The notes beneath the pieces were generated by a model. It did no database searches. It saw nothing but the letters and a program-made list of their open reading frames with translations, and was not told where the DNA came from. Position numbers and translations under genes: made by a program. Shown piece after piece: positions 1-63,516 of a stretch of 63,516 bases of DNA (positions within the stretch are counted from its first letter, which is position 1; every line of letters starts with the position of its first letter). This stretch comes from Alphaproteobacteria bacterium (GTDB lineage: Bacteria > Pseudomonadota > Alphaproteobacteria > UBA828), in contig JAJDVB010000043.1 of the NCBI GenBank assembly GCA_022826345.1, positions 1 through 63,516 on the forward strand. Reading direction: 5' to 3'.

Positions 1-200
1 CGCGCGATCTGCACGCTCTTGTGGGTCTTCGCGTGGGGGCGGATGGCGACGCCCTGCTCCGCCGCGTAGGCCGCCATGGCGGCGATGTTGCGCTCCATCG
101 CGTCGAGATCGAGCACCAGCGCCGGCGTGATGAGCCGGGCCCGCGACTCGCGCTCGTCGATCAGAGATTGGTTCGGCCCAAGAGTCTCCGATGCCGTCAT
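1..200 (-). CDS. D-threonine aldolase / D-serine dehydratase-like PLP enzyme, N-terminal fragment
   Basis: This gene starts at an ATG on the reverse strand and runs off the left edge, so only the first 66 residues are seen. After a 20-residue N-terminal tail they include ITPALVLDLDAMERNI and IRPHAKTHKSVQIA, which match the start of the alanine-racemase-like fold shared by D-threonine aldolase and eukaryote-type D-serine dehydratase. The Lys of PHAKTHK is the expected PLP Schiff-base region. The gene is divergent from denD with about 140 bp between the starts, so the two may share a control region. The substrate cannot be told from this fragment; a D-3-hydroxy amino acid is the usual one. Confidence 0.72.
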   Translation of the reverse strand, partial: MTASETLGPNQSLIDERESRARLITPALVLDLDAMERNIAAMAAYAAEQGVAIRPHAKTHKSVQIA

Positions 201-340
201 CCTCGCCCCCATCGCAACGCCGTGCTCCCGCCGCCCACGAGGAGCGGCGCGGAAGCTGCGCGCGTATCATCCGCATACCGGCACGCCCTGCCAATAGGAT
301 ATGTTGGGCGGGAACGGGACCGAGCGGTGGGAGAGCACGC

Positions 341-1330
341 ATGAAGGTGGTGATTACGGGTGGGCTGGGCTTCCTCGGGCAGAGGCTCGCGCTGACGCTG
401 CTGGAGCGGGACACGCTGACCGGCGCATCCGGCGCGCAGGAGCGGATCGACGAGCTGATCCTCTTCGACGCCGCCGTGCCCGACCGGCCGCCGCCGGGCC
501 TGGATGACGCGCGGGTCTCCCTCGTCGCGGGTGATGTCGCCGATGGGGAGACGGTGCGGGGGCTGATCGCGGGCGACTCGCTCTCGGTCTTCCACTTCGC
601 CTCGGTGGTGAGCGCTGGCGCGGAGCAGGACTTCGACCTGGCGCTTAGCGTGAACCTCACCGGCGGGCTCAACGTGCTCGAAGCCTGCCGCGCGGCGCCG
701 GGGCTGCCGCGCCTCGTCTTCACCAGCAGCATCGCGGTCTACGGCGGCAGCGCCCTGCCGGGAACCATCTCGGACGAGACCAAGATCACGCCGCAGGGAA
801 CGTACGGCGTGACCAAGGTGATCAACGAGCACCTGGTGGCCGACTACACCCGCAAGGGCTGGCTGGACGGGCGCGGCGGCAGGCCGCCCACGGTGATCGT
901 GCGGCCGGGCAAGCCCAACAGGGCGGCGTCCGGCTTCGCCAGCGGGCTCTTCCGCGAGCCGCTCGCCGGCATCGACCACGCGCTCCCGGTGAGCCGGGAC
1001 ACGCGCATCGTCCTCGGCGGCTACCGTACCATCGTGGATGGCCTGGTCGCCCTCCACGAGGTGCCGAGCGCGGCGCTCGGCGACGATCGCACCATCAACC
1101 TGCCCTCCTTCTCGGCGACGGCAGGGGAGATGGTGGCAACGCTGGAGCGCGTGGGCGCTGACCGCAACCTCGGCGCCGTCATCGACGCGCCCGACGAGGC
1201 GATACAAAGGCTGGTAGGCTCCTGGCCGGCCTACGCGAAGGCCGACCGCGCGGCCGCCCTCGGCCTGCCCCAGAACCCGCCGCTCGACGAGGTGGTGCGC
1301 CAGTACATCGAGGACTACGTGGATCGCTGA
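341..1330 (+). CDS. denD: D-erythronate dehydrogenase-like NAD-dependent epimerase/dehydratase
   Basis: This 329-residue protein is an extended short-chain dehydrogenase. The Rossmann motif TGGLGFLG lies at residues 6-13, the catalytic motif YGVTK near residue 160, and the segment VIVRPGKPNRAASGFASGLF is characteristic of the DenD group, which oxidises D-erythronate to 2-keto-erythronate. Length is normal for the family. I chose the ATG at 341 because the glycine-rich motif follows at once; an upstream extension would add about 50 residues of unlikely composition. Partner genes of tetronate catabolism (a DUF1537 kinase, an aldolase) are not visible, so the pathway assignment rests on the protein alone. 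Confidence 0.75.
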   Translation: MKVVITGGLGFLGQRLALTLLERDTLTGASGAQERIDELILFDAAVPDRPPPGLDDARVSLVAGDVADGETVRGLIAGDSLSVFHFASVVSAGAEQDFDLALSVNLTGGLNVLEACRAAPGLPRLVFTSSIAVYGGSALPGTISDETKITPQGTYGVTKVINEHLVADYTRKGWLDGRGGRPPTVIVRPGKPNRAASGFASGLFREPLAGIDHALPVSRDTRIVLGGYRTIVDGLVALHEVPSAALGDDRTINLPSFSATAGEMVATLERVGADRNLGAVIDAPDEAIQRLVGSWPAYAKADRAAALGLPQNPPLDEVVRQYIEDYVDR

Positions 1331-1412
1331 CCCGCCCCTCGCGCCGCTGCGCTCCGATGCTGCGGTCCCTCTCATTCAGCGTCTGCGCCGCAAGTGAGAC
1401 AGACAGCATTTT

Positions 1413-1535
1413 GGGCGGGACAAGTGGGATCGAGTGGGATTTGGCGGGATAGGTGGGATTTGGCGGGATAAGCGGGATTCGGTGGGACAAGTGGGATGCG
1501 GTGGGATAAGTGGGATGCGGTGGGATAAGCGGGAT
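1413..1535. repeat. Tandem GGGAT array (about 19-bp dimeric unit)
   Basis: Thirteen half-units of 9-10 bp follow each other, alternating forms such as CGGGATAAG and TGGGATGCGG, so the period is about 19 bp with about six copies. The last three dimers are nearly identical and the earlier ones have drifted. The array starts about 80 bp downstream of the denD stop. A shorter version of the same motif lies just downstream of ppx near 41.2 kb. There are no spacers, so it is not CRISPR, and the reverse-strand reading frames through it are repeats of low complexity rather than a gene. Confidence 0.85.
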
Positions 1536-1550
1536 GTCCCGCACGCGCGT

Positions 1551-1576
1551 CGCGCAAGCCCGCCCGGTCTTGCGCG
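1551..1576. terminator. Hairpin downstream of denD
   Basis: An inverted repeat CGCGCAAG / CTTGCGCG encloses a 10-base loop. It lies between the convergent denD and aminotransferase genes, a fitting place for a terminator. No U-run follows, so factor-independent termination is doubtful. Confidence 0.35.
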
Positions 1577-1613
1577 CGGAAGCAAAAGGCCCGCTGGTTC
1601 AGCTGTCCCGCCC

Positions 1614-1696
1614 GTCGCGGCCTGATCGCTCGCGTATCCCATGGCGCGATGATGACGCGCCCGCCGCGCGCCGTGCACCGCACCATGGTCCGGGGA
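1614..1696. repeat. Dispersed intergenic repeat, copy 1
   Basis: The stretch containing CATGGCGC, then TGCACCGCAC and ATGGT, aligns by eye over about 80 bp with 62914-62996 near the tRNA-Leu gene, with small gaps and perhaps three quarters identity. No coding sense is evident. It may be a remnant of a short mobile or REP-like element; the family is not known to me. Confidence 0.45.
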
Positions 1697-1735
1697 CCCT
1701 ATAGGGCGGGGCGGCCCCACGCCTGTCTACGCCGT

Positions 1736-2635
1736 CTAAGCGGCGGCGCGAATGTCCTCCACCCGCGTGCCGTGCCAGCCCTCCTCGCGCTTCTGCCAAT
1801 AGCGGGACTGGATGCGGCTGGTGACGAGGCCGGCGTGGCCGTTGCCGATGGGCTTGTCGCCGAGGCGCACCACCGGCATTACGCCGCCCGCCGTGGTGCT
1901 CGCGAAGAGCTCGTCGGCCTCGCCAAGCTCCTCCGGCTCCATCCGGCGGTAGGCGAAGGGAATTCCCTCCTCATCGCAGAGCTCGGCGACCGCGCGCCGT
2001 GTGATCCCCTCCAGCACGTTGCTCTCGGGCGTCGCTACCTTGCCGTCGCGCACGACGAAGATGTTGTAGCCCGGCCCTTCGGTGAGCGAGCCGTCAGCGC
2101 CCACCAGGATCGCGTCGTCGCAGCCGTTGTCGTAGGCCTCGAAGCGGGCCTGCACGAAGTCCGCCCGGTTGTAATTCTTGTAGCGGGCGTCGATCGCCTT
2201 GGACGAGACCCGCTCGACGCCGCTCAGATAGAGCGCGGCACCGTTGCGGCACTTCTCCTCGCCCCAGATCCAGGCGTAAGGCGTGGCGTAGGCCACGAAT
2301 TCGGGGGACCCGAGGCGGGGGTCGCGGGTTTGGCTCTGGATCACGCCGCGGGTGAGCTGGATCTTCACGTAGCAGTTGTCGAGCCCGGTCCGCGCCACGC
2401 ATTCGGCGAGGATGCTGCGCATCTCGTCGACGCTGTAAGGGTTCTCCAGCCGGAAGCCGGCGCAGGAGCGTTCGAAGCGCTCCAGGTGCTCGTCCAGCAT
2501 GAAGAACCAGCCGGCCCAGGTGGAGGTCACGTCGTAGACGGTGTCGCTCCAGACGAAGCCTGCGTCGAAGATCGACATCCTGGCGTCCTCGGGCGCGACG
2601 AACTCGCCGCCGATGAACACGCATCCCTCGCTCAT
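1736..2635 (-). CDS. Class IV PLP aminotransferase (D-amino-acid / branched-chain type)
   Basis: This 299-residue protein belongs to the fold-type IV aminotransferases. FVWSDTVYDV lies near the N-terminus, the segment KAIDARYKNYNR carries the expected PLP lysine, EGPGYNIFVV follows in the middle, and SNVLEGITRRAV near residue 220 is the usual phosphate-binding region. The ATG is chosen because GGGAGAGAG sits just upstream on the reverse strand and because residues 4-10 (GCVFIGG) begin the fold; longer frames upstream run into kdsA. The gene begins 11 bp after the kdsA stop and is likely cotranscribed. Whether it acts on D-alanine, branched-chain or other amino acids cannot be settled here. 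Confidence 0.8.
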   Translation of the reverse strand: MSEGCVFIGGEFVAPEDARMSIFDAGFVWSDTVYDVTSTWAGWFFMLDEHLERFERSCAGFRLENPYSVDEMRSILAECVARTGLDNCYVKIQLTRGVIQSQTRDPRLGSPEFVAYATPYAWIWGEEKCRNGAALYLSGVERVSSKAIDARYKNYNRADFVQARFEAYDNGCDDAILVGADGSLTEGPGYNIFVVRDGKVATPESNVLEGITRRAVAELCDEEGIPFAYRRMEPEELGEADELFASTTAGGVMPVVRLGDKPIGNGHAGLVTSRIQSRYWQKREEGWHGTRVEDIRAAA

Positions 2636-2646
2636 CGCTCTCTCCC

Positions 2647-3486
2647 TCACGAATTCTTCGCCAGCGCGTCGAAGGCGAGCAGCCGGTCGAGCAGCGCGGG
2701 CAGGGCATCCAGCGGCACCATGTTGGGGCCGTCGGAGGGCGCCTCGTCGGGCGCCGGGTGAGTCTCCATAAACACCGCCGCGACGCCGACCGCAACCGCC
2801 GCCCGCGCCAGCACCGGCACGAACTCCCGCTGCCCGCCGCTCGACGAGCCCTGCCCGCCCGGCTGCTGCACCGAATGGGTGGCGTCGAACACCACCGGGC
2901 AGCCGGTCTCCGCCAGCAGCGGCAGGCTCCGCATGTCCGAGACCAGGGTGTTGTAGCCGAAGCTCGCGCCTCGCTCGCACACCAGCACCCGGCTATTGCC
3001 GGCGCCGGTGATCTTCGCCACCACGTGGCGCATGTCCCAGGGCGCGAGGAACTGCCCCTTCTTCACGTTGATCGCCTTGCCGGTGGCCGCCGCCGCCAGC
3101 AGCAGGTCGGTCTGGCGGCACAGAAACGCCGGAATCTGCAGCACGTCCACCGCTTCCGCCACCACTTCGCACTGCTCGGGCAGGTGCACGTCGGTCAGCA
3201 CCGGGCAGCCGTGGGCCTCGCGCACCGCCTCCAGGATGGCGAGCCCCTCGTCGATGCCGATGCCGCGCGGGCTCCCGGCCGAGGTGCGGTTGGCCTTGTC
3301 GAAGGAGCTCTTGTAGACCAACGGCATATTCCGGGCCGCCGTCATCTGGACCAGCGTCTCCGACACCCGGAGCGCGTGGTCGCGCCCCTCGATCGCGCAG
3401 GGGCCCGCGATGAGGGCGAGCGGCAAGGTGTTGCCGACCTCGAAATCGCCTATCGCCACCCGGCCATCGGCGGGCGTCTCGCTCAC
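2647..3486 (-). CDS. kdsA: 3-deoxy-D-manno-octulosonate 8-phosphate synthase
   Basis: KdsA condenses phosphoenolpyruvate with D-arabinose 5-phosphate to make KDO 8-phosphate for the lipopolysaccharide inner core, in the cytoplasm. The 279-residue product has the family signatures LIAGPCAIE near residue 25, the phosphate-binding [17 protein letters not shown] near residue 60, GCPVLTDVH and [14 protein letters not shown]. Length is standard. The gene lies 18 bp downstream of pyrG on the same strand, a common alphaproteobacterial order, and is followed closely by the class IV aminotransferase. Confidence 0.97.
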
Positions 3487-3504
3487 ATCGCCCTCATTGT
3501 GCTC

Positions 3505-5133
3505 TCAGACCAGCCGCGCCTGCCTGACCGCCGCCCCGATGAAGGAGGCGAAGAGCGGATGCGGCTGGAAGGGGCGCGAGGTGAGCTCGGGATGGAACTG
3601 CACGCCCACGAACCACGGATGGTCGGGGCGCTCCACGATCTCAGCCAGCGCCCCGTCGGGGGAGAGGCCCGCCACCTCCATGCCCGCGTCGCACAGCCGC
3701 TCACGGTAGCCGATGTTGAACTCGTAGCGGTGGCGGTGGCGCTCGAAGATCCGCTCTCTGCCGTAGATCGACCGCACGCGGCTCCCTTCCGCCAGTACGG
3801 CCTCGTAGGCACCGAGCCGCATGGTGCCACCCAGGTTGTCGCCCGCGTTGCGGCGCTCCACCTCGCCGTCCCGATCCCACTCGGTCATCAGCCCGATCAC
3901 TGGCTCATCGCAGGGGCCGAACTCGGTGGAGTCGGCACCCGCGATTCCGGCGACGTTGCGCGCGGTCTCGATCACCGCGAGCTGCATGCCGAAGCAGATG
4001 CCGAAGTAGGGGACGCCCCGCGTGCGCGCATACTCCACCGCCGCGATCTTGCCCGGTACGCCGCGCTCGCCGAAGCCGCCCGGCACCAGCACGCCATGCA
4101 CGGATTCCAGCGCACCAGCGGTGCCGTTAACCTCCAGGTCGTCGGCCTCGATCCAGCGGGTATCGACGCGGACGCTGTTCGCGACCCCGCCATGCGTGAG
4201 CGCCTCGAAGAGCGACTTGTAGGCGTCGCGCAGCCCGGTGTACTTGCCGACCACCGCGATCGCCACCTCGCCCTCCGGCGTGAGCGTGCGCTTGACGATC
4301 CTCTCCCAGCCGGAGAGGTCCGGCGCCGGCGCGCCGGCAATGCCGAAGTAGCGCATGACCTGGGTGTCGAAGCCCTCCGCGTGATAGCTGAGCGGGACCT
4401 GGTAGATGGTCTCCACGTCGGTCGCGGTGATCACGTTGTCTTCGCGCACGTTGCAGAACTGCGCGATCTTCTTGCACTCGGCCTCGGGGATCGGGCGGTT
4501 CGCCCGGCAGAGCAGCAGATCGGGCGCGATGCCGATGCTGCGCAGCTCTTTCACTGAGTGCTGGGTAGGCTTGGTCTTCAGCTCGCCGGCGGTGTCGATG
4601 TAAGGCACGAGCGTCAGGTGCACGAACATCACCCTCTCCCGCCCGTGCTCGTAGGCGAACTGGCGGATGGATTCGAAGAACGGCAGACCCTCGATATCGC
4701 CCACCGTGCCGCCGATCTCAACCAGCACGAAATCGGCGCCGTCGCTGTCGCGAACGATCGCGTCCTTGATCGCGTCGGTGACGTGGGGGATCACCTGCAC
4801 TGTGCCGCCGAGGTAGTCGCCCCGCCGCTCCTTCGCGATCACGGTCTGATAGATCTGGCCTGCGGTGACGCTGTCCGAGCGGCGCGACGGCACGCCGGTG
4901 AAGCGCTCGTAGTGCCCGAGGTCGAGGTCGGTCTCGGCGCCGTCATCGGTGACGTAGACCTCGCCGTGCTGAAACGGGCTCATGGTGCCCGGATCGACGT
5001 TGAGGTAGGGGTCGAACTTGCGGAGCCGAACCCGGTAGCCCCGCGCCTGCAGAAGCGCGCCGAGCGCCGCCGAAGCCAGGCCCTTGCCGAGGGAGGAGAC
5101 CACGCCGCCGGTGACGAAGATGTACCGCGTCAT
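3505..5133 (-). CDS. pyrG: CTP synthase
   Basis: PyrG aminates UTP to CTP using glutamine and ATP. The 542-residue protein has an N-terminal synthetase domain opening with [20 protein letters not shown] (P-loop-like) and a C-terminal class I glutaminase domain. The glutaminase nucleophile is the Cys in [11 protein letters not shown] and the other catalytic residues lie in [16 protein letters not shown]. The start is the conserved first residue of the family. It is upstream of kdsA and downstream of secG in one leftward series; the 132 bp before it may hold its own promoter. Confidence 0.98.
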
Positions 5134-5265
5134 GGACCCCTACCTTATCAAACGCACCCGAGTCGCCACCACCCTTCGGCGGATTATTTGGATCGTCCCC
5201 GCCGGCCCCGCCAGGGGCTGCGGCGCCCTACGATGCCGAGAGCGTCGTCAGGGCGGCGCGGCCCG

Positions 5266-5637
5266 TCACTCCGCGCGGGGGACGGAGGGACGGTCGTCCT
5301 CGAGCAGGTCCAGCGGCTCGATGTCGGTGGGCAGGTCGAGCTCGCCCGGCAATGGGAGGTCGTCCTCGATGATCAGCGGATCCTCTTCCACAGTATCCAG
5401 CACCGATTCCTTCTCCGACCAGCTGCCGGAGAGAATAGCCAATACCAGGCTCAGTATCATGAACGCCGCCGCCAGTCCCGCCGTCGCGCGCGTCAGCAGG
5501 TTCGCGGTGCCGCGCGCCGAGAACATGGCACCGGGGCCGCCGATGCCGAGCGCGCCGCCCTCGCTCCGCTGCAGCAGCACGAGCCCGATCATCGCAATCG
5601 CGATGACGATCAGGACCACGAGTAAAATCGTTTCCAC
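5266..5637 (-). CDS. secG: Preprotein translocase subunit SecG
   Basis: SecG is the small inner-membrane subunit of the Sec channel. The 123-residue protein has two membrane segments, residues 2-21 (ETILLVVLIVIAIAMIGLVL) and about 51-69, joined by the conserved loop LLQRSEGGALGIGGPGA. The acidic, proline-rich C-terminal tail of about 50 residues is typical of alphaproteobacterial SecG. It follows tpiA by 31 bp, a standard order in this class. Confidence 0.93.
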   Translation of the reverse strand: METILLVVLIVIAIAMIGLVLLQRSEGGALGIGGPGAMFSARGTANLLTRATAGLAAAFMILSLVLAILSGSWSEKESVLDTVEEDPLIIEDDLPLPGELDLPTDIEPLDLLEDDRPSVPRAE

Positions 5638-5668
5638 TGCCGCTCCTTGCCGCTACTTCCGGACGGAT

Positions 5669-6421
5669 TCAGCGGCACGCCTGGCAAATCTGCCAGAACG
5701 TGTCCGCAGAGAGACTGGCACCGCCGACCAGAACACCGTCGACACCCGGCGCGGCCGTGATCTCCCCCGCGTTCCGCGCCGTGACGGAGCCGCCATATAG
5801 CACGCGGAGCGCCGCACCGCTCCCTGAAAATCGCCTCTCCCACCCGGCGCGCACTTCGGCGTGCGCCGCCTCGATGTCGGCCGGAGCCGGCGTGCGGCCG
5901 GTGCCGATGGCCCAGACCGGCTCGTAGGCGATCGCAGTGTTGTCGGTCGTCGAACCGTCGGGCAGCGAGCGCTCGACCTGGCGGCCGATCACCGCGAGCG
6001 CCCGCCCGTCGTCGCGGTCGACCGCGCTCTCGCCGACGCAGACGATGGCTGCGAGCCCCGCCGCATGGGCCGCCGCCGCCTTGCCCGCCACCGTCTCATC
6101 CGCCTCGCCGTGGCCCGCGCGGCGTTCCGAATGGCCGACGATGACGTAGGCGCAGCCGGCATCGGCGAGCATCGGCGCGCTCACGTCGCCGGTGTGCGCG
6201 CCCTCCGGCGTGGCGTGGCAATCCTGCCCGCCGAGCTCGATCCGCGAGCCCGCAAACACGGCCCTCAGCGCGAAAAGCAGCGTGGCCGGCGGGCAAACGA
6301 CGATATCGCCGCCGCAATCGCCGCCCGCCGCGTGGCCTGCGAGCGCACTGGCGCGCGCGAGGCCGTCGGCATGGAGGCCGTTCATCTTCCAATTGGCCAC
6401 GAAGAGCGGTCGGGGCGGCAT
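5669..6421 (-). CDS. tpiA: Triosephosphate isomerase
   Basis: TpiA interconverts dihydroxyacetone phosphate and glyceraldehyde 3-phosphate. The 250-residue product shows VANWKMNG with the catalytic Lys near the N-terminus, YVIVGHSERR with the electrophilic His, IAYEPVWAIGTG with the catalytic Glu, and LYGGSV plus VDGVLVGGASL for phosphate binding. The ATG at 6421 places the ANWKMNG motif at the expected distance; the frame stays open 24 codons further upstream but that part has no family match. It is divergent from the ppiD-like gene across 253 bp that should hold both promoters. Confidence 0.97.
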   Translation of the reverse strand: MPPRPLFVANWKMNGLHADGLARASALAGHAAGGDCGGDIVVCPPATLLFALRAVFAGSRIELGGQDCHATPEGAHTGDVSAPMLADAGCAYVIVGHSERRAGHGEADETVAGKAAAAHAAGLAAIVCVGESAVDRDDGRALAVIGRQVERSLPDGSTTDNTAIAYEPVWAIGTGRTPAPADIEAAHAEVRAGWERRFSGSGAALRVLYGGSVTARNAGEITAAPGVDGVLVGGASLSADTFWQICQACR

Positions 6422-6674
6422 GAGCGCGGGCTGCGGTTGTGGGTGTTTGCGCCTCGTCCCCTGTACATAAGTGCAGGCGGCGGGCGAGACCACCCCGCTC
6501 TATCACGCCCGGCACCCTCGGGCCAGGCGCACGGGGCGGGACGGCGGAGTAGCGAGATCGTGAACGGAACGACAGGTTGCGTGTTGCCCGGTGCGCACAG
6601 GCGCTCCTATTATCCGGCGCAACGCGCGCCCCGCGCTGGCTCGGGTGCGCCTCCACCATCGGGCGAGTTCCGCA

Positions 6675-8579
6675 ATGCTGCAATCCATGCGCCAGGCCAC
6701 CAAGTCGTGGGCGAGCCGTGCCGTCATCATCGTCCTGGCCTTGAGCTTCGGGGCCTGGGGCATCAATGACGTGTTTACCGGCGGCAGCCGATCGGCGGTG
6801 GCGACGGTGGGCGACGTCGACGTTCCCACGGTCCTGTTCGACCGCCAGTTTCAGCGCGCCCTGCAGCGCGAGCGAGACCGCTCCGGCCGCCCCGATCTGA
6901 CCCGCGACGAGGCCCACCAGGCCGGGCTCACCGGCCAGGTGCTCAACCTCCTCGTCCGCGAGTACCTGCTGGACGCCGAGGCATCCAAGCTCGGGCTGAG
7001 CGCGGCGGACTTCAGCGTCAGGCAGGAGCTCGAGGCCTCGCCGGCCTTCAGCAACGAGCAGGGCAGGTTCGATCCCGAGCTCTACGACCTCGTCCTCGAG
7101 CGCAACAACATGACCCGGACCGAGTACGAGGACCTGATTCGCATCGACCTCCTCCGCGATCAGATCCTCACCTCCGTGGGCGGCGACCGCAACGTGCCGG
7201 AAGCGATGACCGAAGCCCTCCACCGCTACCGGGCGGAAAAGCGGAGCGCCCGGCTCGCTCTGATCCCCGCGCGCGGCATCGGCGGCCTCACCGAGCCGGG
7301 CGAGTCCGACATCCAGGCCTATTACGACGAGAATTCGACATCCTTCATGGCGCCCGAGCGGCGCAGCGCGGTGCTCGTTCACCTCACCCCGGAAGCCATG
7401 GTCTCGGAGATCGAACTGAGCGACGAAGACGTCTATGCCGAGTACGAGGCCCGGATCGACGAGTTCGAGCTGCCGGAACGACGCGCGGTCATCCAGATCA
7501 ACGCCCAGGACGAGGCACTGATACGTGAAGGCACTCAGAGGCTGGCGGAAGGCGAGGACTTCGACACCGTCGCCGACGACCTCGACCGGAGCGGGGCGAG
7601 CGTGCTGACCATCCCCAATTTCGAGCCCGATGGCCCGCTCAGGAGCGCGAGCGAGGCGGTCTTCCGCCTCTCCGAGGGCTCGGTCAGCGAGCCGGTGCAA
7701 ACCCCGTTCGGCTGGCACCTCTTCAAGGTGGAGAAGGTGGAGCCGGCGCGGCGCCAGAGCTTCGAGGAAGTGAAGCAGGAGCTGCACGACGAGATGGCGC
7801 TCGACCTCGCGGGCGCGGGGCTCTTTCGCCTCTCCACCGTGCTGGAGGACGAGCTCGGCGGCGGCGCCTCGCTGGAAATGGGCGCGGCCGCGGTCGGCGT
7901 CGAGCCGATCGTCGTCAACGGCATCACCCGGACCGGGCTCGACCGGGGCGGGTCCCCGGTGCTCGTCGAGCTGGCCGAGCGCGACGACATTCTGACGCTC
8001 ATCTACGAGACGGCGGAGGGAAGAGAATCGTTGCAGACCGAGCTCGGCGACGGCAGCTTCGTCATCCTGCGGGTGGACGAGGTGGTCGAGCCCGCGCCGC
8101 GCCCCCTGGAGGAAGTGCGGAGCCAGGTGCGTTCGGCGCTGGTGCGCGCGGAGGAGCAAGGAGCCGCCGAACGGATCGCGAATGCCCTGGCCGACCGGGT
8201 CAGGGCCGGCGAGGGCCTCGATGCGGCCGCCCGCGACGCGGGTTTCAGGGTGACCACGCTGGAGAACGTGCGGCGCGATGGGCAGGGCGCCGCGCCGGAC
8301 ACCTCGTTCGCGTTGATCCAGGGCCTGTTCGAGGGCGACGAAGGCAGCCGGGAGCCGATCGTGGCGCCGACCGCCGACGGGTGGGCCGTCGCGATGCTCA
8401 CCCAGGTCTCCGACGCCGGCCGGGGCGCGACCGGGGAAGAGCGCGACCGGCTGCGCGACCAGCTTTCGCGGGCGTGGCGCGGCGATCTCACGGATGTCTA
8501 TCGGGCGTCGCTCTACGGCCGGCACGATATCTCGGTCAACCAGGGCACGCTTTCCGCGCTGTTCAACCAGCAGAATTAG
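6675..8579 (+). CDS. ppiD: PpiD-like periplasmic folding factor (SurA_N plus parvulin)
   Basis: This 634-residue protein is anchored by one N-terminal membrane segment (VIIVLALSFGAWGI, about residues 15-30) with the rest in the periplasm. A SurA_N-like helical region follows, then a parvulin-type rotamase domain around residues 265-360 ending in PVQTPFGWHLFKVEKVE, then a C-terminal helical region. PpiD assists proteins leaving the Sec channel. I took the ATG at 6675 because it directly precedes MRQATKSWASR and the anchor, though no strong ribosome site is seen. In many Alphaproteobacteria this gene precedes trpE; here it is followed by other genes and trpD lies 13.6 kb away. Confidence 0.85.
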   Translation: MLQSMRQATKSWASRAVIIVLALSFGAWGINDVFTGGSRSAVATVGDVDVPTVLFDRQFQRALQRERDRSGRPDLTRDEAHQAGLTGQVLNLLVREYLLDAEASKLGLSAADFSVRQELEASPAFSNEQGRFDPELYDLVLERNNMTRTEYEDLIRIDLLRDQILTSVGGDRNVPEAMTEALHRYRAEKRSARLALIPARGIGGLTEPGESDIQAYYDENSTSFMAPERRSAVLVHLTPEAMVSEIELSDEDVYAEYEARIDEFELPERRAVIQINAQDEALIREGTQRLAEGEDFDTVADDLDRSGASVLTIPNFEPDGPLRSASEAVFRLSEGSVSEPVQTPFGWHLFKVEKVEPARRQSFEEVKQELHDEMALDLAGAGLFRLSTVLEDELGGGASLEMGAAAVGVEPIVVNGITRTGLDRGGSPVLVELAERDDILTLIYETAEGRESLQTELGDGSFVILRVDEVVEPAPRPLEEVRSQVRSALVRAEEQGAAERIANALADRVRAGEGLDAAARDAGFRVTTLENVRRDGQGAAPDTSFALIQGLFEGDEGSREPIVAPTADGWAVAMLTQVSDAGRGATGEERDRLRDQLSRAWRGDLTDVYRASLYGRHDISVNQGTLSALFNQQN

Positions 8580-8604
8580 TACTTTGTCGCTCACGGCAGC
8601 CGGC

Positions 8605-9222
8605 CTACGGCCGGCGGGCGACCAGGTACCTCACGACATCGTCGATCAGGAAGCGGTCCTCGGCGAGCACGAGGCCGGCGGGCTCGACATGGCGGTGCGG
8701 CTCGCGGTCGAAGCCCGCGCCGTAGGCCCAGCGCACCCAGGGCGCCCACAAGCGCATGATGAGCCGCCGCCCCGGCTTCTTGGACCACGTGTAGTCGAGC
8801 AGACGAATTTCTCCGCCGGGCCTTACGATCCGCGCCAGCTCGGTGAGCGCCGCCCGCTGCTGATCGGGCCTCAGAACGCAGAAGACGAAGCTCGCGACGA
8901 TGCCATCGAAGCTTGAGTCGGCGAATGCGGTCCTGAGCACGTCCATTGCCGCGAGCGGCGCGTCGCTGCCCAGCGTATCGCGTCGGGCGCGGGCCTGCGC
9001 GAGCATCGCCTGCGAGAGATCGATCCCCACCACTGCAGCGCCGGCGGGATAGTAAGGGATGTTGCGTCCGGTCCCGACGCCGGCGTCCAGAATCCGCCCC
9101 GTGAGCCCGGCGAACAGCGTGCCCCGGATCGGTGCATATCGCTTGCGCTCGAACGATCCATCGAGGAAGTCGTAGAAGCGCGCGATGCGCCGATAGGTCG
9201 CGCGCGCGTCTCCGGCAATCAC
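8605..9222 (-). CDS. Class I SAM-dependent methyltransferase
   Basis: The 205-residue protein has the class I methyltransferase order: RILDAGVGTGRN (motif I, SAM binding) near residue 43, VVGIDLSQAML with the acidic ribose contact, FDGIVASFVFCVL, and LARIVRPGGEIRLLDY near residue 128. The N-terminal ARFYDFLDGSFER resembles small phospholipid or quinone methyltransferases (PmtA- or UbiE-like), so phosphatidylethanolamine N-methylation is possible. It is convergent with ppiD, 25 bp apart. The substrate is not established. Confidence 0.75.
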   Translation of the reverse strand: MIAGDARATYRRIARFYDFLDGSFERKRYAPIRGTLFAGLTGRILDAGVGTGRNIPYYPAGAAVVGIDLSQAMLAQARARRDTLGSDAPLAAMDVLRTAFADSSFDGIVASFVFCVLRPDQQRAALTELARIVRPGGEIRLLDYTWSKKPGRRLIMRLWAPWVRWAYGAGFDREPHRHVEPAGLVLAEDRFLIDDVVRYLVARRP

Positions 9223-9255
9223 GGTCGTGCCCGCGTCGGAGCTAGGTAGGCGGCG

Positions 9256-9531
9256 CTAACGCCCAACCAACTCGGCTGCAATGCGCTTTGCGCGATCGGT
9301 GAACCCCGCGACGCTTTCGCCCTCGAAGCGCTGGCGAAAGCGCTCCGCAGCTTCGACAATGTGAGCCTCGATCTTCTCCTGCGACGGCTTCCGCTTCGGC
9401 GGGACGAGCTCGCGCAGCACCGCCTCTGCGGCGAGCAGACGGCAGGCCTGATCGACGACCATCATTTCCAGGGCCAGGATCAGCTCGTCCCTCTTCTCGA
9501 GCTCCTCCTGAATGTTCCGCGGGATCGGCAT
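9256..9531 (-). CDS. Small hypothetical helical protein
   Basis: This 91-residue protein is not recognised. It is charged and predicted by eye to be mostly helical, with a Glu/Lys-rich start (NIQEELEKRDELILALEMM) and a C-terminal QRFEGESVAGFTDRAKRI. I chose the ATG at 9531 because GGGAG lies seven bases upstream on the reverse strand; longer versions would overlap the divergent neighbour. It sits 33 bp upstream of the methyltransferase in the same direction and may be cotranscribed. Confidence 0.5.
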   Translation of the reverse strand: MPIPRNIQEELEKRDELILALEMMVVDQACRLLAAEAVLRELVPPKRKPSQEKIEAHIVEAAERFRQRFEGESVAGFTDRAKRIAAELVGR

Positions 9532-9607
9532 CGTTTCACTCCCTTGACCGCGATCGGTATCCTGCGCCTGAGAGACGGCGATCTTACTCGAAAGCGACGG
9601 AAACATC

Positions 9608-10102
9608 GTGGGGCGACGCCGCGCAAGCAAGGTGCCGTCGAAGCGGCGATGGCTTCGCTACGGCATCATCATCGGGATACTTCTTCTGTTCGTGATCGTC
9701 TACGAGACCGGGCAGCAGTTGCGCCGCGGCGGTACCGGAACGGAACAGCAGGCCGCAGCGCCCGGGGCCGAAGAGCACGTCGATCCCGAGGATACCGTGC
9801 GCCGGATCAAGAGCTACTACCGCAGCCATGATCTGCCGGCAGGCTGGGAAGTCGGCGACACGACGCGGGTTGAAGCGGGTCCGGTCGAGGTGGAGGTCTA
9901 CTTCTCTCCCGGCATCCGCTCGCCCCGCCACGGCGAGGCAGCCCGACCGGGCGAGATCGGGCCGCGCAATGCCTGCCCGACCGAGGAATCGGGGCTGTGG
10001 GGCGAGCTCGCCGAGCGGACCTTCGAGGTCGAGGTGAACGACAAGACCGGGGTGATCGACCGCTTCGCCTGCACCCCGCCCGCGCCGGCCGGGTCAGGAT
10101 AG
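9608..10102 (+). CDS. Hypothetical membrane-anchored periplasmic protein
   Basis: The 164-residue product starts at GTG with a basic stretch (GRRRASKVPSKRRW) followed by one membrane segment (YGIIIGILLLFVIVYETG, residues 18-35), so most of it should be periplasmic. The rest is soluble, with a likely beta-rich segment VEAGPVEVEVYFSPGI and two Cys residues (NACPTEE, FACTPP) that could form a disulfide. No family is recognised. The GTG start lies 77 bp from the divergent small gene. Confidence 0.5.
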   Translation: MGRRRASKVPSKRRWLRYGIIIGILLLFVIVYETGQQLRRGGTGTEQQAAAPGAEEHVDPEDTVRRIKSYYRSHDLPAGWEVGDTTRVEAGPVEVEVYFSPGIRSPRHGEAARPGEIGPRNACPTEESGLWGELAERTFEVEVNDKTGVIDRFACTPPAPAGSG

Positions 10103-10110
10103 CGTGCCCC

Positions 10111-10845
10111 CTAAACGGGCACCGGATCGATGAGCACGTCGGCGTCGCTCTCGGCCTTGCCGCGCCAGTGGGCAACGAGACGCATGCCTTGCGCCTTCTC
10201 GTCCGACGACATCTCCTTGACCACGGCCTCCAGCGCGGTGAGCGCGCTGCCGATGCCATGCCGCGCGGCGAGCGAGAGCCACAGGAAGGCCTGAACGCGG
10301 TCCCTCTTCACCCCCTCGCCTGCCAAATACATGTGGCCGAGGCGCGCCTGGGACTGGTAGTGCCCGGATTCGGCCGCCTTGCGGTACCACTCGGCGGCGC
10401 GGGCGTGGTTCTGCGGCACGCCGTTGCCTTGGCTGTAGAGCACGCCGAGGTTGAAGCAGGCGTTGGCATCGCCGCCGCGGGCCGCACGCCGCAGCCAGCG
10501 CACCGCCTCCGCCATGTCCGCGGCGACGCCGCTGCCCATGGCGTACATCGCGCCGACGTTGCTCTGGGCCAGCACGTTCCGGCCCTCGGCTGATTTGAGA
10601 TACCAGGCAAACGCCGCCGCCGCGTCGGCCTCGACGCCGTCTCCGTTGGCGTAGAGCGAGCCGACCCAGGCCTGCGCCTCGGCATTGCCGGCCTCGGCGA
10701 GCGGCAGCCAGAGCGCCCGCGCCTTCTCGAACTCGCGGGCCATGTAGGCGCGCCGCCCCTCTTCGATGGCGGCGTTCTGCTGCGCACAAGGCGCAGCGCG
10801 GCGCCGCCCGCTACGGGACGGTCCGCTCGCTCTTTTTGTAGACAT
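10111..10845 (-). CDS. Sel1-like repeat protein
   Basis: The 244-residue protein carries about four Sel1/TPR-like repeats of 36 residues between residues 45 and 195, with signatures such as AQAWVGSLYANGDGV, AQSNVGAMYAMGSGV, ACFNLGVLYSQGNGV and SQARLGHMYLAGEGV. Such solenoids usually scaffold protein interactions. There is no signal peptide. It is the last gene of the leftward amide operon: its start overlaps the end of the preceding gene by 35 bp. An internal start near 10743 is possible. A role in amide use is guilt by association only. Confidence 0.75.
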   Translation of the reverse strand: MSTKRASGPSRSGRRRAAPCAQQNAAIEEGRRAYMAREFEKARALWLPLAEAGNAEAQAWVGSLYANGDGVEADAAAAFAWYLKSAEGRNVLAQSNVGAMYAMGSGVAADMAEAVRWLRRAARGGDANACFNLGVLYSQGNGVPQNHARAAEWYRKAAESGHYQSQARLGHMYLAGEGVKRDRVQAFLWLSLAARHGIGSALTALEAVVKEMSSDEKAQGMRLVAHWRGKAESDADVLIDPVPV

Positions 10846-11116
10846 AGACGCAGTCCGTATCTTCGTCGCCGTCGAGCACCGGCTCGCCGTCGGCCTTGAG
10901 ACGGCGCAGGAAGTAGTCCTGAACCGTCTGCGCGGCGTAGAAGGTGAGCGCCTGCTTGTAGAGCCAGGGGTCGGCGGCCTCGTCCACCTTGTGGACTTCG
11001 AGCAGGGTCTTCTTCGGATCGGCCGCGATGCCGACGTAGTAGTCGCCGAAGTCCCCGCCGAACTCCTTCATGTAGGCGAGGATTTCGTACTTGATCTGCT
11101 GGACGCTGAAGACCAT
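10811..11116 (-). CDS. Small protein, possibly GIY-YIG-like
   Basis: The 101-residue product has YYVGIAADPKKTLLEVHKV at residues 26-44, then QALTFYAAQTVQDYFL and CVYVYKK. This spacing resembles short GIY-YIG-fold proteins of phages and bacteria of type YYxGIxxDP...EEYFL...VYxYKK, but I cannot confirm the fold and the catalytic residues of GIY-YIG nucleases are not evident. Its ATG overlaps the TGA of the Rieske-like gene, so the two are translationally coupled. Its purpose in an amide-degradation operon is unknown. Confidence 0.45.
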   Translation of the reverse strand: MVFSVQQIKYEILAYMKEFGGDFGDYYVGIAADPKKTLLEVHKVDEAADPWLYKQALTFYAAQTVQDYFLRRLKADGEPVLDGDEDTDCVYVYKKSERTVP

Positions 11117-12237
11117 CAGCGCGTGGCGGCCGCGTAGAGCGGGCCCGACCAGTGGACCTCGTGGCGCTTCAGCACCCGCCCGATCACGTAGGTCTGGAGC
11201 AGGTGGGCGGCGCGGTCCTCTTCGAGCGGGAGAGAGGCGAGGCTGGTCTTCGGCCTGGACGGCGTCCCGAACCGGGCCAGCTCGTCCTGTAGCATCGACG
11301 CCGTGCTGCCGGCCTCGTCGAGAGCGGCGCGCAACGCGTCTGCGTGCGTGGCCTCGATCGGTCGTGCGCCGCTGATCCTCACCCTGGCGAGCGCCTCCTC
11401 CAGGGCGGTGGGCTGCAGCACGATGCTCACCAGATGGTCTTCCCCGCGCAGCAGGATCAGGTTGGGCAGCAGCCAGGACACGGTCGCGGGCACACCTGAA
11501 AAGTCGGCGTGTGTTCGGAGAGCGATGACGTCGGCAGCGCCCTTCTTCGCGGCCTTGGCCTCGGGCGTGAGCGAGCGGAGCAGCGCGCGGCCCAGGAGCT
11601 TCCAGTTGGCCTCGTACTCCACCCAGAAACTTTCGACGTTCTCCCAGCCCGCGGTCTCGTCGAGGTCAAGGGCCTCGGCAGTGTCGTCGAGCCGCTCGGC
11701 GAGCGGTGCGGCCTCGGGATCGAGATTGACGAAGAGGAGCGGCCCCTCGCTCTCCACCGTCACCGGCAGCAGCCGCTCGGGCCGGTAGCCGAGATACTGG
11801 CGCATGGTCGGCGTCTCGTCGCCGAGCTCGTCAGCCGCGATCACCCCGCGATCGCGGCTGTAGCCGCAGGAGGTGTACGAGCACCTGGTCTTTGAGCCGG
11901 TCTGGCACTGCGCCGGCACGAAGCGGCAGCCGCCATGCTGCGCGAGATTGTAGCGCCCGGTCAGCCCGTCCTTACCGCGCTGCACGTGGACGCCGTGATT
12001 GCCGACGGTATAGGGCAGAAGGTCGCCGACATTGGGGATATCGCGGTCGGAGCCGATGCAGATCCAGCTCCGGGTCCAGATCTTCTCGTCTTCGAGGTCG
12101 GCGAAGACCTTGGAGCGATAGGCGATGGGCGTGAGGATGCTGGCCTTGCCGAAACGCCCGCGCGAGGGCTTGTAGAGCGCCGGATCCTGGAGATCGACGC
12201 CCTCGTCCACATAGTCGAGATCGGGCCGCATCGTCAT
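11116..12237 (-). CDS. Rieske-oxygenase alpha-subunit-like protein with lost metal ligands
   Basis: The 373-residue protein follows the layout of ring-hydroxylating oxygenase alpha subunits: N-terminal FADLEDEKIWTRSWICIG, a Rieske-like region near residues 70-130, then GPLLFVNLDPEA and YEANWKL. The cluster ligands are not canonical. Where the family has CxH the sequence reads AQHGGC, and where it has CPYHGW it reads CSYTSCGY, so one Cys and one His are gone although extra Cys residues surround the site. The mononuclear iron motif that follows NWKL in true oxygenases is replaced by a Lys/Ala-rich stretch (TPEAKAAKKGA). It is probably not an oxygenase. It lies 72 bp downstream of the dimethylformamidase large subunit. 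Confidence 0.65.
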   Translation of the reverse strand: MTMRPDLDYVDEGVDLQDPALYKPSRGRFGKASILTPIAYRSKVFADLEDEKIWTRSWICIGSDRDIPNVGDLLPYTVGNHGVHVQRGKDGLTGRYNLAQHGGCRFVPAQCQTGSKTRCSYTSCGYSRDRGVIAADELGDETPTMRQYLGYRPERLLPVTVESEGPLLFVNLDPEAAPLAERLDDTAEALDLDETAGWENVESFWVEYEANWKLLGRALLRSLTPEAKAAKKGAADVIALRTHADFSGVPATVSWLLPNLILLRGEDHLVSIVLQPTALEEALARVRISGARPIEATHADALRAALDEAGSTASMLQDELARFGTPSRPKTSLASLPLEEDRAAHLLQTYVIGRVLKRHEVHWSGPLYAAATR

Positions 12238-12309
12238 CGGGCCAGACCCTCGGCCGCGCCGGATTGGGGCGGGTTTAACACCCGCCCCGTCCGTGCCTGC
12301 GGCGAAACG

Positions 12310-14715
12310 CTACTTCCGCTTCTTGTTGAGCGGCGGATCGTAATCGGCGCGGCCACGATGCTTGATCGCGCTGCGCGGCGGCGGCGGCAGTGGGCCGTCC
12401 TGCGAGAAGCGGTCGAGCACGTTCTTCACCAGCCGCGAGATGTTGTTCTTCTCGGGGTCGCCGTTGTTCCACGGCAGCGACCCGCAGAAGGCGATCGAGC
12501 TGAACGCGAAGCACGCGCCGCCGTTGGGCGTCTCGTGATAGCCGATGTCCGAGCGCACGCGCGGGTGCTGGGTGCCGTCGAGGCCCTGCTGGTTGAAGCC
12601 GAAGTCCTCCATCACCAGCAGATAGCCCTCGGTATGGCGGCCCGCCGAGGTCGCGGTGATCAGCGTGTGCGGCGGCGAGCCGAGCAGGGTATCGACGATG
12701 TCGAGCTCGGTGCCGGCGGCACCGCCGCCGACCAGGCCGAAGTTGCCGATCTTCTCGTCGTAGCCGATGCCCTCGAAGGCCCACGAGACGCGCGGATCGT
12801 TACTTTCCGGAGTCCGCGAGTAGTAGCTGGAGATATCGAAGCCTTCGGACGACATGCCGGTGCCGGCGACCGAGTGCAGGTAGCGCCCGCGATAGCGCCA
12901 CATGCCGCCGAGCTCGCCGGTCGACTGGTGATAGTACTCGCCGGGATCGGCCCGCCAGGTTCTGATGCCGGACTCGCAGCGGCGCATCTCGGTGATGATG
13001 CCGCGGCCGAGATGGTCGTAGGCCGGATGGTAGGAATGGATCCAGTAGAAGCCGTCCGCGCCCATGTACATGAAGCGGCCGCCGCGCTGGGTGTAGTCGT
13101 GGATCGCGTCGAGCTGCGGCCCGGAGTTGTGCTCCGGATGCGAGCCCGTGATCACGACGTTGTAGTTCTCCAGCCGGGCGAGGCCGTCGTAGTTCACGTC
13201 CTCGTCGGTGATGATGTCGTACTTGTAGCCCAGCTGGTTGAGCCAGTAGATCAGATGCAGGTCGGCCGGGTATTGCCAGGGCGCCTGCATCAGGAAGTGG
13301 TCGTACTGCGGCCGGATGCTGAGAATGGGCCGGAGCCTCGACGAGAGGCAGAGGCCGCTGCCGTCGGTATGCGTGTCGTAGATCGAGCCACCGTACTCGC
13401 GATGCTCCGCCAGGAACATGTTCTGGTGCTGCATGATCGGTACGCGGTAGACCAGCAGCTCCGCCCCGCCCGCGTTGTTGGCGAGATGCTCGTTGGCGTA
13501 AGCCATGTAGCTGATCGTCGGCATCATCACCGCGATCTTGGCCTGCTCCTCGCCGGGGCGCGGCACGACGAAGAACGGGATGTAGTCCTCGTCGCCTTCG
13601 TCCGTGGTGAGCTTCACGCAGTAGGAATCGCTCTCGTAGTTCGCTGGCACGGTCCACTCGAAGTCGACCTCCCAGCGCGCGTCGTCCACGTCGTCGTCGT
13701 GGAAGTGGATCGCGCCGTACTCCTGGGGCGCATGTTTCCAGTCGAAGTTGTTGCCCGAGAAGTTGTGGCCGGTCATGGCTCGGGTCGGGCAGTTGACGAT
13801 CTGCGCGTCGAGCAGATAGGGCCCGTGGTCCTTGCCGACGATGGTGTTGATGCCGTCGGAAAAATCCCAGGCGGCGACGATGGTCTCAGAGAGCGCGCCG
13901 GTGGGGCCGGAGTTGCGCCGCTCGGTCATCCCGCGCTGGGCGCCGAGCTTCATGGTCTCGATCTCTTCCCGACTCAGCGCACGGTTGCAGATCCGGGGAC
14001 CGTCGATTTTCCCGTTGTAGTGGCCGTTGATGACGATGCCCGCAGGCACCGACGACTGCGCGGTGGGATCGTCGCTGTGCGCGCCGGTGTAGCCCGCGAT
14101 CACCGCCGGGCTCCCGTCATGCCTGACCGGCCCCGCGATCTTCTCCTTCGCGGGCCTGATCACGGGGTCGAGGGCGTAGACCACCTGCGGCTCGTGATAG
14201 AGGATCGCCTGACCTGAATCGGCGTCGTAGGTCGCGGCGAGGAAGTGCCAGGCATGGTCGCGCAGCGGTGCCCCGGTCGTGACCTTCTTGCCGTTGATGC
14301 GGAGCTCGGCGCAGCCGTCCTCGTTGATGAAGAGGCCGTAGCCCCGGTTCCTATGCCACTTGGTGACCAGGCCCTGGGCGCCGTGCTTCCAGTATTTCGG
14401 ATGGGTCTTGGGCGTCGTGGGCCAGACCCAGCACTGGAGCGTGAAGCTCTGGACGCGGAGCTGCGAATTGTCCTCCACGAAGCCGTAGGAGCCGCTGTGG
14501 ATGACCTGACGGCGGCCCTTGTAGTTGCCGTTGAGCGCCGCCCGCCGCTTGCGCTCGATCAGCCCCGGCCCGCGCGGGTTGGTGTCGCCGTTGATCATCT
14601 TCACGAGCTGGGCGTCATAGCTCTTCGGCCCGTCGCAATTCACATAGAAGCGGATCGTGTCGCCGGGATGGACGCCGAACTTGTCCGCATATCCCGTCAG
14701 TCTCATCCAAGCCAT
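12310..14715 (-). CDS. dmfA2: N,N-dimethylformamidase-like amidohydrolase, large subunit
   Basis: The 801-residue protein matches my knowledge of the DMFase large subunit, which with a small subunit hydrolyses N,N-dimethylformamide to dimethylamine and formate using a mononuclear iron held by two Tyr and one Glu. It opens with MRLTGYADKFGVHPGDTIRF, has a LamG-like jelly roll (about residues 80-250, FTLQCWVWPTTP, GKIDGPRICNRALS), then an amidotransferase-like C-terminal half with HREYGGSIYDTHTDG, LIYWLNQLGYKYDIITDED and VITGSHPEHNSGPQ. The Glu of GSHPEH is a candidate iron ligand. Length is slightly above the known enzyme of about 760 residues. The ABC importer upstream in the same operon points to an imported amide as substrate. 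Confidence 0.8.
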   Translation of the reverse strand: MAWMRLTGYADKFGVHPGDTIRFYVNCDGPKSYDAQLVKMINGDTNPRGPGLIERKRRAALNGNYKGRRQVIHSGSYGFVEDNSQLRVQSFTLQCWVWPTTPKTHPKYWKHGAQGLVTKWHRNRGYGLFINEDGCAELRINGKKVTTGAPLRDHAWHFLAATYDADSGQAILYHEPQVVYALDPVIRPAKEKIAGPVRHDGSPAVIAGYTGAHSDDPTAQSSVPAGIVINGHYNGKIDGPRICNRALSREEIETMKLGAQRGMTERRNSGPTGALSETIVAAWDFSDGINTIVGKDHGPYLLDAQIVNCPTRAMTGHNFSGNNFDWKHAPQEYGAIHFHDDDVDDARWEVDFEWTVPANYESDSYCVKLTTDEGDEDYIPFFVVPRPGEEQAKIAVMMPTISYMAYANEHLANNAGGAELLVYRVPIMQHQNMFLAEHREYGGSIYDTHTDGSGLCLSSRLRPILSIRPQYDHFLMQAPWQYPADLHLIYWLNQLGYKYDIITDEDVNYDGLARLENYNVVITGSHPEHNSGPQLDAIHDYTQRGGRFMYMGADGFYWIHSYHPAYDHLGRGIITEMRRCESGIRTWRADPGEYYHQSTGELGGMWRYRGRYLHSVAGTGMSSEGFDISSYYSRTPESNDPRVSWAFEGIGYDEKIGNFGLVGGGAAGTELDIVDTLLGSPPHTLITATSAGRHTEGYLLVMEDFGFNQQGLDGTQHPRVRSDIGYHETPNGGACFAFSSIAFCGSLPWNNGDPEKNNISRLVKNVLDRFSQDGPLPPPPRSAIKHRGRADYDPPLNKKRK

Positions 14716-14752
14716 CGGGTGTCTCTCCCCTTAAGTCGCGCAGGCCCGCGCC

Positions 14753-15193
14753 CTAGGACGCGGCCCAGTTGTCGTCGCGGCGCTTCCAGCCCTGGTGGAA
14801 GTGCTCGGGAAAGCCGTCGGTCTCGGGGAACTCGTCCAGCCGCATCAGGAAGATGTCGTGCTGCGGGTCCTGCTCGTTGTCGTACACCTTGTCGGAGACG
14901 AACTCCGGCGGCACGCCCCGGATGCCGGAGCATCGCGCGATGCGCCACTCCTTCTCGATCTTGGTGCAGACCACCACCAGCTTGCCCTTCGCCGGCTGGG
15001 CGCGCATCCGCAGCAGCACGCGGTTGAGCTGGAAGTCCTCGTGGATGCCGCCGCTGATCTCGGTGGTGTCGCCCGGCGTCGCGCAGCGCAGGATCGAGCA
15101 ACCGGCGACGCCCTTCATGGACTCGATGCACGCCTTGTGCTCCTCGATGAGACGATCCCGATCGGGACTGCCCTTTGGCGGAATACGGATCAT
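14753..15193 (-). CDS. dmfA1: N,N-dimethylformamidase-like amidohydrolase, small subunit
   Basis: The 146-residue protein is placed just upstream of the large subunit with 37 bp between them, and its size is close to the roughly 130-residue small subunit of known dimethylformamidase. It contains DRLIEEHKACIESMKGVAGCSI near the start, VVVCTKIEKEWRIARCSGIRG in the middle and HFHQGWKRRDDNW at the end. I recognise no catalytic motif, which fits a structural subunit. The assignment rests mainly on context, size and general resemblance. It lies 42 bp downstream of the last transporter gene. Confidence 0.62.
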   Translation of the reverse strand: MIRIPPKGSPDRDRLIEEHKACIESMKGVAGCSILRCATPGDTTEISGGIHEDFQLNRVLLRMRAQPAKGKLVVVCTKIEKEWRIARCSGIRGVPPEFVSDKVYDNEQDPQHDIFLMRLDEFPETDGFPEHFHQGWKRRDDNWAAS

Positions 15194-15235
15194 TCTGGGT
15201 CCCCCCTCGCGTCTACTGCCTCGGCCCTCTGGTGC

Positions 15236-15934
15236 CTAGATCGTCAGGTATTTGTCGACGATCTCGTCGGTCAATGCGTCGATGGGGCCACCCTCGACGA
15301 CCAGACCGTTGTCCATGATGACAAACTCGTGCGAAAGCTCGCGCGCAACCTTGATGTGCTGCTCCGTAAGCACGAGCGTGAGCCCGACCTCGGTGTTGAG
15401 CCGCATGATCGTGGCCTCGAGCTCCTGCACGATGTTGGGCTGGATGCCTTCCGTCGGCTCGTCCAGCAGCAGGATCTTGGGGTCGGTCGCGAGCGCGCGC
15501 GAGATTGCGAGCTGCTGCTGCTGACCGCCCGAGAGCTGCCCCGCCCGCTTGTCCAGGTTCTCGGCGAGATAGGGGAAGAGGTCGAGGCACATGTCGGGGA
15601 TCTTCCGCCGCTTGTCGTTGCGGGCGAAGGTCCCGAGCAGGATGTTCTCCCGCACCGAGAACTTGGGCAGGATGCCGCGTCCCTGCGGGATGTAGCCGAT
15701 GCCGATCTCGGAGCGCTGGTGCGTGGGCATGTTGCTCGCGTCTTCGCCGGCGATCCTGAGCGTGCCGGTCATGTGCGTGGTCAGCCCCATGATGGTGCGC
15801 ATGAGCGTCGTCTTGCCGACGCCGTTACGCCCCAGCACCGCCATGCAGTGGCCGTGGGCGACGCCCAGGCTCACATTCTGGAGGATCGGCGTCTTGCCGT
15901 AGTAGGAGGTGACACCTTCCAGCTCAAGCAGCAT
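15236..15934 (-). CDS. Amide/urea-type ABC importer ATPase, UrtE-like
   Basis: The 232-residue ATPase has Walker A GRNGVGKTTLMR near residue 35, the signature LSGGQQQQLAISRAL, Walker B ILLLDEPTEGIQPN and the switch His in LTEQHIKVA. PTEGIQPNI is typical of UrtE, the second ATPase of urea- and amide-type importers of the branched-chain amino acid family. It overlaps the stop of the UrtD-like gene by 11 bp, so translation is coupled. Confidence 0.9.
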   Translation of the reverse strand: MLLELEGVTSYYGKTPILQNVSLGVAHGHCMAVLGRNGVGKTTLMRTIMGLTTHMTGTLRIAGEDASNMPTHQRSEIGIGYIPQGRGILPKFSVRENILLGTFARNDKRRKIPDMCLDLFPYLAENLDKRAGQLSGGQQQQLAISRALATDPKILLLDEPTEGIQPNIVQELEATIMRLNTEVGLTLVLTEQHIKVARELSHEFVIMDNGLVVEGGPIDALTDEIVDKYLTI

Positions 15935-16679
15935 CGCTGATGCCCTCAGCGCCTAGATAGACCTCGCGCACCTTCGGATCGTTTTCCACCTCGTGCATGG
16001 GGCCCTCCGCGAGCGTCCTGCCCAGATGCATGAGCGTGATGATGTCGGCGATCTCGCGCACGAACGCCATGTCGTGCTCGACCACGACCAGTGTGTGCGT
16101 CCCCTTCAGCCGGTTGAAGATTTCGGAGGTGCGGTGGGTCTCCTGCTCGGTCATGCCGGCGGTGGGCTCGTCCATGAGCAGGAGCTTGGGGTCCTGGGTG
16201 AGCACCATGCCGATTTCGAGCCACTGGGTCTCGCCGTGGCTCAGGTTGCCGCCGATCTCGTCCAGCCGATCCTGAAGCCCGACGAGCTCGACGATCTCGT
16301 CCAGCCGTTCGCGCCCCGCGCGCTGGCGGAACGTGATCATGTTGATGAAGGGATTGGTGTTTCGGCTGTTGGCGACCTGCAGGTTCTCGCGCACGGTGAG
16401 GTCCCTGAACACCGCCGGCACCTGGAACTTGCGGCCGATCCCGTGCTTCACGATCCGGTGCTCTGGCAGGCCCGTGATTTCGCGGCCCTGGAACGTGATC
16501 TTGCCCGCCGTCACCTTCTGGCGGCCGGTGATCAGGTCCATCGTCGTTGTTTTGCCCGCACCGTTCGGCCCCAGCAGGCAGCGCAGCTCGCCCTCATCGA
16601 CCTGGAAGCTGAAGCTGTCGACGACCTTGTACTCGTCGTAGGCCTTGGTCACCTCCGTGACTTCCAGAATGGCAGCCAC
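15924..16679 (-). CDS. Amide/urea-type ABC importer ATPase, UrtD-like
   Basis: The 251-residue ATPase has Walker A GPNGAGKTTTMDLITG, the signature LSHGETQWLEIGMVL in the UrtD/LivG form, Walker B LLLMDEPTAGM and switch VVEHDMAFVREIA. The start is a GTG preceded by TTAGGAGGG, where TAG is the stop of the permease gene, which decides it over the longer open frame upstream. It pairs with the UrtE-like ATPase on the two permeases. Confidence 0.9.
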   Translation of the reverse strand: MAAILEVTEVTKAYDEYKVVDSFSFQVDEGELRCLLGPNGAGKTTTMDLITGRQKVTAGKITFQGREITGLPEHRIVKHGIGRKFQVPAVFRDLTVRENLQVANSRNTNPFINMITFRQRAGRERLDEIVELVGLQDRLDEIGGNLSHGETQWLEIGMVLTQDPKLLLMDEPTAGMTEQETHRTSEIFNRLKGTHTLVVVEHDMAFVREIADIITLMHLGRTLAEGPMHEVENDPKVREVYLGAEGISDAA

Positions 16680-16690
16680 CTCCAGCCCTC

Positions 16691-17848
16691 CTAATCCGAT
16701 GCCCGCCGCGGGCCGAGGGTCGGCGGCGTCGGCGCGCGGCCGCGATAGGGGACGAGGCCGACGATCATCTCGAACAGGCCGGCAATTCCCTTCGGCAGGA
16801 AGCGCACGACGACGATGAAGATCGTACCGAGGATCACGAACCAGGCGGCCTGGAACTCGTCGCCCACGTAGCTCTGGATCGTGTTGATGAAGATGGCGCC
16901 GAAGATCGCGCCGAACAGCGAGAGCCTGCCGCCGACGGCGGCCCAGATCACCATGGTGATGCTGAAGAAGATCTCCAGCGACGTCGGCGAGACGTACTGA
17001 ACGATCATTACCCAGACGATGCCCGCGATCGCGGCGATGAGGCCGGAGATCGTGAACACCGTCACCTGATAGAAGGCGACGTTGTAGCCGAGGAAGCGCG
17101 CGCGTTCGGGGTCGTCGCGTATCGCCTGAATTATGGTGCCGAATTTGCTCGCGAGCAGCGCCTTGGTCCCAAGCGTCAGCGCGGCCAGAACGCCGAGCGC
17201 CACCCAGTAGATCATGCTGCTGTAGGGGTCGACGTCGACGCCGAACGCCTGGAACGAACTGGGCGGCGAGATGCCGTTGAAGCCCGCCGTGAACGGCTGC
17301 ATGTCGTAGGCCATGTTGTACCAGGCGCCGAGCATGGCGAGCGTCATGATCGCGACGAAGGCGCCGGCCAGGCGCGCCTGGAACATCAGGAAGCCGAAGA
17401 TGACGAAGAAGAGCGTCGGGATTCCGAGCGCGAGGATCAGCCCGACCTCGGTATGCCAGAACGGCTCCCAGACCGTCGGCAGCTCCTCGAGCTCGTTGGT
17501 CAGCATGAAGCTCGGGATCGGGTCGTACTCCGGGTCCTGGTACTGCATCTGCATGGTGGCGCCCATGCCGTAGGCCGCCATGCCGAAGGCGATCCCCTGG
17601 CCCAGGCTGAGGATACCGCCGAAGCCCCACACCAGGCTCACCGAGAGCGCCAGCATGCCGAAGACGCCGTAGCGCGCGAACTGGTTGAGCGCGAAGGGGT
17701 CGTCGCCCATGTAAATGGGGATGGTGGCGAGCGCGCCGAAGGCGACGACGTACATCGCCCACTGTGCACGCTTGTCGTGATAGAGGTTCTGCCGCTGCCC
17801 CGTTGGCTCCAGTTTCAACCTCTCCAACAGCATGGCCATGACGCTCAC
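16691..17848 (-). CDS. Amide/urea-type ABC importer permease, UrtC-like
   Basis: The 385-residue inner-membrane protein has about ten hydrophobic segments, the conserved start YGVFGMLALSVSLVWGFGGI and LSLGQGIAFGMAAYGMGAT, and the cytoplasmic ATPase-contact loop ASKFGTIIQAIRDDPERA. A loop of about 50 residues between two membrane segments (QDPEYDPIPSFMLTNELEEL) is an UrtC-type insertion. It starts 6 bp after the UrtB-like gene. Confidence 0.9.
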   Translation of the reverse strand: MSVMAMLLERLKLEPTGQRQNLYHDKRAQWAMYVVAFGALATIPIYMGDDPFALNQFARYGVFGMLALSVSLVWGFGGILSLGQGIAFGMAAYGMGATMQMQYQDPEYDPIPSFMLTNELEELPTVWEPFWHTEVGLILALGIPTLFFVIFGFLMFQARLAGAFVAIMTLAMLGAWYNMAYDMQPFTAGFNGISPPSSFQAFGVDVDPYSSMIYWVALGVLAALTLGTKALLASKFGTIIQAIRDDPERARFLGYNVAFYQVTVFTISGLIAAIAGIVWVMIVQYVSPTSLEIFFSITMVIWAAVGGRLSLFGAIFGAIFINTIQSYVGDEFQAAWFVILGTIFIVVVRFLPKGIAGLFEMIVGLVPYRGRAPTPPTLGPRRASD

Positions 17849-17854
17849 CCTGCC

Positions 17855-18757
17855 TTAGCGCCGCGCCATGCTGGGCGCGAATATCCCCTGCGGGCGGAAG
17901 CGCAGGAAGATCACGATCAGGATGAACAGCACGAAGCGGGCGAAGGTGTCGTTGGTGAAGTAGGAGAAGATCGAGAACATCTCGCCCATGATGCCGGCGG
18001 TCGCCAGGCTGCCGAAGAGCTCACCACCGCCCGTCACCACCACTAGGAAGGCCTCGACCACGTAGCCGAGACCCATGTCGGGGAAGATCGTCTTGAGGCC
18101 CGCGAACATGGAGCCCGAGATTCCCGCGAGGCCCGCCCCATACGCGAAGGTGAGGCCGTACACCCGGCTCGAATTGATGCCGAACGACGCCGCCATCTGC
18201 GGGTTCTGCATCACCGCGCGGACCTGGATGCCAATATTGGTCTTGAACAGGATCGCCCACGTCATGGCGACCAGCGCCAGCGACGCGAAGAAGATGAAGA
18301 TTCTGATCCACGGTACAAACACGAAGTCGATCGTCATCACGCTGGTCAGCCAATCGGGAACGGCCACGTACTGCGGTTCGCCGCCGAAGATCAGCCGGAT
18401 AGTCTGGATGAAGACCAAGGATACGCCCCATGTCGCGAGGAGCGTGTCCAATGGTCGGTCGTATAAGTGTCGTATGAGGCCGCGTTCGACCAGCCAGCCG
18501 ATGAAGCCGACGACAATGAAGGAGATTGGCAAGCAGAGCAGCCAGGGGAACCCGCCGAAATACTGCAGGATCCAGGTGAAGTAGGCGCCCAGCATGATGA
18601 ACTCGCCATGGGCCATGTTGATGACGCCCATGGTGCCGTAAATGATGGTGAGTCCGAGCGCAGCGACCAGCCAGATGCTGGCTAGGCTGAGCCCGATAAT
18701 CAGCGCATTAATGAACGGTTCTGCGGCGAAGGGTGTCCAGAAATCATGGACGCTCAT
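17855..18757 (-). CDS. Amide/urea-type ABC importer permease, UrtB-like
   Basis: The 300-residue permease has the family signature LGLTIIYGTMGVINMAHGEF near residue 33 and the ATPase-contact region TNIGIQVRAVMQNPQMAASF. Eight or so hydrophobic stretches span the inner membrane. It heads the permease-ATPase part of the operon and is separated from the binding-protein gene by about 150 bp that contain a strong hairpin. Confidence 0.9.
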   Translation of the reverse strand: MSVHDFWTPFAAEPFINALIIGLSLASIWLVAALGLTIIYGTMGVINMAHGEFIMLGAYFTWILQYFGGFPWLLCLPISFIVVGFIGWLVERGLIRHLYDRPLDTLLATWGVSLVFIQTIRLIFGGEPQYVAVPDWLTSVMTIDFVFVPWIRIFIFFASLALVAMTWAILFKTNIGIQVRAVMQNPQMAASFGINSSRVYGLTFAYGAGLAGISGSMFAGLKTIFPDMGLGYVVEAFLVVVTGGGELFGSLATAGIMGEMFSIFSYFTNDTFARFVLFILIVIFLRFRPQGIFAPSMARR

Positions 18758-18858
18758 GAATTGAGTCCCGCCTCTCTCCCTCTTGCGGTCCTGCCGGCAG
18801 TGCCTAGCGGGTGCGCGCCCGAGAGGTCAGCCAGCCGCCGCCCCCGCCGGGGAGCGGC

Positions 18859-18885
18859 GGGGCGGAGGAAATGCTCCTCCGCCCC
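18859..18885 (-). promoter_or_regulatory. Perfect 11-bp hairpin between binding-protein and permease genes
   Basis: The arms GGGGCGGAGGA and TCCTCCGCCCC pair perfectly around a 5-base loop in the gap after the binding-protein gene. Such hairpins often stabilise the upstream message or partly stop transcription, raising binding protein over permease. A similar hairpin occupies the same position in the second importer operon of this window. Confidence 0.6.
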
Positions 18886-18910
18886 GACACTACCAGATCG
18901 AACAGGTCGC

Positions 18911-20254
18911 TTACAGAACGTCCTTCTGAATCGTGCCGTCCGGGCGGTGCAGGCCGTCGGCCTTGCAGACGCCGCGCTCGGGATAGATCGCGTACGGATC
19001 CGGCCCGACGTGCTCGTCGGCTTGGCGCACGATGGTGAACTGACCGTCCGCACCGCACTGGCCGATCTTGGGCTTGAGCCAGATGTTGAAGTTGTCCGGA
19101 TCGATCCAGACCTTGCCTTCGGGGCTCTCGTCGTCGGTCAGCCCCACCGGACCCTGGTCGCGCCAGTTGCCGCTGACGTCGCGGATCATGCGCGGCGTGA
19201 TGGCTTCCCAGTCGCCGCCGGTCTCTTCGAGGGCCCGCTCGACACCCTTCTTCCACACGTAGATGCCGAGATAGGTCTCTTCCATGTTGTAGTGGGTGAC
19301 GCCGCCGCCGCCATACTGGCTCGAGAGATACTCGTCCACGAACCTCTCGTTGCGCGGGTTCGGCAGGGTCTGGAAGTAAGGCGCCGACAGGAAGTGACCG
19401 GCGCCGGCCTCGTTGCCCATGGCGCGGGTCTCGATCTCACCGGTGGTAAGCGATGCGATCGGCGTCTTGTCGGACTTGAAGCCTTCCTGCAGGAACTGCC
19501 GGTGCAGCGCGATGTCGGAGTCGCCGACCACGGTCGACATGATCCAGTCGGGCTGCTGCTGGCGGATCTTGTTGAAGACCGGCGCAAACTCGGAGCCGCC
19601 GAGGGGAATGTAGTCCTCGCCGAGCACCTCGCCGCCGGCCCGCTCCAGCCAGACCTTGACGTTCTTGTTGGACTCTTTCGGCCAGATGTAGTTGGAGCCG
19701 ACCAGATAGGTCTTGGGTCCGAAGTTCTCCACCATGAACGGCACCAGGTCATAGGAGTGCTGGTTCGCCAGCGGCCCGGTGTTGATGATGTTCTGCATGC
19801 ACTCCCGGCCCTCGTAGCAGGTCGGGTAGTAGTAGAGGTGATCCCACTTCATCACGATCGGCATGACCGCACGCCGGCTCGCCGAGGTGTAGCTGCCGTG
19901 CACTGAAACCACGCGGTCCCTCAGGATCAGCTGCGTGATCTTCTCCGAATAGACCTTGATGTCGGACTTGGCATCGACCACCACCGGCTCGACCTGCTTG
20001 CCGGCGATGCCGCCCGCCGCGTTGATCTCGTCGATCGCGAAGAGCGAGACCTGGGTCGAGTCATTCTCGACAACCGAGAGGTTGCCGGTCTGCGACCAGA
20101 GCAGGCCGACCTTGATGGGCTCGTCTTCGTAGATCCAGGGCTTCGCGCCCCAGGCCTGCCCGAAGTCCTTGATGTAGATGTGGGGGAATGCGGCCGCGAT
20201 ACCGGCCGATCCCGCCAACGCTCCCTTGAGGATGGTACGTCGGTTGACACGCAT
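18911..20254 (-). CDS. Amide/urea-type ABC importer substrate-binding protein, Tat-exported
   Basis: The 447-residue protein starts with a twin-arginine signal (VNRRTILKGALAGSAGIAAA), so it is probably exported folded. The mature part begins DEPIKVGLLWSQTGNLSVVE and shows DEINAAGGIAGKQVEPVVVD and SYTSASRRAVMPIV, as in UrtA, the amidase-linked AmiC and the formamide-binding FmdD. It is the first gene of the operon and the strongest hint to the substrate class: urea, short amides or N-methylated formamides. Regulation is suggested by a promoter and inverted repeats upstream. Confidence 0.88.
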   Translation of the reverse strand: MRVNRRTILKGALAGSAGIAAAFPHIYIKDFGQAWGAKPWIYEDEPIKVGLLWSQTGNLSVVENDSTQVSLFAIDEINAAGGIAGKQVEPVVVDAKSDIKVYSEKITQLILRDRVVSVHGSYTSASRRAVMPIVMKWDHLYYYPTCYEGRECMQNIINTGPLANQHSYDLVPFMVENFGPKTYLVGSNYIWPKESNKNVKVWLERAGGEVLGEDYIPLGGSEFAPVFNKIRQQQPDWIMSTVVGDSDIALHRQFLQEGFKSDKTPIASLTTGEIETRAMGNEAGAGHFLSAPYFQTLPNPRNERFVDEYLSSQYGGGGVTHYNMEETYLGIYVWKKGVERALEETGGDWEAITPRMIRDVSGNWRDQGPVGLTDDESPEGKVWIDPDNFNIWLKPKIGQCGADGQFTIVRQADEHVGPDPYAIYPERGVCKADGLHRPDGTIQKDVL

Positions 20255-20350
20255 AGTAGAACTCTCCCTTGGTTTCTCCCGATGCTCTCACCCCGAGGGG
20301 CAGCGCACGGACCGCCGCCGCTTTGGCGACAGGATGCGTCCATATCCGCG

Positions 20351-20380
20351 ATAGTCTCTCTCGTTGAACGATAATGTCAA
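20351..20380 (-). promoter_or_regulatory. Candidate promoter of the amide operon
   Basis: On the reverse strand TTGACA is followed after 18 bp by GACTAT, about 100 bases before the binding-protein start. A small inverted repeat, TGTCA-N6-TGACA (20375-20390), overlaps the -35 box and could be a repressor site. The -35 box is a perfect sigma-70 match but the -10 is weak. Confidence 0.4.
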
Positions 20381-20406
20381 CAGAGTGACAAGCCATTCAC
20401 GACATT

Positions 20407-20441
20407 TACGAATTTCGGGCCGATGGGCTACGAAATTCGTA
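20407..20441. promoter_or_regulatory. 11-bp inverted repeat upstream of the amide operon
   Basis: TACGAATTTCG and CGAAATTCGTA are perfect inverted copies separated by 13 bp and lie about 30 bp upstream of the candidate -35 box. The place and AT-rich arms in a GC-rich region suit an activator-binding operator. It could also form a stem in RNA. No regulator gene is adjacent. Confidence 0.45.
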
Positions 20442-20534
20442 GCCGGCCCCCAGTCTACGGACGGTTGCGTTCTTCCCGCTCACTTGGAATCATTGGCTCC
20501 GGCCAGCCACGGCGGCGACGAGAGGAGCAGGGCC

Positions 20535-20666
20535 ATGAACCCGAAAGCCAAGCGCATCCTTCGGCTCTGCGCCGACAACGTGTTCTGGGTTTTCCTAGCC
20601 CTGATGATCATCCTCGGCTCCGCCATGGAAACGCCGATGATCAACGTCGGCCTGACCGCCCGCTGA
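20535..20666 (+). CDS. 43-residue single-span membrane peptide
   Basis: A short frame begins ATG after AGAGGAGCAGGGCC, with AGGAG at good spacing. The product has a basic start (MNPKAKRILRLCADN) followed by one hydrophobic span (VFWVFLALMIILGSAM), giving an inside-positive orientation. No family is recognised. It faces away from the amide operon and lies 88 bp before the TPR-oxygenase gene. The good ribosome site and coherent topology support it, but size leaves doubt. Confidence 0.45.
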   Translation: MNPKAKRILRLCADNVFWVFLALMIILGSAMETPMINVGLTAR

Positions 20667-20754
20667 GCGCAGCACGCGACGGCAGGATCAGGGGCCGGAG
20701 CAGCGCCACGCGGGCAGAGAGGCGCCCCATCGTCCGCACACGACGGCGGGCACG

Positions 20755-22035
20755 ATGAACCGGCGAGCGAGACGACGGCAGTCGCGGCAGTCGGCGGCCA
20801 GTGCCGGTCGCAGCCGCACGAACGATCCGGTCGCCCCCCACGCGGACGTCCTCGCTCGCGCCGCACGCCACATGAAGGAAGGCCGCCCGCAGAGGGCGGA
20901 CCAGCTCCTCTCGAAGCTACTGGCGGGGGATGGCGCGGCGGATCCCAGCGTCCTGCACTTCGCCGGCGTCGCCCGCTACCGCTGCAGCCGCTTCGACGAG
21001 GCGGCGGCGCTGCTGCGTCAGGCGACCGAGGCGGCGCCCACCTATGCCGAGGCGCACAACAGCCTCGGCATCCTCCTCCTTGAGACAGGACAGACCGCCG
21101 AGGCCCGCGACGTGCTGGAGCGCGCCGTCACGCTCCGCCCCGATTACGCCAACGCCCATACCAATCTCGGCAACGCGCTCAGCACTGACGGCATGGGCGA
21201 GGAGGCGGCAACGGCCTACCGCAGGGCCATCGCCCTCGATCCTTACGACTTGCAGGCGCACCACCGGCTGGCGCGGACCCATCTCGCCCTCGGCGCGGTG
21301 GATCATGCGCTGGCCGCCTGCGCCACCGCGCTCGCCATCGACCCCTTCTGCCAGAACGCGCTGGCGACCCGTGCGCTCGCCGAACAGATCGCGGGCGAGA
21401 GTGAGGCCGGCAGCGAGCTCTACGACTTCGACCGCTTCGTAACCCGGGTTTCCCTCACGCCGCCGCCCGGCAGCGGCGACATCGACACGTTGAACGAAGC
21501 GCTCGCCACCGCCGTTCGCGAGGCGCCCTCCCTCGTCTGGGAGCCGCCCAACCGCGTGACTCGCAACGGCGCGGTAACCCAGGACATGCTGGCCGCGCCG
21601 AGCCAGCCCATCCGCAACCTGGAGCGCGCGCTGCGTGCCGCAATCGACGCCTACAGGGAGACGCTGACGGCGGACCCGGAGAGCCCCTTTCTCGCACGCA
21701 TTCCCCGGCGCTATCGCCTCACGCTGATCGCCTCGATCCTGACGGCCGGCGGGCGACACCCGCCGCACATTCACGAGAGCGCGTGGCTGAGCGGGGTCTA
21801 TTACGTCGCCGTGCCCCCACAGATTGGCGCCGAGAGCGAAGACCGCGGCGGCTGGCTCGAGTTCGGCCGTCCCGATCACGACCTGCCGAAGGGGAGCACC
21901 TTCCGTTGCGAGAGCCTCCCCCCGCGCGCCGGCACGGCGCTGCTCTTCCCGTCCTACGTCTTTCACGGGACGCTGCCCTTCGACGGACTGGGCGAGCGCA
22001 TCGGCATCGCCTTCGACGCCTATCCCGAGCCGTGA
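20755..22035 (+). CDS. TPR protein with C-terminal 2OG-Fe(II) oxygenase domain
   Basis: The 426-residue protein begins with a basic tail, then four or five tetratricopeptide repeats (about residues 60-215, for example YAEAHNSLGILLLETGQ, YANAHTNLGNALSTDGM). The C-terminal 200 residues form a putative 2-oxoglutarate oxygenase with HPPHIHESAWLSGVYYV supplying a His, and SYVFHGTLPF and RIGIAFD supplying the distal His and the 2OG-binding Arg. This pairing is seen in uncharacterised proteobacterial hydroxylases that may act on proteins. No partner gene is evident. Confidence 0.78.
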   Translation: MNRRARRRQSRQSAASAGRSRTNDPVAPHADVLARAARHMKEGRPQRADQLLSKLLAGDGAADPSVLHFAGVARYRCSRFDEAAALLRQATEAAPTYAEAHNSLGILLLETGQTAEARDVLERAVTLRPDYANAHTNLGNALSTDGMGEEAATAYRRAIALDPYDLQAHHRLARTHLALGAVDHALAACATALAIDPFCQNALATRALAEQIAGESEAGSELYDFDRFVTRVSLTPPPGSGDIDTLNEALATAVREAPSLVWEPPNRVTRNGAVTQDMLAAPSQPIRNLERALRAAIDAYRETLTADPESPFLARIPRRYRLTLIASILTAGGRHPPHIHESAWLSGVYYVAVPPQIGAESEDRGGWLEFGRPDHDLPKGSTFRCESLPPRAGTALLFPSYVFHGTLPFDGLGERIGIAFDAYPEP

Positions 22036-22173
22036 GGTCGCGCTGGATGTCCGCCTCGGCCGACATCGCCTACGCTGCATGGCGTTTCGTCGAGAACCGG
22101 CTATAACACGGGGCGAATCGGCCGGCCGGCAGCGCCCGAAGCCGGTTTGTGAGCGAGCGGACTTCTGACCTCA

Positions 22174-23232
22174 ATGACGGACTCGACCGACTTCAAGGCG
22201 CTCATTGGGCGTGTCGCGACCGGCGCGTCGCTCACGGTCGACGAATCGCGGGCCGCCTTCGACGCGATGATGGAAGGCGCGGCGACGCCGGCCCAGATGG
22301 GCGGCTTCCTCATGGCGCTGCGGGTGCGGGGGGAGACGGTGGACGAGATCACCGGCGGCGCGCAGGCGATGCGCGCCCGCGCGCTCAGCATCAAGGCGCC
22401 GGAGGGCGCCATCGACACCTGCGGCACCGGCGGCGACGCCAAGGGCACCTTCAATATCTCGACCGCTGCGGCACTCGTGGCCGCAGGCTGCAGCGTGCCG
22501 GTCGCCAAGCACGGCAACCGGGCGCTTTCCTCGCGCTCGGGCTCGGCCGACCTGCTCGCCGCCCTAGGCGTGACCATCGACGCCGACATGGCGCTGGTCC
22601 GCGAGGCCTTGTGGGAGGCCAACATCGGCTTCCTCATGGCGCCCCGGCACCACGGCGCCATGCGTCACGTCGGGCCCACCCGCGTCGAGCTCGGCACGCG
22701 CACCGTCTTCAACCTGCTGGGCCCGCTCTCGAACCCGGCAGGCGCCAGGCGCCAGGTGATCGGCGTGTTCGACCCGAAGTGGACGGGTCCGATGGCCGAG
22801 GTATTGCGCAATCTCGGCTCCGAGCGTGTCTGGGTCGTCCACGGCAGCGATGGCACCGACGAGCTGACCACCACCGGGCCGTCCGCCGTGGTCGAGCTCG
22901 ACGGCAACACGATCCGCCGCTTCGAGGTGGCACCCGAGGACGGCGGACTGCCGCGGGCCGCGCCCGAAGACCTGAAGGGCGGCGATGCGGCGCACAACGC
23001 CGGCATCGTGCGTGCCGTGCTCGCCGGTGAGCCCGGCCCCGCACGCGATATCGTGCTGCTGAATGCTGCCGCAGCGCTCGTCGTCGCCGGGCGCGCGGGC
23101 GATCTCCGGGAGGGTGTGCGCACTGCCGCAGAGGCGGTCGACGGCGGCAAGGCACAGGCCGCACTGGACCGGCTGGTCGAGATCAGCGGCCGGGGCGTGC
23201 CCGCCGAGGCTCAAGGAGCCGCCGGCGGATGA
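22174..23232 (+). CDS. trpD: Anthranilate phosphoribosyltransferase
   Basis: TrpD transfers phosphoribose to anthranilate in tryptophan synthesis. The 352-residue protein has [17 protein letters not shown] (PRPP binding) near residue 80, [19 protein letters not shown] near 108, and the anthranilate-site region [19 protein letters not shown]. It overlaps trpC by 4 bp. The usual upstream partners trpE and trpG are not in the window. Confidence 0.97.
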
Positions 23233-24059
23233 GCGACGTTCTCGCGAAGATTTGCGACGACAAGCGCCATCACGTCGCAGCCCGCAAGCGGGCCGTCTCC
23301 CAGGCGGCGCTGGCGGATCGCGCGCAGGCGGTCGAGCCGCCGCGCGGCTTCGCCCGGGCGCTGAGTGCGGTCGCGGACAAAGGCCGCCCGGCGCTCATCG
23401 CCGAGCTCAAGAAGGCATCGCCGAGCAGGGGCCTGATCCGCGCCGATTTCGACCCGCCGGCGCTGGCCGCCGCCTATGCCGCCGGTGGCGCAGCCTGCCT
23501 CTCGGTGCTGACGGACAAGGACTACTTCCAGGGCGAGGACCGCTACCTCACTGAGGCTCACGCGGCGGTCTCTCTCCCCGTGCTCCGCAAGGATTTCATG
23601 CTCGACCCCTACCAGGTGGTGGAGGCGCGCGCCCTCGGCGCCGATTGCATCCTGCTCATCATGGCCGCCCTCGGCGACGACCAGGCCTCAGAACTCGCGG
23701 CGATGGCTGCGGAGCTTGGCATGGACACGCTGGTGGAGGTCCACGACGAGCACGAACTCTGGCGGGCGCTCCGGCTGGAAGCCTCGCTACTCGGTATCAA
23801 CAACCGCAACCTCAAGACTCTCGAGGTCGATCTCGCGACCACCGAGCGCCTCGTGCCGCTCGCGGCCGAGGGGCCCCCCGTCGTCTGCGAGAGCGGCCTG
23901 CACGGCCCCGACGACATCGCGCGCATGACGGCCCTCGGCGTGCGCCGGTTCTTGGTGGGTGAATCCCTCATGCGCCAAACCGACGTCGCGGCGGCGACGG
24001 CGGCGCTGCTCGCGCCCGCTGCGGGTGCAGCGCCGGGCGCACGGGTGGCGGAGGGCTGA
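23229..24059 (+). CDS. trpC: Indole-3-glycerol phosphate synthase
   Basis: TrpC closes the indole ring in tryptophan synthesis. The 276-residue TIM barrel shows [20 protein letters not shown] with the catalytic Lys, [13 protein letters not shown] with the second Lys, [14 protein letters not shown] and [19 protein letters not shown] overlap with trpD shows translational coupling. It is monofunctional, with no TrpF fusion. Confidence 0.97.
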
Positions 24060-24062
24060 GCA

Positions 24063-24539
24063 ATGACTCGGCTCACCCACATCGACGCCGAGGGCAAGGC
24101 GCGCATGGTGGACGTGACCGAGAAGGAGGTGACCGAGCGCCGGGCGACGGCGCGGGCGCGGGTGCTGATGAAGCCCGAGACCGTGCGTCTGATCGAGGAA
24201 GGCGGCGTCGCCAAGGGCGATGTGCTCGGCGTTGCCCGCCTCGCCGGCATCATGGCCGCCAAGCGCACCGCCGACCTGATCCCGCTCTGCCATCCGCTCT
24301 CACTCAGCGCCGTCGACGTGACGCTTACCTGCGACGAAGCTGAAGGTGCCGTGGACATCGAGGCAAGCTGCCGCATCACCGCACGCACCGGGGTCGAGAT
24401 GGAGGCGCTGACCGCCGCGAGCATCGCCGCGCTCACTGTCTACGACATGTGCAAGGCCGCAGACCGCGGCATGCGCATCACCGATGTGCGGCTCACCCAC
24501 AAGGCGGGCGGCCGGTCGGGCGAATTCCGGGCGCCCTGA
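24063..24539 (+). CDS. moaC: Cyclic pyranopterin monophosphate synthase
   Basis: MoaC makes cyclic pyranopterin monophosphate in molybdenum cofactor synthesis. The 158-residue protein has [14 protein letters not shown] and [20 protein letters not shown], the two active-site signatures, and the catalytic Lys in [11 protein letters not shown]. It starts 3 bp after trpC and is followed 3 bp later by moeA, an order common in Alphaproteobacteria. Confidence 0.97.
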
Positions 24540-24542
24540 GCG

Positions 24543-25760
24543 ATGATCCCGGTCGCAGAGGCGGTCGCCCGCATCACCGCCGCCTTTTCACCGTTGCCGG
24601 CGGAGACCGTGCCGCTGGCCGCGGCCCACGGCCGCGTGCTGGCGGCGGATGTCGTCGCCCGGATCACGCAGCCCCCCTTCGCCGTCTCGGCGATGGACGG
24701 TTACGCGACCCGTGCCGCCGACGTGGCGGACCCGCCCGTCACGCTGCGCCAGATCGGCAGCGTGCCGGCCGGTGCGTCATTCGAAGGCACGGTCGGCCCC
24801 GGCGAGACGGTGCGCATTTTCACGGGTGCTCCCGTGCCCGACGGCGCAGACACCATCGTGATTCAGGAGAACACGAACGCCGACGGTGAGCAGATCGCCG
24901 TGCGCGCGGGCGCGCCGGTGGGCCGCTACATCCGCCCCGCCGGGCTCGACTTTCGCGCGGGCGAGGTGGGCGTCTCGGCAGGGCGGCGGCTGGATGCGCG
25001 CGCCATCGGCCTCGCTGCCGCCATGAACCAGCCGTGGCTCTCGGTGCGCCGCAAGCCGCGCATCGCCCTGCTCGCCACGGGCGACGAAATCGTCATGCCG
25101 GGCGAGCAGCTGGGCGCCAACCAGATCGTGAGCTCCAACACGCACGCGCTGCGCGCGGTGGTGGAAGGCTGCGGCGGCGAGGCCATCGACCTCGGCATCG
25201 CCCGCGACGACGAGAAGTCCCTCGTGCGCCTCGCCGCCGGCGCGCGCGGCGCGGACCTTCTGATCACCACCGGCGGCGCCTCGGTGGGCGAGCACGACCT
25301 GATCCGCAACGCCCTCAAGGACGAAGGGCTCGCCCTCGACTTCTGGAAGATCGCCATGCGGCCCGGCAAGCCGCTGATGTTCGGTACCGTGGGCGGCACC
25401 CGCCTGCTCGGACTGCCCGGCAACCCGGTCTCGTCCCTCGTCTGCGCGTTGATCTTTCTTAGGCCCGCGATGGCACGGATGCTGGGCACCGACGAGGGCA
25501 CCCAGCCGGTTGTGCAGCGGGCGAGCCTCGGCGCCGATGTCGGGGAGAACGACGAGCGGGAAGACTACCTGCGCGCGACGCTTACGCGGGACGAGAGCGG
25601 CGCTCTCGTCGCCACGCCGTTCGCGAAGCAGGACAGCTCGATGCTATCGCTGCTGGTGAAAGCGCAGTGCCTCGTGGTCCGGCCACCCCACGCGCCGGCC
25701 GCCGCACGCGGCACGGCGGTGGAGATCATTCCCCTCGAAGGCGGGGCACCGGCCCTTTAG
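24543..25760 (+). CDS. moeA: Molybdopterin molybdotransferase
   Basis: MoeA inserts molybdate into adenylated molybdopterin. The 405-residue protein has FAVSAMDGYATRAADV near residue 45, IFTGAPVPDGADTIV, LLATGDEIV and TTGGASVGEHDLI in the MogA-like domain, and the C-terminal beta domain. It closes the trpDC-moaC-moeA series. Confidence 0.97.
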   Translation: MIPVAEAVARITAAFSPLPAETVPLAAAHGRVLAADVVARITQPPFAVSAMDGYATRAADVADPPVTLRQIGSVPAGASFEGTVGPGETVRIFTGAPVPDGADTIVIQENTNADGEQIAVRAGAPVGRYIRPAGLDFRAGEVGVSAGRRLDARAIGLAAAMNQPWLSVRRKPRIALLATGDEIVMPGEQLGANQIVSSNTHALRAVVEGCGGEAIDLGIARDDEKSLVRLAAGARGADLLITTGGASVGEHDLIRNALKDEGLALDFWKIAMRPGKPLMFGTVGGTRLLGLPGNPVSSLVCALIFLRPAMARMLGTDEGTQPVVQRASLGADVGENDEREDYLRATLTRDESGALVATPFAKQDSSMLSLLVKAQCLVVRPPHAPAAARGTAVEIIPLEGGAPAL

Positions 25761-25766
25761 ACGCGC

Positions 25767-26378
25767 TTACCCGCGGTTCGACGGCCGCGGGACAAGCCCG
25801 CCGATGCCGGCGATTCCGACCGCGCCGCTGCCCCGCAACAGGCGCGCATCAGCGCCGTCGATGCCGCCCAGGGCATAGACCGGGAGCGGGCTCGCCTGAG
25901 CCAGCGCCGCGAAGCGGTGGAGGCCGAGAACACGGGCATCCGGGTGGCTCGCGGTGGTGAAGACCGGGGCGAGCAGCACCGCGTCCGCGCCGCAAGCCGC
26001 AGCCGTGCGCAATGCCGCGGGAGAATGAACAGCGGCTGTGACCAGCCACTCCCGCTGCCAGCGCACCGCGCCCGCCCGGCGAATGGCGCGCTCCGGCAGA
26101 TGGACGCCTGCCGCGCCGACGCGCCGCGCGAGCATCGGCTCCTCACCCACCAGCAGGACCAGCCCGCGCCGGCGTGCGATAGCAGCTAGTTCGCGGGCAA
26201 GCGCCGCGCGCTCCGGCACACCGTAGTGGCGCAGGATGATGGCGCTCCCCGCCGGCAGCGCGCGGGCTGCCGGGAGCGGATCGGCGAGCCGCGCCTCGTC
26301 GGTCATCAACACGAGCGCGGGCAACGGGCTCCCCGCCGCTTGTTTGAGACCGGCCGCCGCCTCTGCTAGCGTTCCCAT
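25767..26378 (-). CDS. ThiE-like thiamine phosphate synthase family protein
   Basis: The 203-residue protein follows the thiamine phosphate synthase fold: IILRHYGVPERAALARELAA, GAAGVHLPER, VTAAVHSPAALRTAAACGADAVLLAPVFTTASHP, VYALGGID and GSGAVGIAGIGGL. Several residues differ from classic ThiE, and similar proteins act as TenI-like or unassigned relatives, so I do not name it thiE. It is convergent with moeA (6 bp apart) and divergent from the YggS gene by 22 bp. Confidence 0.7.
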   Translation of the reverse strand: MGTLAEAAAGLKQAAGSPLPALVLMTDEARLADPLPAARALPAGSAIILRHYGVPERAALARELAAIARRRGLVLLVGEEPMLARRVGAAGVHLPERAIRRAGAVRWQREWLVTAAVHSPAALRTAAACGADAVLLAPVFTTASHPDARVLGLHRFAALAQASPLPVYALGGIDGADARLLRGSGAVGIAGIGGLVPRPSNRG

Positions 26379-26400
26379 CGATCGCTCGACTCAGGCTCCC

Positions 26401-27114
26401 ATGGCCCACGCATCTCCCGCTCCCGCCGCGGACGGCACGCCGACCGTCGATGTCGCGGCCAATCTGGCCGCCGTCACGGCAGAGGTCCAGAACGCGGCAC
26501 GCGCCGCCGGGCGCGACGCGGGCGAGATTACGCTGATCGCCGTTTCCAAGGGACACCCCACAAGTCGGATCCTGCCTGCGCTCGCCGCTGGCCATACCGC
26601 CTTTGGCGAGAACAGGGTGCAGGAGGCGAGCCGGAAGTGGCAGGCGCTTCGCGCCGAATGGTCCAGTGCGGTGCTTCACTACATCGGTGCACTGCAGACC
26701 AACAAGGCGCGAGAGGCCGTGGCGGTCGCCGACGCCATCCACGCGATCGACCGGCCGAAGCTGGCTGCGGCGCTCGCCCGCGAGATGGATCGCCAGGGGA
26801 AGCGCCCGGACTGCTTCATTCAGGTCAACACGGGCGCCGAGCCGCAGAAGGCTGGCGTGCTGCCGGATGGCCTCGATGCGCTGCTCGCCCAATGCCGGAA
26901 CGACCTGATGCTGCCGGTGGTCGGGCTCATGTGCATCCCGCCCGCCGCCGAGGACCCTGCCCCCCACTTCGCGCTGCTGCGGGAGCTCGCCGCGCGCCAC
27001 GGGCTCGACAAGCTCAGCATGGGCATGTCGGCCGATTACCGCGCCGCGATCGCGCTTGGCGCCACCCACGTCCGCATCGGCACCGCGATCTTCGGTGCCC
27101 GGCCTGCACCCTAA
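26401..27114 (+). CDS. YggS/PLPBP family PLP homeostasis protein
   Basis: The 237-residue protein is an alanine-racemase-fold PLP-binding protein with no known catalysis; the family keeps vitamin B6 and amino-acid pools in balance. Signatures are LIAVSKGHP with the PLP Lys, FGENRVQEA, HYIGALQTNKAREAV, CFIQVNTGAEPQKAG and LSMGMSADYRAAIALGATHVRIG. The ATG at 26401 is chosen because upstream codons in the open frame lie inside the divergent ThiE-like gene. Confidence 0.92.
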   Translation: MAHASPAPAADGTPTVDVAANLAAVTAEVQNAARAAGRDAGEITLIAVSKGHPTSRILPALAAGHTAFGENRVQEASRKWQALRAEWSSAVLHYIGALQTNKAREAVAVADAIHAIDRPKLAAALAREMDRQGKRPDCFIQVNTGAEPQKAGVLPDGLDALLAQCRNDLMLPVVGLMCIPPAAEDPAPHFALLRELAARHGLDKLSMGMSADYRAAIALGATHVRIGTAIFGARPAP

Positions 27115-27162
27115 CCTGCATATCGCGCCGCTGACCTGATCCGAGGGGCGCCACCCCATGCC

Positions 27163-27897
27163 TCAGAAGTGCACGTCCTCGCGCTCGGCGGCTTCCTCGA
27201 AGCCGAAGTAGGCCCGCTCCAGCTCCTCGTCGGTGAGCGCGTCGCTGCGGCCCGTGAGCTCGATCTGCCCGCTGCGCAGCACGTAGACCCGGTCGGCGTT
27301 CTCCAGCGCCCGGTGGGTGCTCTGCTCCACCACCAATAGCGTGTTGCCGGCCTCGCGCAGGGACTGGAGGATCTCGTAGACCTTGTCGACGATGAGCGGC
27401 CCGAGGCCGAGCGAGGGTTCGTCCACCAGGATGATCTTGGGCGCCGTCATCAGTGCACGGCCGATCACGAGCTGCTGCTGCTCGCCGCCCGAGAGCTTGC
27501 CGCCCGGCGTCGACAAGCGATCGCGCATGAAGGGGAAGTAGGAGAGCACCCGCTCGAAGTCCTCCTCGATCTGCTTCTTGTCGGAGCGCATGTCTGTGCC
27601 GAGGCGGATGTTCTCCTCCACCGTGAGCCGGGTGAAGACATGGCGCCCCTCGGGCACGAAGGAGACCCCGAGACGCGCGATGTTCTCCGGCCCCTTGCCC
27701 ACGATCACCTCGTCATTGAGGCGCACCGTGCCTTCGGTGGGGGTCAGCGCGCCGGCGATGGTCATGAGCGTGGTCGACTTGCCGGCGCCGTTGGGGCCGA
27801 CCAGGGTCACGATCTCACCCTCGTCCACGGTGAGGCTGACGCCCCGCACCGCCGGGATGCGGCCGTAGCTCACGCTGATGTTGTCGACCTCAAGCAT
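27163..27897 (-). CDS. LivF-like ABC importer ATPase
   Basis: The 244-residue ATPase has Walker A GPNGAGKSTTLMTIAG, signature LSGGEQQQLVIGRALM, Walker B IILVDEPSLGLGP and switch VVEQSTHRAL. This is the LivF type of the branched-chain amino acid importer family. It overlaps the end of the permease-ATPase fusion by 8 bp and is the last gene of the operon that starts with the SDR. Confidence 0.88.
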   Translation of the reverse strand: MLEVDNISVSYGRIPAVRGVSLTVDEGEIVTLVGPNGAGKSTTLMTIAGALTPTEGTVRLNDEVIVGKGPENIARLGVSFVPEGRHVFTRLTVEENIRLGTDMRSDKKQIEEDFERVLSYFPFMRDRLSTPGGKLSGGEQQQLVIGRALMTAPKIILVDEPSLGLGPLIVDKVYEILQSLREAGNTLLVVEQSTHRALENADRVYVLRSGQIELTGRSDALTDEELERAYFGFEEAAEREDVHF

Positions 27898-29683
27898 CGC
27901 CCTGCTCCGAGCGCGAGCCGAGATAGGCGCGAATCACCGCGGGATTCGACTGGATTTCCTGCGGCGTCCCTTCGCCGATGGTCCGCCCGCTGTCGATCAC
28001 GTGGATGCGGTCGCAGACCCCCATGATCACGCGCATGTTGTGCTCGATCAACAGCACGCCGCAGCCGAAATCGCCGGGAATGCGCGATATCAGCGCCATC
28101 AGGTCGTCGCACTCGGCATCGCTCATGCCGGCGGCCGGCTCGTCCAGCAGGACGAAGTGGGGCGCCATCGCCAGCCCGCGGCCGATGCCGACCCGGCGCT
28201 CGTCGCCGTAGGGCAATGTGTCCGCGTGGTCGTAGGCCTTATCGGTGAAGTTCATCCACTCCAGGATCGCGCGGGCACGCCGCGATGCCTCGCGCCGGCT
28301 GAGGCCGGTACCGACCGCGGCGGCCTCCAGGTTCTCGATCACCAGCATGTCGGGGTAGAGCCGCACCGCCTGGAAGGTCCGTGCAAGCCCGCGGCGGCCA
28401 ATCCGGTGCGGCGGCATGCCGGTAACGTCGACGCCGGCGAGCACGACCCTGCCATGCGTCGGTTTCTGGAAACCGGTCAGCACGTTGACGAGGGTGGTCT
28501 TGCCGGCGCCGTTGGGCCCGATCAGCCCGAATATCTCGTGGCGGCCCATCGACACCGTGACTTCGTCGACAGCCGCCAGGCCCTCGAAGTTGACCGAGAT
28601 GTCGTGGGCCTCCAGCCGCTCCTCCATGTCGCCGCCGGCGGCCACGATCGCAGGCGCTGCCGCCGCCGGTGCCGCCGCAGCCTGGCGGGCGAAGGGCCAG
28701 GCGATCTCCCGCCCCTTCGCGATGCCGCGCGGGCGGAGGATGAGGATGGTCAGCATCAGGAGCGCGATGACGAGCTGGCTCAGCCCGTATTGCTCGATGA
28801 CGACCTCGATCTGGCGCAGCACCTCCTGCAGGGCCGAGACCACGATCACGCCCACCACGGCGCCGGTCAGGCTGCGCTGGCCGCCGATCATCAGCATGGC
28901 GAGCGCGATGAAGGTGGGGCCCAGCCAGAAGCCCCTCACCACGATGGAGCCCACGTAGTGGGCCTGCAGCACCCCGCCCAGCCCCATGAAGAAGCCGCTC
29001 AGCACGAAGGCGATGAGCCGCTGGGTCGGCACGTTGATGCCGACGGCGCGCGCCGCCGCCTCGTTCTCGCGCGAGGCGCGGAGCGCGAGGCCGAAGCGGG
29101 ACTTCTGATAGATCGTGGCGACCAGCAGCGCGACCCCGGCCCAGGCGAGCGCCACCCAGAAGTTGACGTAGATGGGGATGCCTACCAGCGTGCTCGCGCC
29201 GAAGGTCCAGGAATCCCAGTTGGAATAGAGCGTGTAGAAGATCATCAGCACCGCGAAGGTGCCGATGCTCGCGGCAATGCCGCTTAATCGCATCAAGGGC
29301 ACGCCGACGACGAGGGCGACGAGCGCAGCCAGCAGCGAGGAGATAATGGCCGACGGCAGCAGCGGCAGCGTGTTCTCGGCGAGGAAGGCCGGGAGGTCGA
29401 GAGCGAAGCTCTTCTTGAACGGCGACATGGTGAACCAGGCGACGGCATAGGCGCCGATCAGTGCGAAGGCCATGTGGCCGAAGGCCAGCACACCGGAATT
29501 GCCGATGAAGATGTAGAGGCCGATCACCATGACGGTGTTGATGAGCGCGACCGTGAGCGTGCGCTCGATGACCTTGTCGCCGCTCCCCCAAATGATCAGG
29601 GAGAGCACAAGGAGGCCCAAACCGAGAGTCCCGGGCTCCCATAGGTAACGGCCGACGGTTACAGGGCGGATCTCGCGCAGCAC
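27890..29683 (-). CDS. LivM-LivG fusion: ABC importer permease plus ATPase
   Basis: One 597-residue chain joins a LivM-type permease (residues 1 to about 325, with IGNSGVLAFGHMAFALIGAY and the ATPase-contact loop FGLALRASRENEAAARAVGI) through an Ala/Pro-rich linker (AAAAPAAAAPAIVAAGGD) to a LivG-type ATPase (GPNGAGKTTLVNVLTG, Walker B VLLDEPAAGM, LLIEHNM). The ATPase signature is YGDERRVGIGRGLA rather than LSGGQ, which is normal for LivG. The start is a GTG just after the TGA of the LivH-like gene. Substrate is unknown. Confidence 0.85.
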   Translation of the reverse strand: MLREIRPVTVGRYLWEPGTLGLGLLVLSLIIWGSGDKVIERTLTVALINTVMVIGLYIFIGNSGVLAFGHMAFALIGAYAVAWFTMSPFKKSFALDLPAFLAENTLPLLPSAIISSLLAALVALVVGVPLMRLSGIAASIGTFAVLMIFYTLYSNWDSWTFGASTLVGIPIYVNFWVALAWAGVALLVATIYQKSRFGLALRASRENEAAARAVGINVPTQRLIAFVLSGFFMGLGGVLQAHYVGSIVVRGFWLGPTFIALAMLMIGGQRSLTGAVVGVIVVSALQEVLRQIEVVIEQYGLSQLVIALLMLTILILRPRGIAKGREIAWPFARQAAAAPAAAAPAIVAAGGDMEERLEAHDISVNFEGLAAVDEVTVSMGRHEIFGLIGPNGAGKTTLVNVLTGFQKPTHGRVVLAGVDVTGMPPHRIGRRGLARTFQAVRLYPDMLVIENLEAAAVGTGLSRREASRRARAILEWMNFTDKAYDHADTLPYGDERRVGIGRGLAMAPHFVLLDEPAAGMSDAECDDLMALISRIPGDFGCGVLLIEHNMRVIMGVCDRIHVIDSGRTIGEGTPQEIQSNPAVIRAYLGSRSEQGDA

Positions 29684-29685
29684 GG

Positions 29686-30600
29686 TCAGATCCGTTCCTC
29701 GACCGCCTTCACCTTGACGATGCCGCCGGGCCTGAGCAGGAGGATGACGAGGATGAGCCCGTAGACCCAGGCATCCCGGTTGAGCCGCATCTCGAGCGGC
29801 AGCACGATCTGGAAGAAGACGCTGGCGACGCCCACCACGAAGCCGCCGACCACCGCGCCCGTCAGGCTGCCCATGCCGCCGACGACAGTGCCGACGAAGG
29901 CGGCGAGCACCAGCGGCACGCCCATGTCGAACTTCAGCACGCCGTTCTGCACGACGAAGAGCAGCGAGACCACGGCCGCGAGGAGACCCGAGATCGCGAA
30001 GGCCGCGGCGATCACCCGGTTGGCGCGCACGCCCAGGAAGCGCGCCATCATGAAGTCTTCGGATGCGGCCCGCATCTGGCGCCCGATCGCCGTGCGCTTG
30101 AGGAACGCGACCAGCAGCAACAGCAGCGCCGCAGTCGCAGCGATCATCACGATCTGCAGGCGCGGCAGGCGAATATCGCCGAGCAGGAAGGGATCGGTCA
30201 GCACCGGCCAGAGATCCACACCTTTGGGCCGGCCCTCGTAGATCAGCAGCACCAGGTTCTGGAGAAAGAAGCTGAGCGCGAAGGAGGCGATCAGCAGCAC
30301 CGAGGGGTCGGCATCGCGCAGCGGCCTGAACGCCAGCCGCTCGCAGGCGACGGCGAAGATGATGACGATGAGAATGATCGCCGCCACCACCGCCGCCGGA
30401 TGCCAAGCGCCGATGAAGAGCTGCGGCGCCACGGCGGCGGACGGCACGATGAGCGCGTAGGCACCGATCATGATCAAGTCGCCGTGGGCGAAGTTGATCA
30501 GGCGCATGATGCCGAAGATCAGCCCGATACCGAGGGAGGTGAGCGCGAACAGGCTCCCCAGGCTCAGAGCGTCGATGATGTTCTGAACGACCGCTTGCAC
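29686..30600 (-). CDS. LivH-like ABC importer permease
   Basis: The 304-residue permease shows LGIGLIFGIMRLINFAHGDL near residue 25, the family signature, and the loop TAIGRQMRAASEDFMMARFLG for ATPase contact. About eight membrane spans are evident. It is directly followed by the LivM-LivG fusion and preceded by a hairpin after the binding-protein gene. Confidence 0.9.
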   Translation of the reverse strand: MQAVVQNIIDALSLGSLFALTSLGIGLIFGIMRLINFAHGDLIMIGAYALIVPSAAVAPQLFIGAWHPAAVVAAIILIVIIFAVACERLAFRPLRDADPSVLLIASFALSFFLQNLVLLIYEGRPKGVDLWPVLTDPFLLGDIRLPRLQIVMIAATAALLLLLVAFLKRTAIGRQMRAASEDFMMARFLGVRANRVIAAAFAISGLLAAVVSLLFVVQNGVLKFDMGVPLVLAAFVGTVVGGMGSLTGAVVGGFVVGVASVFFQIVLPLEMRLNRDAWVYGLILVILLLRPGGIVKVKAVEERI

Positions 30601-30675
30601 CGAAGAGGCCCCCTCGAACGAACGGCGGCGTCAGGCGGCGGCCGTCGGCCGCGGCGCCGCGACCGGGAAAACGGG

Positions 30676-30708
30676 GGCGGCCCGCGAGACTAGGTTTCGC
30701 GGACCGCC
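30676..30708 (-). promoter_or_regulatory. Hairpin between binding-protein and LivH-like genes
   Basis: A 12-bp stem with one mismatch (GGCGGCCCGCGA against TCGCGGACCGCC) and a 9-base loop lies just after the binding-protein stop. It may partially terminate transcription or protect the upstream message, matching the hairpin in the amide operon. Confidence 0.55.
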
Positions 30709-30722
30709 CACCGGGTTTGTGC

Positions 30723-31925
30723 CTACTTGAAGATGAGCTGAAGCGGCGGCGGCTCCGGCAGCTGGATCAGGTCGACGAAGTAGCCCTTGCCGTCCTTGAT
30801 CCCGATGATCGCCTGGGGCCGCTCGAGGTTGATGTGCAGGTCCTCGGTAAACGTGGTGGGACCCACCAGCAGCGGCTCCTTGTCGAACTTGTTGAGCTCG
30901 GCCAGCACCGCGTCGCTGTCGATGGTGCCCGCCCGATCGATGGCGATGGCGAGCGCCTGGATGATGCTGTAGCCCGAGAGCGCGAACGAGCAGCATACGC
31001 GCTCGCCGTGCACTTCCTCGTAGCGGTCGAAGAACTCGTTGACCCGGGGCCGGGGATCGTCGCCGAACACCGAGCCGTAAGTGCCGGTGTAGTGGTCGTT
31101 GAGGTTGCCGATGGCCTCGGTCCAGTAGTCGCCGTCCATCGAATCGCCGCCCGAGATCGGTGTGTCGATGCCGGCCGCCCTGATCTGGCGGATCGCGGCG
31201 TTCGCGCCGGCGCCGTAGGAGCAGACGTGGAGCAGGTCAGGCTCGCCCTTCTCCTCCGCCACCTGCTTGAACCGCGTGATCTGCGAGGCGATAGACGCAT
31301 CGTCCTGCTTGAAGGTGTCCTCGCCCAGCATGACGCCGCCCAGCTTCTCGAAGCGTGTCTTGAAGCCGGCACAGATCGCCTTGTCGTACTCGATCGAGGT
31401 ATCGAGCAGGCTGTAGGCGGTTTTCCAGCCCTTGTTGTTCCATGCCCACTCCGCAATCACGGCGCCGCTGGTGAGCGAGGAGTTGGACATGGTGAAGGCG
31501 TAGGGGCCGATGCCCTGCACGCCCATCTTCGCGTCGGAGGCGCAGAGCGAGATGACCACCATCCCGTTGCTGTTCGCGACCGTCGCGGCAGCCGCGCCCA
31601 TGTCGTAGTCGCACGAGACGATCATGAAGTTGGCGCCGTCGGCGATCACCTCCTGCCCGGCTCGTGCGCCCTCGGCCGCCTCTGACTTGGTGTCGGACTG
31701 GGTGAAGGTGAAATTGCGGCCGCCGAGCACGCCGCCGGCTTCGTTGATGTCGTTGATCGCCATCTTCGCCGAGCGGGACGGCGGCCCGTCGTACTGGTTC
31801 ATCCAGCCGCTGAGCGCGATGGCGAAGCCGATGACGATGTCATCGTCGGCAGCTTGGCCCGGCGTGGCGACGCCAAGCGATAGGGCAAGCGCGGCAGCGC
31901 CTGCCAGCAACGTCATTTTCCGCAT
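30723..31925 (-). CDS. Branched-chain-amino-acid-type ABC substrate-binding protein
   Basis: The 400-residue protein has a Sec signal peptide (MRKMTLLAGAAALALSLGVA, cleavage likely after GQA) and a type I periplasmic binding fold: IVIGFAIALSGWMNQYDGPP, MAINDINEAGGVLGGRNFTF and LLVGPTTFTEDLHINLERPQ. The ATG at 31925 follows GGGAGGAA at good spacing; a longer frame upstream would spoil the signal peptide. The partner genes suggest import of a compound oxidised by the luciferase-like enzyme and the SDR. Confidence 0.88.
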   Translation of the reverse strand: MRKMTLLAGAAALALSLGVATPGQAADDDIVIGFAIALSGWMNQYDGPPSRSAKMAINDINEAGGVLGGRNFTFTQSDTKSEAAEGARAGQEVIADGANFMIVSCDYDMGAAAATVANSNGMVVISLCASDAKMGVQGIGPYAFTMSNSSLTSGAVIAEWAWNNKGWKTAYSLLDTSIEYDKAICAGFKTRFEKLGGVMLGEDTFKQDDASIASQITRFKQVAEEKGEPDLLHVCSYGAGANAAIRQIRAAGIDTPISGGDSMDGDYWTEAIGNLNDHYTGTYGSVFGDDPRPRVNEFFDRYEEVHGERVCCSFALSGYSIIQALAIAIDRAGTIDSDAVLAELNKFDKEPLLVGPTTFTEDLHINLERPQAIIGIKDGKGYFVDLIQLPEPPPLQLIFK

Positions 31926-32030
31926 GGTCTGTTCCTCCCAGGACGGCCCGATATTGGTATTTTGCATCGCCACCACCCGGCGGCATTGCGTCGTCCGACA
32001 GCAACTCTAGGCGGAATGTGCGGCGGGAGT

Positions 32031-33137
32031 CTACCGAGCCACTTGACCCCCGGCGGTGGCAACATCGGCGAACGCGGGCATGACCTCCCCGGCAAGCGCA
32101 CGCATTGAATCGCGCCACCCCTCCATGTCGTCCAGGTGGTCGTAGGAGATCACCAGCAGGGTGCCGAAACCGCCCGAGGCCTCCAACATGGCGGCGACCT
32201 TGCGCTCCACGGTGCGCGGACTTCCCACCGCCATGCAGTGCTCGGCGATGTATTCGACCGTGACGTCGGAATCGGCCACGTCGGGGTGGTGCTTGCAGGC
32301 CGAGAGCATGCCGATGTGCTTGAGCACCGGCAGCCAGAAGCTGCGGTAGTGCGCGCCGATGGCGCCGTTGACCACCTTGTCCCACGCCTCGGCATCGGTC
32401 TCGGCCACGTAGATGTCCCGCCCGATGCGCCAAGCGCTGCGCTCAGGGGTGCGGCCGGACTCCGCCGCGCCGCGCTCCACCGAGGCCCAGTGCCCGGCGA
32501 GATAGGCGTCGCTGTAGCTCAGGCTGAGCGGAATGAATCCGCGGCGGCCGGCGAGCACCAGAGTGGGCGAGTCCGGGCTGAAGCCGGCGATGGCGATCTG
32601 CGGGTGCGGCTTCGTGAAGGTGCCGATGTGGTAGCCGTAGTTCCCATCGAGCACGCCCTCCGGTCGGCGTGCGGTCCAGAACTTGCCGCAATACTCGAAG
32701 GGGCCGTCGCTCTCCCAGAAGCGCATCATGATGTCGAGGGATTCCTCGGTCATCTCGCGGTTCTGGCCGGCGAACCCATCGATGTCGAACATCAGCCAGT
32801 CAGTCGGGATCCCACTTGAGCCCACCCCGATGTAGCAGCGCCCGCGCCCGATATGGTCGAGCCAGGCGATCCGGTGCGCCAGTTCGGCCGGGTGGTGGAA
32901 GGGCAGCATGTAGCCGCCCGGCGAGACCCGGATGCGTTCGGTGCGCACCAGCGCCTGGGCGACCAGCAGGTCGGGCGCAGGGCATGGCTCGGTCGGCACC
33001 GTGTAGTGGCAGCCGATCCATGCTTCGGCGAAGCCTATGCGGTCGAGGAAGGCGAGCGTGTCGAGGTCGTGCTCGTGGCCCTCGCCGAAATCACGGCCCG
33101 GCGGGTGGTTGGGCATCATGAACGCGCCAACATCCAT
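32031..33137 (-). CDS. LLM-class flavin-dependent oxidoreductase
   Basis: The 368-residue protein is a bacterial-luciferase-like monooxygenase: LDRIGFAEAWIGCHYTVPTE, TERIRVSPGGYMLPFHHPAELA, GVGSSGIPTDWLMFDID and PHPQIAIAGFSPDS are typical. These enzymes use reduced FMN and oxygen on substrates such as terpenes, alkanesulfonates or nitrogen compounds. GGAGGAGA precedes the ATG at 33137. It lies in one operon with an SDR upstream and the importer downstream, which suggests a catabolic module of unknown substrate. Confidence 0.82.
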   Translation of the reverse strand: MDVGAFMMPNHPPGRDFGEGHEHDLDTLAFLDRIGFAEAWIGCHYTVPTEPCPAPDLLVAQALVRTERIRVSPGGYMLPFHHPAELAHRIAWLDHIGRGRCYIGVGSSGIPTDWLMFDIDGFAGQNREMTEESLDIMMRFWESDGPFEYCGKFWTARRPEGVLDGNYGYHIGTFTKPHPQIAIAGFSPDSPTLVLAGRRGFIPLSLSYSDAYLAGHWASVERGAAESGRTPERSAWRIGRDIYVAETDAEAWDKVVNGAIGAHYRSFWLPVLKHIGMLSACKHHPDVADSDVTVEYIAEHCMAVGSPRTVERKVAAMLEASGGFGTLLVISYDHLDDMEGWRDSMRALAGEVMPAFADVATAGGQVAR

Positions 33138-33184
33138 GGTTCTCCTCCATCCGTTGGCGCTCGCCGGCCGGCGCGGCGGCGGTG

Positions 33185-33946
33185 CTAGAACTGCACGCGC
33201 TTGGTGAGCCCGCCGTCGACGATCAGGTTGGCGCCCGTGGTGAAGCTCGAGACCGGGCTCGCGAGGAACGCCACCGCATCTGCGACCTCCTCTGGCGTGC
33301 CCATCCGGCCGGTGGGATTGAGCCCGAGCGCAAAGTTGTAGCGCTCCGGGTCCTCCCGCTTGCGTTGGCCCCAAACGCCGTCCTCGAAATAGATCGTGCC
33401 CGGCGAGACGCAGTTCACGCGGATGCCGCGTTCGGCGAGCACGGTGGCCAGATTGGAGGTGTAGTTGATCAGGGCGGCCTTGATCGAGTTGTAGGGCCTG
33501 ACCCCGCCGAAGCTCTCGACGCCCGCCGTGCTCGATACGGTGACGATCGCTGCGGCCTCAGATTGATCCAGGTGCGGCATGGCCGCCTCGACCGTGCGCA
33601 CGGTGCCGAGCATGTCGACCTCAAGCGCGGCCCGCCAGGAGTCTTCGTCCGGCGCGCCGGCGATCGCGCTCACGTTGGCCACCACGATGTCGATTCCGCC
33701 GAGTTGCTGCGCCATCGCTGCGGTCCATTGCCGTACGGCGTCGCCGTCCGCGACGTCGCAGGCGGCGCCGATGACATTGAGACCCTCTCCCGCGAACGCC
33801 GCCAGCACCGCCTCGAGCTTGGCGCCGCCGCGGGCGCAGATACCGACCCCGCAGCCCTCCAGCGCGAGCCTGCGCGCAATCGCGTGGCCGATCCCCCGCG
33901 TGCCGCCGGTTACGATGGCCTTCTTGCCGTCGAGCTTGAGGTCCAT
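33185..33946 (-). CDS. Short-chain dehydrogenase/reductase
   Basis: The 253-residue classical SDR has [14 protein letters not shown] (cofactor binding) near residue 12, [20 protein letters not shown] in place of the usual NNAG, the catalytic Ser in VTVSSTAG and YNSIK as YxxxK, and [14 protein letters not shown] at the end. It is the first gene of the leftward luciferase-importer operon, 47 bp ahead of the flavin oxidoreductase. Substrate unknown. Confidence 0.87.
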
Positions 33947-34104
33947 GCCCTCGACCCTGCGTGTGTCCAGCTTGGAGTGTCGGACGCCTGCACGCGCTTG
34001 TCCAGCCGACGCGGCCCAGGCCTACGATGTGGCAGACGCATCGCCCGGCGGCTGGGAAGAAAATATAAGTATCAAGGGGCCTTGACCGCCCGCGCGACTC
34101 GCCT

Positions 34105-34139
34105 ATATTGCGCTGCAACATGATGTTGCATCGCAATAT
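34105..34139. promoter_or_regulatory. 35-bp palindrome upstream of the phasin gene
   Basis: Arms ATATTGCG-C-TGCAACAT and ATGTTGCA-T-CGCAATAT pair around a single central G with one mismatch. It sits about 65 bp before the phasin start, between divergent genes. TGC/GCA-rich palindromes are known targets of the PHA regulator PhaR, so an operator for phasin control is plausible; no regulator is encoded nearby. Confidence 0.6.
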
Positions 34140-34202
34140 GACCAAGCGTCATGGAGCGGTGTGCATCGTCAGGAACAACCGCTAACCGAAAGGATATAAC
34201 CG

Positions 34203-34616
34203 ATGACCGCCAAGACCGACGCCGCTAGCAAGGCCGCTGCCAACGCCAAGACCGCCTGGAACGGCGCATTCTCCTTCGACTCCATGGCCGATGAGGGCCG
34301 TGCGAGCCTCGACAGCTTCGTCCAGGCCTCGACAATCGCGGCGAAGGGTTATGGCGCCATCGGCAGCGCCTGGTTCGACTTCGCCAAGGAGGCGATGGCT
34401 GCCCAAACCGACGCTGCCGAGGCGCTGATGGGTGCGCGCAGCTGGACCGAGATCACCGAGGCCCAGACTGGCGCCGCGAAGGGCGCGTTCGAGCGCACGA
34501 TGGCTGCGGGCAACCGCATTGCCGACATGACGGTCAAGTCCACCGGCGACGCGATGGAGCCGATCCGCGCACGCGCCGAGGATCTGGTCGAGCGCTACGG
34601 CAAGCCCGTCGCCTAA
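34203..34616 (+). CDS. Phasin family protein
   Basis: The 137-residue protein is Ala-rich and helical, as phasins that coat polyhydroxyalkanoate granules are. WFDFAKEAMAAQTDAAEALMGARSWTEITEAQTG near the middle matches the phasin core, where aromatic and amphipathic helices bind the granule. No membrane span or signal is present. AACCGAAAGGATATAACCG upstream contains a fair ribosome site. No pha biosynthesis genes are in the window. Confidence 0.85.
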   Translation: MTAKTDAASKAAANAKTAWNGAFSFDSMADEGRASLDSFVQASTIAAKGYGAIGSAWFDFAKEAMAAQTDAAEALMGARSWTEITEAQTGAAKGAFERTMAAGNRIADMTVKSTGDAMEPIRARAEDLVERYGKPVA

Positions 34617-34639
34617 CGGGACCCAACACACGTTACGGA

Positions 34640-34667
34640 GGGCCTGGGACCGAATGGTTCCGGGCCC
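34640..34667. terminator. Bidirectional terminator after phasin
   Basis: A 12-bp stem with two G-U pairs (GGGCCTGGGACC / GGTTCCGGGCCC) and a GAAT loop lies between the convergent phasin and purN genes, 24 bases after the phasin stop and 6 before the purN stop. Confidence 0.75.
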
Positions 34668-34672
34668 TTGGC

Positions 34673-35326
34673 TTATGGGCTCGGCGCTGGGTTGACGAGA
34701 GCGACGCTGGGCGCTTCAGCTTCGATGACGCAGCGCTCGCCCACGACCGAGACGCGGCCTTGGGCGATCAGGCGGACGGCGAGTGGTAGGCAGCGATGCT
34801 CCTCGCGGAGCACCCGGGCCGCGAGACTTTCCGCCGTGTCGTCGGGTAGGACAGGCACCGCCGCCTGAATGATGATCGGCCCGTTGTCCACCTCTGGCCG
34901 AACGAAGTGGACCGTACAACCGGCGATGCGAACCCCAGCCTCGATCGCCCGGTCGTGGGTATCGAGACCCTTGAAGGCAGGCAGCAGCGAGGGGTGGATG
35001 TTGATCAGCCGATTGCGCCAGTGCTCGACGAAATCCGCCGTGAGCACGCGCATGAAGCCCGCGAGACAGACCAGCTCGACGCTGCTCGCCTCGAGCGCGT
35101 CGGAGAGCGCCTGCTCGAAGGCCGCACGAGCCTCAAAGGCCCGGTGGTCGATCACGCGCTGGGGCAGGTCCGCACGTTCTGCCCGTGTCAGCCCGAAGGC
35201 GTCAGCCCGGTTGGAGAGAACCAGCACGATCTCGCTCTCGGCATCGGCACGGGCGCAGTCGTCGATGAGGGCCTGAAGATTGGTCCCGCTGCCCGAGATC
35301 AGGACGCCCACCTTGAGCCGCGCCAT
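34673..35326 (-). CDS. purN: Phosphoribosylglycinamide formyltransferase
   Basis: PurN adds the first formyl group in purine synthesis from 10-formyltetrahydrofolate. The 217-residue protein shows VGVLISGSGTNLQALID, LVCLAGFMRVLT, the catalytic NIHPSLLPAFKGLDTH and GCTVHFVRPEVDNGPIIIQ with the catalytic Asp. The ATG at 35326 gives the standard length; upstream codons overlap the control region of the divergent DUF2066 gene. purM, its usual partner, is not present. Confidence 0.95.
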   Translation of the reverse strand: MARLKVGVLISGSGTNLQALIDDCARADAESEIVLVLSNRADAFGLTRAERADLPQRVIDHRAFEARAAFEQALSDALEASSVELVCLAGFMRVLTADFVEHWRNRLINIHPSLLPAFKGLDTHDRAIEAGVRIAGCTVHFVRPEVDNGPIIIQAAVPVLPDDTAESLAARVLREEHRCLPLAVRLIAQGRVSVVGERCVIEAEAPSVALVNPAPSP

Positions 35327-35452
35327 GTGGTCCCCCGCCGTCTTCCGGCCGCCGCCGGTCGCTTGGCTGCAGACGCCATGATACCCTGCCGTCCGGGCTT
35401 CGGTCGCCGTCGGCCGCAAGACGTGACGTCAGTGATTGCTCCGAGTTCAACC

Positions 35453-36634
35453 ATGTGCCGACCGGCTCGCATCGCGCTCATGTGTGTGCTGGCGCTGCTC
35501 CTCGCCTGCGGCACCGCGCGGGCGGAATCGGTGTTCACCGTCCCGCACGTCCCCGTCGATGCCGAGGCCGCGTCGGCAGCGGAGGCGCGGGAGCTCGCCA
35601 TCGCCGCCGGCCAGCGTGCCGCGTTGGACACCCTCTTGCGTCGGCTTACCGTCGTGGGAACGGACCTGCCTCCACCGCCCGACAACATTATTGCGACGAT
35701 GGTGGCAGGCTTCGCCATCGACCGCGAGCTGGTCTCGACCACCCGCTACCGCGCGTCCTTGACGGTGGATTTCGACCCGACCGAGGTGCGCCGCCTGCTG
35801 CGCGTGAGCGGCGTTCCATATGCCGAGACCGTGAGCAAGCCGGTGCTGGTGGTGGCGGTTCAGCGCGACCCCGGTGGCATCCTCTTGTGGGAGGACGGCA
35901 ATGGGTGGCGCCGGGCGTGGGAGGAGCGCCCCCCGCATGGCGGCTTGGTGCCGATCCTCCTGCCACTCGGCGATGTCATCGATCTCGGCACGGTTGATGC
36001 TGCGCAGGCACTGGCGTCGGATGCCGACGCCCTCACCGCGCTCGCCGCGCTCTACGGCACGAGCGAGGTTGCGGTCGCCGTCGCCGGGCTCTCGGGCTCC
36101 GCCGCCGTGGCAAAACCGTCCGCGCCTGCCGCGGAAAGCGACGACGGCGACGCGCCTGCCGCAGGCCGGGCGCTCACGCTCTCGCTGCGCCGGATCGCTG
36201 CCGACGAGAGCCGGGCCATCCAGAAGACCCTGATCGGCCGCGAAGGGGAGAGCGAGCGGGCGCTGCTCAAGCGCGGCACCGACCGGGTCGTCACCCTGCT
36301 GGAGGACGACTGGAAGGCCGCCAACCTGATCCGCTACGACGAGCAGCGGGTGCTCCGGGCAACGGTGCCGATCGCGAGCCTCGGCGAATGGGTGTCGATC
36401 CAGCGGCGCCTCGCGGCGCTCGGCATGGTCGCATCGGTCGAGATCGACTCCCTCTCGCTCAGCGAGGGGCGGCTCACCCTCCGCTATCACGGCACGGAGG
36501 ACCAGCTCCGCCTCGCCCTTGGCCAGGACGATCTCGATCTCGCGCCCGAGGAGGACGGGTGGTGGCTGCGGCCCCGCGCCACGCCCCCGGAGCCAATAGA
36601 ACCCGGCACGCCCGTACCGGGTGGGGGCGAGTGA
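35453..36634 (+). CDS. DUF2066 family exported protein
   Basis: The 393-residue protein begins with a Sec signal peptide (RIALMCVLALLLACGTARA, cleavage before ESVFTV) and is probably periplasmic. EARELAIAAGQRAALDTLLRRL and YRASLTVDFDPTEVRRLL are typical of DUF2066, a family of unknown function found upstream of hdaA in Alphaproteobacteria. A low-complexity Ala/Ser/Pro region lies near residue 225. I chose the ATG at 35453 directly before the signal. It is divergent from purN. Confidence 0.85.
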   Translation: MCRPARIALMCVLALLLACGTARAESVFTVPHVPVDAEAASAAEARELAIAAGQRAALDTLLRRLTVVGTDLPPPPDNIIATMVAGFAIDRELVSTTRYRASLTVDFDPTEVRRLLRVSGVPYAETVSKPVLVVAVQRDPGGILLWEDGNGWRRAWEERPPHGGLVPILLPLGDVIDLGTVDAAQALASDADALTALAALYGTSEVAVAVAGLSGSAAVAKPSAPAAESDDGDAPAAGRALTLSLRRIAADESRAIQKTLIGREGESERALLKRGTDRVVTLLEDDWKAANLIRYDEQRVLRATVPIASLGEWVSIQRRLAALGMVASVEIDSLSLSEGRLTLRYHGTEDQLRLALGQDDLDLAPEEDGWWLRPRATPPEPIEPGTPVPGGGE

Positions 36635-36641
36635 GACGCCG

Positions 36642-37346
36642 ATGGTGGCCAAGGCAGACCTCGGGCGGCAACGTACCTTCGACTGGGGCGTCCGACCGGC
36701 GCTTGGGCGGGACGATTTTCTGGTCGCGCCCTGCAACGAGGCGGCGGTGGCCTGGCTCGATCGCTGGCCGGACTGGCCGGGGCCGGCGCTGGTGATTCAC
36801 GGCCCTCCCGGCTCGGGCAAGAGCCACCTCGCCGAGGTGTGGCACAGGCGAAGCGGCGCCGAGGTCGTCCCGGCGATGCATCTCTCCGAGGTTCCGCTCG
36901 ACGCCGGCGATACGCCGGCGCTGGTCATCGACGGGCTGGATGGGCCGATCGACGAACGCGCCCTCCTGCACACATACAACGCCATGGCCGAGCGGGGCGG
37001 CCATCTGCTGCTTACCGCCCTGGTCCCGCCGGCGCGCTGGCCGCTCGCGCTGCCCGATCTCGCCTCCCGACTCAGGCTCGCGCCGGCCGTCGCGCTCGGC
37101 CTGCCGGACGACGCGCTGCTCGCAGCCCTCATGCTCAAGTTGTTTGCCGACCGGCAAATCACGGTGGCGCCCGAGGTGCCGGCCTACGTCGTGCCGCGCA
37201 TCGAGCGCACTTTCGAGGCCGTGGCCCACCTGGTCGAGCGCCTGGACCGCGCGGCGCTTGCGGAAGGACGGGCGGTCACCGTGCCGCTCGTGCGCGCGGT
37301 GCTTGCGCTGGAGGAAGGCGGGGACGGGCCACCGCCGCGCGCTTGA
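36642..37346 (+). CDS. hdaA: HdaA, DnaA-related regulator of replication initiation
   Basis: HdaA works with the replicative clamp to promote ATP hydrolysis by DnaA and so prevent over-initiation. The 234-residue AAA+ protein shows RTFDWGVRPALGRDDFLVAP, Walker A HGPPGSGKSHLAEVW, a Walker-B-like LVIDGLD and IERTFEAVAHLVERLD in the lid. The N-terminal RTFDW region is near the usual clamp-binding site. A GTG at 36621 is an alternative start. It overlaps or abuts the DUF2066 gene, as is usual. Confidence 0.88.
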   Translation: MVAKADLGRQRTFDWGVRPALGRDDFLVAPCNEAAVAWLDRWPDWPGPALVIHGPPGSGKSHLAEVWHRRSGAEVVPAMHLSEVPLDAGDTPALVIDGLDGPIDERALLHTYNAMAERGGHLLLTALVPPARWPLALPDLASRLRLAPAVALGLPDDALLAALMLKLFADRQITVAPEVPAYVVPRIERTFEAVAHLVERLDRAALAEGRAVTVPLVRAVLALEEGGDGPPPRA

Positions 37347-37375
37347 TCCGCGGCACCACCCCAGCCCGCGCATTT

Positions 37376-37404
37376 TTGTCACGGTGCGGCAATGACCGTA
37401 TTGT
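37376..37404 (+). promoter_or_regulatory. Candidate sigma-70 promoter of ppk1-ppx
   Basis: TTGTCA and TATTGT are separated by 17 bp and end about 48 bases before the ppk1 start. The spacing and boxes are good, in the only sizeable gap of this series. Confidence 0.5.
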
Positions 37405-37451
37405 AAGAAACTGCGAATCAAACCAGATAGAGGGGACGCGGGAGCAGCCGA

Positions 37452-39614
37452 ATGGCGAGAGCCAAGCGGGCCGCCGAGGCGCAAAGCTTCGCGCCGGCCG
37501 ACAAGTTCATCAACCGTGAGCTGAGCTGGCTCGCCTTCAACGAGCGAGTGATGGAAGAGGCTGAGAACCTCGACCATCCCGTGCTCGAACGCCTGCGCTT
37601 CCTCTCCATCTCGGGATCGAACCTCGATGAGTTCTACATGGTCCGCGTCGCCGGCCTGCACGGCCAGGTCGAGGCGGGCATCCTCGAATCGTCGCAGGAC
37701 GGTCTAAGCCCCCTCGCGCAAATACGCGCCGTCAACCAACGCGCCAACGCGCTGATGGCGCAGCAGCAGGAGCGCTGGCTCGAACTCCGGGCGGAGCTGG
37801 CCGATGCGGGCATCGCAATCCTGTCGGCCGACCGGCTCAGGGACGACGAGCGGCGCTGGCTCGATGGCTACTTCATCGATCGCCTCTTCCCCGTGCTGAC
37901 CCCCCTCGCCATCGATCCAGCCCATCCGTTCCCGTTCATTCCGAATCTGGGCTTCAGCCTGGCGCTGGAGCTGGTCGAGAAGGGCACCCGGCGCCTGGTC
38001 CCTTCGCTCGTGCGCGTGCCCAGCCAGGTGGAGCGCTTCATCCGTCTGCCCGAAGGCGAGCGGGGCGAAATCCGCTTCATCGCGCTGGAGGACGTGGTGG
38101 AGCTCTACCTCGACCGGCTGTTCCCCGGCTTCGCCCCGAACGCCGTGGGGCGCTTCCGGGTGGTCCGCGACAGCGACATCGAGCTGGAGGAAGAGGCCGA
38201 GGACCTGGTGCGCTCGTTCGAAAGCGCGCTCAAGCGGCGCCGGCGCGGCAGCGTCATCCGGCTCGAGGTGGACTCCACGATGCCTCTGAGCATGCTGGAC
38301 TTCCTCGCCGACCAGCTTCACGTCGACCGGCGCGACGTGGTCAAGGTCGAAGGGATTCTGGGACTCGCCGACACGTCCATGCTGATCAAGTGCGGTCGGG
38401 CCGATCTCGAGTTCACGCCCTACCGCGCACGCTTCCCCGAGCGCATCCGGGATTTCGGCGGCGACTGCTTCGCCGCGATCAAGGCCAAGGACATCGTCGT
38501 CCACCACCCCTACGAGAGCTTCGACGTGGTCGTTCAGTTCCTGCGCCAGGCCGCGCGGGACCCGGACGTGATTGCGATCAAGCAGACGCTCTATCGCACC
38601 AGCAACGATTCGCCCATCGTCAACGCGCTGATCGAAGCAGCGGAGGCGGGCAAGTCGGTCACCGCGCTGGTCGAGCTCAAGGCGCGGTTCGACGAGGCGG
38701 CGAACATCCGCTGGGCGCGGGACCTGGAGCGTGCCGGCGCCCAGGTGGTCTACGGCTTCATGGACCTCAAGACCCACGCCAAGGCATCCCTGGTGGCGCG
38801 GCGCGAGGCCGACGGCCTGCGCAGCTACGTGCATTACGGCACCGGCAATTATCACCCGATCACCGCCGCGATCTACACGGACCTCTCGTTCTTCACCTGC
38901 GATCCGGCGCTTTGCCGTGACGCGGCGCTGCTCTTCAACTATCTGACCGGAGGGGCGGCGCCCGAGCGCTACGAGAAGATCGCGGTCGCCCCGCTCGGCA
39001 TGCGCCCCGCCATCGAAGAGCTGATCGAGGAGGAGATTGCCCATGCCCTCGCCGGCCGGCCGGCGGCGATCTGGTTGAAGCTCAACTCCCTGGTCGACCC
39101 CGACGTGATCGAGGCGCTCTATGCCGCCGCTGCCGCAGGCGTTTCCATCGACATGGTGGTGCGCGGCATCTGCTGCCTGAGGCCCGGCGTGCCGGGACTC
39201 TCGGAGAACATCCGGGTGAAGAGCATCGTCGGGCGCTTCCTCGAACACTCCCGCATCATGTGCTTCGGTGCCGGTCACGGCCTGCCCTCGCCCCAGGCCA
39301 AGGTGTACATCTCGTCCGCCGACTGGATGGGGCGCAATCTGGATCGACGAGTCGAAATGATGGTGCCGATCGAGAACCCCACGGTGCACGAGCAGATTCT
39401 CGATCAGATCATGACCGCGAACTTCAGGGACAACGAACAAAGCTGGACACTGGACGCTGACGGCGCCTTCTCTCGCTTGGCGCCCGACGGCGAGCCCTTC
39501 AACGCCCACCGCTTCTTCATGACCAACCCGTCGCTCTCCGGTCGCGGCACGGCCCGGCGCGAGCCGCGGCTTGCCGTCGCAGGCGACGACGGCGGCGAGC
39601 CGAACGACGGGTGA
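37452..39614 (+). CDS. ppk1: Polyphosphate kinase
   Basis: Ppk1 polymerises phosphate from ATP into polyphosphate. The 720-residue protein has the four-domain PPK1 layout: [20 protein letters not shown] at the start, [36 protein letters not shown], the phospho-accepting His region [13 protein letters not shown], and [20 protein letters not shown]. The second catalytic His region lies near residue 600 ([12 protein letters not shown]). Length is standard. Its stop overlaps the ppx start, so both genes of polyphosphate turnover are coupled. Confidence 0.97.
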
Positions 39615-41161
39615 CGGAGCAACTGGCGGAGACCCGCCTCGTGGCCGACGCGGCGACTCTTCCAGTCGGAGACGAGCGTTTCCCCGCCGCGGCTGCGGCG
39701 GACGCGCCTTACGGCGTGCTCGATGTCGGCTCCAACTCGATCCGCCTCGTGGTGTTCGAGGGGCTCACACGGGCGCCGGCGCCGGTCTTCAACGAACGCG
39801 AGCTGTGCGGCCTCGGCGCGAACTTGGCCGAGACCGGGACGCTTGCGCCGGACGCGGTGGAACCCGCGCTCGATGCGTTGCGCCGCTTCGCCGCCGCGGC
39901 GGAGGCGCTCGGCGTCGGTCCACTCGACGCCGTGACCACCGCGGCGGTCCGCGACGCCAGCGACGGCGAACGGTTCCGCAAGGCGGTTGCCCGCGAGACC
40001 GGCTTCTCGCTCCGCGTCCTCTCGGGCGAGGAAGAGGCCCGCTACGCCGCGCTCGGCGTGGTTTCGGCTTTCCCCGGTGCGAGCGGGCTGATGGCGGACT
40101 TGGGCGGCGGCAGCCTCGAGCTGGTTCGCCTGGAACACGGGCGGCTCGCCGAGCACGCGACGCTGCCTTTGGGTGTGCTCCGTCTGGGCAGCCTGCCGCC
40201 AAGCCGCCGCGCCGCGCTCGCGGCCGAGCGGCTCCAGGCGCTGCCCTGGCTCGATCGAGTGCGCGGCGAGCCCGTCTATCTCGTGGGCGGTGCGTGGCGG
40301 GCGCTGGCCCGACTCCGCATGGCGTCCGAGCGGCACCCCATCCCGGTCGTCCATCACTATCGCATGACGCCGGCCGAGGCGCGCGAGGCCACCAAGGAGC
40401 TCGCTGCCGTCGATCCCGCGACGCTGCGTCCAGGGCCGGAGGGAATGTTACCCCGGCGGCTCGCGACCGTGCCGAGCGGCGCGTCCGCGCTCAAGGCGTT
40501 GCTGAAGGTCGCCGCACCGGGCGAGGTCCTGTTCTCCGCCTTCGGCCTGCGCGAAGGCCTGCTCTTCGACAGGTTGCCCGCAGCGGTGCGCGCGGAGGAT
40601 CCACTGCACGATGCCTGCCGTTCGATCGCCCGGCGGGACGGCCGCTCGCTGGTCTATGCCGAGGCGCTCGCCTCCTGGCTGGGCCGCTCGACGCTTCCGG
40701 CGCTTGCCCGGCATCGGGAGATGCTGCCTGCGGCGGCGTTCCTCTCCGAGATCGCCTGGCGCCAGCATCCCGACCTGCGCGCGGCCGATGCGTTCACGCG
40801 CATCTCGCGTGCACCCTTTGTCGGCATCGATCACGCGGGCCGCGTGTTCCTGGCGCTCGCGGTGGCTACCCGCTACAAGTCGCGCCTTCCGGTCGTGGCC
40901 AGCCGCACGGTGAACCGGCTGCTGCCGCCGGCGACACGCGCCGAGGCCCGAGCGCTCGGGCTCGCTCTCAGGCTGGCTGAGCGGCTCTCCATCGGGGAGC
41001 CGGCGGTGCTCGACGGCTGCCAGATCGCGGCCGAGGATGGCCACCTGGTGCTGCGGCTCGCGCCCGAGCACCGGCCGCTCGCGTCGGGCAAGGCGCGCAC
41101 GGCGGCAGACGGGCTCGCGCGGGCGCTCAAGTGCCCGCTAACCGTCGAGGTGAATCCCTGA
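39611..41161 (+). CDS. ppx: Exopolyphosphatase / GppA family
   Basis: The 516-residue protein belongs to the Ppx/GppA actin-fold family, which degrades polyphosphate or pppGpp. [32 protein letters not shown] and [18 protein letters not shown] are the nucleotide- and phosphate-binding loops; the C-terminal half resembles an HD-type helical domain. The start is a GTG overlapping the ppk1 stop. In related genomes rnd often follows; here repeats and the accessory island follow instead. Confidence 0.93.
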
Positions 41162-41193
41162 CCCGCGGGACGGACAGCCCATAAAACTTCTTG

Positions 41194-41246
41194 CGGGATT
41201 CGGCGGGATTAACTGGGATGTAAGTGGGATAAGCGGGATTAACCCG
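41194..41246. repeat. Short GGGAT array after ppx
   Basis: Five half-units such as CGGGATTCGG, TGGGATGTAAG and CGGGATTAAC repeat the motif of the larger array at 1.4 kb. Both arrays follow the stop of a rightward gene within about 80 bp. This one runs into the direct repeat at the island edge. Confidence 0.7.
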
Positions 41247-41405
41247 CATTTCTCACCACTAGCACGGTCTGCCGCGCCGACGCGAATATACGTTGCAACT
41301 CAATAGGTTGGAAGATTCCGCGAGAGTGACCGAGACACCGTATTGGGGAAAATACACACCAAGTCAGCACGAAAAAGCAATCTCCAGACTATTGGAGAGC
41401 GCCAG
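41241..41405. repeat. Direct repeat at left edge of the accessory island
   Basis: TTTCTCACCACTAGCACGGT matches TTTCTCACCACTAATACAGT at 62698, and 100 bp further on GCACGAAAAAGCAATCTCCAG matches GCACGAGAAAGTAAACTCCAG in the same order and spacing. About 155 bp are shared at perhaps 65-75% identity by eye, in the same orientation, 21.4 kb apart. It may be the remnant of one end of a mobile element. Confidence 0.6.
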
Positions 41406-41731
41406 ATGCGCGCGGATGTACTTGCGCGCGGTCGCCTGCACCACCATTGAACCATACGAGACACGGCCCGCCGCCGACGCCCTCATGGCGACGGCTGGAG
41501 GCGGTTCGGGACCGGTCCATACGCCGGCCGGGTTGTCTCCCCGACGCATGCCCCCACAACCGCCTTGCCGGAGGCCGTGTGGACGGCCGGCCCATTGAGC
41601 ATGTGCGTGAGCCCGCTCCAACGATCGTTCCCCACTTCCCGGCTCCGACCAGGACTGCTTTCGAGTTCGCATCGCTCAGTTCAACACTCGCGACAGGCGC
41701 GCCATGGCTCGGAATGCCGCGGTACGGTCGA
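41406..41731. other. Intergenic stretch without a convincing gene
   Basis: Open frames exist on both strands here but have low-complexity or Arg/Pro-rich translations and no ribosome site or family match. I see nothing else in this stretch. Confidence 0.5.
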
Positions 41732-42357
41732 TCATCGCTTCCGTGACCCGATGATCCAGGCGAAGTTCGTCAGCCGGTCCCGGTCTCTCGGCGGCTTCAG
41801 GCCAATATCCCTCACCAGCATCAGCCCGTTCCGGTTCGGATCGAAGGTATCGCCGTTCACCACCATGACTTGCTCGACGCGCCGGCGCTTCTCAGCCTTG
41901 AGCACGACCGCGCCGTCGCGCAAACGCAGCCCCGTGAACGCTGCGGCCGACTCGCGCACCACATCGCCCACCGCCGGCGCGCCTTCCTCCCCGGCTTCGA
42001 CAGCACGCGCCCTCAGCCTGGGAACGTCCGCCCAGAACGGCGACGAGCGGTTCCGCACCTGGGGCTCTTCCCAAGCTAGAAGACCCCATCGCGCCACCTG
42101 GAGGTCGGCCTCGGATTGAACCCGTAACGGCTGTTGCCCCAGCTGCCGCAAGTGATCGCCAAGCGGGCGCCCTCGGGCAGCGCCGTCGAGTTCCGCCGCG
42201 AGCGGTCGAGCGCAGCGCGGGTCGCCGCGGCCACGTCGTCGAGCGCCCGCACGTCGGGATGGCGCAGCGCCACCGCCATCACCAGCGGCAGCCGCTCGTT
42301 CTCGAACTGAGGCAGCGCGATGGCGGGGAAGGTGGGGCTCGCCATGTTGTGCGTCAT
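41732..42357 (-). pseudogene. Probable frameshifted gene, N-terminus like LarA/DUF2088
   Basis: Read from the ATG at 42357, about 80 residues look like the start of a lactate-racemase-like (DUF2088) protein: FPAIALPQFENERLPL, then VRALDDVAAATRAALDRS and LPEGARLAITCGSWGNSRYG, where family members have VAITAGSRGIAN. The frame then breaks near 42080. A plausible continuation in another frame (VRNRSSPFWADVPRLRARAV through GDTFDPNRNGLMLVRDIG) runs to 41732. The total is about half the usual family length. I infer a degraded gene; the C-terminal part is not recognised. Confidence 0.35.
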
Positions 42358-42550
42358 GGGGCTGCACCATACACCAGAGCGCCACCCGCGTGGCTCCGGC
42401 GCGCCGCACCGACGCCGAAAGGGAATACGCTATCTCTCCGGTCACGTCGGTCTTGGGCTTATAGTGGGCGCGCTACATTACGCGCGCTCGCATCGCTTCG
42501 ACTGCCGGGAATGCGCGACCGCCCGGGGCCGGCTGGACTGAAAGACATCC

Positions 42551-43858
42551 ATGAAGAAGAAGTCCATCGACGCAGAGAAATTCCTCGTATCGAGAGCAGG
42601 CGTGGACAGCGCGTTTCGCGCACGTCTGCTCGCGAATCCCAGAGAAACGATCGAAAAGGAATTGGGTGCAGCGCTGCCCGAGGACCACGAGATTCACGTG
42701 CACGAAGAAAGCCCTGCCACGACGCATCTGGTGCTTCCCCCGCGTGACAAACGCACCGAGGCCGAACGGGAAGCGGCGAGAACCGGCGCCGCATCGCTCG
42801 AGTATCTGCGCAAGACACTCCACGATCCCGCGCCGCCCCTTCGTCCCCCCGCACCGAAAGGGGCAGAAGCCCGAAGAAAGAAGGCCACTACCGCCGAGGC
42901 ACTTGTGAAGGCGGGCAGGGAGAGCATTCGCCGCGGTCTCGCGTTCCTGGAATCCACACTCGACGAGAACGGGGCCTGGCACTGCATCCGCTTCAATGTG
43001 GCCGATCCGGACATTCCGCGGCACTATGAGAGGCCCGCCTTCATCACGGCTCTTTGCGTCCTTGCGCTGGAACGTTGCGGCGAGGCGCGGGCCGAAGCCA
43101 TGTGCGCCGCGTCCAGGGCGTATCTTGCCGACACCATGGAATATCCCGGATTGTGGCGCTACTACCGCCATTTGCCGCAGGATCTCGACAGCACCGCGCT
43201 CTGCTCGCTTGTGATCGGGAGTCATCCCTGGATTCTGTTGGGGCGGAACGTTCCGCACATTTTGGCGAATCGCGACGAGGAAGGTCGTTTCATGACCTGG
43301 GTTCTGACGGAAGACGAGCCCAGTGTCGTGTCGACCTTTCGTATCGAAGCCGACCCCGTCGTCAATGCGAATGTCATTGCCTACCTCGGCGATCATCCCG
43401 AAACCAGGCGCGCCCAACGATGGCTGGAAGACTTGATTGCCGAAGGAAACGTCGAGGAGTCGTCCAAATGGTATCCTGATACAAGCGCAATTTACTACGC
43501 AATTTCTCGCGCCATGAGTCGCGCGCAACCCGCCCTCCATCGACTACGCCCGGTGCTTGCGGATCGTATCTTGGACCTGTGCGACGAGAGGGGAGAATTC
43601 GGCAACATCCTTCAAACAGCGCAGGCTGTATCGGCGCTCTACAATGTCGGCGGTCTTGAACGTATCGACGCGAAACACCAGATAGAAGAGTTCATAAATT
43701 CCCAACATGAAGACGGTAGCTGGCCCGAACTTCTCGCGTTCGGAGACCAGTCGCTAAAGTGGGGAACGGTGGGACAGATAGGGCATGGCTCCGAAGCCGT
43801 GACCTCTGCCTTTTGTATCGAAGCTCTGGAGCACCTTGTCGAACTCTTGCGATCCTGA
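42551..43858 (+). CDS. NHLP leader fused to a terpene-cyclase-like alpha/alpha-toroid protein
   Basis: The 435-residue protein has two parts. Residues about 20-66 (FRARLLANPRETIEKELGA, HEIHVHEES, THLVLPP) are an NHLP leader, closely parallel to the precursor peptide at 49937-50188. Residues about 105-435 resemble the squalene-cyclase/prenyltransferase toroid: QW-type motifs LDENGAW and NSQHEDGSW, NANVIAYLGDHPET, and QDLDSTA, which aligns with the DxDDTA acid motif of class II cyclases with the last Asp changed to Ser but the likely catalytic Asp kept. An acidic-basic linker joins them. Unlike a peptide precursor there is no Gly-Gly/Ala-Gly plus core. It is the first gene of the rightward biosynthetic series. 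Confidence 0.8.
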   Translation: MKKKSIDAEKFLVSRAGVDSAFRARLLANPRETIEKELGAALPEDHEIHVHEESPATTHLVLPPRDKRTEAEREAARTGAASLEYLRKTLHDPAPPLRPPAPKGAEARRKKATTAEALVKAGRESIRRGLAFLESTLDENGAWHCIRFNVADPDIPRHYERPAFITALCVLALERCGEARAEAMCAASRAYLADTMEYPGLWRYYRHLPQDLDSTALCSLVIGSHPWILLGRNVPHILANRDEEGRFMTWVLTEDEPSVVSTFRIEADPVVNANVIAYLGDHPETRRAQRWLEDLIAEGNVEESSKWYPDTSAIYYAISRAMSRAQPALHRLRPVLADRILDLCDERGEFGNILQTAQAVSALYNVGGLERIDAKHQIEEFINSQHEDGSWPELLAFGDQSLKWGTVGQIGHGSEAVTSAFCIEALEHLVELLRS

Positions 43859-43935
43859 AAGATTTGCAGGTCAAGTTGTCCGATGCTAGCATAAATCCCA
43901 GTGCACGGGAGCTATAGTCGACTGGGGACGCTGCC

Positions 43936-46332
43936 ATGCCGCAAGATGCCGTCGTAGACGGTGGCTCAGGCCCAGGCGAGGCTGACAGCAGGCAGCGCAC
44001 CGAGCCCTCGATACTTAACGCCCTTCCGCACTATCTGCCCCTGGCCATTTTTCCGCTGATCGTTGTCGCGGCGTATTTTGGCAGCTGGTGGTTGCTGCCG
44101 CCCCTTCTCTTCATGGCTGTCTCGGGGCCTCTTGATCGGGCGCTCGGCCTCGACGGGCACAATATGGATCCGGCCGGAACGCCAGAACTGCGACTTCTCT
44201 GGCACAATCTGCCGCTATGGATCTGGGCCTTTCTGTGGCCGCCGACGCTCGTTTTCGGCATGTGGCAAATCCTTGTCGCAGATCAGTTCGCGCTCTGGGA
44301 AGCGGTGCTTCTGGGGCTCATTCTGACGATGGAAGCACAGGCCGTTTTCATCGTCGGTCACGAACTGGTTCACCGGCGCTCGACCTGGGAAAGACGGCTT
44401 GGCGAGTTTCTTCTCTCCTCGGCCTCCTATCCGCAATATGCGACGGAGCATGTTTATATTCACCACGCCAACGTCGGCACGCCGCACGACGTGGGATCCG
44501 CACCGAAGGGACAAAGTTTCTGGCACTATTTCCCAAGGGAAGTTGCAAGCAATCTCACGAATTCCTGGAAAGTAGCGGGCGACCGTCTGGCGCGGCGCCG
44601 ACTGCCCGTATGGCATTACAGCAATCCCTTCTGGCGCTACGGCATCGCTCTCGGGTTCTGGTATGGACTGGTTTTCTGGATGGGCGGAATCTGGGCGGTT
44701 CTGGTCTTTGCCTTCCTCGGTCTGTGTTGCGTTTTCTCGATGAAGATCAGCAACTACTTTCAGCACTATGGTCTGCGCCGGGTGCGACTGCCCAACGGCC
44801 GCTGGGAGAAGGTATTGCCACGCCATTCCTGGAGCGCTGACTGGAAATTCAGCAACTGGATGTTCTTCAACATGCAGCGCCATGCGGATCATCATGCGGT
44901 GGCATCCCGCCACTACCCGCTGTTGCAGGTGTGGGGCCCCGACGAATCGCCGGAATTGCCGGGAACCTACGGCGATATGATGAATATCGTGCTGCGGCCG
45001 AAGCGCTGGTTCGCAAAGATGGATCCCCTGGTGGATCAGTGGCGCGCACATTTCTATCCCGAGATCGATGACTGGAGCGCCTACGACAGCCCGCTGTCCG
45101 CGGCGCGGCCCGAGTCCTTCGAGGCGATCGTCGAAATCTTCGGCGCCGCTCCTCGGCTCGCCAGGTGGATCGAGCGCAATTCGCAGGTTCTCGACAGCTT
45201 GCAGGATCGGGAATTCACCGATCTCGATCTGCCGAAGGGATTCGGCCCCGATCCCGAATACGAGACGATCGCGCGGCGCGGGCTCGCCAGACTCTACTGG
45301 ACGCACGAGATGGGCGTTCAGGAGATGCAGGACCGGATCACCGAGTTGCCGACGGTCGATGCACGGGAATCCGCCGAGAGCGTGCGCAACTGGTCCAACG
45401 ACAAGGCATTTCAGATCGGCATGCACGTCGTGCGCGGAAACCTGTCGCCGGCCGAAGCGAAGACCGCGCTCTCCAACCTGGCCGAAGCGTCCATTTCGAC
45501 CGTGCTGGCCGCAGGCGTCGCGGACTTCGTCGAGCGGGCCGGGCCACTGAGCGCGGGTGGGGTCGTCGGCGTATTCCTGGGCGATCTCGCCAGCCGAGAG
45601 GCCTTTCCCGGCGTCGCCCTCGAGATGCTCTTCGTCCATGAGGACGAGCGGTCCGGCGAGAACCAGAGTCTCGTTCGGCGCTTCCGCAAGGCCCTGACCG
45701 AGATGGCACGGGACAGCCTGCTCTTTTCTCCGATCCCGTCCGGCTCGAAATCCCTTCTTGCCCTGCCGCTATCTGAGCTGGCCGAGCACTGCGGGGCTCC
45801 TGATTCCAGCGACATTCCCCTCCTCACCCGGGCGCGCTGCGTGTTCGCGTGCGGCGATCCCGACATCGGCCGGCGCTTCGACGAGGCACGCCGCGGCGTC
45901 CTGACCCAGTGCGGCGCGGACGAGTCCCTCTTCGCCCGGTTGCGTCAGCCGATGGATGCCCCCTCCAATTCGGGCGTGGCGGCATACGCCCGTATGCGCG
46001 GCGGACTGGACGAGGTCGAGAAGGCCGCCCGCTTCCTGCAGCTCACGAGCGCCGGAAGCCGCCTCGACGATCCGGCTCCGAGCGCTGCGGCGGTGTTCGA
46101 TGCCGCCGGCGCCGAGCCGCTGGCGCAGGCCGCGGCCCTGTGGCGGGACCTACAGGCAATCATGCGCCTCGTCGGCGAGGACGGATTCGACCCGGTCGCG
46201 GCCGGCCCGAAGGTCCAGTCGCTCGTCGCGAACGCGTGCGGGCACGAGGATTTCGCTGCGCTGGAAGCGGCGGTCGCCGAGACCGCATCCCGCGCCGCCG
46301 CGCGGATCGATACGCTGCATTCGCGCGAGTGA
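43936..46332 (+). CDS. AlkB-type di-iron hydroxylase fused to a degenerate GlnE-like domain
   Basis: The first 400 or so residues of 798 form an integral-membrane alkane-hydroxylase/desaturase domain with its histidine boxes: GHELVHRR near 142, EHVYIHHANVGTPHD near 175, NYFQHYGL near 273 and QRHADHH near 316, among several membrane spans. From about residue 440 the sequence resembles the glutamine-synthetase adenylyltransferase GlnE: LSNLAEASISTVLAAGVADF, PIPSGSKSLLALPLSEL and LTRARCVFACGDPDIG match RLRPSGSKG and LTRARVVAGD there. The catalytic SDLDL of GlnE reads VALEM here, so the domain has probably lost nucleotidyl transfer. It lies 77 bp after the leader-cyclase gene and its stop overlaps a possible GTG of the next gene. 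Confidence 0.8.
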   Translation: MPQDAVVDGGSGPGEADSRQRTEPSILNALPHYLPLAIFPLIVVAAYFGSWWLLPPLLFMAVSGPLDRALGLDGHNMDPAGTPELRLLWHNLPLWIWAFLWPPTLVFGMWQILVADQFALWEAVLLGLILTMEAQAVFIVGHELVHRRSTWERRLGEFLLSSASYPQYATEHVYIHHANVGTPHDVGSAPKGQSFWHYFPREVASNLTNSWKVAGDRLARRRLPVWHYSNPFWRYGIALGFWYGLVFWMGGIWAVLVFAFLGLCCVFSMKISNYFQHYGLRRVRLPNGRWEKVLPRHSWSADWKFSNWMFFNMQRHADHHAVASRHYPLLQVWGPDESPELPGTYGDMMNIVLRPKRWFAKMDPLVDQWRAHFYPEIDDWSAYDSPLSAARPESFEAIVEIFGAAPRLARWIERNSQVLDSLQDREFTDLDLPKGFGPDPEYETIARRGLARLYWTHEMGVQEMQDRITELPTVDARESAESVRNWSNDKAFQIGMHVVRGNLSPAEAKTALSNLAEASISTVLAAGVADFVERAGPLSAGGVVGVFLGDLASREAFPGVALEMLFVHEDERSGENQSLVRRFRKALTEMARDSLLFSPIPSGSKSLLALPLSELAEHCGAPDSSDIPLLTRARCVFACGDPDIGRRFDEARRGVLTQCGADESLFARLRQPMDAPSNSGVAAYARMRGGLDEVEKAARFLQLTSAGSRLDDPAPSAAAVFDAAGAEPLAQAAALWRDLQAIMRLVGEDGFDPVAAGPKVQSLVANACGHEDFAALEAAVAETASRAAARIDTLHSRE

Positions 46333-46364
46333 ATGCGTCAGCCGATCCGGCGCGGAGCTCCCGC

Positions 46365-48683
46365 ATGCCAGCGCAGACGGACACGACTCCCCAGCCCGGG
46401 ATACTGACCAAGACGACTCCCGCGGACCGGGGCCTCGTCGCGCGTCCCGCGCTTGCCCCGCACCTGCAGTGTCATGTTATCGGCGAAGAGCAGGCGCTGC
46501 TGGTGTCCGAATCGTTCAACACCCTGCTGCACGGCAGGCTCCAGTGCGATCTGCTGCCGCTGCTCGACGGTAGGCGCGCGCACGACGAGATTGCCGCGGC
46601 CCTCGAGGGCGCTCATGCCGCCGCCGATGTTCGTGCCGCCATCGTTTCGCTCTCCGCCAGGGGCTACGTGGTCTCTGCCGACCACGGCATGGAGCGAAGC
46701 CGGGCGGCCTACTGGTCGTCGCTCGGCGCATCGCCCCGCTGGGTCGAAGAGCGGCTGGCGTCCTCGCGCATCGCGGTCGAGGGCGACGACGGCCGGCTGA
46801 TCGAGCATCTGGAGGAGAGCGGCGCCAGCGTTGGGGTCGGCGATCCCCAGCTTACCGTTACCGTCTGCGACGACTATCTCGAAGAAGGACTCGCCGCCGT
46901 GAACCGACGCCGGCTCGCGGCGAAAGCGCCGTGGACACTGGTGCGCCCGCGCGGCATGGAGGCGCTCTTCGGCCCCGTCTTTCGCGCGGACAGGCAGGGC
47001 CCCTGCTGGGACTGCCTGGCCTCGCGCCTGCGCAACCATCGGGAGGTCCACGCCTTCCTGCGCAACGTTGCCGGCGAGGAGGCTGCGTTCAAGCCCTTCG
47101 CGGCGCAGCCCGCCGTGCTGGAAGCGCTCTACGGGCTGATCGCGGCGGAGATCGTCAAGTGGCTGGTGCTGAACGAGGCGGCCCCGATTCACAAACACGC
47201 AATCGCGATGAATGTCGGCACGTTCGCGAGCTCGCAGCATCCCGTGATGCGCCGGCCGCAGTGTCTCGCCTGTGGCGACGACGCACTGCATCGGCCGGAT
47301 CGGCCGCCGCTTCCGCTTCGCCTGAGGGCGAGTCCCAAGGCCCATCGCGACAGCGGCGGCGCGCGCACCGTGGCGCCGGAGGTCACCCTGGCGACATACC
47401 GCCATCTGGTGAGCCAGATCAGCGGTGTCGTGACCTGGCTCACGCGCACGACCGACGAAACCGATTCCTGGCTGCATGTCTACTGGGCCGGAAGCAATCT
47501 CGGCATAAGAAGCCGCAGCCTGAGCTCGCTCCGGCGCAGCCTGCGCAGCAAGAGCGCCGGCAAGGGCAGCACGCGGCAGCAGGCCGAGGTCAGCGCCCTC
47601 TGCGAGGCGGTCGAGCGCCATTCGGGCGCCCTCCACGGCGACGAGATCCGCGCCCGCAGGCGATTCGCCGAACTCGCCCAGGGGGAAGAGGCGATCCACC
47701 CCAATGATGCGCAGCTCTTCAGCGACGATCAGCTCGACAACGCGCAACGCATCAACGCGAAGGGCCACCCCTACAATGTCGTCCCGCCGCGCCTCGACCC
47801 CGACGCCGAGATCGACTGGACGCCGGTGTGGTCGTTCACGCAGCGGCGGCATCGCTGGCTGCCGACATCGATGCTCTACAGCATGCCCGCCGAGGAGCGC
47901 GGACCCGCGGACCTGATCGCCGATTCCAACGGCTGCGCCGCCGGCAACACCCTGGAAGAAGCCATTCTGCAGGGCTTTTACGAGCTGGCCGAGCGCGATG
48001 CGTTCGCCATCTGGTGGTACAACCGGCTGAGCGTGCCGGCGGTCGATCTCTCGGGCTTCGACGACGCGTACCTCGCATCGGCACCGGAGCATTACGCTCG
48101 CTACGAACGGGAGCTGTGGATGCTCGACGTCACCTCCGATCTCGGCATTCCCGCGTTCGTTGCGGTCTCGCGCAGACCGGGCGCCGAGACCGAGGACATC
48201 ATCTACGGCGCCGGCGCCCACGCCGACCCCCGTATCGCGGCCCTGCGTGCGCTTTGCGAGCTCAACCAGTGCCTGACCTGGCTGCCGCGTCCCGACAAGG
48301 GCAAGGGCAGACCCACGATCGACGATCCGCTGGCGCTCTGGTGGTGGAAGACCGCCCGCCTCGCCGATTGCTCCTGGCTGGCGCCGGCGGCGAACGAGCT
48401 GCTCCGCACGGCGTCGCACTATCCGGCAATCGAAACGAGCGACACGCGCGACGACGTGGAACACTGTCGCGCGCTGGTCGAAGCCGGGGGCATGGAGTTC
48501 CTGGTGCTGGACCAGACCCGGCCCGACATCGGCATGCCCGTGGTACGGGTCATCGTGCCGGGCATGCGCCACTTCTGGGCACGCTTCGCGCCCGGGCGGC
48601 TCTACGACGTGCCCGTCGGCATGGGCCGCTGCGAGCACCCCCTCGCCGAAGCCGACTTGAATCCCGCCCCCGTGGTCGCCTGA
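46365..48683 (+). CDS. Fused azoline-forming cyclodehydratase (ocin-ThiF-like plus YcaO)
   Basis: The 772-residue protein makes thiazoline or oxazoline rings from Cys, Ser or Thr of a RiPP precursor using ATP. The N-terminal 300 residues are the partner domain that binds the leader, with a four-Cys zinc site at CWDC (about 214) and CLAC (about 302). The YcaO domain (about 400-772) has QQAEVSALCEAVERHSG and SNGCAAGNTLEEAILQGFYE, with ELAERDAFAIWW, for ATP and magnesium. The C-terminus ends in NPAPVVA rather than a clear PxPxP. The ATG at 46365 is preceded by GGAG at eight bases; a GTG at 46329 overlapping the upstream stop is possible. Confidence 0.9.
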   Translation: MPAQTDTTPQPGILTKTTPADRGLVARPALAPHLQCHVIGEEQALLVSESFNTLLHGRLQCDLLPLLDGRRAHDEIAAALEGAHAAADVRAAIVSLSARGYVVSADHGMERSRAAYWSSLGASPRWVEERLASSRIAVEGDDGRLIEHLEESGASVGVGDPQLTVTVCDDYLEEGLAAVNRRRLAAKAPWTLVRPRGMEALFGPVFRADRQGPCWDCLASRLRNHREVHAFLRNVAGEEAAFKPFAAQPAVLEALYGLIAAEIVKWLVLNEAAPIHKHAIAMNVGTFASSQHPVMRRPQCLACGDDALHRPDRPPLPLRLRASPKAHRDSGGARTVAPEVTLATYRHLVSQISGVVTWLTRTTDETDSWLHVYWAGSNLGIRSRSLSSLRRSLRSKSAGKGSTRQQAEVSALCEAVERHSGALHGDEIRARRRFAELAQGEEAIHPNDAQLFSDDQLDNAQRINAKGHPYNVVPPRLDPDAEIDWTPVWSFTQRRHRWLPTSMLYSMPAEERGPADLIADSNGCAAGNTLEEAILQGFYELAERDAFAIWWYNRLSVPAVDLSGFDDAYLASAPEHYARYERELWMLDVTSDLGIPAFVAVSRRPGAETEDIIYGAGAHADPRIAALRALCELNQCLTWLPRPDKGKGRPTIDDPLALWWWKTARLADCSWLAPAANELLRTASHYPAIETSDTRDDVEHCRALVEAGGMEFLVLDQTRPDIGMPVVRVIVPGMRHFWARFAPGRLYDVPVGMGRCEHPLAEADLNPAPVVA

Positions 48684-48692
48684 GGAGACACC

Positions 48693-49814
48693 ATGGACAT
48701 TGACGCGGCAATCACGCTGACCCAGGACCGCCTCGCCGACGAGGGCGGCACCATGGCCGACCTGCTCGGGCATTTTCGAAGCAGGATTTCGCCGGTCCTT
48801 ATCGGCGACCCGGAATGGGGGCGCATCCTCGACTGTGCCGGGAACCTTCCGATCACGATGGGGGCCCTTCCCTTCGGCTTCGAGCTGCCGCTGCACGAGC
48901 GCAGGCCGGAGGCGGATTTCGGCGCCTCCCTGGCGAGTGGAACCAGACCGGCGGCGTTTTTCGGGGAGCGCGCACGGAGCGACAGGAGCGACGAGACCGC
49001 GAGAGCGATCGCCCGGCTCTTCGAGCAAATGAATACCGAAGACTCGCCTCTGCGCGACATCGTCGGCCGCAAGCTGATGCTGGAATACGATATCGGTTCG
49101 GCGCAAGGTAGCGAAAGGTCCTTTCCCGGACTCTTCCTGCGGCCCGGCGAACGTCCGATCATCGGCGCCCGCGGTCAGGCGAATGACGTCGCCATGGTGG
49201 TCGATGCGCTCGTCTCCTGCGTCGGCTGGGAGTTGAGCGGCGCCGAGCGGGCGAACGTCGAACGGACGTACCTGGCACAGCCCGAAGACACGCGCATGGA
49301 TTCGTTCGGCATATTCCCGTCCCGCTCACGCGCGATCCGCTTGGCGATTATGGGCTTCAAATCAGAGCAGGAACTGAGCTCCTATCTCGAAGAAGCGGGT
49401 TGGCCGGGCGAGGTCTCGGCTGTCGAAGCCGTGATCGCACGCTTCAGGGAGCGTGCGGATATTGTCAGGAGCGGAACGAATATCGACGTAGGGGAGAAGG
49501 GTCTCGGCCCGACGCTCGGCCTCACGCTCATCGTCAAGCAGAGATACACGAAGGACTCACGCTACTGGCTCGACGGCCTGACCGATTGGGATCCCTTCCT
49601 TGAAGCCCTCGGCCATGAGGATATCGTGGTTCCGGAGAAGCTTGGGGCGCTTTCTGACTGGGTTTCCAAACCGACGACACTTTTTGCGAAGTCCGGGCGT
49701 TATGTGCTGCTACGCGGCATTCATCACATAAAATTGGTGATATCTGAAGATCGGCTTCGGAAAGCGAAAGCCTACGTGTTCATGGTGCTTTCCGCAGCGG
49801 TATCCCCTCAATAG
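48693..49814 (+). CDS. Uncharacterised RiPP-cluster protein
   Basis: I do not recognise this 373-residue protein. It starts 9 bp after the YcaO gene with GAGGAG upstream, so it belongs to the same unit. Visible segments are MGALPFGFELPLHER, GRKLMLEYDIG, FPGLFLRPGERP, SRSRAIRLAIMGF, LGPTLGLTLIVKQR and HHIKLVISEDRLRKAKAYVF. Short beta-strand-like stretches carrying alternating basic residues recall aromatic (ABBA) prenyltransferases, but that is a guess. It shows no nitroreductase or flavin signature, so it is not an obvious azoline dehydrogenase. No signal or membrane span is seen. Confidence 0.75.
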   Translation: MDIDAAITLTQDRLADEGGTMADLLGHFRSRISPVLIGDPEWGRILDCAGNLPITMGALPFGFELPLHERRPEADFGASLASGTRPAAFFGERARSDRSDETARAIARLFEQMNTEDSPLRDIVGRKLMLEYDIGSAQGSERSFPGLFLRPGERPIIGARGQANDVAMVVDALVSCVGWELSGAERANVERTYLAQPEDTRMDSFGIFPSRSRAIRLAIMGFKSEQELSSYLEEAGWPGEVSAVEAVIARFRERADIVRSGTNIDVGEKGLGPTLGLTLIVKQRYTKDSRYWLDGLTDWDPFLEALGHEDIVVPEKLGALSDWVSKPTTLFAKSGRYVLLRGIHHIKLVISEDRLRKAKAYVFMVLSAAVSPQ

Positions 49815-49839
49815 AAATCTCAAAGGGGCGAGCAATACT

Positions 49840-49867
49840 CCGCCCCCCGGTCGGGGACGGGGGGCGG
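49840..49867. terminator. Strong bidirectional terminator
   Basis: CCGCCCCCC and GGGGGGCGG pair perfectly (9 bp) around a 10-base loop, between the convergent 373-residue-protein gene and the precursor gene. Confidence 0.75.
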
Positions 49868-49936
49868 TTCAGGCTATGCACGGGTGCGGATTAGGACTGT
49901 TCCGCATCTTGGCCGTCTACGCGTCGGCCACCGGGG

Positions 49937-50188
49937 CTACCAGCAGCAGCACAGACCGGCCGAGATGGCCTCGAGCTGCTCCTCGGTGATGTTCGGGTCC
50001 GGCGGCAGCGCGAGATGCACCGTCTGCATGTCACTCTCATGGACCTTGATGGTCATCGAATCGGGAATCGTGATGCCCAATTCCTCGCTGATGGTCGTCT
50101 TTGGGTCAGCGAGAAGCTGTTGCCTGAAGTCCGTGTCCAGGGCGGACTTCTCGACAATCTGCTGCAGCATTTCATCGCCACTTCTCAT
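49937..50188 (-). CDS. NHLP-class RiPP precursor peptide, core LCCCW
   Basis: The 83-residue peptide has the nitrile-hydratase-like leader: DTDFRQQLLADPKTTISEEL, MTIKVHES and VHLALPPDP, then an acidic helix ITEEQLEAISAG and the five-residue end LCCCW. Ala-Gly is the expected cut site for the C39 peptidase of the NHLM exporter. Three adjacent Cys are substrates for the YcaO protein, and the terminal Trp for the halogenase-like enzyme. The ATG is decided by AGGAGG seven bases upstream on the reverse strand; a longer frame exists but lacks such a site. NHLP precursors usually carry longer cores, so this one is minimal. Confidence 0.9.
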   Translation of the reverse strand: MRSGDEMLQQIVEKSALDTDFRQQLLADPKTTISEELGITIPDSMTIKVHESDMQTVHLALPPDPNITEEQLEAISAGLCCCW

Positions 50189-50235
50189 GGCAATCCTCCT
50201 GCATTCTGAATGAAATTCCAGTACGCGAGCGGACC

Positions 50236-50264
50236 ACGCTATCACGACAATGACATAGGATCAA
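50236..50264 (-). promoter_or_regulatory. Candidate promoter of the precursor gene
   Basis: On the reverse strand TTGATC and TAGCGT are 17 bp apart and give a leader of roughly 40 bases before the precursor start. The region just upstream (50265-50320) is AT-rich for this genome. Confidence 0.35.
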
Positions 50265-50362
50265 CCCGTTGAAAACATACAAATATTCTTATGGCCCCGG
50301 AAAATAATTGTTATGCAGCCGGAGCTCTTGGCTGCGTATCCGACGGTGTGAGGTTTGCGGCG

Positions 50363-50440
50363 GAGGCCGCTTTCGGCTTTGCGATTCTGATCGAGCGCCC
50401 TCGTTAGGGCTTCCATCCGCCGGCGCCCGAAACCGGCGAA
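50363..50440. repeat. Direct repeat inside the island, copy 1
   Basis: CCGCTTTCGGCTTTGCGATT and CTGATCGAGCGCCCT, then CTTCCATCCGCCGGCGCC, match in order and spacing a stretch at 58937-59015 (CCGCTTTCAGCCGTGCATTT, CTGATCAAGCGCCCT, CTTCCATGCGCCGGCGCC). Identity is about three quarters by eye over 75 bp. The copies bracket the RND and NHLM transport genes. Confidence 0.6.
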
Positions 50441-50472
50441 GTCGTTCACAGGTTTGCTCCCGGCGGTGCAGA

Positions 50473-52854
50473 TCAGGGCGCAGGCGGGGCCCGCTTCGCG
50501 GCTTTCCGGTCCAGCGTCGTCAAGAGCGCCGGCAGGAGCGACAGATCGGCAACCAGCGCAAAGGCGATGATCACCGCGGTCAGGATCCCGACCTCTGCGG
50601 TGGGGACGAAGGGAGAGAACACGAAGATCAGGAAGCCGGCCACCAGCACGATCGTCGTCGTGATCAGGGCCCGGCCACTCGTGTCGAAGGCGTAGCGCAC
50701 CGCGTCTTCCGGGTCCTGGCCGAATTCGCGTCTTGCCCGGCGGTACTTGCTGAGGAAATGCACCGTATCGTCCACGACGATGCCGACCGTCATGGCCACC
50801 ACGACGGATAGCGAAAGGCTCACCTGTCCGACCGCCAGGCCCCAGACGCCCAGCCCCAGCACGGCGGGGATCAGGTTGGGGATGATGCTGATCAGGCCCA
50901 GCCGCAGCGATCGCAGGGCGAAGAGGAGAATAACGGAAATCGCCAGGAGCACGACCGCCGTGCCGATCAGCATGGCCCGGATGTTGCGCTGCCCGATGTA
51001 GGCGAAGAGCGCCGCCGGCCCGGTGCTGTTGACGCCGGCCACGTGCGGCGCGTTCTCCCTCAGCCAGGCCTCGGCATGCGCGTTCAGGTTGAGCAGCTCC
51101 TGCGAGGACAGCGTCTCTGCCGATACGCTCACGCGCGTCGTCGATCTGGACCTGTCGATCTGGTTGTTCAGGTTCAGGCCCTGCGGAAGCGAGAGTTCGT
51201 AGAGCAGCAGGTACTGTGCCGCCAGCTCCTGGCTTTCCGGAATCCGGTAAGCGGCGGGGTCGTCGCCGCGCATGCTCTGGTTGAGCTGGCGGAACGTGTC
51301 GGTGATGACTGCCACGTGGCGCACGGGAGGCTGGTCCCGGTACCACGCGGCGAAGTTCGAAACGTCGGCCAGGAACTCGGGATCGGTGACGCCGCCCTCG
51401 GCAGGCGCGTGCAACGAGTACTCGAGCAGGGTGTTGCCGCTCAGATGCTCGTCCATGAAATCGGTGTCCTGGCGAAACTCGACGCTCTCGTCGAAGAAAT
51501 GGACCAGAACATCGTTGAGTTCGTTGCGCGGAATTCCCACGGCCATCCCGACCACGATCACCAGCCATCCCAACATGAGCGCCTTCCTGTGGCGCAGCAC
51601 GAAGTCCGCAATGACGGTCATCGAGGGTCCACGCAGCCACCGGCGTTCCTTCGGGGCCCGCATGGGGAGAAGCGAAAGCACGGCCGGCAGGAAGGTGACG
51701 GAGAGAATGAAGGAGGCGGCGATACCGATGGCGACGAAATTGCCGAGATGGCGGTAGGGCGGCACTTCGGAAAAGTTCATGCTCAGGAAGCCGAGCGTCG
51801 TCGTGAGGCTCGCCAGAAACACCGGGTGCAGGTTGAGCCTGACGGCTTCCACGATGGCATCGCGCTTGGAATCCCCAGCGCGCAGGCGCTGCTGCAGGGT
51901 CACCAGCAGGTGCACACAGTTCGCCACCACGATCATCAGCACGATGGTCGGCGCCGGCGAGACGGGCGGAGAGAAAGGCAGGCCGAACCACACGCCCAGG
52001 CCCATCGACACGAAAATGGAAAAGACGATGACCATCCCGGTTCCCGCCACCCCCGCCCAGCGCCGGGTGAGGACGCCGAGGATCACGGCCATGAGCAGAA
52101 GGCTCGCAGGCAGGAAGACCATCTGGCTGCTGATCGAGGCTTCCACGAAGGTTTGGTTGATCATGACCGTGCCGACGACGCGCAGGTCGATGCCGGGAAA
52201 TCGCTCTTCCGCCTCCGCCGCGAGCGATCTGGCGAATTCGGCGACTTCCGCCACCGCCTCCAGTAGGCCTTCCTCCGGCAGCTCGACGGTGACGCTTACG
52301 ACGCTGACATCGCCCTTCAGGCCCAGAATGCTGCCGGCGATACGCGGGTCGGACAGAGCGATCTCGCGGATATGCGCGCGCGCTTCGGCTCGGGACAACT
52401 CCTCCGGGTCGACAAGATCCCGCACATACAAGTCGTCGCCGTCGGCGGTCGTGTATTGAAAGTTGGCAAGCGAGTCGACGCGCCTTGAAAATGGTGTCTG
52501 CCAAGCGGCTTCGGTAAGCCAGACGGCGGCCGAGAGTGCATCCTGCGAGGTGGCATCGCCGTCGTCCGGCACGATCAGGAAGGCGATGTTCTCGTTCTTC
52601 CCGTAGGTATTCTCCAGCTCTTCCAGCGCCAGGAGCTGCGGGTTGTCTTCGTCGAAGAAGATGCGGTAGTTCGCGGAGAATTCGAGCTGGGAAATGCCGA
52701 CCGTCGCGACTGCAACCACGAATACGGTAGCCGCGATGACCAGCCAGCGGGCCGCGAGCACCCGTTCGGCAAAGCGGGTCGCGAACTGCTCTCCTGCTAT
52801 GCCGCGCAAGAACACAGCGCCGGCGCCGCTAGTTGCGAACGCCCCTGGGGGCAA
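50473..52854 (-). CDS. RND/MMPL-family transporter
   Basis: The 793-residue inner-membrane protein has two matching halves, each with a membrane helix, a large periplasmic loop and five more helices. The first helix is near residue 40 (LVIAATVFVVAVATVGI); the second-half core contains VSLSLSVVVAMTVGIVVDDTVHFLSKYRRAR, with the paired acids of proton coupling. Such MMPL-like exporters often work with a LolA-like periplasmic protein and a barrel, both of which occur at 59.3-61.4 kb here. The start is a TTG and uncertain. It follows the NHLM ABC gene after 219 bp with a hairpin. Confidence 0.88.
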   Translation of the reverse strand: MPPGAFATSGAGAVFLRGIAGEQFATRFAERVLAARWLVIAATVFVVAVATVGISQLEFSANYRIFFDEDNPQLLALEELENTYGKNENIAFLIVPDDGDATSQDALSAAVWLTEAAWQTPFSRRVDSLANFQYTTADGDDLYVRDLVDPEELSRAEARAHIREIALSDPRIAGSILGLKGDVSVVSVTVELPEEGLLEAVAEVAEFARSLAAEAEERFPGIDLRVVGTVMINQTFVEASISSQMVFLPASLLLMAVILGVLTRRWAGVAGTGMVIVFSIFVSMGLGVWFGLPFSPPVSPAPTIVLMIVVANCVHLLVTLQQRLRAGDSKRDAIVEAVRLNLHPVFLASLTTTLGFLSMNFSEVPPYRHLGNFVAIGIAASFILSVTFLPAVLSLLPMRAPKERRWLRGPSMTVIADFVLRHRKALMLGWLVIVVGMAVGIPRNELNDVLVHFFDESVEFRQDTDFMDEHLSGNTLLEYSLHAPAEGGVTDPEFLADVSNFAAWYRDQPPVRHVAVITDTFRQLNQSMRGDDPAAYRIPESQELAAQYLLLYELSLPQGLNLNNQIDRSRSTTRVSVSAETLSSQELLNLNAHAEAWLRENAPHVAGVNSTGPAALFAYIGQRNIRAMLIGTAVVLLAISVILLFALRSLRLGLISIIPNLIPAVLGLGVWGLAVGQVSLSLSVVVAMTVGIVVDDTVHFLSKYRRARREFGQDPEDAVRYAFDTSGRALITTTIVLVAGFLIFVFSPFVPTAEVGILTAVIIAFALVADLSLLPALLTTLDRKAAKRAPPAP

Positions 52855-52888
52855 GCGACCTACGAAGTTTCATCGCAGCTGCAGGTTA

Positions 52889-52910
52889 GGACTCAGGCTC
52901 TGCTGAGTCC
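52889..52910 (-). terminator. Hairpin between NHLM ABC and RND genes
   Basis: GGACTCAG and CTGAGTCC pair perfectly around GCTCTG in the 219-bp gap. It may stop or attenuate transcription from the NHLM operon before the RND gene. The rest of this gap shows no gene. Confidence 0.5.
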
Positions 52911-53073
52911 ATGCATAGAAGCTCGGACTGCGCGACAGGAGCAGGCCTGGCACTGGTGAAAGCGTGCAACGGCCATGATGTGACAAATGGGGTCAGTATT
53001 CCGCCGACATTCCGAGACGCAATCGTGTGCGAAGCCCGCAACTTTCCAGCTTTGGCCGGGCCGCACCTTCGGA

Positions 53074-56016
53074 TCAGGCGACCTGCCTCCTGACCAGTTC
53101 CCTGAACACCCCGTCGACCTCCATGAGCTCGTTGAATGAGCCGCTTTGCACGACTCTTCCGGCCTGCAGCACGTAGATGCGGTCGGCCTGTTCCAGCGTG
53201 GAGAGCCGGTGGGCAATGACGACCCGGGTCGAGGTCAGGGCGGTAAGGTTCTGCATGACCTTGGCTTGGCTTTCATTGTCCAGCCAGTTGGTTGCCTCGT
53301 CAAAGAGCATAATTCGCGGGTTGCCGATCACCGCTCGGGCGATCGTGACGCGCTGACCCTCGCCGCCCGAGAGGACGGCCCCACTGGTGCCGACCATGGT
53401 CATCATGCCCATGGGCATGGCCTTGATTTCGTCTTCGACCTCGGCGATCCGGGCTGCCCTCCACACTTCCTCGGTCGCCACCTTGTCGTGGTGGCTGACC
53501 AGATTGTCCCAGAGATCCTGGGGGTGGAGGCCGACCGATTGCGGCACGGCGCCGATCTTTCGGCGCACCTGCTTCAGGTTCAGGTGCCTTAGATCGCGTC
53601 CGTCGTGATACACCGCGCCGGCGCTCGGCCGGTCGATTCCAAGCGCGAGCCGGAACAGGGTGCTCTTGCCGGCGCCGGACTCGCCGGCAATCGCGACGAA
53701 TTCGCCGGGACGGGCCCGGATCGTGACATCGTCGAGAATCAGCGGGCCGTCGGGGTCGTAGCGGAAGGAAATGCGGTCGAAGAGAATGTCGCCGCCAAGA
53801 TATTCGACCGGCTCTCCGCCGACCTCACTTTCGGGGACTGCGGCGAGCAGCGGGCGCATCTGATCGAAGGCCGGCAGTATGGCGGCAATGGTGCCGAAGG
53901 ACTCGCCAAGCCGGGCAAGGGCGGACTGGAAGACGATGAAGACGATGTAGACGACGAGAAAATCGCCGACCGGGAGGGTCCGCTCGCCCACGCCCACCGC
54001 GGCGAATAGCAGCACCCCGCCGGCAAGGAAGGGGAGCGCGGCACCGAATGCCCGCGAATGTCCCTCGAGGGTGCCCAGCTCGATTTCCGCACGCTTCTGC
54101 TCGCGATAGTCCCGCGCCCAGATGGCGAAAGCCGACCCCTCCGCGTTTTCCACACGCAGCTTGGCGATACCGCCCACGATCTGGAAGAGCCGCCCGGCGA
54201 CGCGCCGTGCTGCGCTGATCATCCGCCCGTAAGGCGAAATCTGGCACAGCCCGAGAACCACGGTGACCAGCAGCGACGCCAGGCTGAAAACGAGGGCGAC
54301 GATCCCCAGGGTGGCGTCGTAAAAGAAGATGACGCCGAAAACCGGAAGCAGAAAAAAGACCGAGAGCAGGCTGTCGGCGACGACTCCCTGTACGCCGTCG
54401 CGAAGGTTCTGAAATGTCATCCCCGACATGGCCAGATCGCCGGCCGGCTGGCGGTGCAGAATGCTCGGCGGAAGGCGCATGAGGCGGTCCCAGACCGCCG
54501 CTTCGAGACGCGAGGCCGAGCGCCCCTCGAGCCGCATCATCGCCGTGCTTTGCAACAGGTGCAGCAACGCCCCAAGCAGGCCGAACCCCGCGAGACCCGC
54601 GGCCACGACATAGAGTGCGCCGGCGCTTCCGCCAGCCGCCACCTGAGTCGCGACGAATCCCAGCGCGAGCGCCGGCAGCAGCTTGATCATGCCGGCCGGA
54701 AGCCCGGCAATCACCAGCCGCGCCAGATCCGGGGCCGATCCATGCAGGGCGATACCCAGCAGGTCCGCCGGTTTCACGTTCCCCGCGGGCAAGGGCCGAT
54801 AGAACATCCAGGCTTCGTCGCCGAGCGCGCCGGCACGTTCCGCCGTAATCCGGACGCTGCGCTTGCTGACCGGGTCGATGACCCGGTAGCGCCCGAACAT
54901 TCCCGGCAGCAGCGCCACGGGCTGGCCGTCTTCGGCGCGGAATACCAGCAACGCGTTGCTGTCGCCGCGCCACCAGTTGGCTTCGGTCCTGAGCCGCACG
55001 CGCCGCGCGCGCACGCCCGACGCATCGAGAACGTCGACGAGGCCGATCGGGGCATCGGATGGTCCCGAGCGCACCGGAATCGTGAAATCGATTCCTTCAT
55101 GGCGGCCGATGATCTGCAGGGCATCCGCCAGGGACGTGTCCTCAACACTGGCATCCCGGTCGATCGGCAGGTCGTAAATGTTGAAGAGCCGCTGGCGCGC
55201 GGCCCTTTCAGCCGTGCGGCGGCTCGTCGTCCGCGCGCGTTCGAGATTCGCGTCGTCGACCATGGCCAGCTGGCGGTTGAGGCGCTCCAGGGCGAGGGCA
55301 ACCGCGTGAAAGGAGGCGAGCGCCGGCAGCAGCATGCCTTGCTGCGCCAGTGTTTCGCTCGACTTGCCCGAAAGGGTCGCCTCGTCGAAGAGGGTGAGCC
55401 AGCTTGTCCTCGTCAGTGGTATGAGCGCTTCGTGCGGGCCCTCCGTCCCGGCAAGCTCCGCCAGGTCGACGATGTTCATGAACAGGCCGGCGCCGTGCGG
55501 CGGCTCCGACACCCAGACCACGCCGCGCCGTACGGACAGTGTGCCAGGAGCCAGGGTCTGCGTCAGACTGGGTTCAGCCAGCGCGGTCGGACGCGGAAGA
55601 TAGCTTGCAAAGCGCGAAAGCGTGTCGGTGATGGCGGTCAGCCATGTATCGGTCTGCTCCGCCAGTTCTGCGGGATGAACCTCGGACAGCAGCGATGCCG
55701 GCAGGCGTTTCAGGAGGGTGCCTGGCGATCCCTTGGCAATCAGGCTGAGCGTCGTGTCTGCGTCCTTGTCGCGTTTGCTCGGTGCGACGCCCGGCAGCAG
55801 CCAGCCCGCTTCACGGCGCAAGAGATGCTGCGGCGCCGCCTGCTCCACCCCGTCCTTGAACTCGACCAGGAAGAGGTTGACGGCGCCCCGATCGATGAAC
55901 CAGACGCTGTCCGGGTCGTCTAGGCACACCGGCAGGTTGCCGGCGCAGGGCACGGACGTGCCGGAGCGAGCGGCAAGCTCGGCTATCGATGCGTATTCCG
56001 GTCCTTCTTCCTGCAT
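53074..56016 (-). CDS. NHLM exporter, second ABC transporter protein
   Basis: The 980-residue protein matches the second ABC subunit of NHLM (nitrile hydratase leader microcin) export systems: a long N-terminal soluble part with a cyclic-nucleotide-like domain (about residues 1-430), a membrane domain (about 430-720) and an ATPase with Walker A GESGAGKSTLFRLALG, signature LSGGEGQRVTIARA and Walker B RIMLFDEATNWLD. The family lacks a peptidase domain and works beside the C39-type partner. The ATG overlaps the stop of that partner (TGATG), which decides the start. Confidence 0.9.
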   Translation of the reverse strand: MQEEGPEYASIAELAARSGTSVPCAGNLPVCLDDPDSVWFIDRGAVNLFLVEFKDGVEQAAPQHLLRREAGWLLPGVAPSKRDKDADTTLSLIAKGSPGTLLKRLPASLLSEVHPAELAEQTDTWLTAITDTLSRFASYLPRPTALAEPSLTQTLAPGTLSVRRGVVWVSEPPHGAGLFMNIVDLAELAGTEGPHEALIPLTRTSWLTLFDEATLSGKSSETLAQQGMLLPALASFHAVALALERLNRQLAMVDDANLERARTTSRRTAERAARQRLFNIYDLPIDRDASVEDTSLADALQIIGRHEGIDFTIPVRSGPSDAPIGLVDVLDASGVRARRVRLRTEANWWRGDSNALLVFRAEDGQPVALLPGMFGRYRVIDPVSKRSVRITAERAGALGDEAWMFYRPLPAGNVKPADLLGIALHGSAPDLARLVIAGLPAGMIKLLPALALGFVATQVAAGGSAGALYVVAAGLAGFGLLGALLHLLQSTAMMRLEGRSASRLEAAVWDRLMRLPPSILHRQPAGDLAMSGMTFQNLRDGVQGVVADSLLSVFFLLPVFGVIFFYDATLGIVALVFSLASLLVTVVLGLCQISPYGRMISAARRVAGRLFQIVGGIAKLRVENAEGSAFAIWARDYREQKRAEIELGTLEGHSRAFGAALPFLAGGVLLFAAVGVGERTLPVGDFLVVYIVFIVFQSALARLGESFGTIAAILPAFDQMRPLLAAVPESEVGGEPVEYLGGDILFDRISFRYDPDGPLILDDVTIRARPGEFVAIAGESGAGKSTLFRLALGIDRPSAGAVYHDGRDLRHLNLKQVRRKIGAVPQSVGLHPQDLWDNLVSHHDKVATEEVWRAARIAEVEDEIKAMPMGMMTMVGTSGAVLSGGEGQRVTIARAVIGNPRIMLFDEATNWLDNESQAKVMQNLTALTSTRVVIAHRLSTLEQADRIYVLQAGRVVQSGSFNELMEVDGVFRELVRRQVA

Positions 56017-58226
56017 CAGCCTGACTTGACCAGCTTGTAGTAGGTGCCGTCTCGGTCCGCGATCAGCTCGTCGTGGGTGCCGCGCTGCACCTCGATTCCC
56101 TTGTCGAGCACGATAATCTCGTCGCAATCGCGCACAGTGCTGAGCCGGTGCGCCACGATCAGGCAGGTGACGCCGCGACGCCGCAAGGCATCGTCGACGT
56201 ATTCCTCCGTCGCGGCATCGAGGGCACTGGTCGCCTCGTCCAGAATGAGCAGTGTCGGGTTGCCGACCAGCGCACGGGCGATTTCCAGCCGCTGCCGCTG
56301 GCCACCGCTGAAGTTCGCTCCGCCTTCCTCGACGAGCGTCGCGTATCCCTGCGGTCTGAGCAGGATTTCGTCATGGATCCCAGCATCCCGTGTCGCAGCG
56401 AAGATGGTTTCGTCCGGAACTGCCGGATTCCACAAGGTGATGTTGTCGCGCAGGGTCGCAAAAAAGAGCACGCTCTCCTGCGCCACCATCGAGTTGGAGC
56501 GCCGCAGCACTTCCTCGGGAATCTCGTCCCGCACATGGCCGTCGAACAGGATCTCGCCCGACCAGGGTTGGTAGACACCCGAAACCAGACGCGCCAGAGT
56601 CGACTTGCCGGACCCGCTGGGCCCGACTAGGGCAACTCTCTGCCCTGGCTTAATGGTGAGGTTGAAATCCTTGATCAGAGGCGGCCGGCTCCTGTTGAAC
56701 CCGAAGGTGACGTTGCGCAGCTCGAGGCGACCTGCAAGCTGAAGGTGGCCGTTGAAGGTGACGATCGATTCCGATTCCGGATTCCGGCGGTTGAAAACGG
56801 GGTCTTCGGCGGCCCTGGAGATGTCGTCGAGACGCTGCAAATCTGTCTCGAGCGCCTGGCGCTTGTCGGCGAACTCCAGGAAACGCCCGACGGGCGCCAG
56901 AAACATCTCTGCCAGGATATAGAACCCGACCAGGGTTCCCAGGCTCATGTCCCCGGTCATGACCATGCTGCCCCCGAAGCCCAGGATCGCCGCGCCGCGA
57001 AATGCGGCGATCAGGCCCGGAAGCGCGCCATTGACGGAGCCCAATTCGGAATAGAGCTGGCGTGCGTGCAGTTCGCGCGCCTGCTGGCCGCTCCAGCGCG
57101 AGAAGAACCGGTCATCCGATCCCGTCATGCGCAGATTGTCCGCATGACTCAGCATCTGCATGCCCACGCCGATCAGCAATCCCTGCTCGCGCCGCATCGC
57201 CTGGCTGCGAACGGACCGGAGGCCGTTGAGGAAGTGGGCCAGCAATCCGTGCAGAAGGGCCAGAGCCAGCACGATCAGCGTGAGCACGACATCGTAGGCA
57301 AACATCGCGATGAGCAGCACGACGCTCATTGCCATGTCGACCAGGAGCACCAGGAACTGGTCTGTCAGATTCTTCGCGATTCTGTCGATGGATGAGACCC
57401 GGTCGGTCAGGTCGCCGACCAGTCTGTGTTCGAAGAACTCCACCGGCAGGCGCAGCAGCCGTGACAGGCCCCGACTGTAGCCGGTCACCGAAATCCGGAC
57501 TGCGAGCCGCTTCAGGAAGCGGTGCTTGAGCAGGGAAAGGATGTATACCAGGGCAGCGCCGCCCAGCAGGGCCGCCACCAATCCGCCCCAGCCCCCGTGA
57601 TTTCCCAGAACATCGTCCACGAAGACGCTGAGAGACAGGGGGATGATGAGTGTCAGTAACGTCAGCATGAGGCCGCAGGCAATCACCCAGGTGACCGTGC
57701 TCGATGATCCCACGGCCAGGGCGCCCAATTGCCTGAACAGGCCGGGCGGCTCGCCGCCGGGGCTGAATTCGGCGCCGCGCTCGAATTGCAGGGCGATGCC
57801 GCTATAGCCCTTGTTGAACTCTTCGGTGGAAAGCCTGCGGCGACCCGTGGACGGATCGTTGAGATAGAAATGGCGGCCGTCGTAGCCTTCGAGGACAACG
57901 AAATGGCTGAATTGCCAAAACAGGATCAGAGGCAAGTGCAGCTTTTTCAATTGCTTGGCGCGTACGCTGAGCCCCTTGCATTCGAGGCCATAATGTCGGG
58001 AGGCGCGCAAGATGCTGGCGGCACTGCTACCGTCCCGGCTCACCTCGCATTTTTCGCGCAACTCGGTCAGCGGTACCCAGCGCCCGAAGTAGGCCAGTAT
58101 GCTGCCCAAGCAGGCGGCGCCGCATTCCGATGCGTGCATCTGCAACAGAATCGGGGTGGTCACCCTTCGCTTCAAGACGTCCGATGCGGCCTTGTCGCTT
58201 GCCTCCTTGGAGGCGCGGGAGTACAT
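56016..58226 (-). CDS. NHLM exporter, C39-peptidase ABC transporter
   Basis: The 736-residue protein has an N-terminal C39 peptidase (catalytic Cys in QMHASECGAACLGS, His in WQFSHFVVLEGYD, Asp in YLNDPSTG), a six-helix membrane domain and an ATPase with GPSGSGKSTLARLV, FSGGQRQRLEIARA and LLILDEATSALD. It should cut the leader after the Ala-Gly of the NHLP precursor and export the rest. All three peptidase residues are intact. It lies one base after the HlyD-like gene. Confidence 0.93.
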   Translation of the reverse strand: MYSRASKEASDKAASDVLKRRVTTPILLQMHASECGAACLGSILAYFGRWVPLTELREKCEVSRDGSSAASILRASRHYGLECKGLSVRAKQLKKLHLPLILFWQFSHFVVLEGYDGRHFYLNDPSTGRRRLSTEEFNKGYSGIALQFERGAEFSPGGEPPGLFRQLGALAVGSSSTVTWVIACGLMLTLLTLIIPLSLSVFVDDVLGNHGGWGGLVAALLGGAALVYILSLLKHRFLKRLAVRISVTGYSRGLSRLLRLPVEFFEHRLVGDLTDRVSSIDRIAKNLTDQFLVLLVDMAMSVVLLIAMFAYDVVLTLIVLALALLHGLLAHFLNGLRSVRSQAMRREQGLLIGVGMQMLSHADNLRMTGSDDRFFSRWSGQQARELHARQLYSELGSVNGALPGLIAAFRGAAILGFGGSMVMTGDMSLGTLVGFYILAEMFLAPVGRFLEFADKRQALETDLQRLDDISRAAEDPVFNRRNPESESIVTFNGHLQLAGRLELRNVTFGFNRSRPPLIKDFNLTIKPGQRVALVGPSGSGKSTLARLVSGVYQPWSGEILFDGHVRDEIPEEVLRRSNSMVAQESVLFFATLRDNITLWNPAVPDETIFAATRDAGIHDEILLRPQGYATLVEEGGANFSGGQRQRLEIARALVGNPTLLILDEATSALDAATEEYVDDALRRRGVTCLIVAHRLSTVRDCDEIIVLDKGIEVQRGTHDELIADRDGTYYKLVKSG

Positions 58227-58227
58227 C

Positions 58228-58779
58228 TTATGGCTGCCTCATGTGCAGGAAGGCGACCGGAGACTGGCTGCCGAGTTCAATGAAAATCCGGCATTGCTTG
58301 CCCGCAAGAGAAGCGAATTCTGGGTTTTCGTCGAGCACGATGTCGACGCGGTGCACCGAGACCGGCACTGCGGTCGCAAACGCCGCCGGCACCTCGGACA
58401 AGGGTACTGCGGCAACCGTCACGATTTCTCCGTCGAGCGTGGCCGTTTCGCCGTTCGTCGTGTCCAGCTCTATCGCCGCTGGCATCCCGGCCTCGATGTG
58501 CGGCGCGACGTCGCTCTCGGCCCAGACGAGCGCTTGCAGGGAGCGGGCCTCGCCGGACAGGTTTGTGCCCGGTTTGAGCAGAACGCCGTCGACCGCCAAG
58601 TTTCGGGTTACGTTGCCGAGGAAGAGCCATGCCACGATGGCGATCAGCAACAGAGCGATAACGGCAACAAGCAAACGTTCCCGGGGCGTAGAAATTGTCA
58701 ACAGCCGGTCAAGTTGCTCTCGTTCTTCTTTCGCTTCGGCGACAGTATTGTGAAATGAGTCGAAGGGATTGTTGAACAC
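58228..58779 (-). CDS. NHLM-type HlyD-like membrane fusion protein, short
   Basis: The 183-residue protein has a cytoplasmic N-terminus (SFHNTVAEAKEEREQLDRLL), one membrane helix (LLVAVIALLLIAIVAWLFLG, about 36-55) and a periplasmic part with NLAVDGVLLKPGTNL and LQALVWAESDVAPHIEAGMP, as in the beta-barrel and clasp of NHLM secretion proteins. It lacks the lipoyl and coiled-coil segments of full adaptors, being about 60-100 residues shorter than I expect. It is the first gene of the leftward transport operon. Confidence 0.75.
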   Translation of the reverse strand: MFNNPFDSFHNTVAEAKEEREQLDRLLTISTPRERLLVAVIALLLIAIVAWLFLGNVTRNLAVDGVLLKPGTNLSGEARSLQALVWAESDVAPHIEAGMPAAIELDTTNGETATLDGEIVTVAAVPLSEVPAAFATAVPVSVHRVDIVLDENPEFASLAGKQCRIFIELGSQSPVAFLHMRQP

Positions 58780-58855
58780 GACCGCACGGCCTCCCCTGAG
58801 AGATCAGGCAAAAACAAAGAAGATCCCGGTCGGTTTGAGTGTCGCTTTGAAAGAT

Positions 58856-58884
58856 CAGATACATTCTCGACCAAGACAGGTCAA
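58856..58884 (-). promoter_or_regulatory. Candidate promoter of the NHLM operon
   Basis: On the reverse strand TTGACC and TATCTG are exactly 17 bp apart and end about 77 bases before the HlyD-like start. The surrounding 150 bp are AT-rich compared with the genes. Confidence 0.5.
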
Positions 58885-58936
58885 GGCCTCAACATTGCCG
58901 AAAAATCTGGTTTGCTTTGTGTCGGCCAAGGGCGTT

Positions 58937-59015
58937 CAGCCGAGTCCGCTTTCAGCCGTGCATTTCTGATCAAGCGCCCTTCTCGGACTTCCATGCGCCG
59001 GCGCCGGCGCACTGA
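58937..59015. repeat. Direct repeat inside the island, copy 2
   Basis: This is the partner of 50363-50440, in the same orientation 8.5 kb away. It sits in the 487-bp gap between the divergent HlyD-like and LolA-like genes; the remainder of that gap holds the promoter above and no convincing gene. Confidence 0.6.
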
Positions 59016-59266
59016 GCGCATGATCGTAAGCTCGACCGTCTTGCCGCCTCACGCGTGGGTGGGCGGCAGGCGACCTGCGACGGGAGCGGAAAGGACCTGG
59101 CGCGGGCCCATCGACTCCGCCATGCCTTCGCCATGCGGTACCTCCTCGATAACTCCGGCGGTCGCCGGCACCGTGCCGCGAATCATGCACGGAAAACGCA
59201 CCTCTTCTCAAACTTGCGGCAGGTGCGGGACTTCACCTTTTCCGGAGACTCAAGGTAGGATGCAAC

Positions 59267-60163
59267 ATGGTCATCGTGGGATCTACGCGGATGTTCCCAG
59301 ACGACAGAAGCGCCACAAAACGGTTTATCGGCCGAGGCCGGTCGCAGCGTTTCTCGCGCCCCCGGAGTGCTTCGTCCAATGTCCTTGTTCTGGCGCTCGT
59401 GTGCCTTTGCTTGCCAATTGCACACGCCCTTGCCCAAGAAGAAACGCCCGAGGACAAGGGCCTCAGGATTGCGCAGGAAGCAAGCGCCCGCAATGACGGC
59501 TTCGGGGATTTCACCGCTGAAATGACGATGGTGCTGCGCGACCGGCAAGGTCGGGAGAGCGTCCGTCAGATGCGCTTCAAGGTCCTCGAAGTGCCGGAGG
59601 ATGGCGACAAGAGCCTTTTCGTGTTCGATCAGCCGCGCGACGTGCGCGGGACCGCTCTCCTGACCCATGCCCACATCAACGCTCAGGACGATCAGTGGCT
59701 CTATCTTCCGGCCCTGAAAAGGGTGAAGCGCATCAACGCCGCGAAGCGCTCGGGATCGTTCATGGGAAGCGAGTTTTCCTACGAAGACATGAGCTCTCTG
59801 GAGGTGGAGGAATACACCTACAAGTATCTTCGCGACGAACCCTGCGGCGAGCTCACTTGTACGGTGATCGAGCAGGTTCCCTTGGACAAGAAATCCGGAT
59901 ACAGCCTCAAAGTCGTCTGGCAGGACTCGCTCGAGCTTCGCACCTGGAAGATGGAGCTCTATGACCGCAAGGGCTCGCATCTGAAGACGCTCACGCTCGC
60001 GAACTACCAGCAGTTTCTGGGTCGCTACTGGCGTGCAGGGGAGCAAACGATGGTGAATCACCTGACCGGCGCGAGCACGGTACTCAAGTGGAGCGACTTC
60101 CAGTTCCGCACCAACCTTGAAGACGGCGAGTTCACCCAAACTGCACTTCGACGCGTGCGCTGA
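59267..60163 (+). CDS. LolA-like outer-membrane lipoprotein-sorting protein
   Basis: The 298-residue protein has a long N-terminal region ending in a signal peptide (VLVLALVCLCLPIAHALA, about 39-56) and a mature LolA-fold part: FGDFTAEMTMVLRDRQGRES, QMRFKVLEVPEDGDKSLFVF, YLPALKRVKRINAAKRSGSF and GSEFSYEDMSS. This group is typically encoded with MMPL-type RND transporters and is thought to carry lipids or hydrophobic cargo through the periplasm. AAGGTAGGA precedes the ATG. Its stop overlaps the start of the barrel gene. Confidence 0.88.
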   Translation: MVIVGSTRMFPDDRSATKRFIGRGRSQRFSRPRSASSNVLVLALVCLCLPIAHALAQEETPEDKGLRIAQEASARNDGFGDFTAEMTMVLRDRQGRESVRQMRFKVLEVPEDGDKSLFVFDQPRDVRGTALLTHAHINAQDDQWLYLPALKRVKRINAAKRSGSFMGSEFSYEDMSSLEVEEYTYKYLRDEPCGELTCTVIEQVPLDKKSGYSLKVVWQDSLELRTWKMELYDRKGSHLKTLTLANYQQFLGRYWRAGEQTMVNHLTGASTVLKWSDFQFRTNLEDGEFTQTALRRVR

Positions 60164-61392
60164 TGCGATTCGGCGGCGCAATTGCGGCTCTCGTGCTCGT
60201 GGCTGCCGCATGTGCCGAGGCGCAGGCTCTCGAGTTTTCGGGCGACCTGAGCCTGGAGGGGCAATGGTATCCGGAATCGCCGGCGTTCCCGGGTCAGCGT
60301 TCAGGCACCGTCGGGCTGGTCGCCGAGCCGACGCTTTACGAGGAACTCGGGGAAGCGACGAGCTTCACCCTTGCCCCCTTCTACCGATACGACAGCGTCG
60401 ATTCGCGGCGCACGCATGCCGACCTGCGCGAGGCCTACCTCTTGACTTACGGCGACTGGGGCGAGGATTTCTGGGAGCTTCGGCTGGGATTCGACCGCGT
60501 CTTCTGGGGCGTGGCCGAGCTGCACAATCTCGTGGATATCGTCAATCAGGTGGACCTGGTCGAGCATCCGCGCAATCGGCCCAAGCTGGGCCAGCCCATG
60601 GCGCACCTGACGATTTCCGGCGACTGGGGCATCGCCGAGGCATTCGTGCTGCCCTACCATCGCAAGCGCACCTTTCCGGGGCGCACCGGGCGCCAGCGCT
60701 CGGCCTACCTGATCGACGAGGATGCCCGGTACGAGAGCGGTGCCGAAGAGCGCCATGTGGATGTTGCGTTTCGCTACAGCCGTTCCGTGGACCTGGTCGA
60801 TTTCGGCCTGAGCGCCTTCGCCGGAACGAGCCGCGAGCCCTCGTTTCTCTTCAGCCAGCAGGCCGGGCCGTCCCCGAACAGCGACGCGCGCCTGATCGCG
60901 TACTACGAACAGATCCAGCAATTCGGGATCGACGCGCAGCTCACCACCGAGCCCTGGCTCTACAAGCTGGAGGCGATCCACCGCAGAGGCGCGCGCAATC
61001 TCCTCGGCCGGGAGGAGAACTACAGCGCCCTCATCTTCGGCATGGAACGCACGCTCTACGCGCTCTTCGACACTCGGGCCGACATGACCGTCTTCGCCGA
61101 ATCGCTCTACGACGGCCGCGGGCGCCGTTCCACGAGCGCCTGGGCCAACGACCTCTTTGTCGCGGGCTCCATCGCCTTCAACGATGTGGAGGACACCCGG
61201 CTCCTGGTAGGCCTTCTGGCCGACCTGCGCCACGACTATCGTGTGTTGAACCTGGAGCTGAAGCGCCGCCTGTCGGGCAACTGGTCGATGCGCCTGGAGG
61301 GGATCGCGAACCTGAGCGCGGACCCGCAGGATTTAACCTACGATGGACGGCGCGACAGCTTCCTGGGCGCGGGGCTCACGTACAGCTACTGA
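60163..61392 (+). CDS. Outer-membrane beta-barrel protein (DUF1302-like)
   Basis: The 409-residue protein has a signal peptide (AIAALVLVAAACAEAQA) and a run of amphipathic strands with aromatic girdles, for example FTLAPFYRYDSVDSRR, ELRLGFDRVFWGVAELHNLV and DVAFRYSRSVDLVDFGLSAF, ending in GAGLTYSY with a terminal aromatic as a barrel-assembly signal. Such proteins accompany RND plus LolA-like pairs. The ATG overlaps the TGA of the LolA-like gene, so the two are made together, and the RND partner is the gene at 50473-52854. Confidence 0.85.
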   Translation: MRFGGAIAALVLVAAACAEAQALEFSGDLSLEGQWYPESPAFPGQRSGTVGLVAEPTLYEELGEATSFTLAPFYRYDSVDSRRTHADLREAYLLTYGDWGEDFWELRLGFDRVFWGVAELHNLVDIVNQVDLVEHPRNRPKLGQPMAHLTISGDWGIAEAFVLPYHRKRTFPGRTGRQRSAYLIDEDARYESGAEERHVDVAFRYSRSVDLVDFGLSAFAGTSREPSFLFSQQAGPSPNSDARLIAYYEQIQQFGIDAQLTTEPWLYKLEAIHRRGARNLLGREENYSALIFGMERTLYALFDTRADMTVFAESLYDGRGRRSTSAWANDLFVAGSIAFNDVEDTRLLVGLLADLRHDYRVLNLELKRRLSGNWSMRLEGIANLSADPQDLTYDGRRDSFLGAGLTYSY

Positions 61393-61416
61393 GGGCGCCT
61401 GCGGGAGCGATACAGC

Positions 61417-62691
61417 GTGATACAGCCGGGCAGCAAGTCCTTGCGAAAGATCGCGGTCGTCGGGCGGGGCACCGCAGGCTCCTTGGCGGCCGCCAGCGTG
61501 AGCCGTCTTCATCCCGAGGGCGAGCACGAGCTGCACCACATCTACGATTCGCGCATCCCGGTCATCGGCGTGGGCGAGGGCAGTTGGCCGAGCCTGGTTC
61601 AGGAACTGCAGAAACTGACCGATTTGCCCCACGAAACCGTCCAGCAGCGCCTGAACGGAACGCGCAAGTACGGCGTCGCATTCGAGGGATGGGGGCGGCG
61701 CAACCGGGACTTCACCCACTACTTCACGCCGCAGCAGGTGTCCTACGCCTACCACCTGTCCGCCGATGTGATGGCGGACCTGCTGCACGAAAGCACGTGC
61801 GCGCGCCACATCGATGCGAATGTTCTCAATATCTCCAGGATGGAAGGCGGCGCGCAAGTGGAGTGCGAGGGACTGGCGCCGGAACGCTACGATCTGGTCT
61901 TCGATGCCCGCGGGTTTCCCAAGGGACTCGATCCCGAGCAGCACATCGAGATTTCATTCATCCCCACGAATACGGCCGTCATCCGCCGTTGTCCGGCAAT
62001 CATCAAGGAGGAGAATGACGGGCCGGTTCTGCAGCATACCTACACCCGCGCGGTGGCGCGTCCGCACGGTTGGATCTTCGTCATTCCGCTCACGGTGCAC
62101 ACGTCCTACGGGTACATCTTCAACCGCGACGTAACCGGACTTGCCGACGTCGAAGCGGACTTCGACGCGTTTCTTGAAGGCGATGGCGTGACGGAATTCG
62201 AGCAGCGCGCCGTCATTCCCTTTCCCAACTTTGTTCACCGTCGGATGTTCGACGGCGCGGTGGCCCGCATCGGTAATGCGGCGGCCTTCATGGAGCCCCT
62301 CGAGGCAACGGCGATCGTCTCCGCCCAGTTGCAGATCGGGATGGTTCTCCACATACGCCTCAACCGCTCGGCCGAGCATCTCGAGCGCGACGCACCGGTG
62401 GTCAATCGCTTCCTCATCAACAACATGCTCTGTTACGGCCTCTTCGTCGGCTGGCACTATTCCTGCGGCTCCAGGTACGACAGCGAATTCTGGCGCTACG
62501 CGCGTGAGCAGGCTTGGCCCCGACACCGCGAGGCGGCGGCGCCCGAGGCGGTGGGGGGCGCCGCGCTCCGGAAGTTCGACGACATGATCGAGCTGTTGAA
62601 CCGGCCGGTCATCGACAAGGCGGACTGGAGCCGGATGTGCGCCGTCCCCCTCACCAGCTACGCCCAGATGTCTCAGGGGCTTGGCTGCTAG
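61417..62691 (+). CDS. Flavin-dependent tryptophan-halogenase-like protein
   Basis: The 424-residue protein has the FAD motif VVGRGTAGSLAA at residues 14-25, VIGVGEGSWPSL, NGTRKYGVAFEGWG with the Lys that steers hypohalous acid, HGWIFVIPL in place of the WxWxIP halogenase signature (second Trp is Phe), and GNAAAFMEPLEATAI, the halogenase form of the substrate-side loop with its Glu. It is about 100 residues shorter than free-Trp halogenases. The start is a GTG after GGGAGCG, 24 bp downstream of the barrel gene. The precursor ends in Trp, the obvious candidate substrate, though flavin monooxygenase chemistry is not excluded. Confidence 0.8.
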   Translation: MIQPGSKSLRKIAVVGRGTAGSLAAASVSRLHPEGEHELHHIYDSRIPVIGVGEGSWPSLVQELQKLTDLPHETVQQRLNGTRKYGVAFEGWGRRNRDFTHYFTPQQVSYAYHLSADVMADLLHESTCARHIDANVLNISRMEGGAQVECEGLAPERYDLVFDARGFPKGLDPEQHIEISFIPTNTAVIRRCPAIIKEENDGPVLQHTYTRAVARPHGWIFVIPLTVHTSYGYIFNRDVTGLADVEADFDAFLEGDGVTEFEQRAVIPFPNFVHRRMFDGAVARIGNAAAFMEPLEATAIVSAQLQIGMVLHIRLNRSAEHLERDAPVVNRFLINNMLCYGLFVGWHYSCGSRYDSEFWRYAREQAWPRHREAAAPEAVGGAALRKFDDMIELLNRPVIDKADWSRMCAVPLTSYAQMSQGLGC

Positions 62692-62850
62692 CCCGGATTT
62701 CTCACCACTAATACAGTCAGACGCATCGTCTCATATAATCTTTTCATTTCAATGTCTTGTAAGAAGGTCCGAGGGTGTGCCCGACGCCGGATCAAGTAAA
62801 ATAATCACCGAGCAAGCACGAGAAAGTAAACTCCAGAGTAGTCCAGACCG
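62691..62850. repeat. Direct repeat at right edge of the accessory island
   Basis: This copy pairs with 41241-41405 and begins at the halogenase stop codon (GCTAGCCCGG, then TTTCTCACCACTAATACAGT). AAAGTAAACTCCAGAG marks its far end. Base composition is AT-richer than the island genes. The gap up to the tRNA gene holds this repeat, the dispersed repeat below and no convincing gene. Confidence 0.6.
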
Positions 62851-62913
62851 CTCCATACCGTAACCGGCGGCAGCCGCTCGCCACGCATACGCCCACTCTT
62901 CCTGCCTCCATCT

Positions 62914-62996
62914 GTCGCGATCCGCGGGCTCCTCATGGCGCAACAGTGGCACGCCTGCCGGGCGCGCTGCACCGCACGATGGTTCAGGGTGCCGAC
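62914..62996. repeat. Dispersed intergenic repeat, copy 2
   Basis: CATGGCGC, then TGCACCGCACGATGGTTCAG align with the copy at 1614-1696. It lies about 90 bp before the tRNA-Leu gene. Confidence 0.45.
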
Positions 62997-63084
62997 GAGA
63001 ACAGGCCGCTCTTGGGAACGCTCTCAGGCGAGGTGGCCTTGCGCGCGCTCTCGCGTTATGAGGGACTTCACGGCTGGCGCGTAT

Positions 63085-63169
63085 GCGGGCGTGGCGGAAG
63101 CGGTAGACGCGCGGGTCTCAAAAACCCGTTCCTTCGGGAGTGTGAGTTCGAGTCTCACCGCCCGCACCA
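63085..63169 (+). tRNA. tRNA-Leu(CAA)
   Basis: A full cloverleaf can be drawn. The acceptor stem GCGGGCG pairs with CGCCCGC and is followed by discriminator A and an encoded CCA. The D arm reads GCGGAAGCGGTAGACGC. The anticodon stem CGGGT/ACCCG encloses CTCAAAA with anticodon CAA at 63119-63121. A long variable arm (TTCCTTCGGGAG) and the T arm GTGAG-TTCGAGT-CTCAC complete a class II leucine tRNA that reads UUG. Confidence 0.95.
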
Positions 63170-63300
63170 GCCGCCTCACGATGGCCGGCGCTTTTGCGTC
63201 GCGCTTCCGTCAGAACGGACCTGCTCTAGGTTCCGTTTCCGACGCTCGCACGACTTTTGGTTGGCCTTGCAGTCACCCTGGTCCGGCCACTTCTTTCGTC

Positions 63301-63390
63301 ATGCCCGGACTTGTTCCGGGCATCCACGTTCTTTGCCCTTGCTGCACAAAAAAACCCGTGGATGGCCGGGACACCCCCGGACTTGATCCA
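63301..63390. repeat. Palindromic intergenic repeat pair
   Basis: ATGCCCGGA-CTTGT-TCCGGGCAT is a perfect 9-bp hairpin followed by CCACG. About 35 bp later CGTGGATGGCCGGGACA and CCCCCGGACTTGA repeat both elements in inverted order. Similar sequences (CCCGG...CTTGTCCCGG...CATCCACG) are abundant intergenic palindromes in Alphaproteobacteria. Confidence 0.7.
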
Positions 63391-63402
63391 CTGCTGTCCG
63401 GT

Positions 63403-63516
63403 TTAGGCAGAGGTAAGTTGGAGTTCGATTTGCCTGTCATCGTTTGGCGGGGTTTTGGGCGGGTCCTTGATGTTGAGGATGCATCGGCGGTGCATGATGT
63501 TGAGGCGCACCAGCCG
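63403..63516 (-). CDS. Possible transposase C-terminal fragment at window edge
   Basis: A reverse-strand frame enters from the right edge and ends at TAA after 37 residues, including RLVRLNIMHRRCILNI and DRQIELQLTSA. The tone resembles the end of a DDE transposase, and CTGCTGTCCGGTTTAGGCAG just beyond the stop could belong to a terminal repeat. The family cannot be assigned from so little. Confidence 0.3.
   Translation of the reverse strand, partial: RLVRLNIMHRRCILNIKDPPKTPPNDDRQIELQLTSA

Follow-up and report, generated by a model that had tools for sequence, protein, structure and literature searches.

A sponge-microbiome srp proteusin cluster whose prenyltransferase-like protein and NHLP-fused terpene cyclase may direct it towards a brominated indole-terpenoid product

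Gene content of the locus

The window, that is, the whole stretch of 63,516 nucleotides analysed (contig JAJDVB010000043.1 of the alphaproteobacterial assembly GCA_022826345.1), carries a short precursor gene, genes for its predicted modification and a set of exporter genes; coordinates are collected in Table 1.

Table 1. Features of the window. Strands are given relative to the forward strand of the contig.
Feature	Position	Strand	Evidence
NHLP leader domain (about residues 1-78) fused to class II terpene cyclase (about 112-435)	42551..43858	+	
Cyclase DLDST motif, residues 211-215; D213 aligns with AsDMS D333	43181..43195	+	alignment
Fatty-acid-desaturase/AlkB-like membrane oxygenase with GlnE-like domain	43936..46332	+	PF00487 E 3e-28; GlnE-like C-terminal half weak
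SrpC-type cyclodehydratase: leader-binding E1-like domain and YcaO	46365..48683	+	TIGR03882, TIGR03604 above cutoff; PF02624 E 6.6e-95
ABBA-fold prenyltransferase-like protein, 373 aa, no sequence family	48693..49814	+	predicted fold
SrpE-type NHLP (proteusin) precursor, 83 aa	49937..50188	-	TIGR03793 71.1 bits; 703 homologues; 80 loci kept of 162
Precursor core Leu-Cys-Cys-Cys-Trp, residues 79-83	49940..49954	-	
Precursor leader, residues 1-78, Ala-Gly at end	49955..50188	-	
L(X)4L-type recognition motif, I67...L72 (published SrpE: L67...L72)	49973..49990	-	sequence comparison
Shine-Dalgarno AGGAGG of precursor gene	50195..50200	-	read from sequence
MMPL/RND exporter-like protein	50473..52854	-	PF03176; only 17 of 80 loci reach at least 90% coverage
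NHLM transporter permease/ATPase (ABC2)	53074..56127	-	TIGR03797 664.2 bits, below equivalog cutoff 709.4
NHLM C39 peptidase/permease/ATPase (ABC1)	56016..58226	-	TIGR03796 843.4 bits, slightly below equivalog cutoff 853.3
Short NHLM HlyD-like protein	58228..58779	-	TIGR03794 weak, 27.1 bits
SrpI-type flavin-dependent tryptophan brominase, 424 aa, K84/Y102/Y110	61417..62691	+	PF04820 E 2.8e-44

Profile searches with the YcaO protein were queried from position 46362, one codon upstream of the annotated start. The C39 protein ABC1 is likely to serve as both leader protease and exporter; the HlyD-like protein (183 aa) matches the start only of its 421-position model. The desaturase/AlkB-like protein, whose Pfam GlnE match lies near the cutoff, is a possible candidate for a further oxidation step; 43 of 80 srp loci encode it as one fusion protein (at least 90% coverage). 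The interval between transporters and brominase (59267-61392) holds a LolA-like gene and one with weak similarity to DUF1302, found at this coverage in 25/80 and 19/80 srp loci, respectively, and a tRNA gene (63085-63166) lies directly downstream of the brominase. No dehydrogenase family was detected among the 12 scanned gene products of the window, so that thiazolines rather than thiazoles are to be expected.

Precursor peptide and conservation of its core

The precursor is read on the minus strand from 50188 to 49937 and comprises 83 aa with the C-terminal sequence NITEEQLEAISAGLCCCW, followed by a stop codon; the Ala-Gly of the AISAG end stands directly before LCCCW. A plus-strand reading of 49937-50188 was rejected, as the frame there is unrelated to the precursor. 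Residues 6-78 of 83 match TIGR03793 (E 5.3e-20, 71.1 bits; cutoff 50.9) and AGGAGG (50200..50195) lies 6 bases 5' of the ATG (50188..50186), which bears out the first-pass annotation of an NHLP leader with an AISAG-LCCCW end and a strong ribosome site. The best PDB match is 8tb1, an NHLP leader/TH1 chimera (E 9.5e-11).

A protein search with the precursor returned 703 homologues at E ≤ 1e-3, the best 120 of which were examined for their C-terminus. All 120 end in LCCCW, and 119 of 121 sequences (these homologues and the query) are exactly 83 aa long. Among public genomes, taken one per species, 162 stretches encode a precursor relative; 80 loci were kept for counting, and in all 80 LCCCW and the stop codon are in register. 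Homologues running past the stop, which the annotation had named as a reason to doubt so short a core, were thus sought and none was seen among the 120 best of 703 or the 80 kept loci. TGT replaces TGC at one or more core Cys codons in 12/80 kept loci, and pN/pS across the precursor gene is 0.11 (80 kept loci); the LCCCW residues are thus under selection. Judged from sequence comparison, the ending is a selected one, neither a chance occurrence nor the result of a sequencing slip or moved stop.

Among plasmid records no SrpE was found, and four records contain distant NHLP precursors (<60% identity); of the viral contigs, 47 stretches fit the search pattern and none encodes a precursor relative. 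Second precursor copies or precursor-like frames were also seen. One (L104:3747-3920) has an LCSCW end and a much changed leader, looks decayed and shares its genome with a normal copy; another, in an SrpE-bearing genome (L101:2625-2834), has an LCCCW end and a changed start; the second copy in L109 has L67, unlike the I67 of the window peptide.

Correspondence with the srp cluster

The srp cluster was reportedly described from marine sponge microbiomes by Nguyen et al. 2021 (JACS), in an abstract that calls its product cryptic. According to excerpts of PMC10858898 and PMC10286304, from the Agarwal group, SrpE is a sponge-microbiome proteusin with the core LCCCW, the three Cys of which are converted into thiazolines by the YcaO protein SrpC, and the C-terminal Trp of which is brominated at indole C6 by SrpI in a leader-dependent manner; Lys84 of SrpI is essential, and Tyr102 and Tyr110 are self-brominated. 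The window shares the leader family, the LCCCW core, the adjoining YcaO gene and a halogenase with K84, Y102 and Y110 at the same residue numbers. The recognition motif is in the right place (residues 66-72) and reads NITEEQL in the window peptide versus NLTEEQL in published SrpE, the first Leu being replaced by Ile at position 67. The window peptide, YcaO protein and halogenase are almost certainly SrpE, SrpC and SrpI. The precursor is already known as published SrpE and is hence a rediscovery. Since the three proteins correspond, the chemistry foreseen for the peptide, a YcaO-made tris-thiazol(in)e with a modified Trp, agrees with what the same excerpts (PMC10858898, PMC10286304) report and had already been published.

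Predicted folds of the two neighbouring proteins

The predicted model of the 373-residue protein is an alpha-beta-beta-alpha barrel of five helix-strand units, with 11 strands listed. Foldseek TM-scores are just 0.38-0.55, and most of its fold neighbours, among the matches listed, are indole prenyltransferases. No prenyltransferase family scored above cutoff in searches of curated families, and neither a 37-row nor an 11-row profile gave a sequence match to solved prenyltransferase chains; as no curated family matched, the label ABBA-fold, prenyltransferase-like is used instead of a family name. The protein would be a prenyltransferase, a call that depends on the predicted fold. A SagB-type azoline dehydrogenase, by analogy with MprD, was considered for this gene and rejected: there is no family match, and the fold matches listed are prenyltransferases. 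Twelve matches of the gene carry one flagged stop; in the sole one compared (G033, an ORF of L033) the stop is the natural gene end.

The cyclase is modelled with an alpha/alpha toroid fold, its NHLP part at low to middling confidence. The motif DLDST takes the place of the DxDD/DxDTT motif with the catalytic Asp (D213, on AsDMS D333), which is also present in both distant cyclases aligned.

Were the product the published one only, a bromo-tris-thiazoline LCCCW, the 373-residue and cyclase-like proteins would be chaperones, immunity factors or recognition partners and would carry out no terpenoid chemistry. The published activities require neither protein (excerpts of PMC10858898 and PMC10286304), no sequence relationship ties the 373-residue family to known prenyltransferases, and its few named relatives among the matches listed are called "hypothetical protein". 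This reading is nevertheless considered rather unlikely, since both predicted folds point independently to isoprenoid chemistry, the catalytic Asp of the cyclase is kept in 37/37 sequences, and E64, D75, R211, K316, H345, K347, K359 and Y361 are kept in 11/11 members of the 373-residue family, down to 25% identity. Among these, E64 and the invariant Arg/Lys positions would be candidates for diphosphate binding or acceptor activation. A terpenoid step of some kind in the cluster is held to be fairly probable; that SrpI brominates in vitro a substrate lacking an isoprenoid (PMC10858898, PMC10286304, excerpts) counts against it.

The nearest fold and sequence neighbours of the cyclase are drimenyl and drimenol synthases, solved with farnesyl pyrophosphate. 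They favour a reversed order, in which the cyclase would first convert a free terpenoid diphosphate and the prenyltransferase would attach the resulting cyclic terpene. This order appears unlikely: MstE, which is nearly as close, was solved with an already prenylated dihydroxybenzoate, and in NctPC the prenylation of Trp precedes the action of the cyclase domain (PMC13290415). The NHLP domain of the cyclase, too, suggests a peptide-bound or peptide-near substrate. In this domain, Arg (36/37 sequences) or Lys (one sequence) stands where the recognition motif has its second Leu, and Gly is invariant (37/37) behind a residue that may be T, A, G, R, H, S, N or K. C39 cleavage sites need a small residue before Gly. 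Because the residue at this position varies so widely, removal of the domain by the C39 peptidase in the manner of a leader is not pressed.

Linkage across SrpE-bearing genomes

The 80 genomes with SrpE, which are MAGs of unstated completeness, were searched with the window proteins. The 373-residue prenyltransferase-like gene was found in 79/80, the cyclase in 74/80 and the brominase in 74/80, leaving one, six and six of these genomes, respectively, in which the gene was not found. Some matches are broken: the brominase is a 90-residue fragment in G010 and in two pieces in G011 and G019, and G065 has fragmented copies of prenyltransferase and cyclase alike. Prenyltransferase and cyclase were both matched at 90% coverage or more in 53/80 loci and lie on the same strand in 52 of these 53; of the window genes, YcaO and the desaturase-like gene stand between them in 34 loci, YcaO only in 11 and none in eight, where the spacing is 37-245 bases. 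In 61/64, SrpE and the prenyltransferase gene are on opposite strands and no more than 1 kb apart. Loci were bounded at 10 kb or at contig ends, and 43/80 are full; 37 of the full loci contain both prenyltransferase and cyclase, four the cyclase only, one the prenyltransferase only and one neither.

Many of the SrpE-bearing loci are presumably from sponge metagenome bins, judging by the bin names, Spongia_Bin9 being the plain case. By title, the locus records include Alpha-, Gamma- and Deltaproteobacteria, Acidobacteria, Gemmatimonadetes, Nitrospira, Nitrospinota and Binatia. The YcaO protein nearest to that of the window (89%) is from an alphaproteobacterial bin (L006). A YcaO tree of 57 rows requires nine changes of phylum label, taken from MAG titles, versus a minimum of five, and joins a Binatota row with an Acidobacteriota row at full support; the labels being MAG titles, horizontal transfer events are not claimed.

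Cores encoded near prenyltransferase relatives

NHLP cores were counted near distant prenyltransferase relatives in the same genomes, with core boundaries set by the analyst after GG, AG or SG; a counted precursor and its prenyltransferase relative may be several kb apart. Eleven kinds of core were obtained (LCCCW excluded), seven of which hold Trp or Tyr and five of which have an aromatic residue at the very end. The two kinds accompanied by a cyclase gene end in ..GGDSW and ..TDDSY and are without Cys. Four kinds (GECIC, VCQC, LCACM and SAGCM) contain Cys and neither Trp nor Tyr, and the acceptor may therefore be another residue. It is conceivable that the isoprenoid is placed on a Cys thiol or another non-Trp site, with thiazoline formation and prenylation competing or using different Cys. 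Those four kinds of core would fit such a course. It is nonetheless regarded as decidedly unlikely, given the preponderance of Trp- or Tyr-containing cores, the Cys-free aromatic ends of the two cyclase-associated kinds and the mostly indole-prenylating fold neighbours of the 373-residue protein. Compared in this way, the cores lean towards a C-terminal aromatic residue as the isoprenoid site, the four Cys cores opposing a rule; for Trp itself as the site of the terpenoid step, the odds are put at even.

Several of these neighbourhoods differ from the window in their gene content. The stretch L103:3421-15709 encodes three NHLP precursors ending in GGECIC, GGVCQC and GGLCACM, an MbnB/TglH/ChrH enzyme, a DUF2063 protein, two prenyltransferase relatives and NHLM transporters. 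An srp relative with the core WCCCGN and a prenyltransferase relative (49%) was seen at L102:2652-14996 and L117:3955-10200; the L102 stretch also holds MMPL and NHLM genes and two methyltransferases, and is without a match to the srp YcaO. Precursors ending in GGDSW or TDDSY lie with NHLM transporters and adjoining prenyltransferase and cyclase genes at L111:4129-13253, L112:2285-10266 and L113:3277-11258, stretches in which neither the srp YcaO nor the brominase was matched; these may represent another type of terpenoid proteusin, of simpler make-up. The stretch L115:3829-9159 combines a prenyltransferase relative with NHLM transporters and a distantly related flavin halogenase (25%).

Proposed pathway

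The best overall explanation (probability roughly 0.7) is an srp proteusin pathway with thiazoline formation, Trp bromination, prenylation, cyclisation and C39 cleavage with export. By orthology with the published steps, SrpC would convert the three core Cys into thiazolines, and SrpI would use the last part of the leader as its guide in brominating the C-terminal Trp at indole C6. The 373-residue ABBA-fold protein would use a prenyl diphosphate to place an isoprenoid on the core, with the (bromo-)Trp as the most probable acceptor, and the NHLP-fused class II cyclase would protonate and cyclise the chain, as MstE does on prenylated arenes. Finally, the C39 transporter would cleave after Ala-Gly (AG78) and export the pentapeptide, which fits the gene content; the order of the steps is itself a proposal. 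Following the gene order, in which the published YcaO is C and the precursor E, the 373-residue gene might be guessed to be D and the cyclase A.

More specifically, and with confidence somewhat short of even, the locus is read as a sponge-microbiome RiPP cluster for a brominated indole-terpenoid tris-thiazoline pentapeptide, in which the NHLP domain of the cyclase acts as a leader mimic that can ride with the precursor or the exporter and is not a substrate of the YcaO protein or the brominase. Joining a leader domain to a tailoring enzyme would be an unusual means of pairing enzyme and peptide.

Comparison with known systems

In Moorena producens, the mpp cluster (MppE, MppI, MppC, MppD) likewise encodes a RiPP with a leader-dependent, SrpI-like Trp brominase; it also has a terpene synthase gene and a Trp prenyltransferase of the ABBA type that depends on the leader (PMC12715784, PMC11791876). 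It differs in its Nif11-like leader and in having a lanthionine synthetase where srp has YcaO. In PalQ/PalX of Paenibacillus alvei, an NHLP precursor also carries a prenylated C-terminal Trp; PalQ, however, has an isoprenoid-synthase fold instead of ABBA, and the three-gene cluster lacks brominase and YcaO. MprE/MprC/MprD share NHLP precursors with YcaO azolines and differ in the azoline oxidase, a dehydrogenase being absent from the 12 window products scanned.

NctPC and ChrPC are reportedly the work of Hubrich et al. 2024. Each attaches a prenyl chain to Trp in a ribosomal peptide before cyclising that chain, for which NctPC has an MstE-like domain (PMC13290415). The window has both genes and a Trp core, which is a likeness in gene content; in NctPC and ChrPC, prenyltransferase and cyclase are joined in one protein, whereas the window has two genes and a cyclase with an NHLP leader domain. 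Given the precedents of mpp and NctPC/ChrPC, the prenylation and cyclisation proposed here are not a new kind of chemistry.

No mention of prenyl or terpene occurs in PMC10858898 or PMC12615548, PMC10286304 contains one only in a reference, and PMC9426513 mentions neither prenyl nor a terpene cyclase; in this proteusin literature, covered in part and with the founding 2021 srp description outside its scope, no srp prenyltransferase was found. Interest could lie less in the published precursor than in the reading of its two neighbours, the 373-residue gene and the cyclase. Should that reading be true, a family of peptide prenyltransferases missed by sequence searches would become testable, and the native product would sit at a higher mass than bromo-LCCCW. 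The mass check proposed in the first-pass annotation would need widening should the peptide be a substrate of the predicted prenyltransferase and cyclase; if they add and fold a terpene, the cryptic srp product becomes searchable at definite masses, the computed [M+H]+ of bromo-tris-thiazoline LCCCW with C10, C15 and C20 being 787.213, 855.275 and 923.338, respectively.
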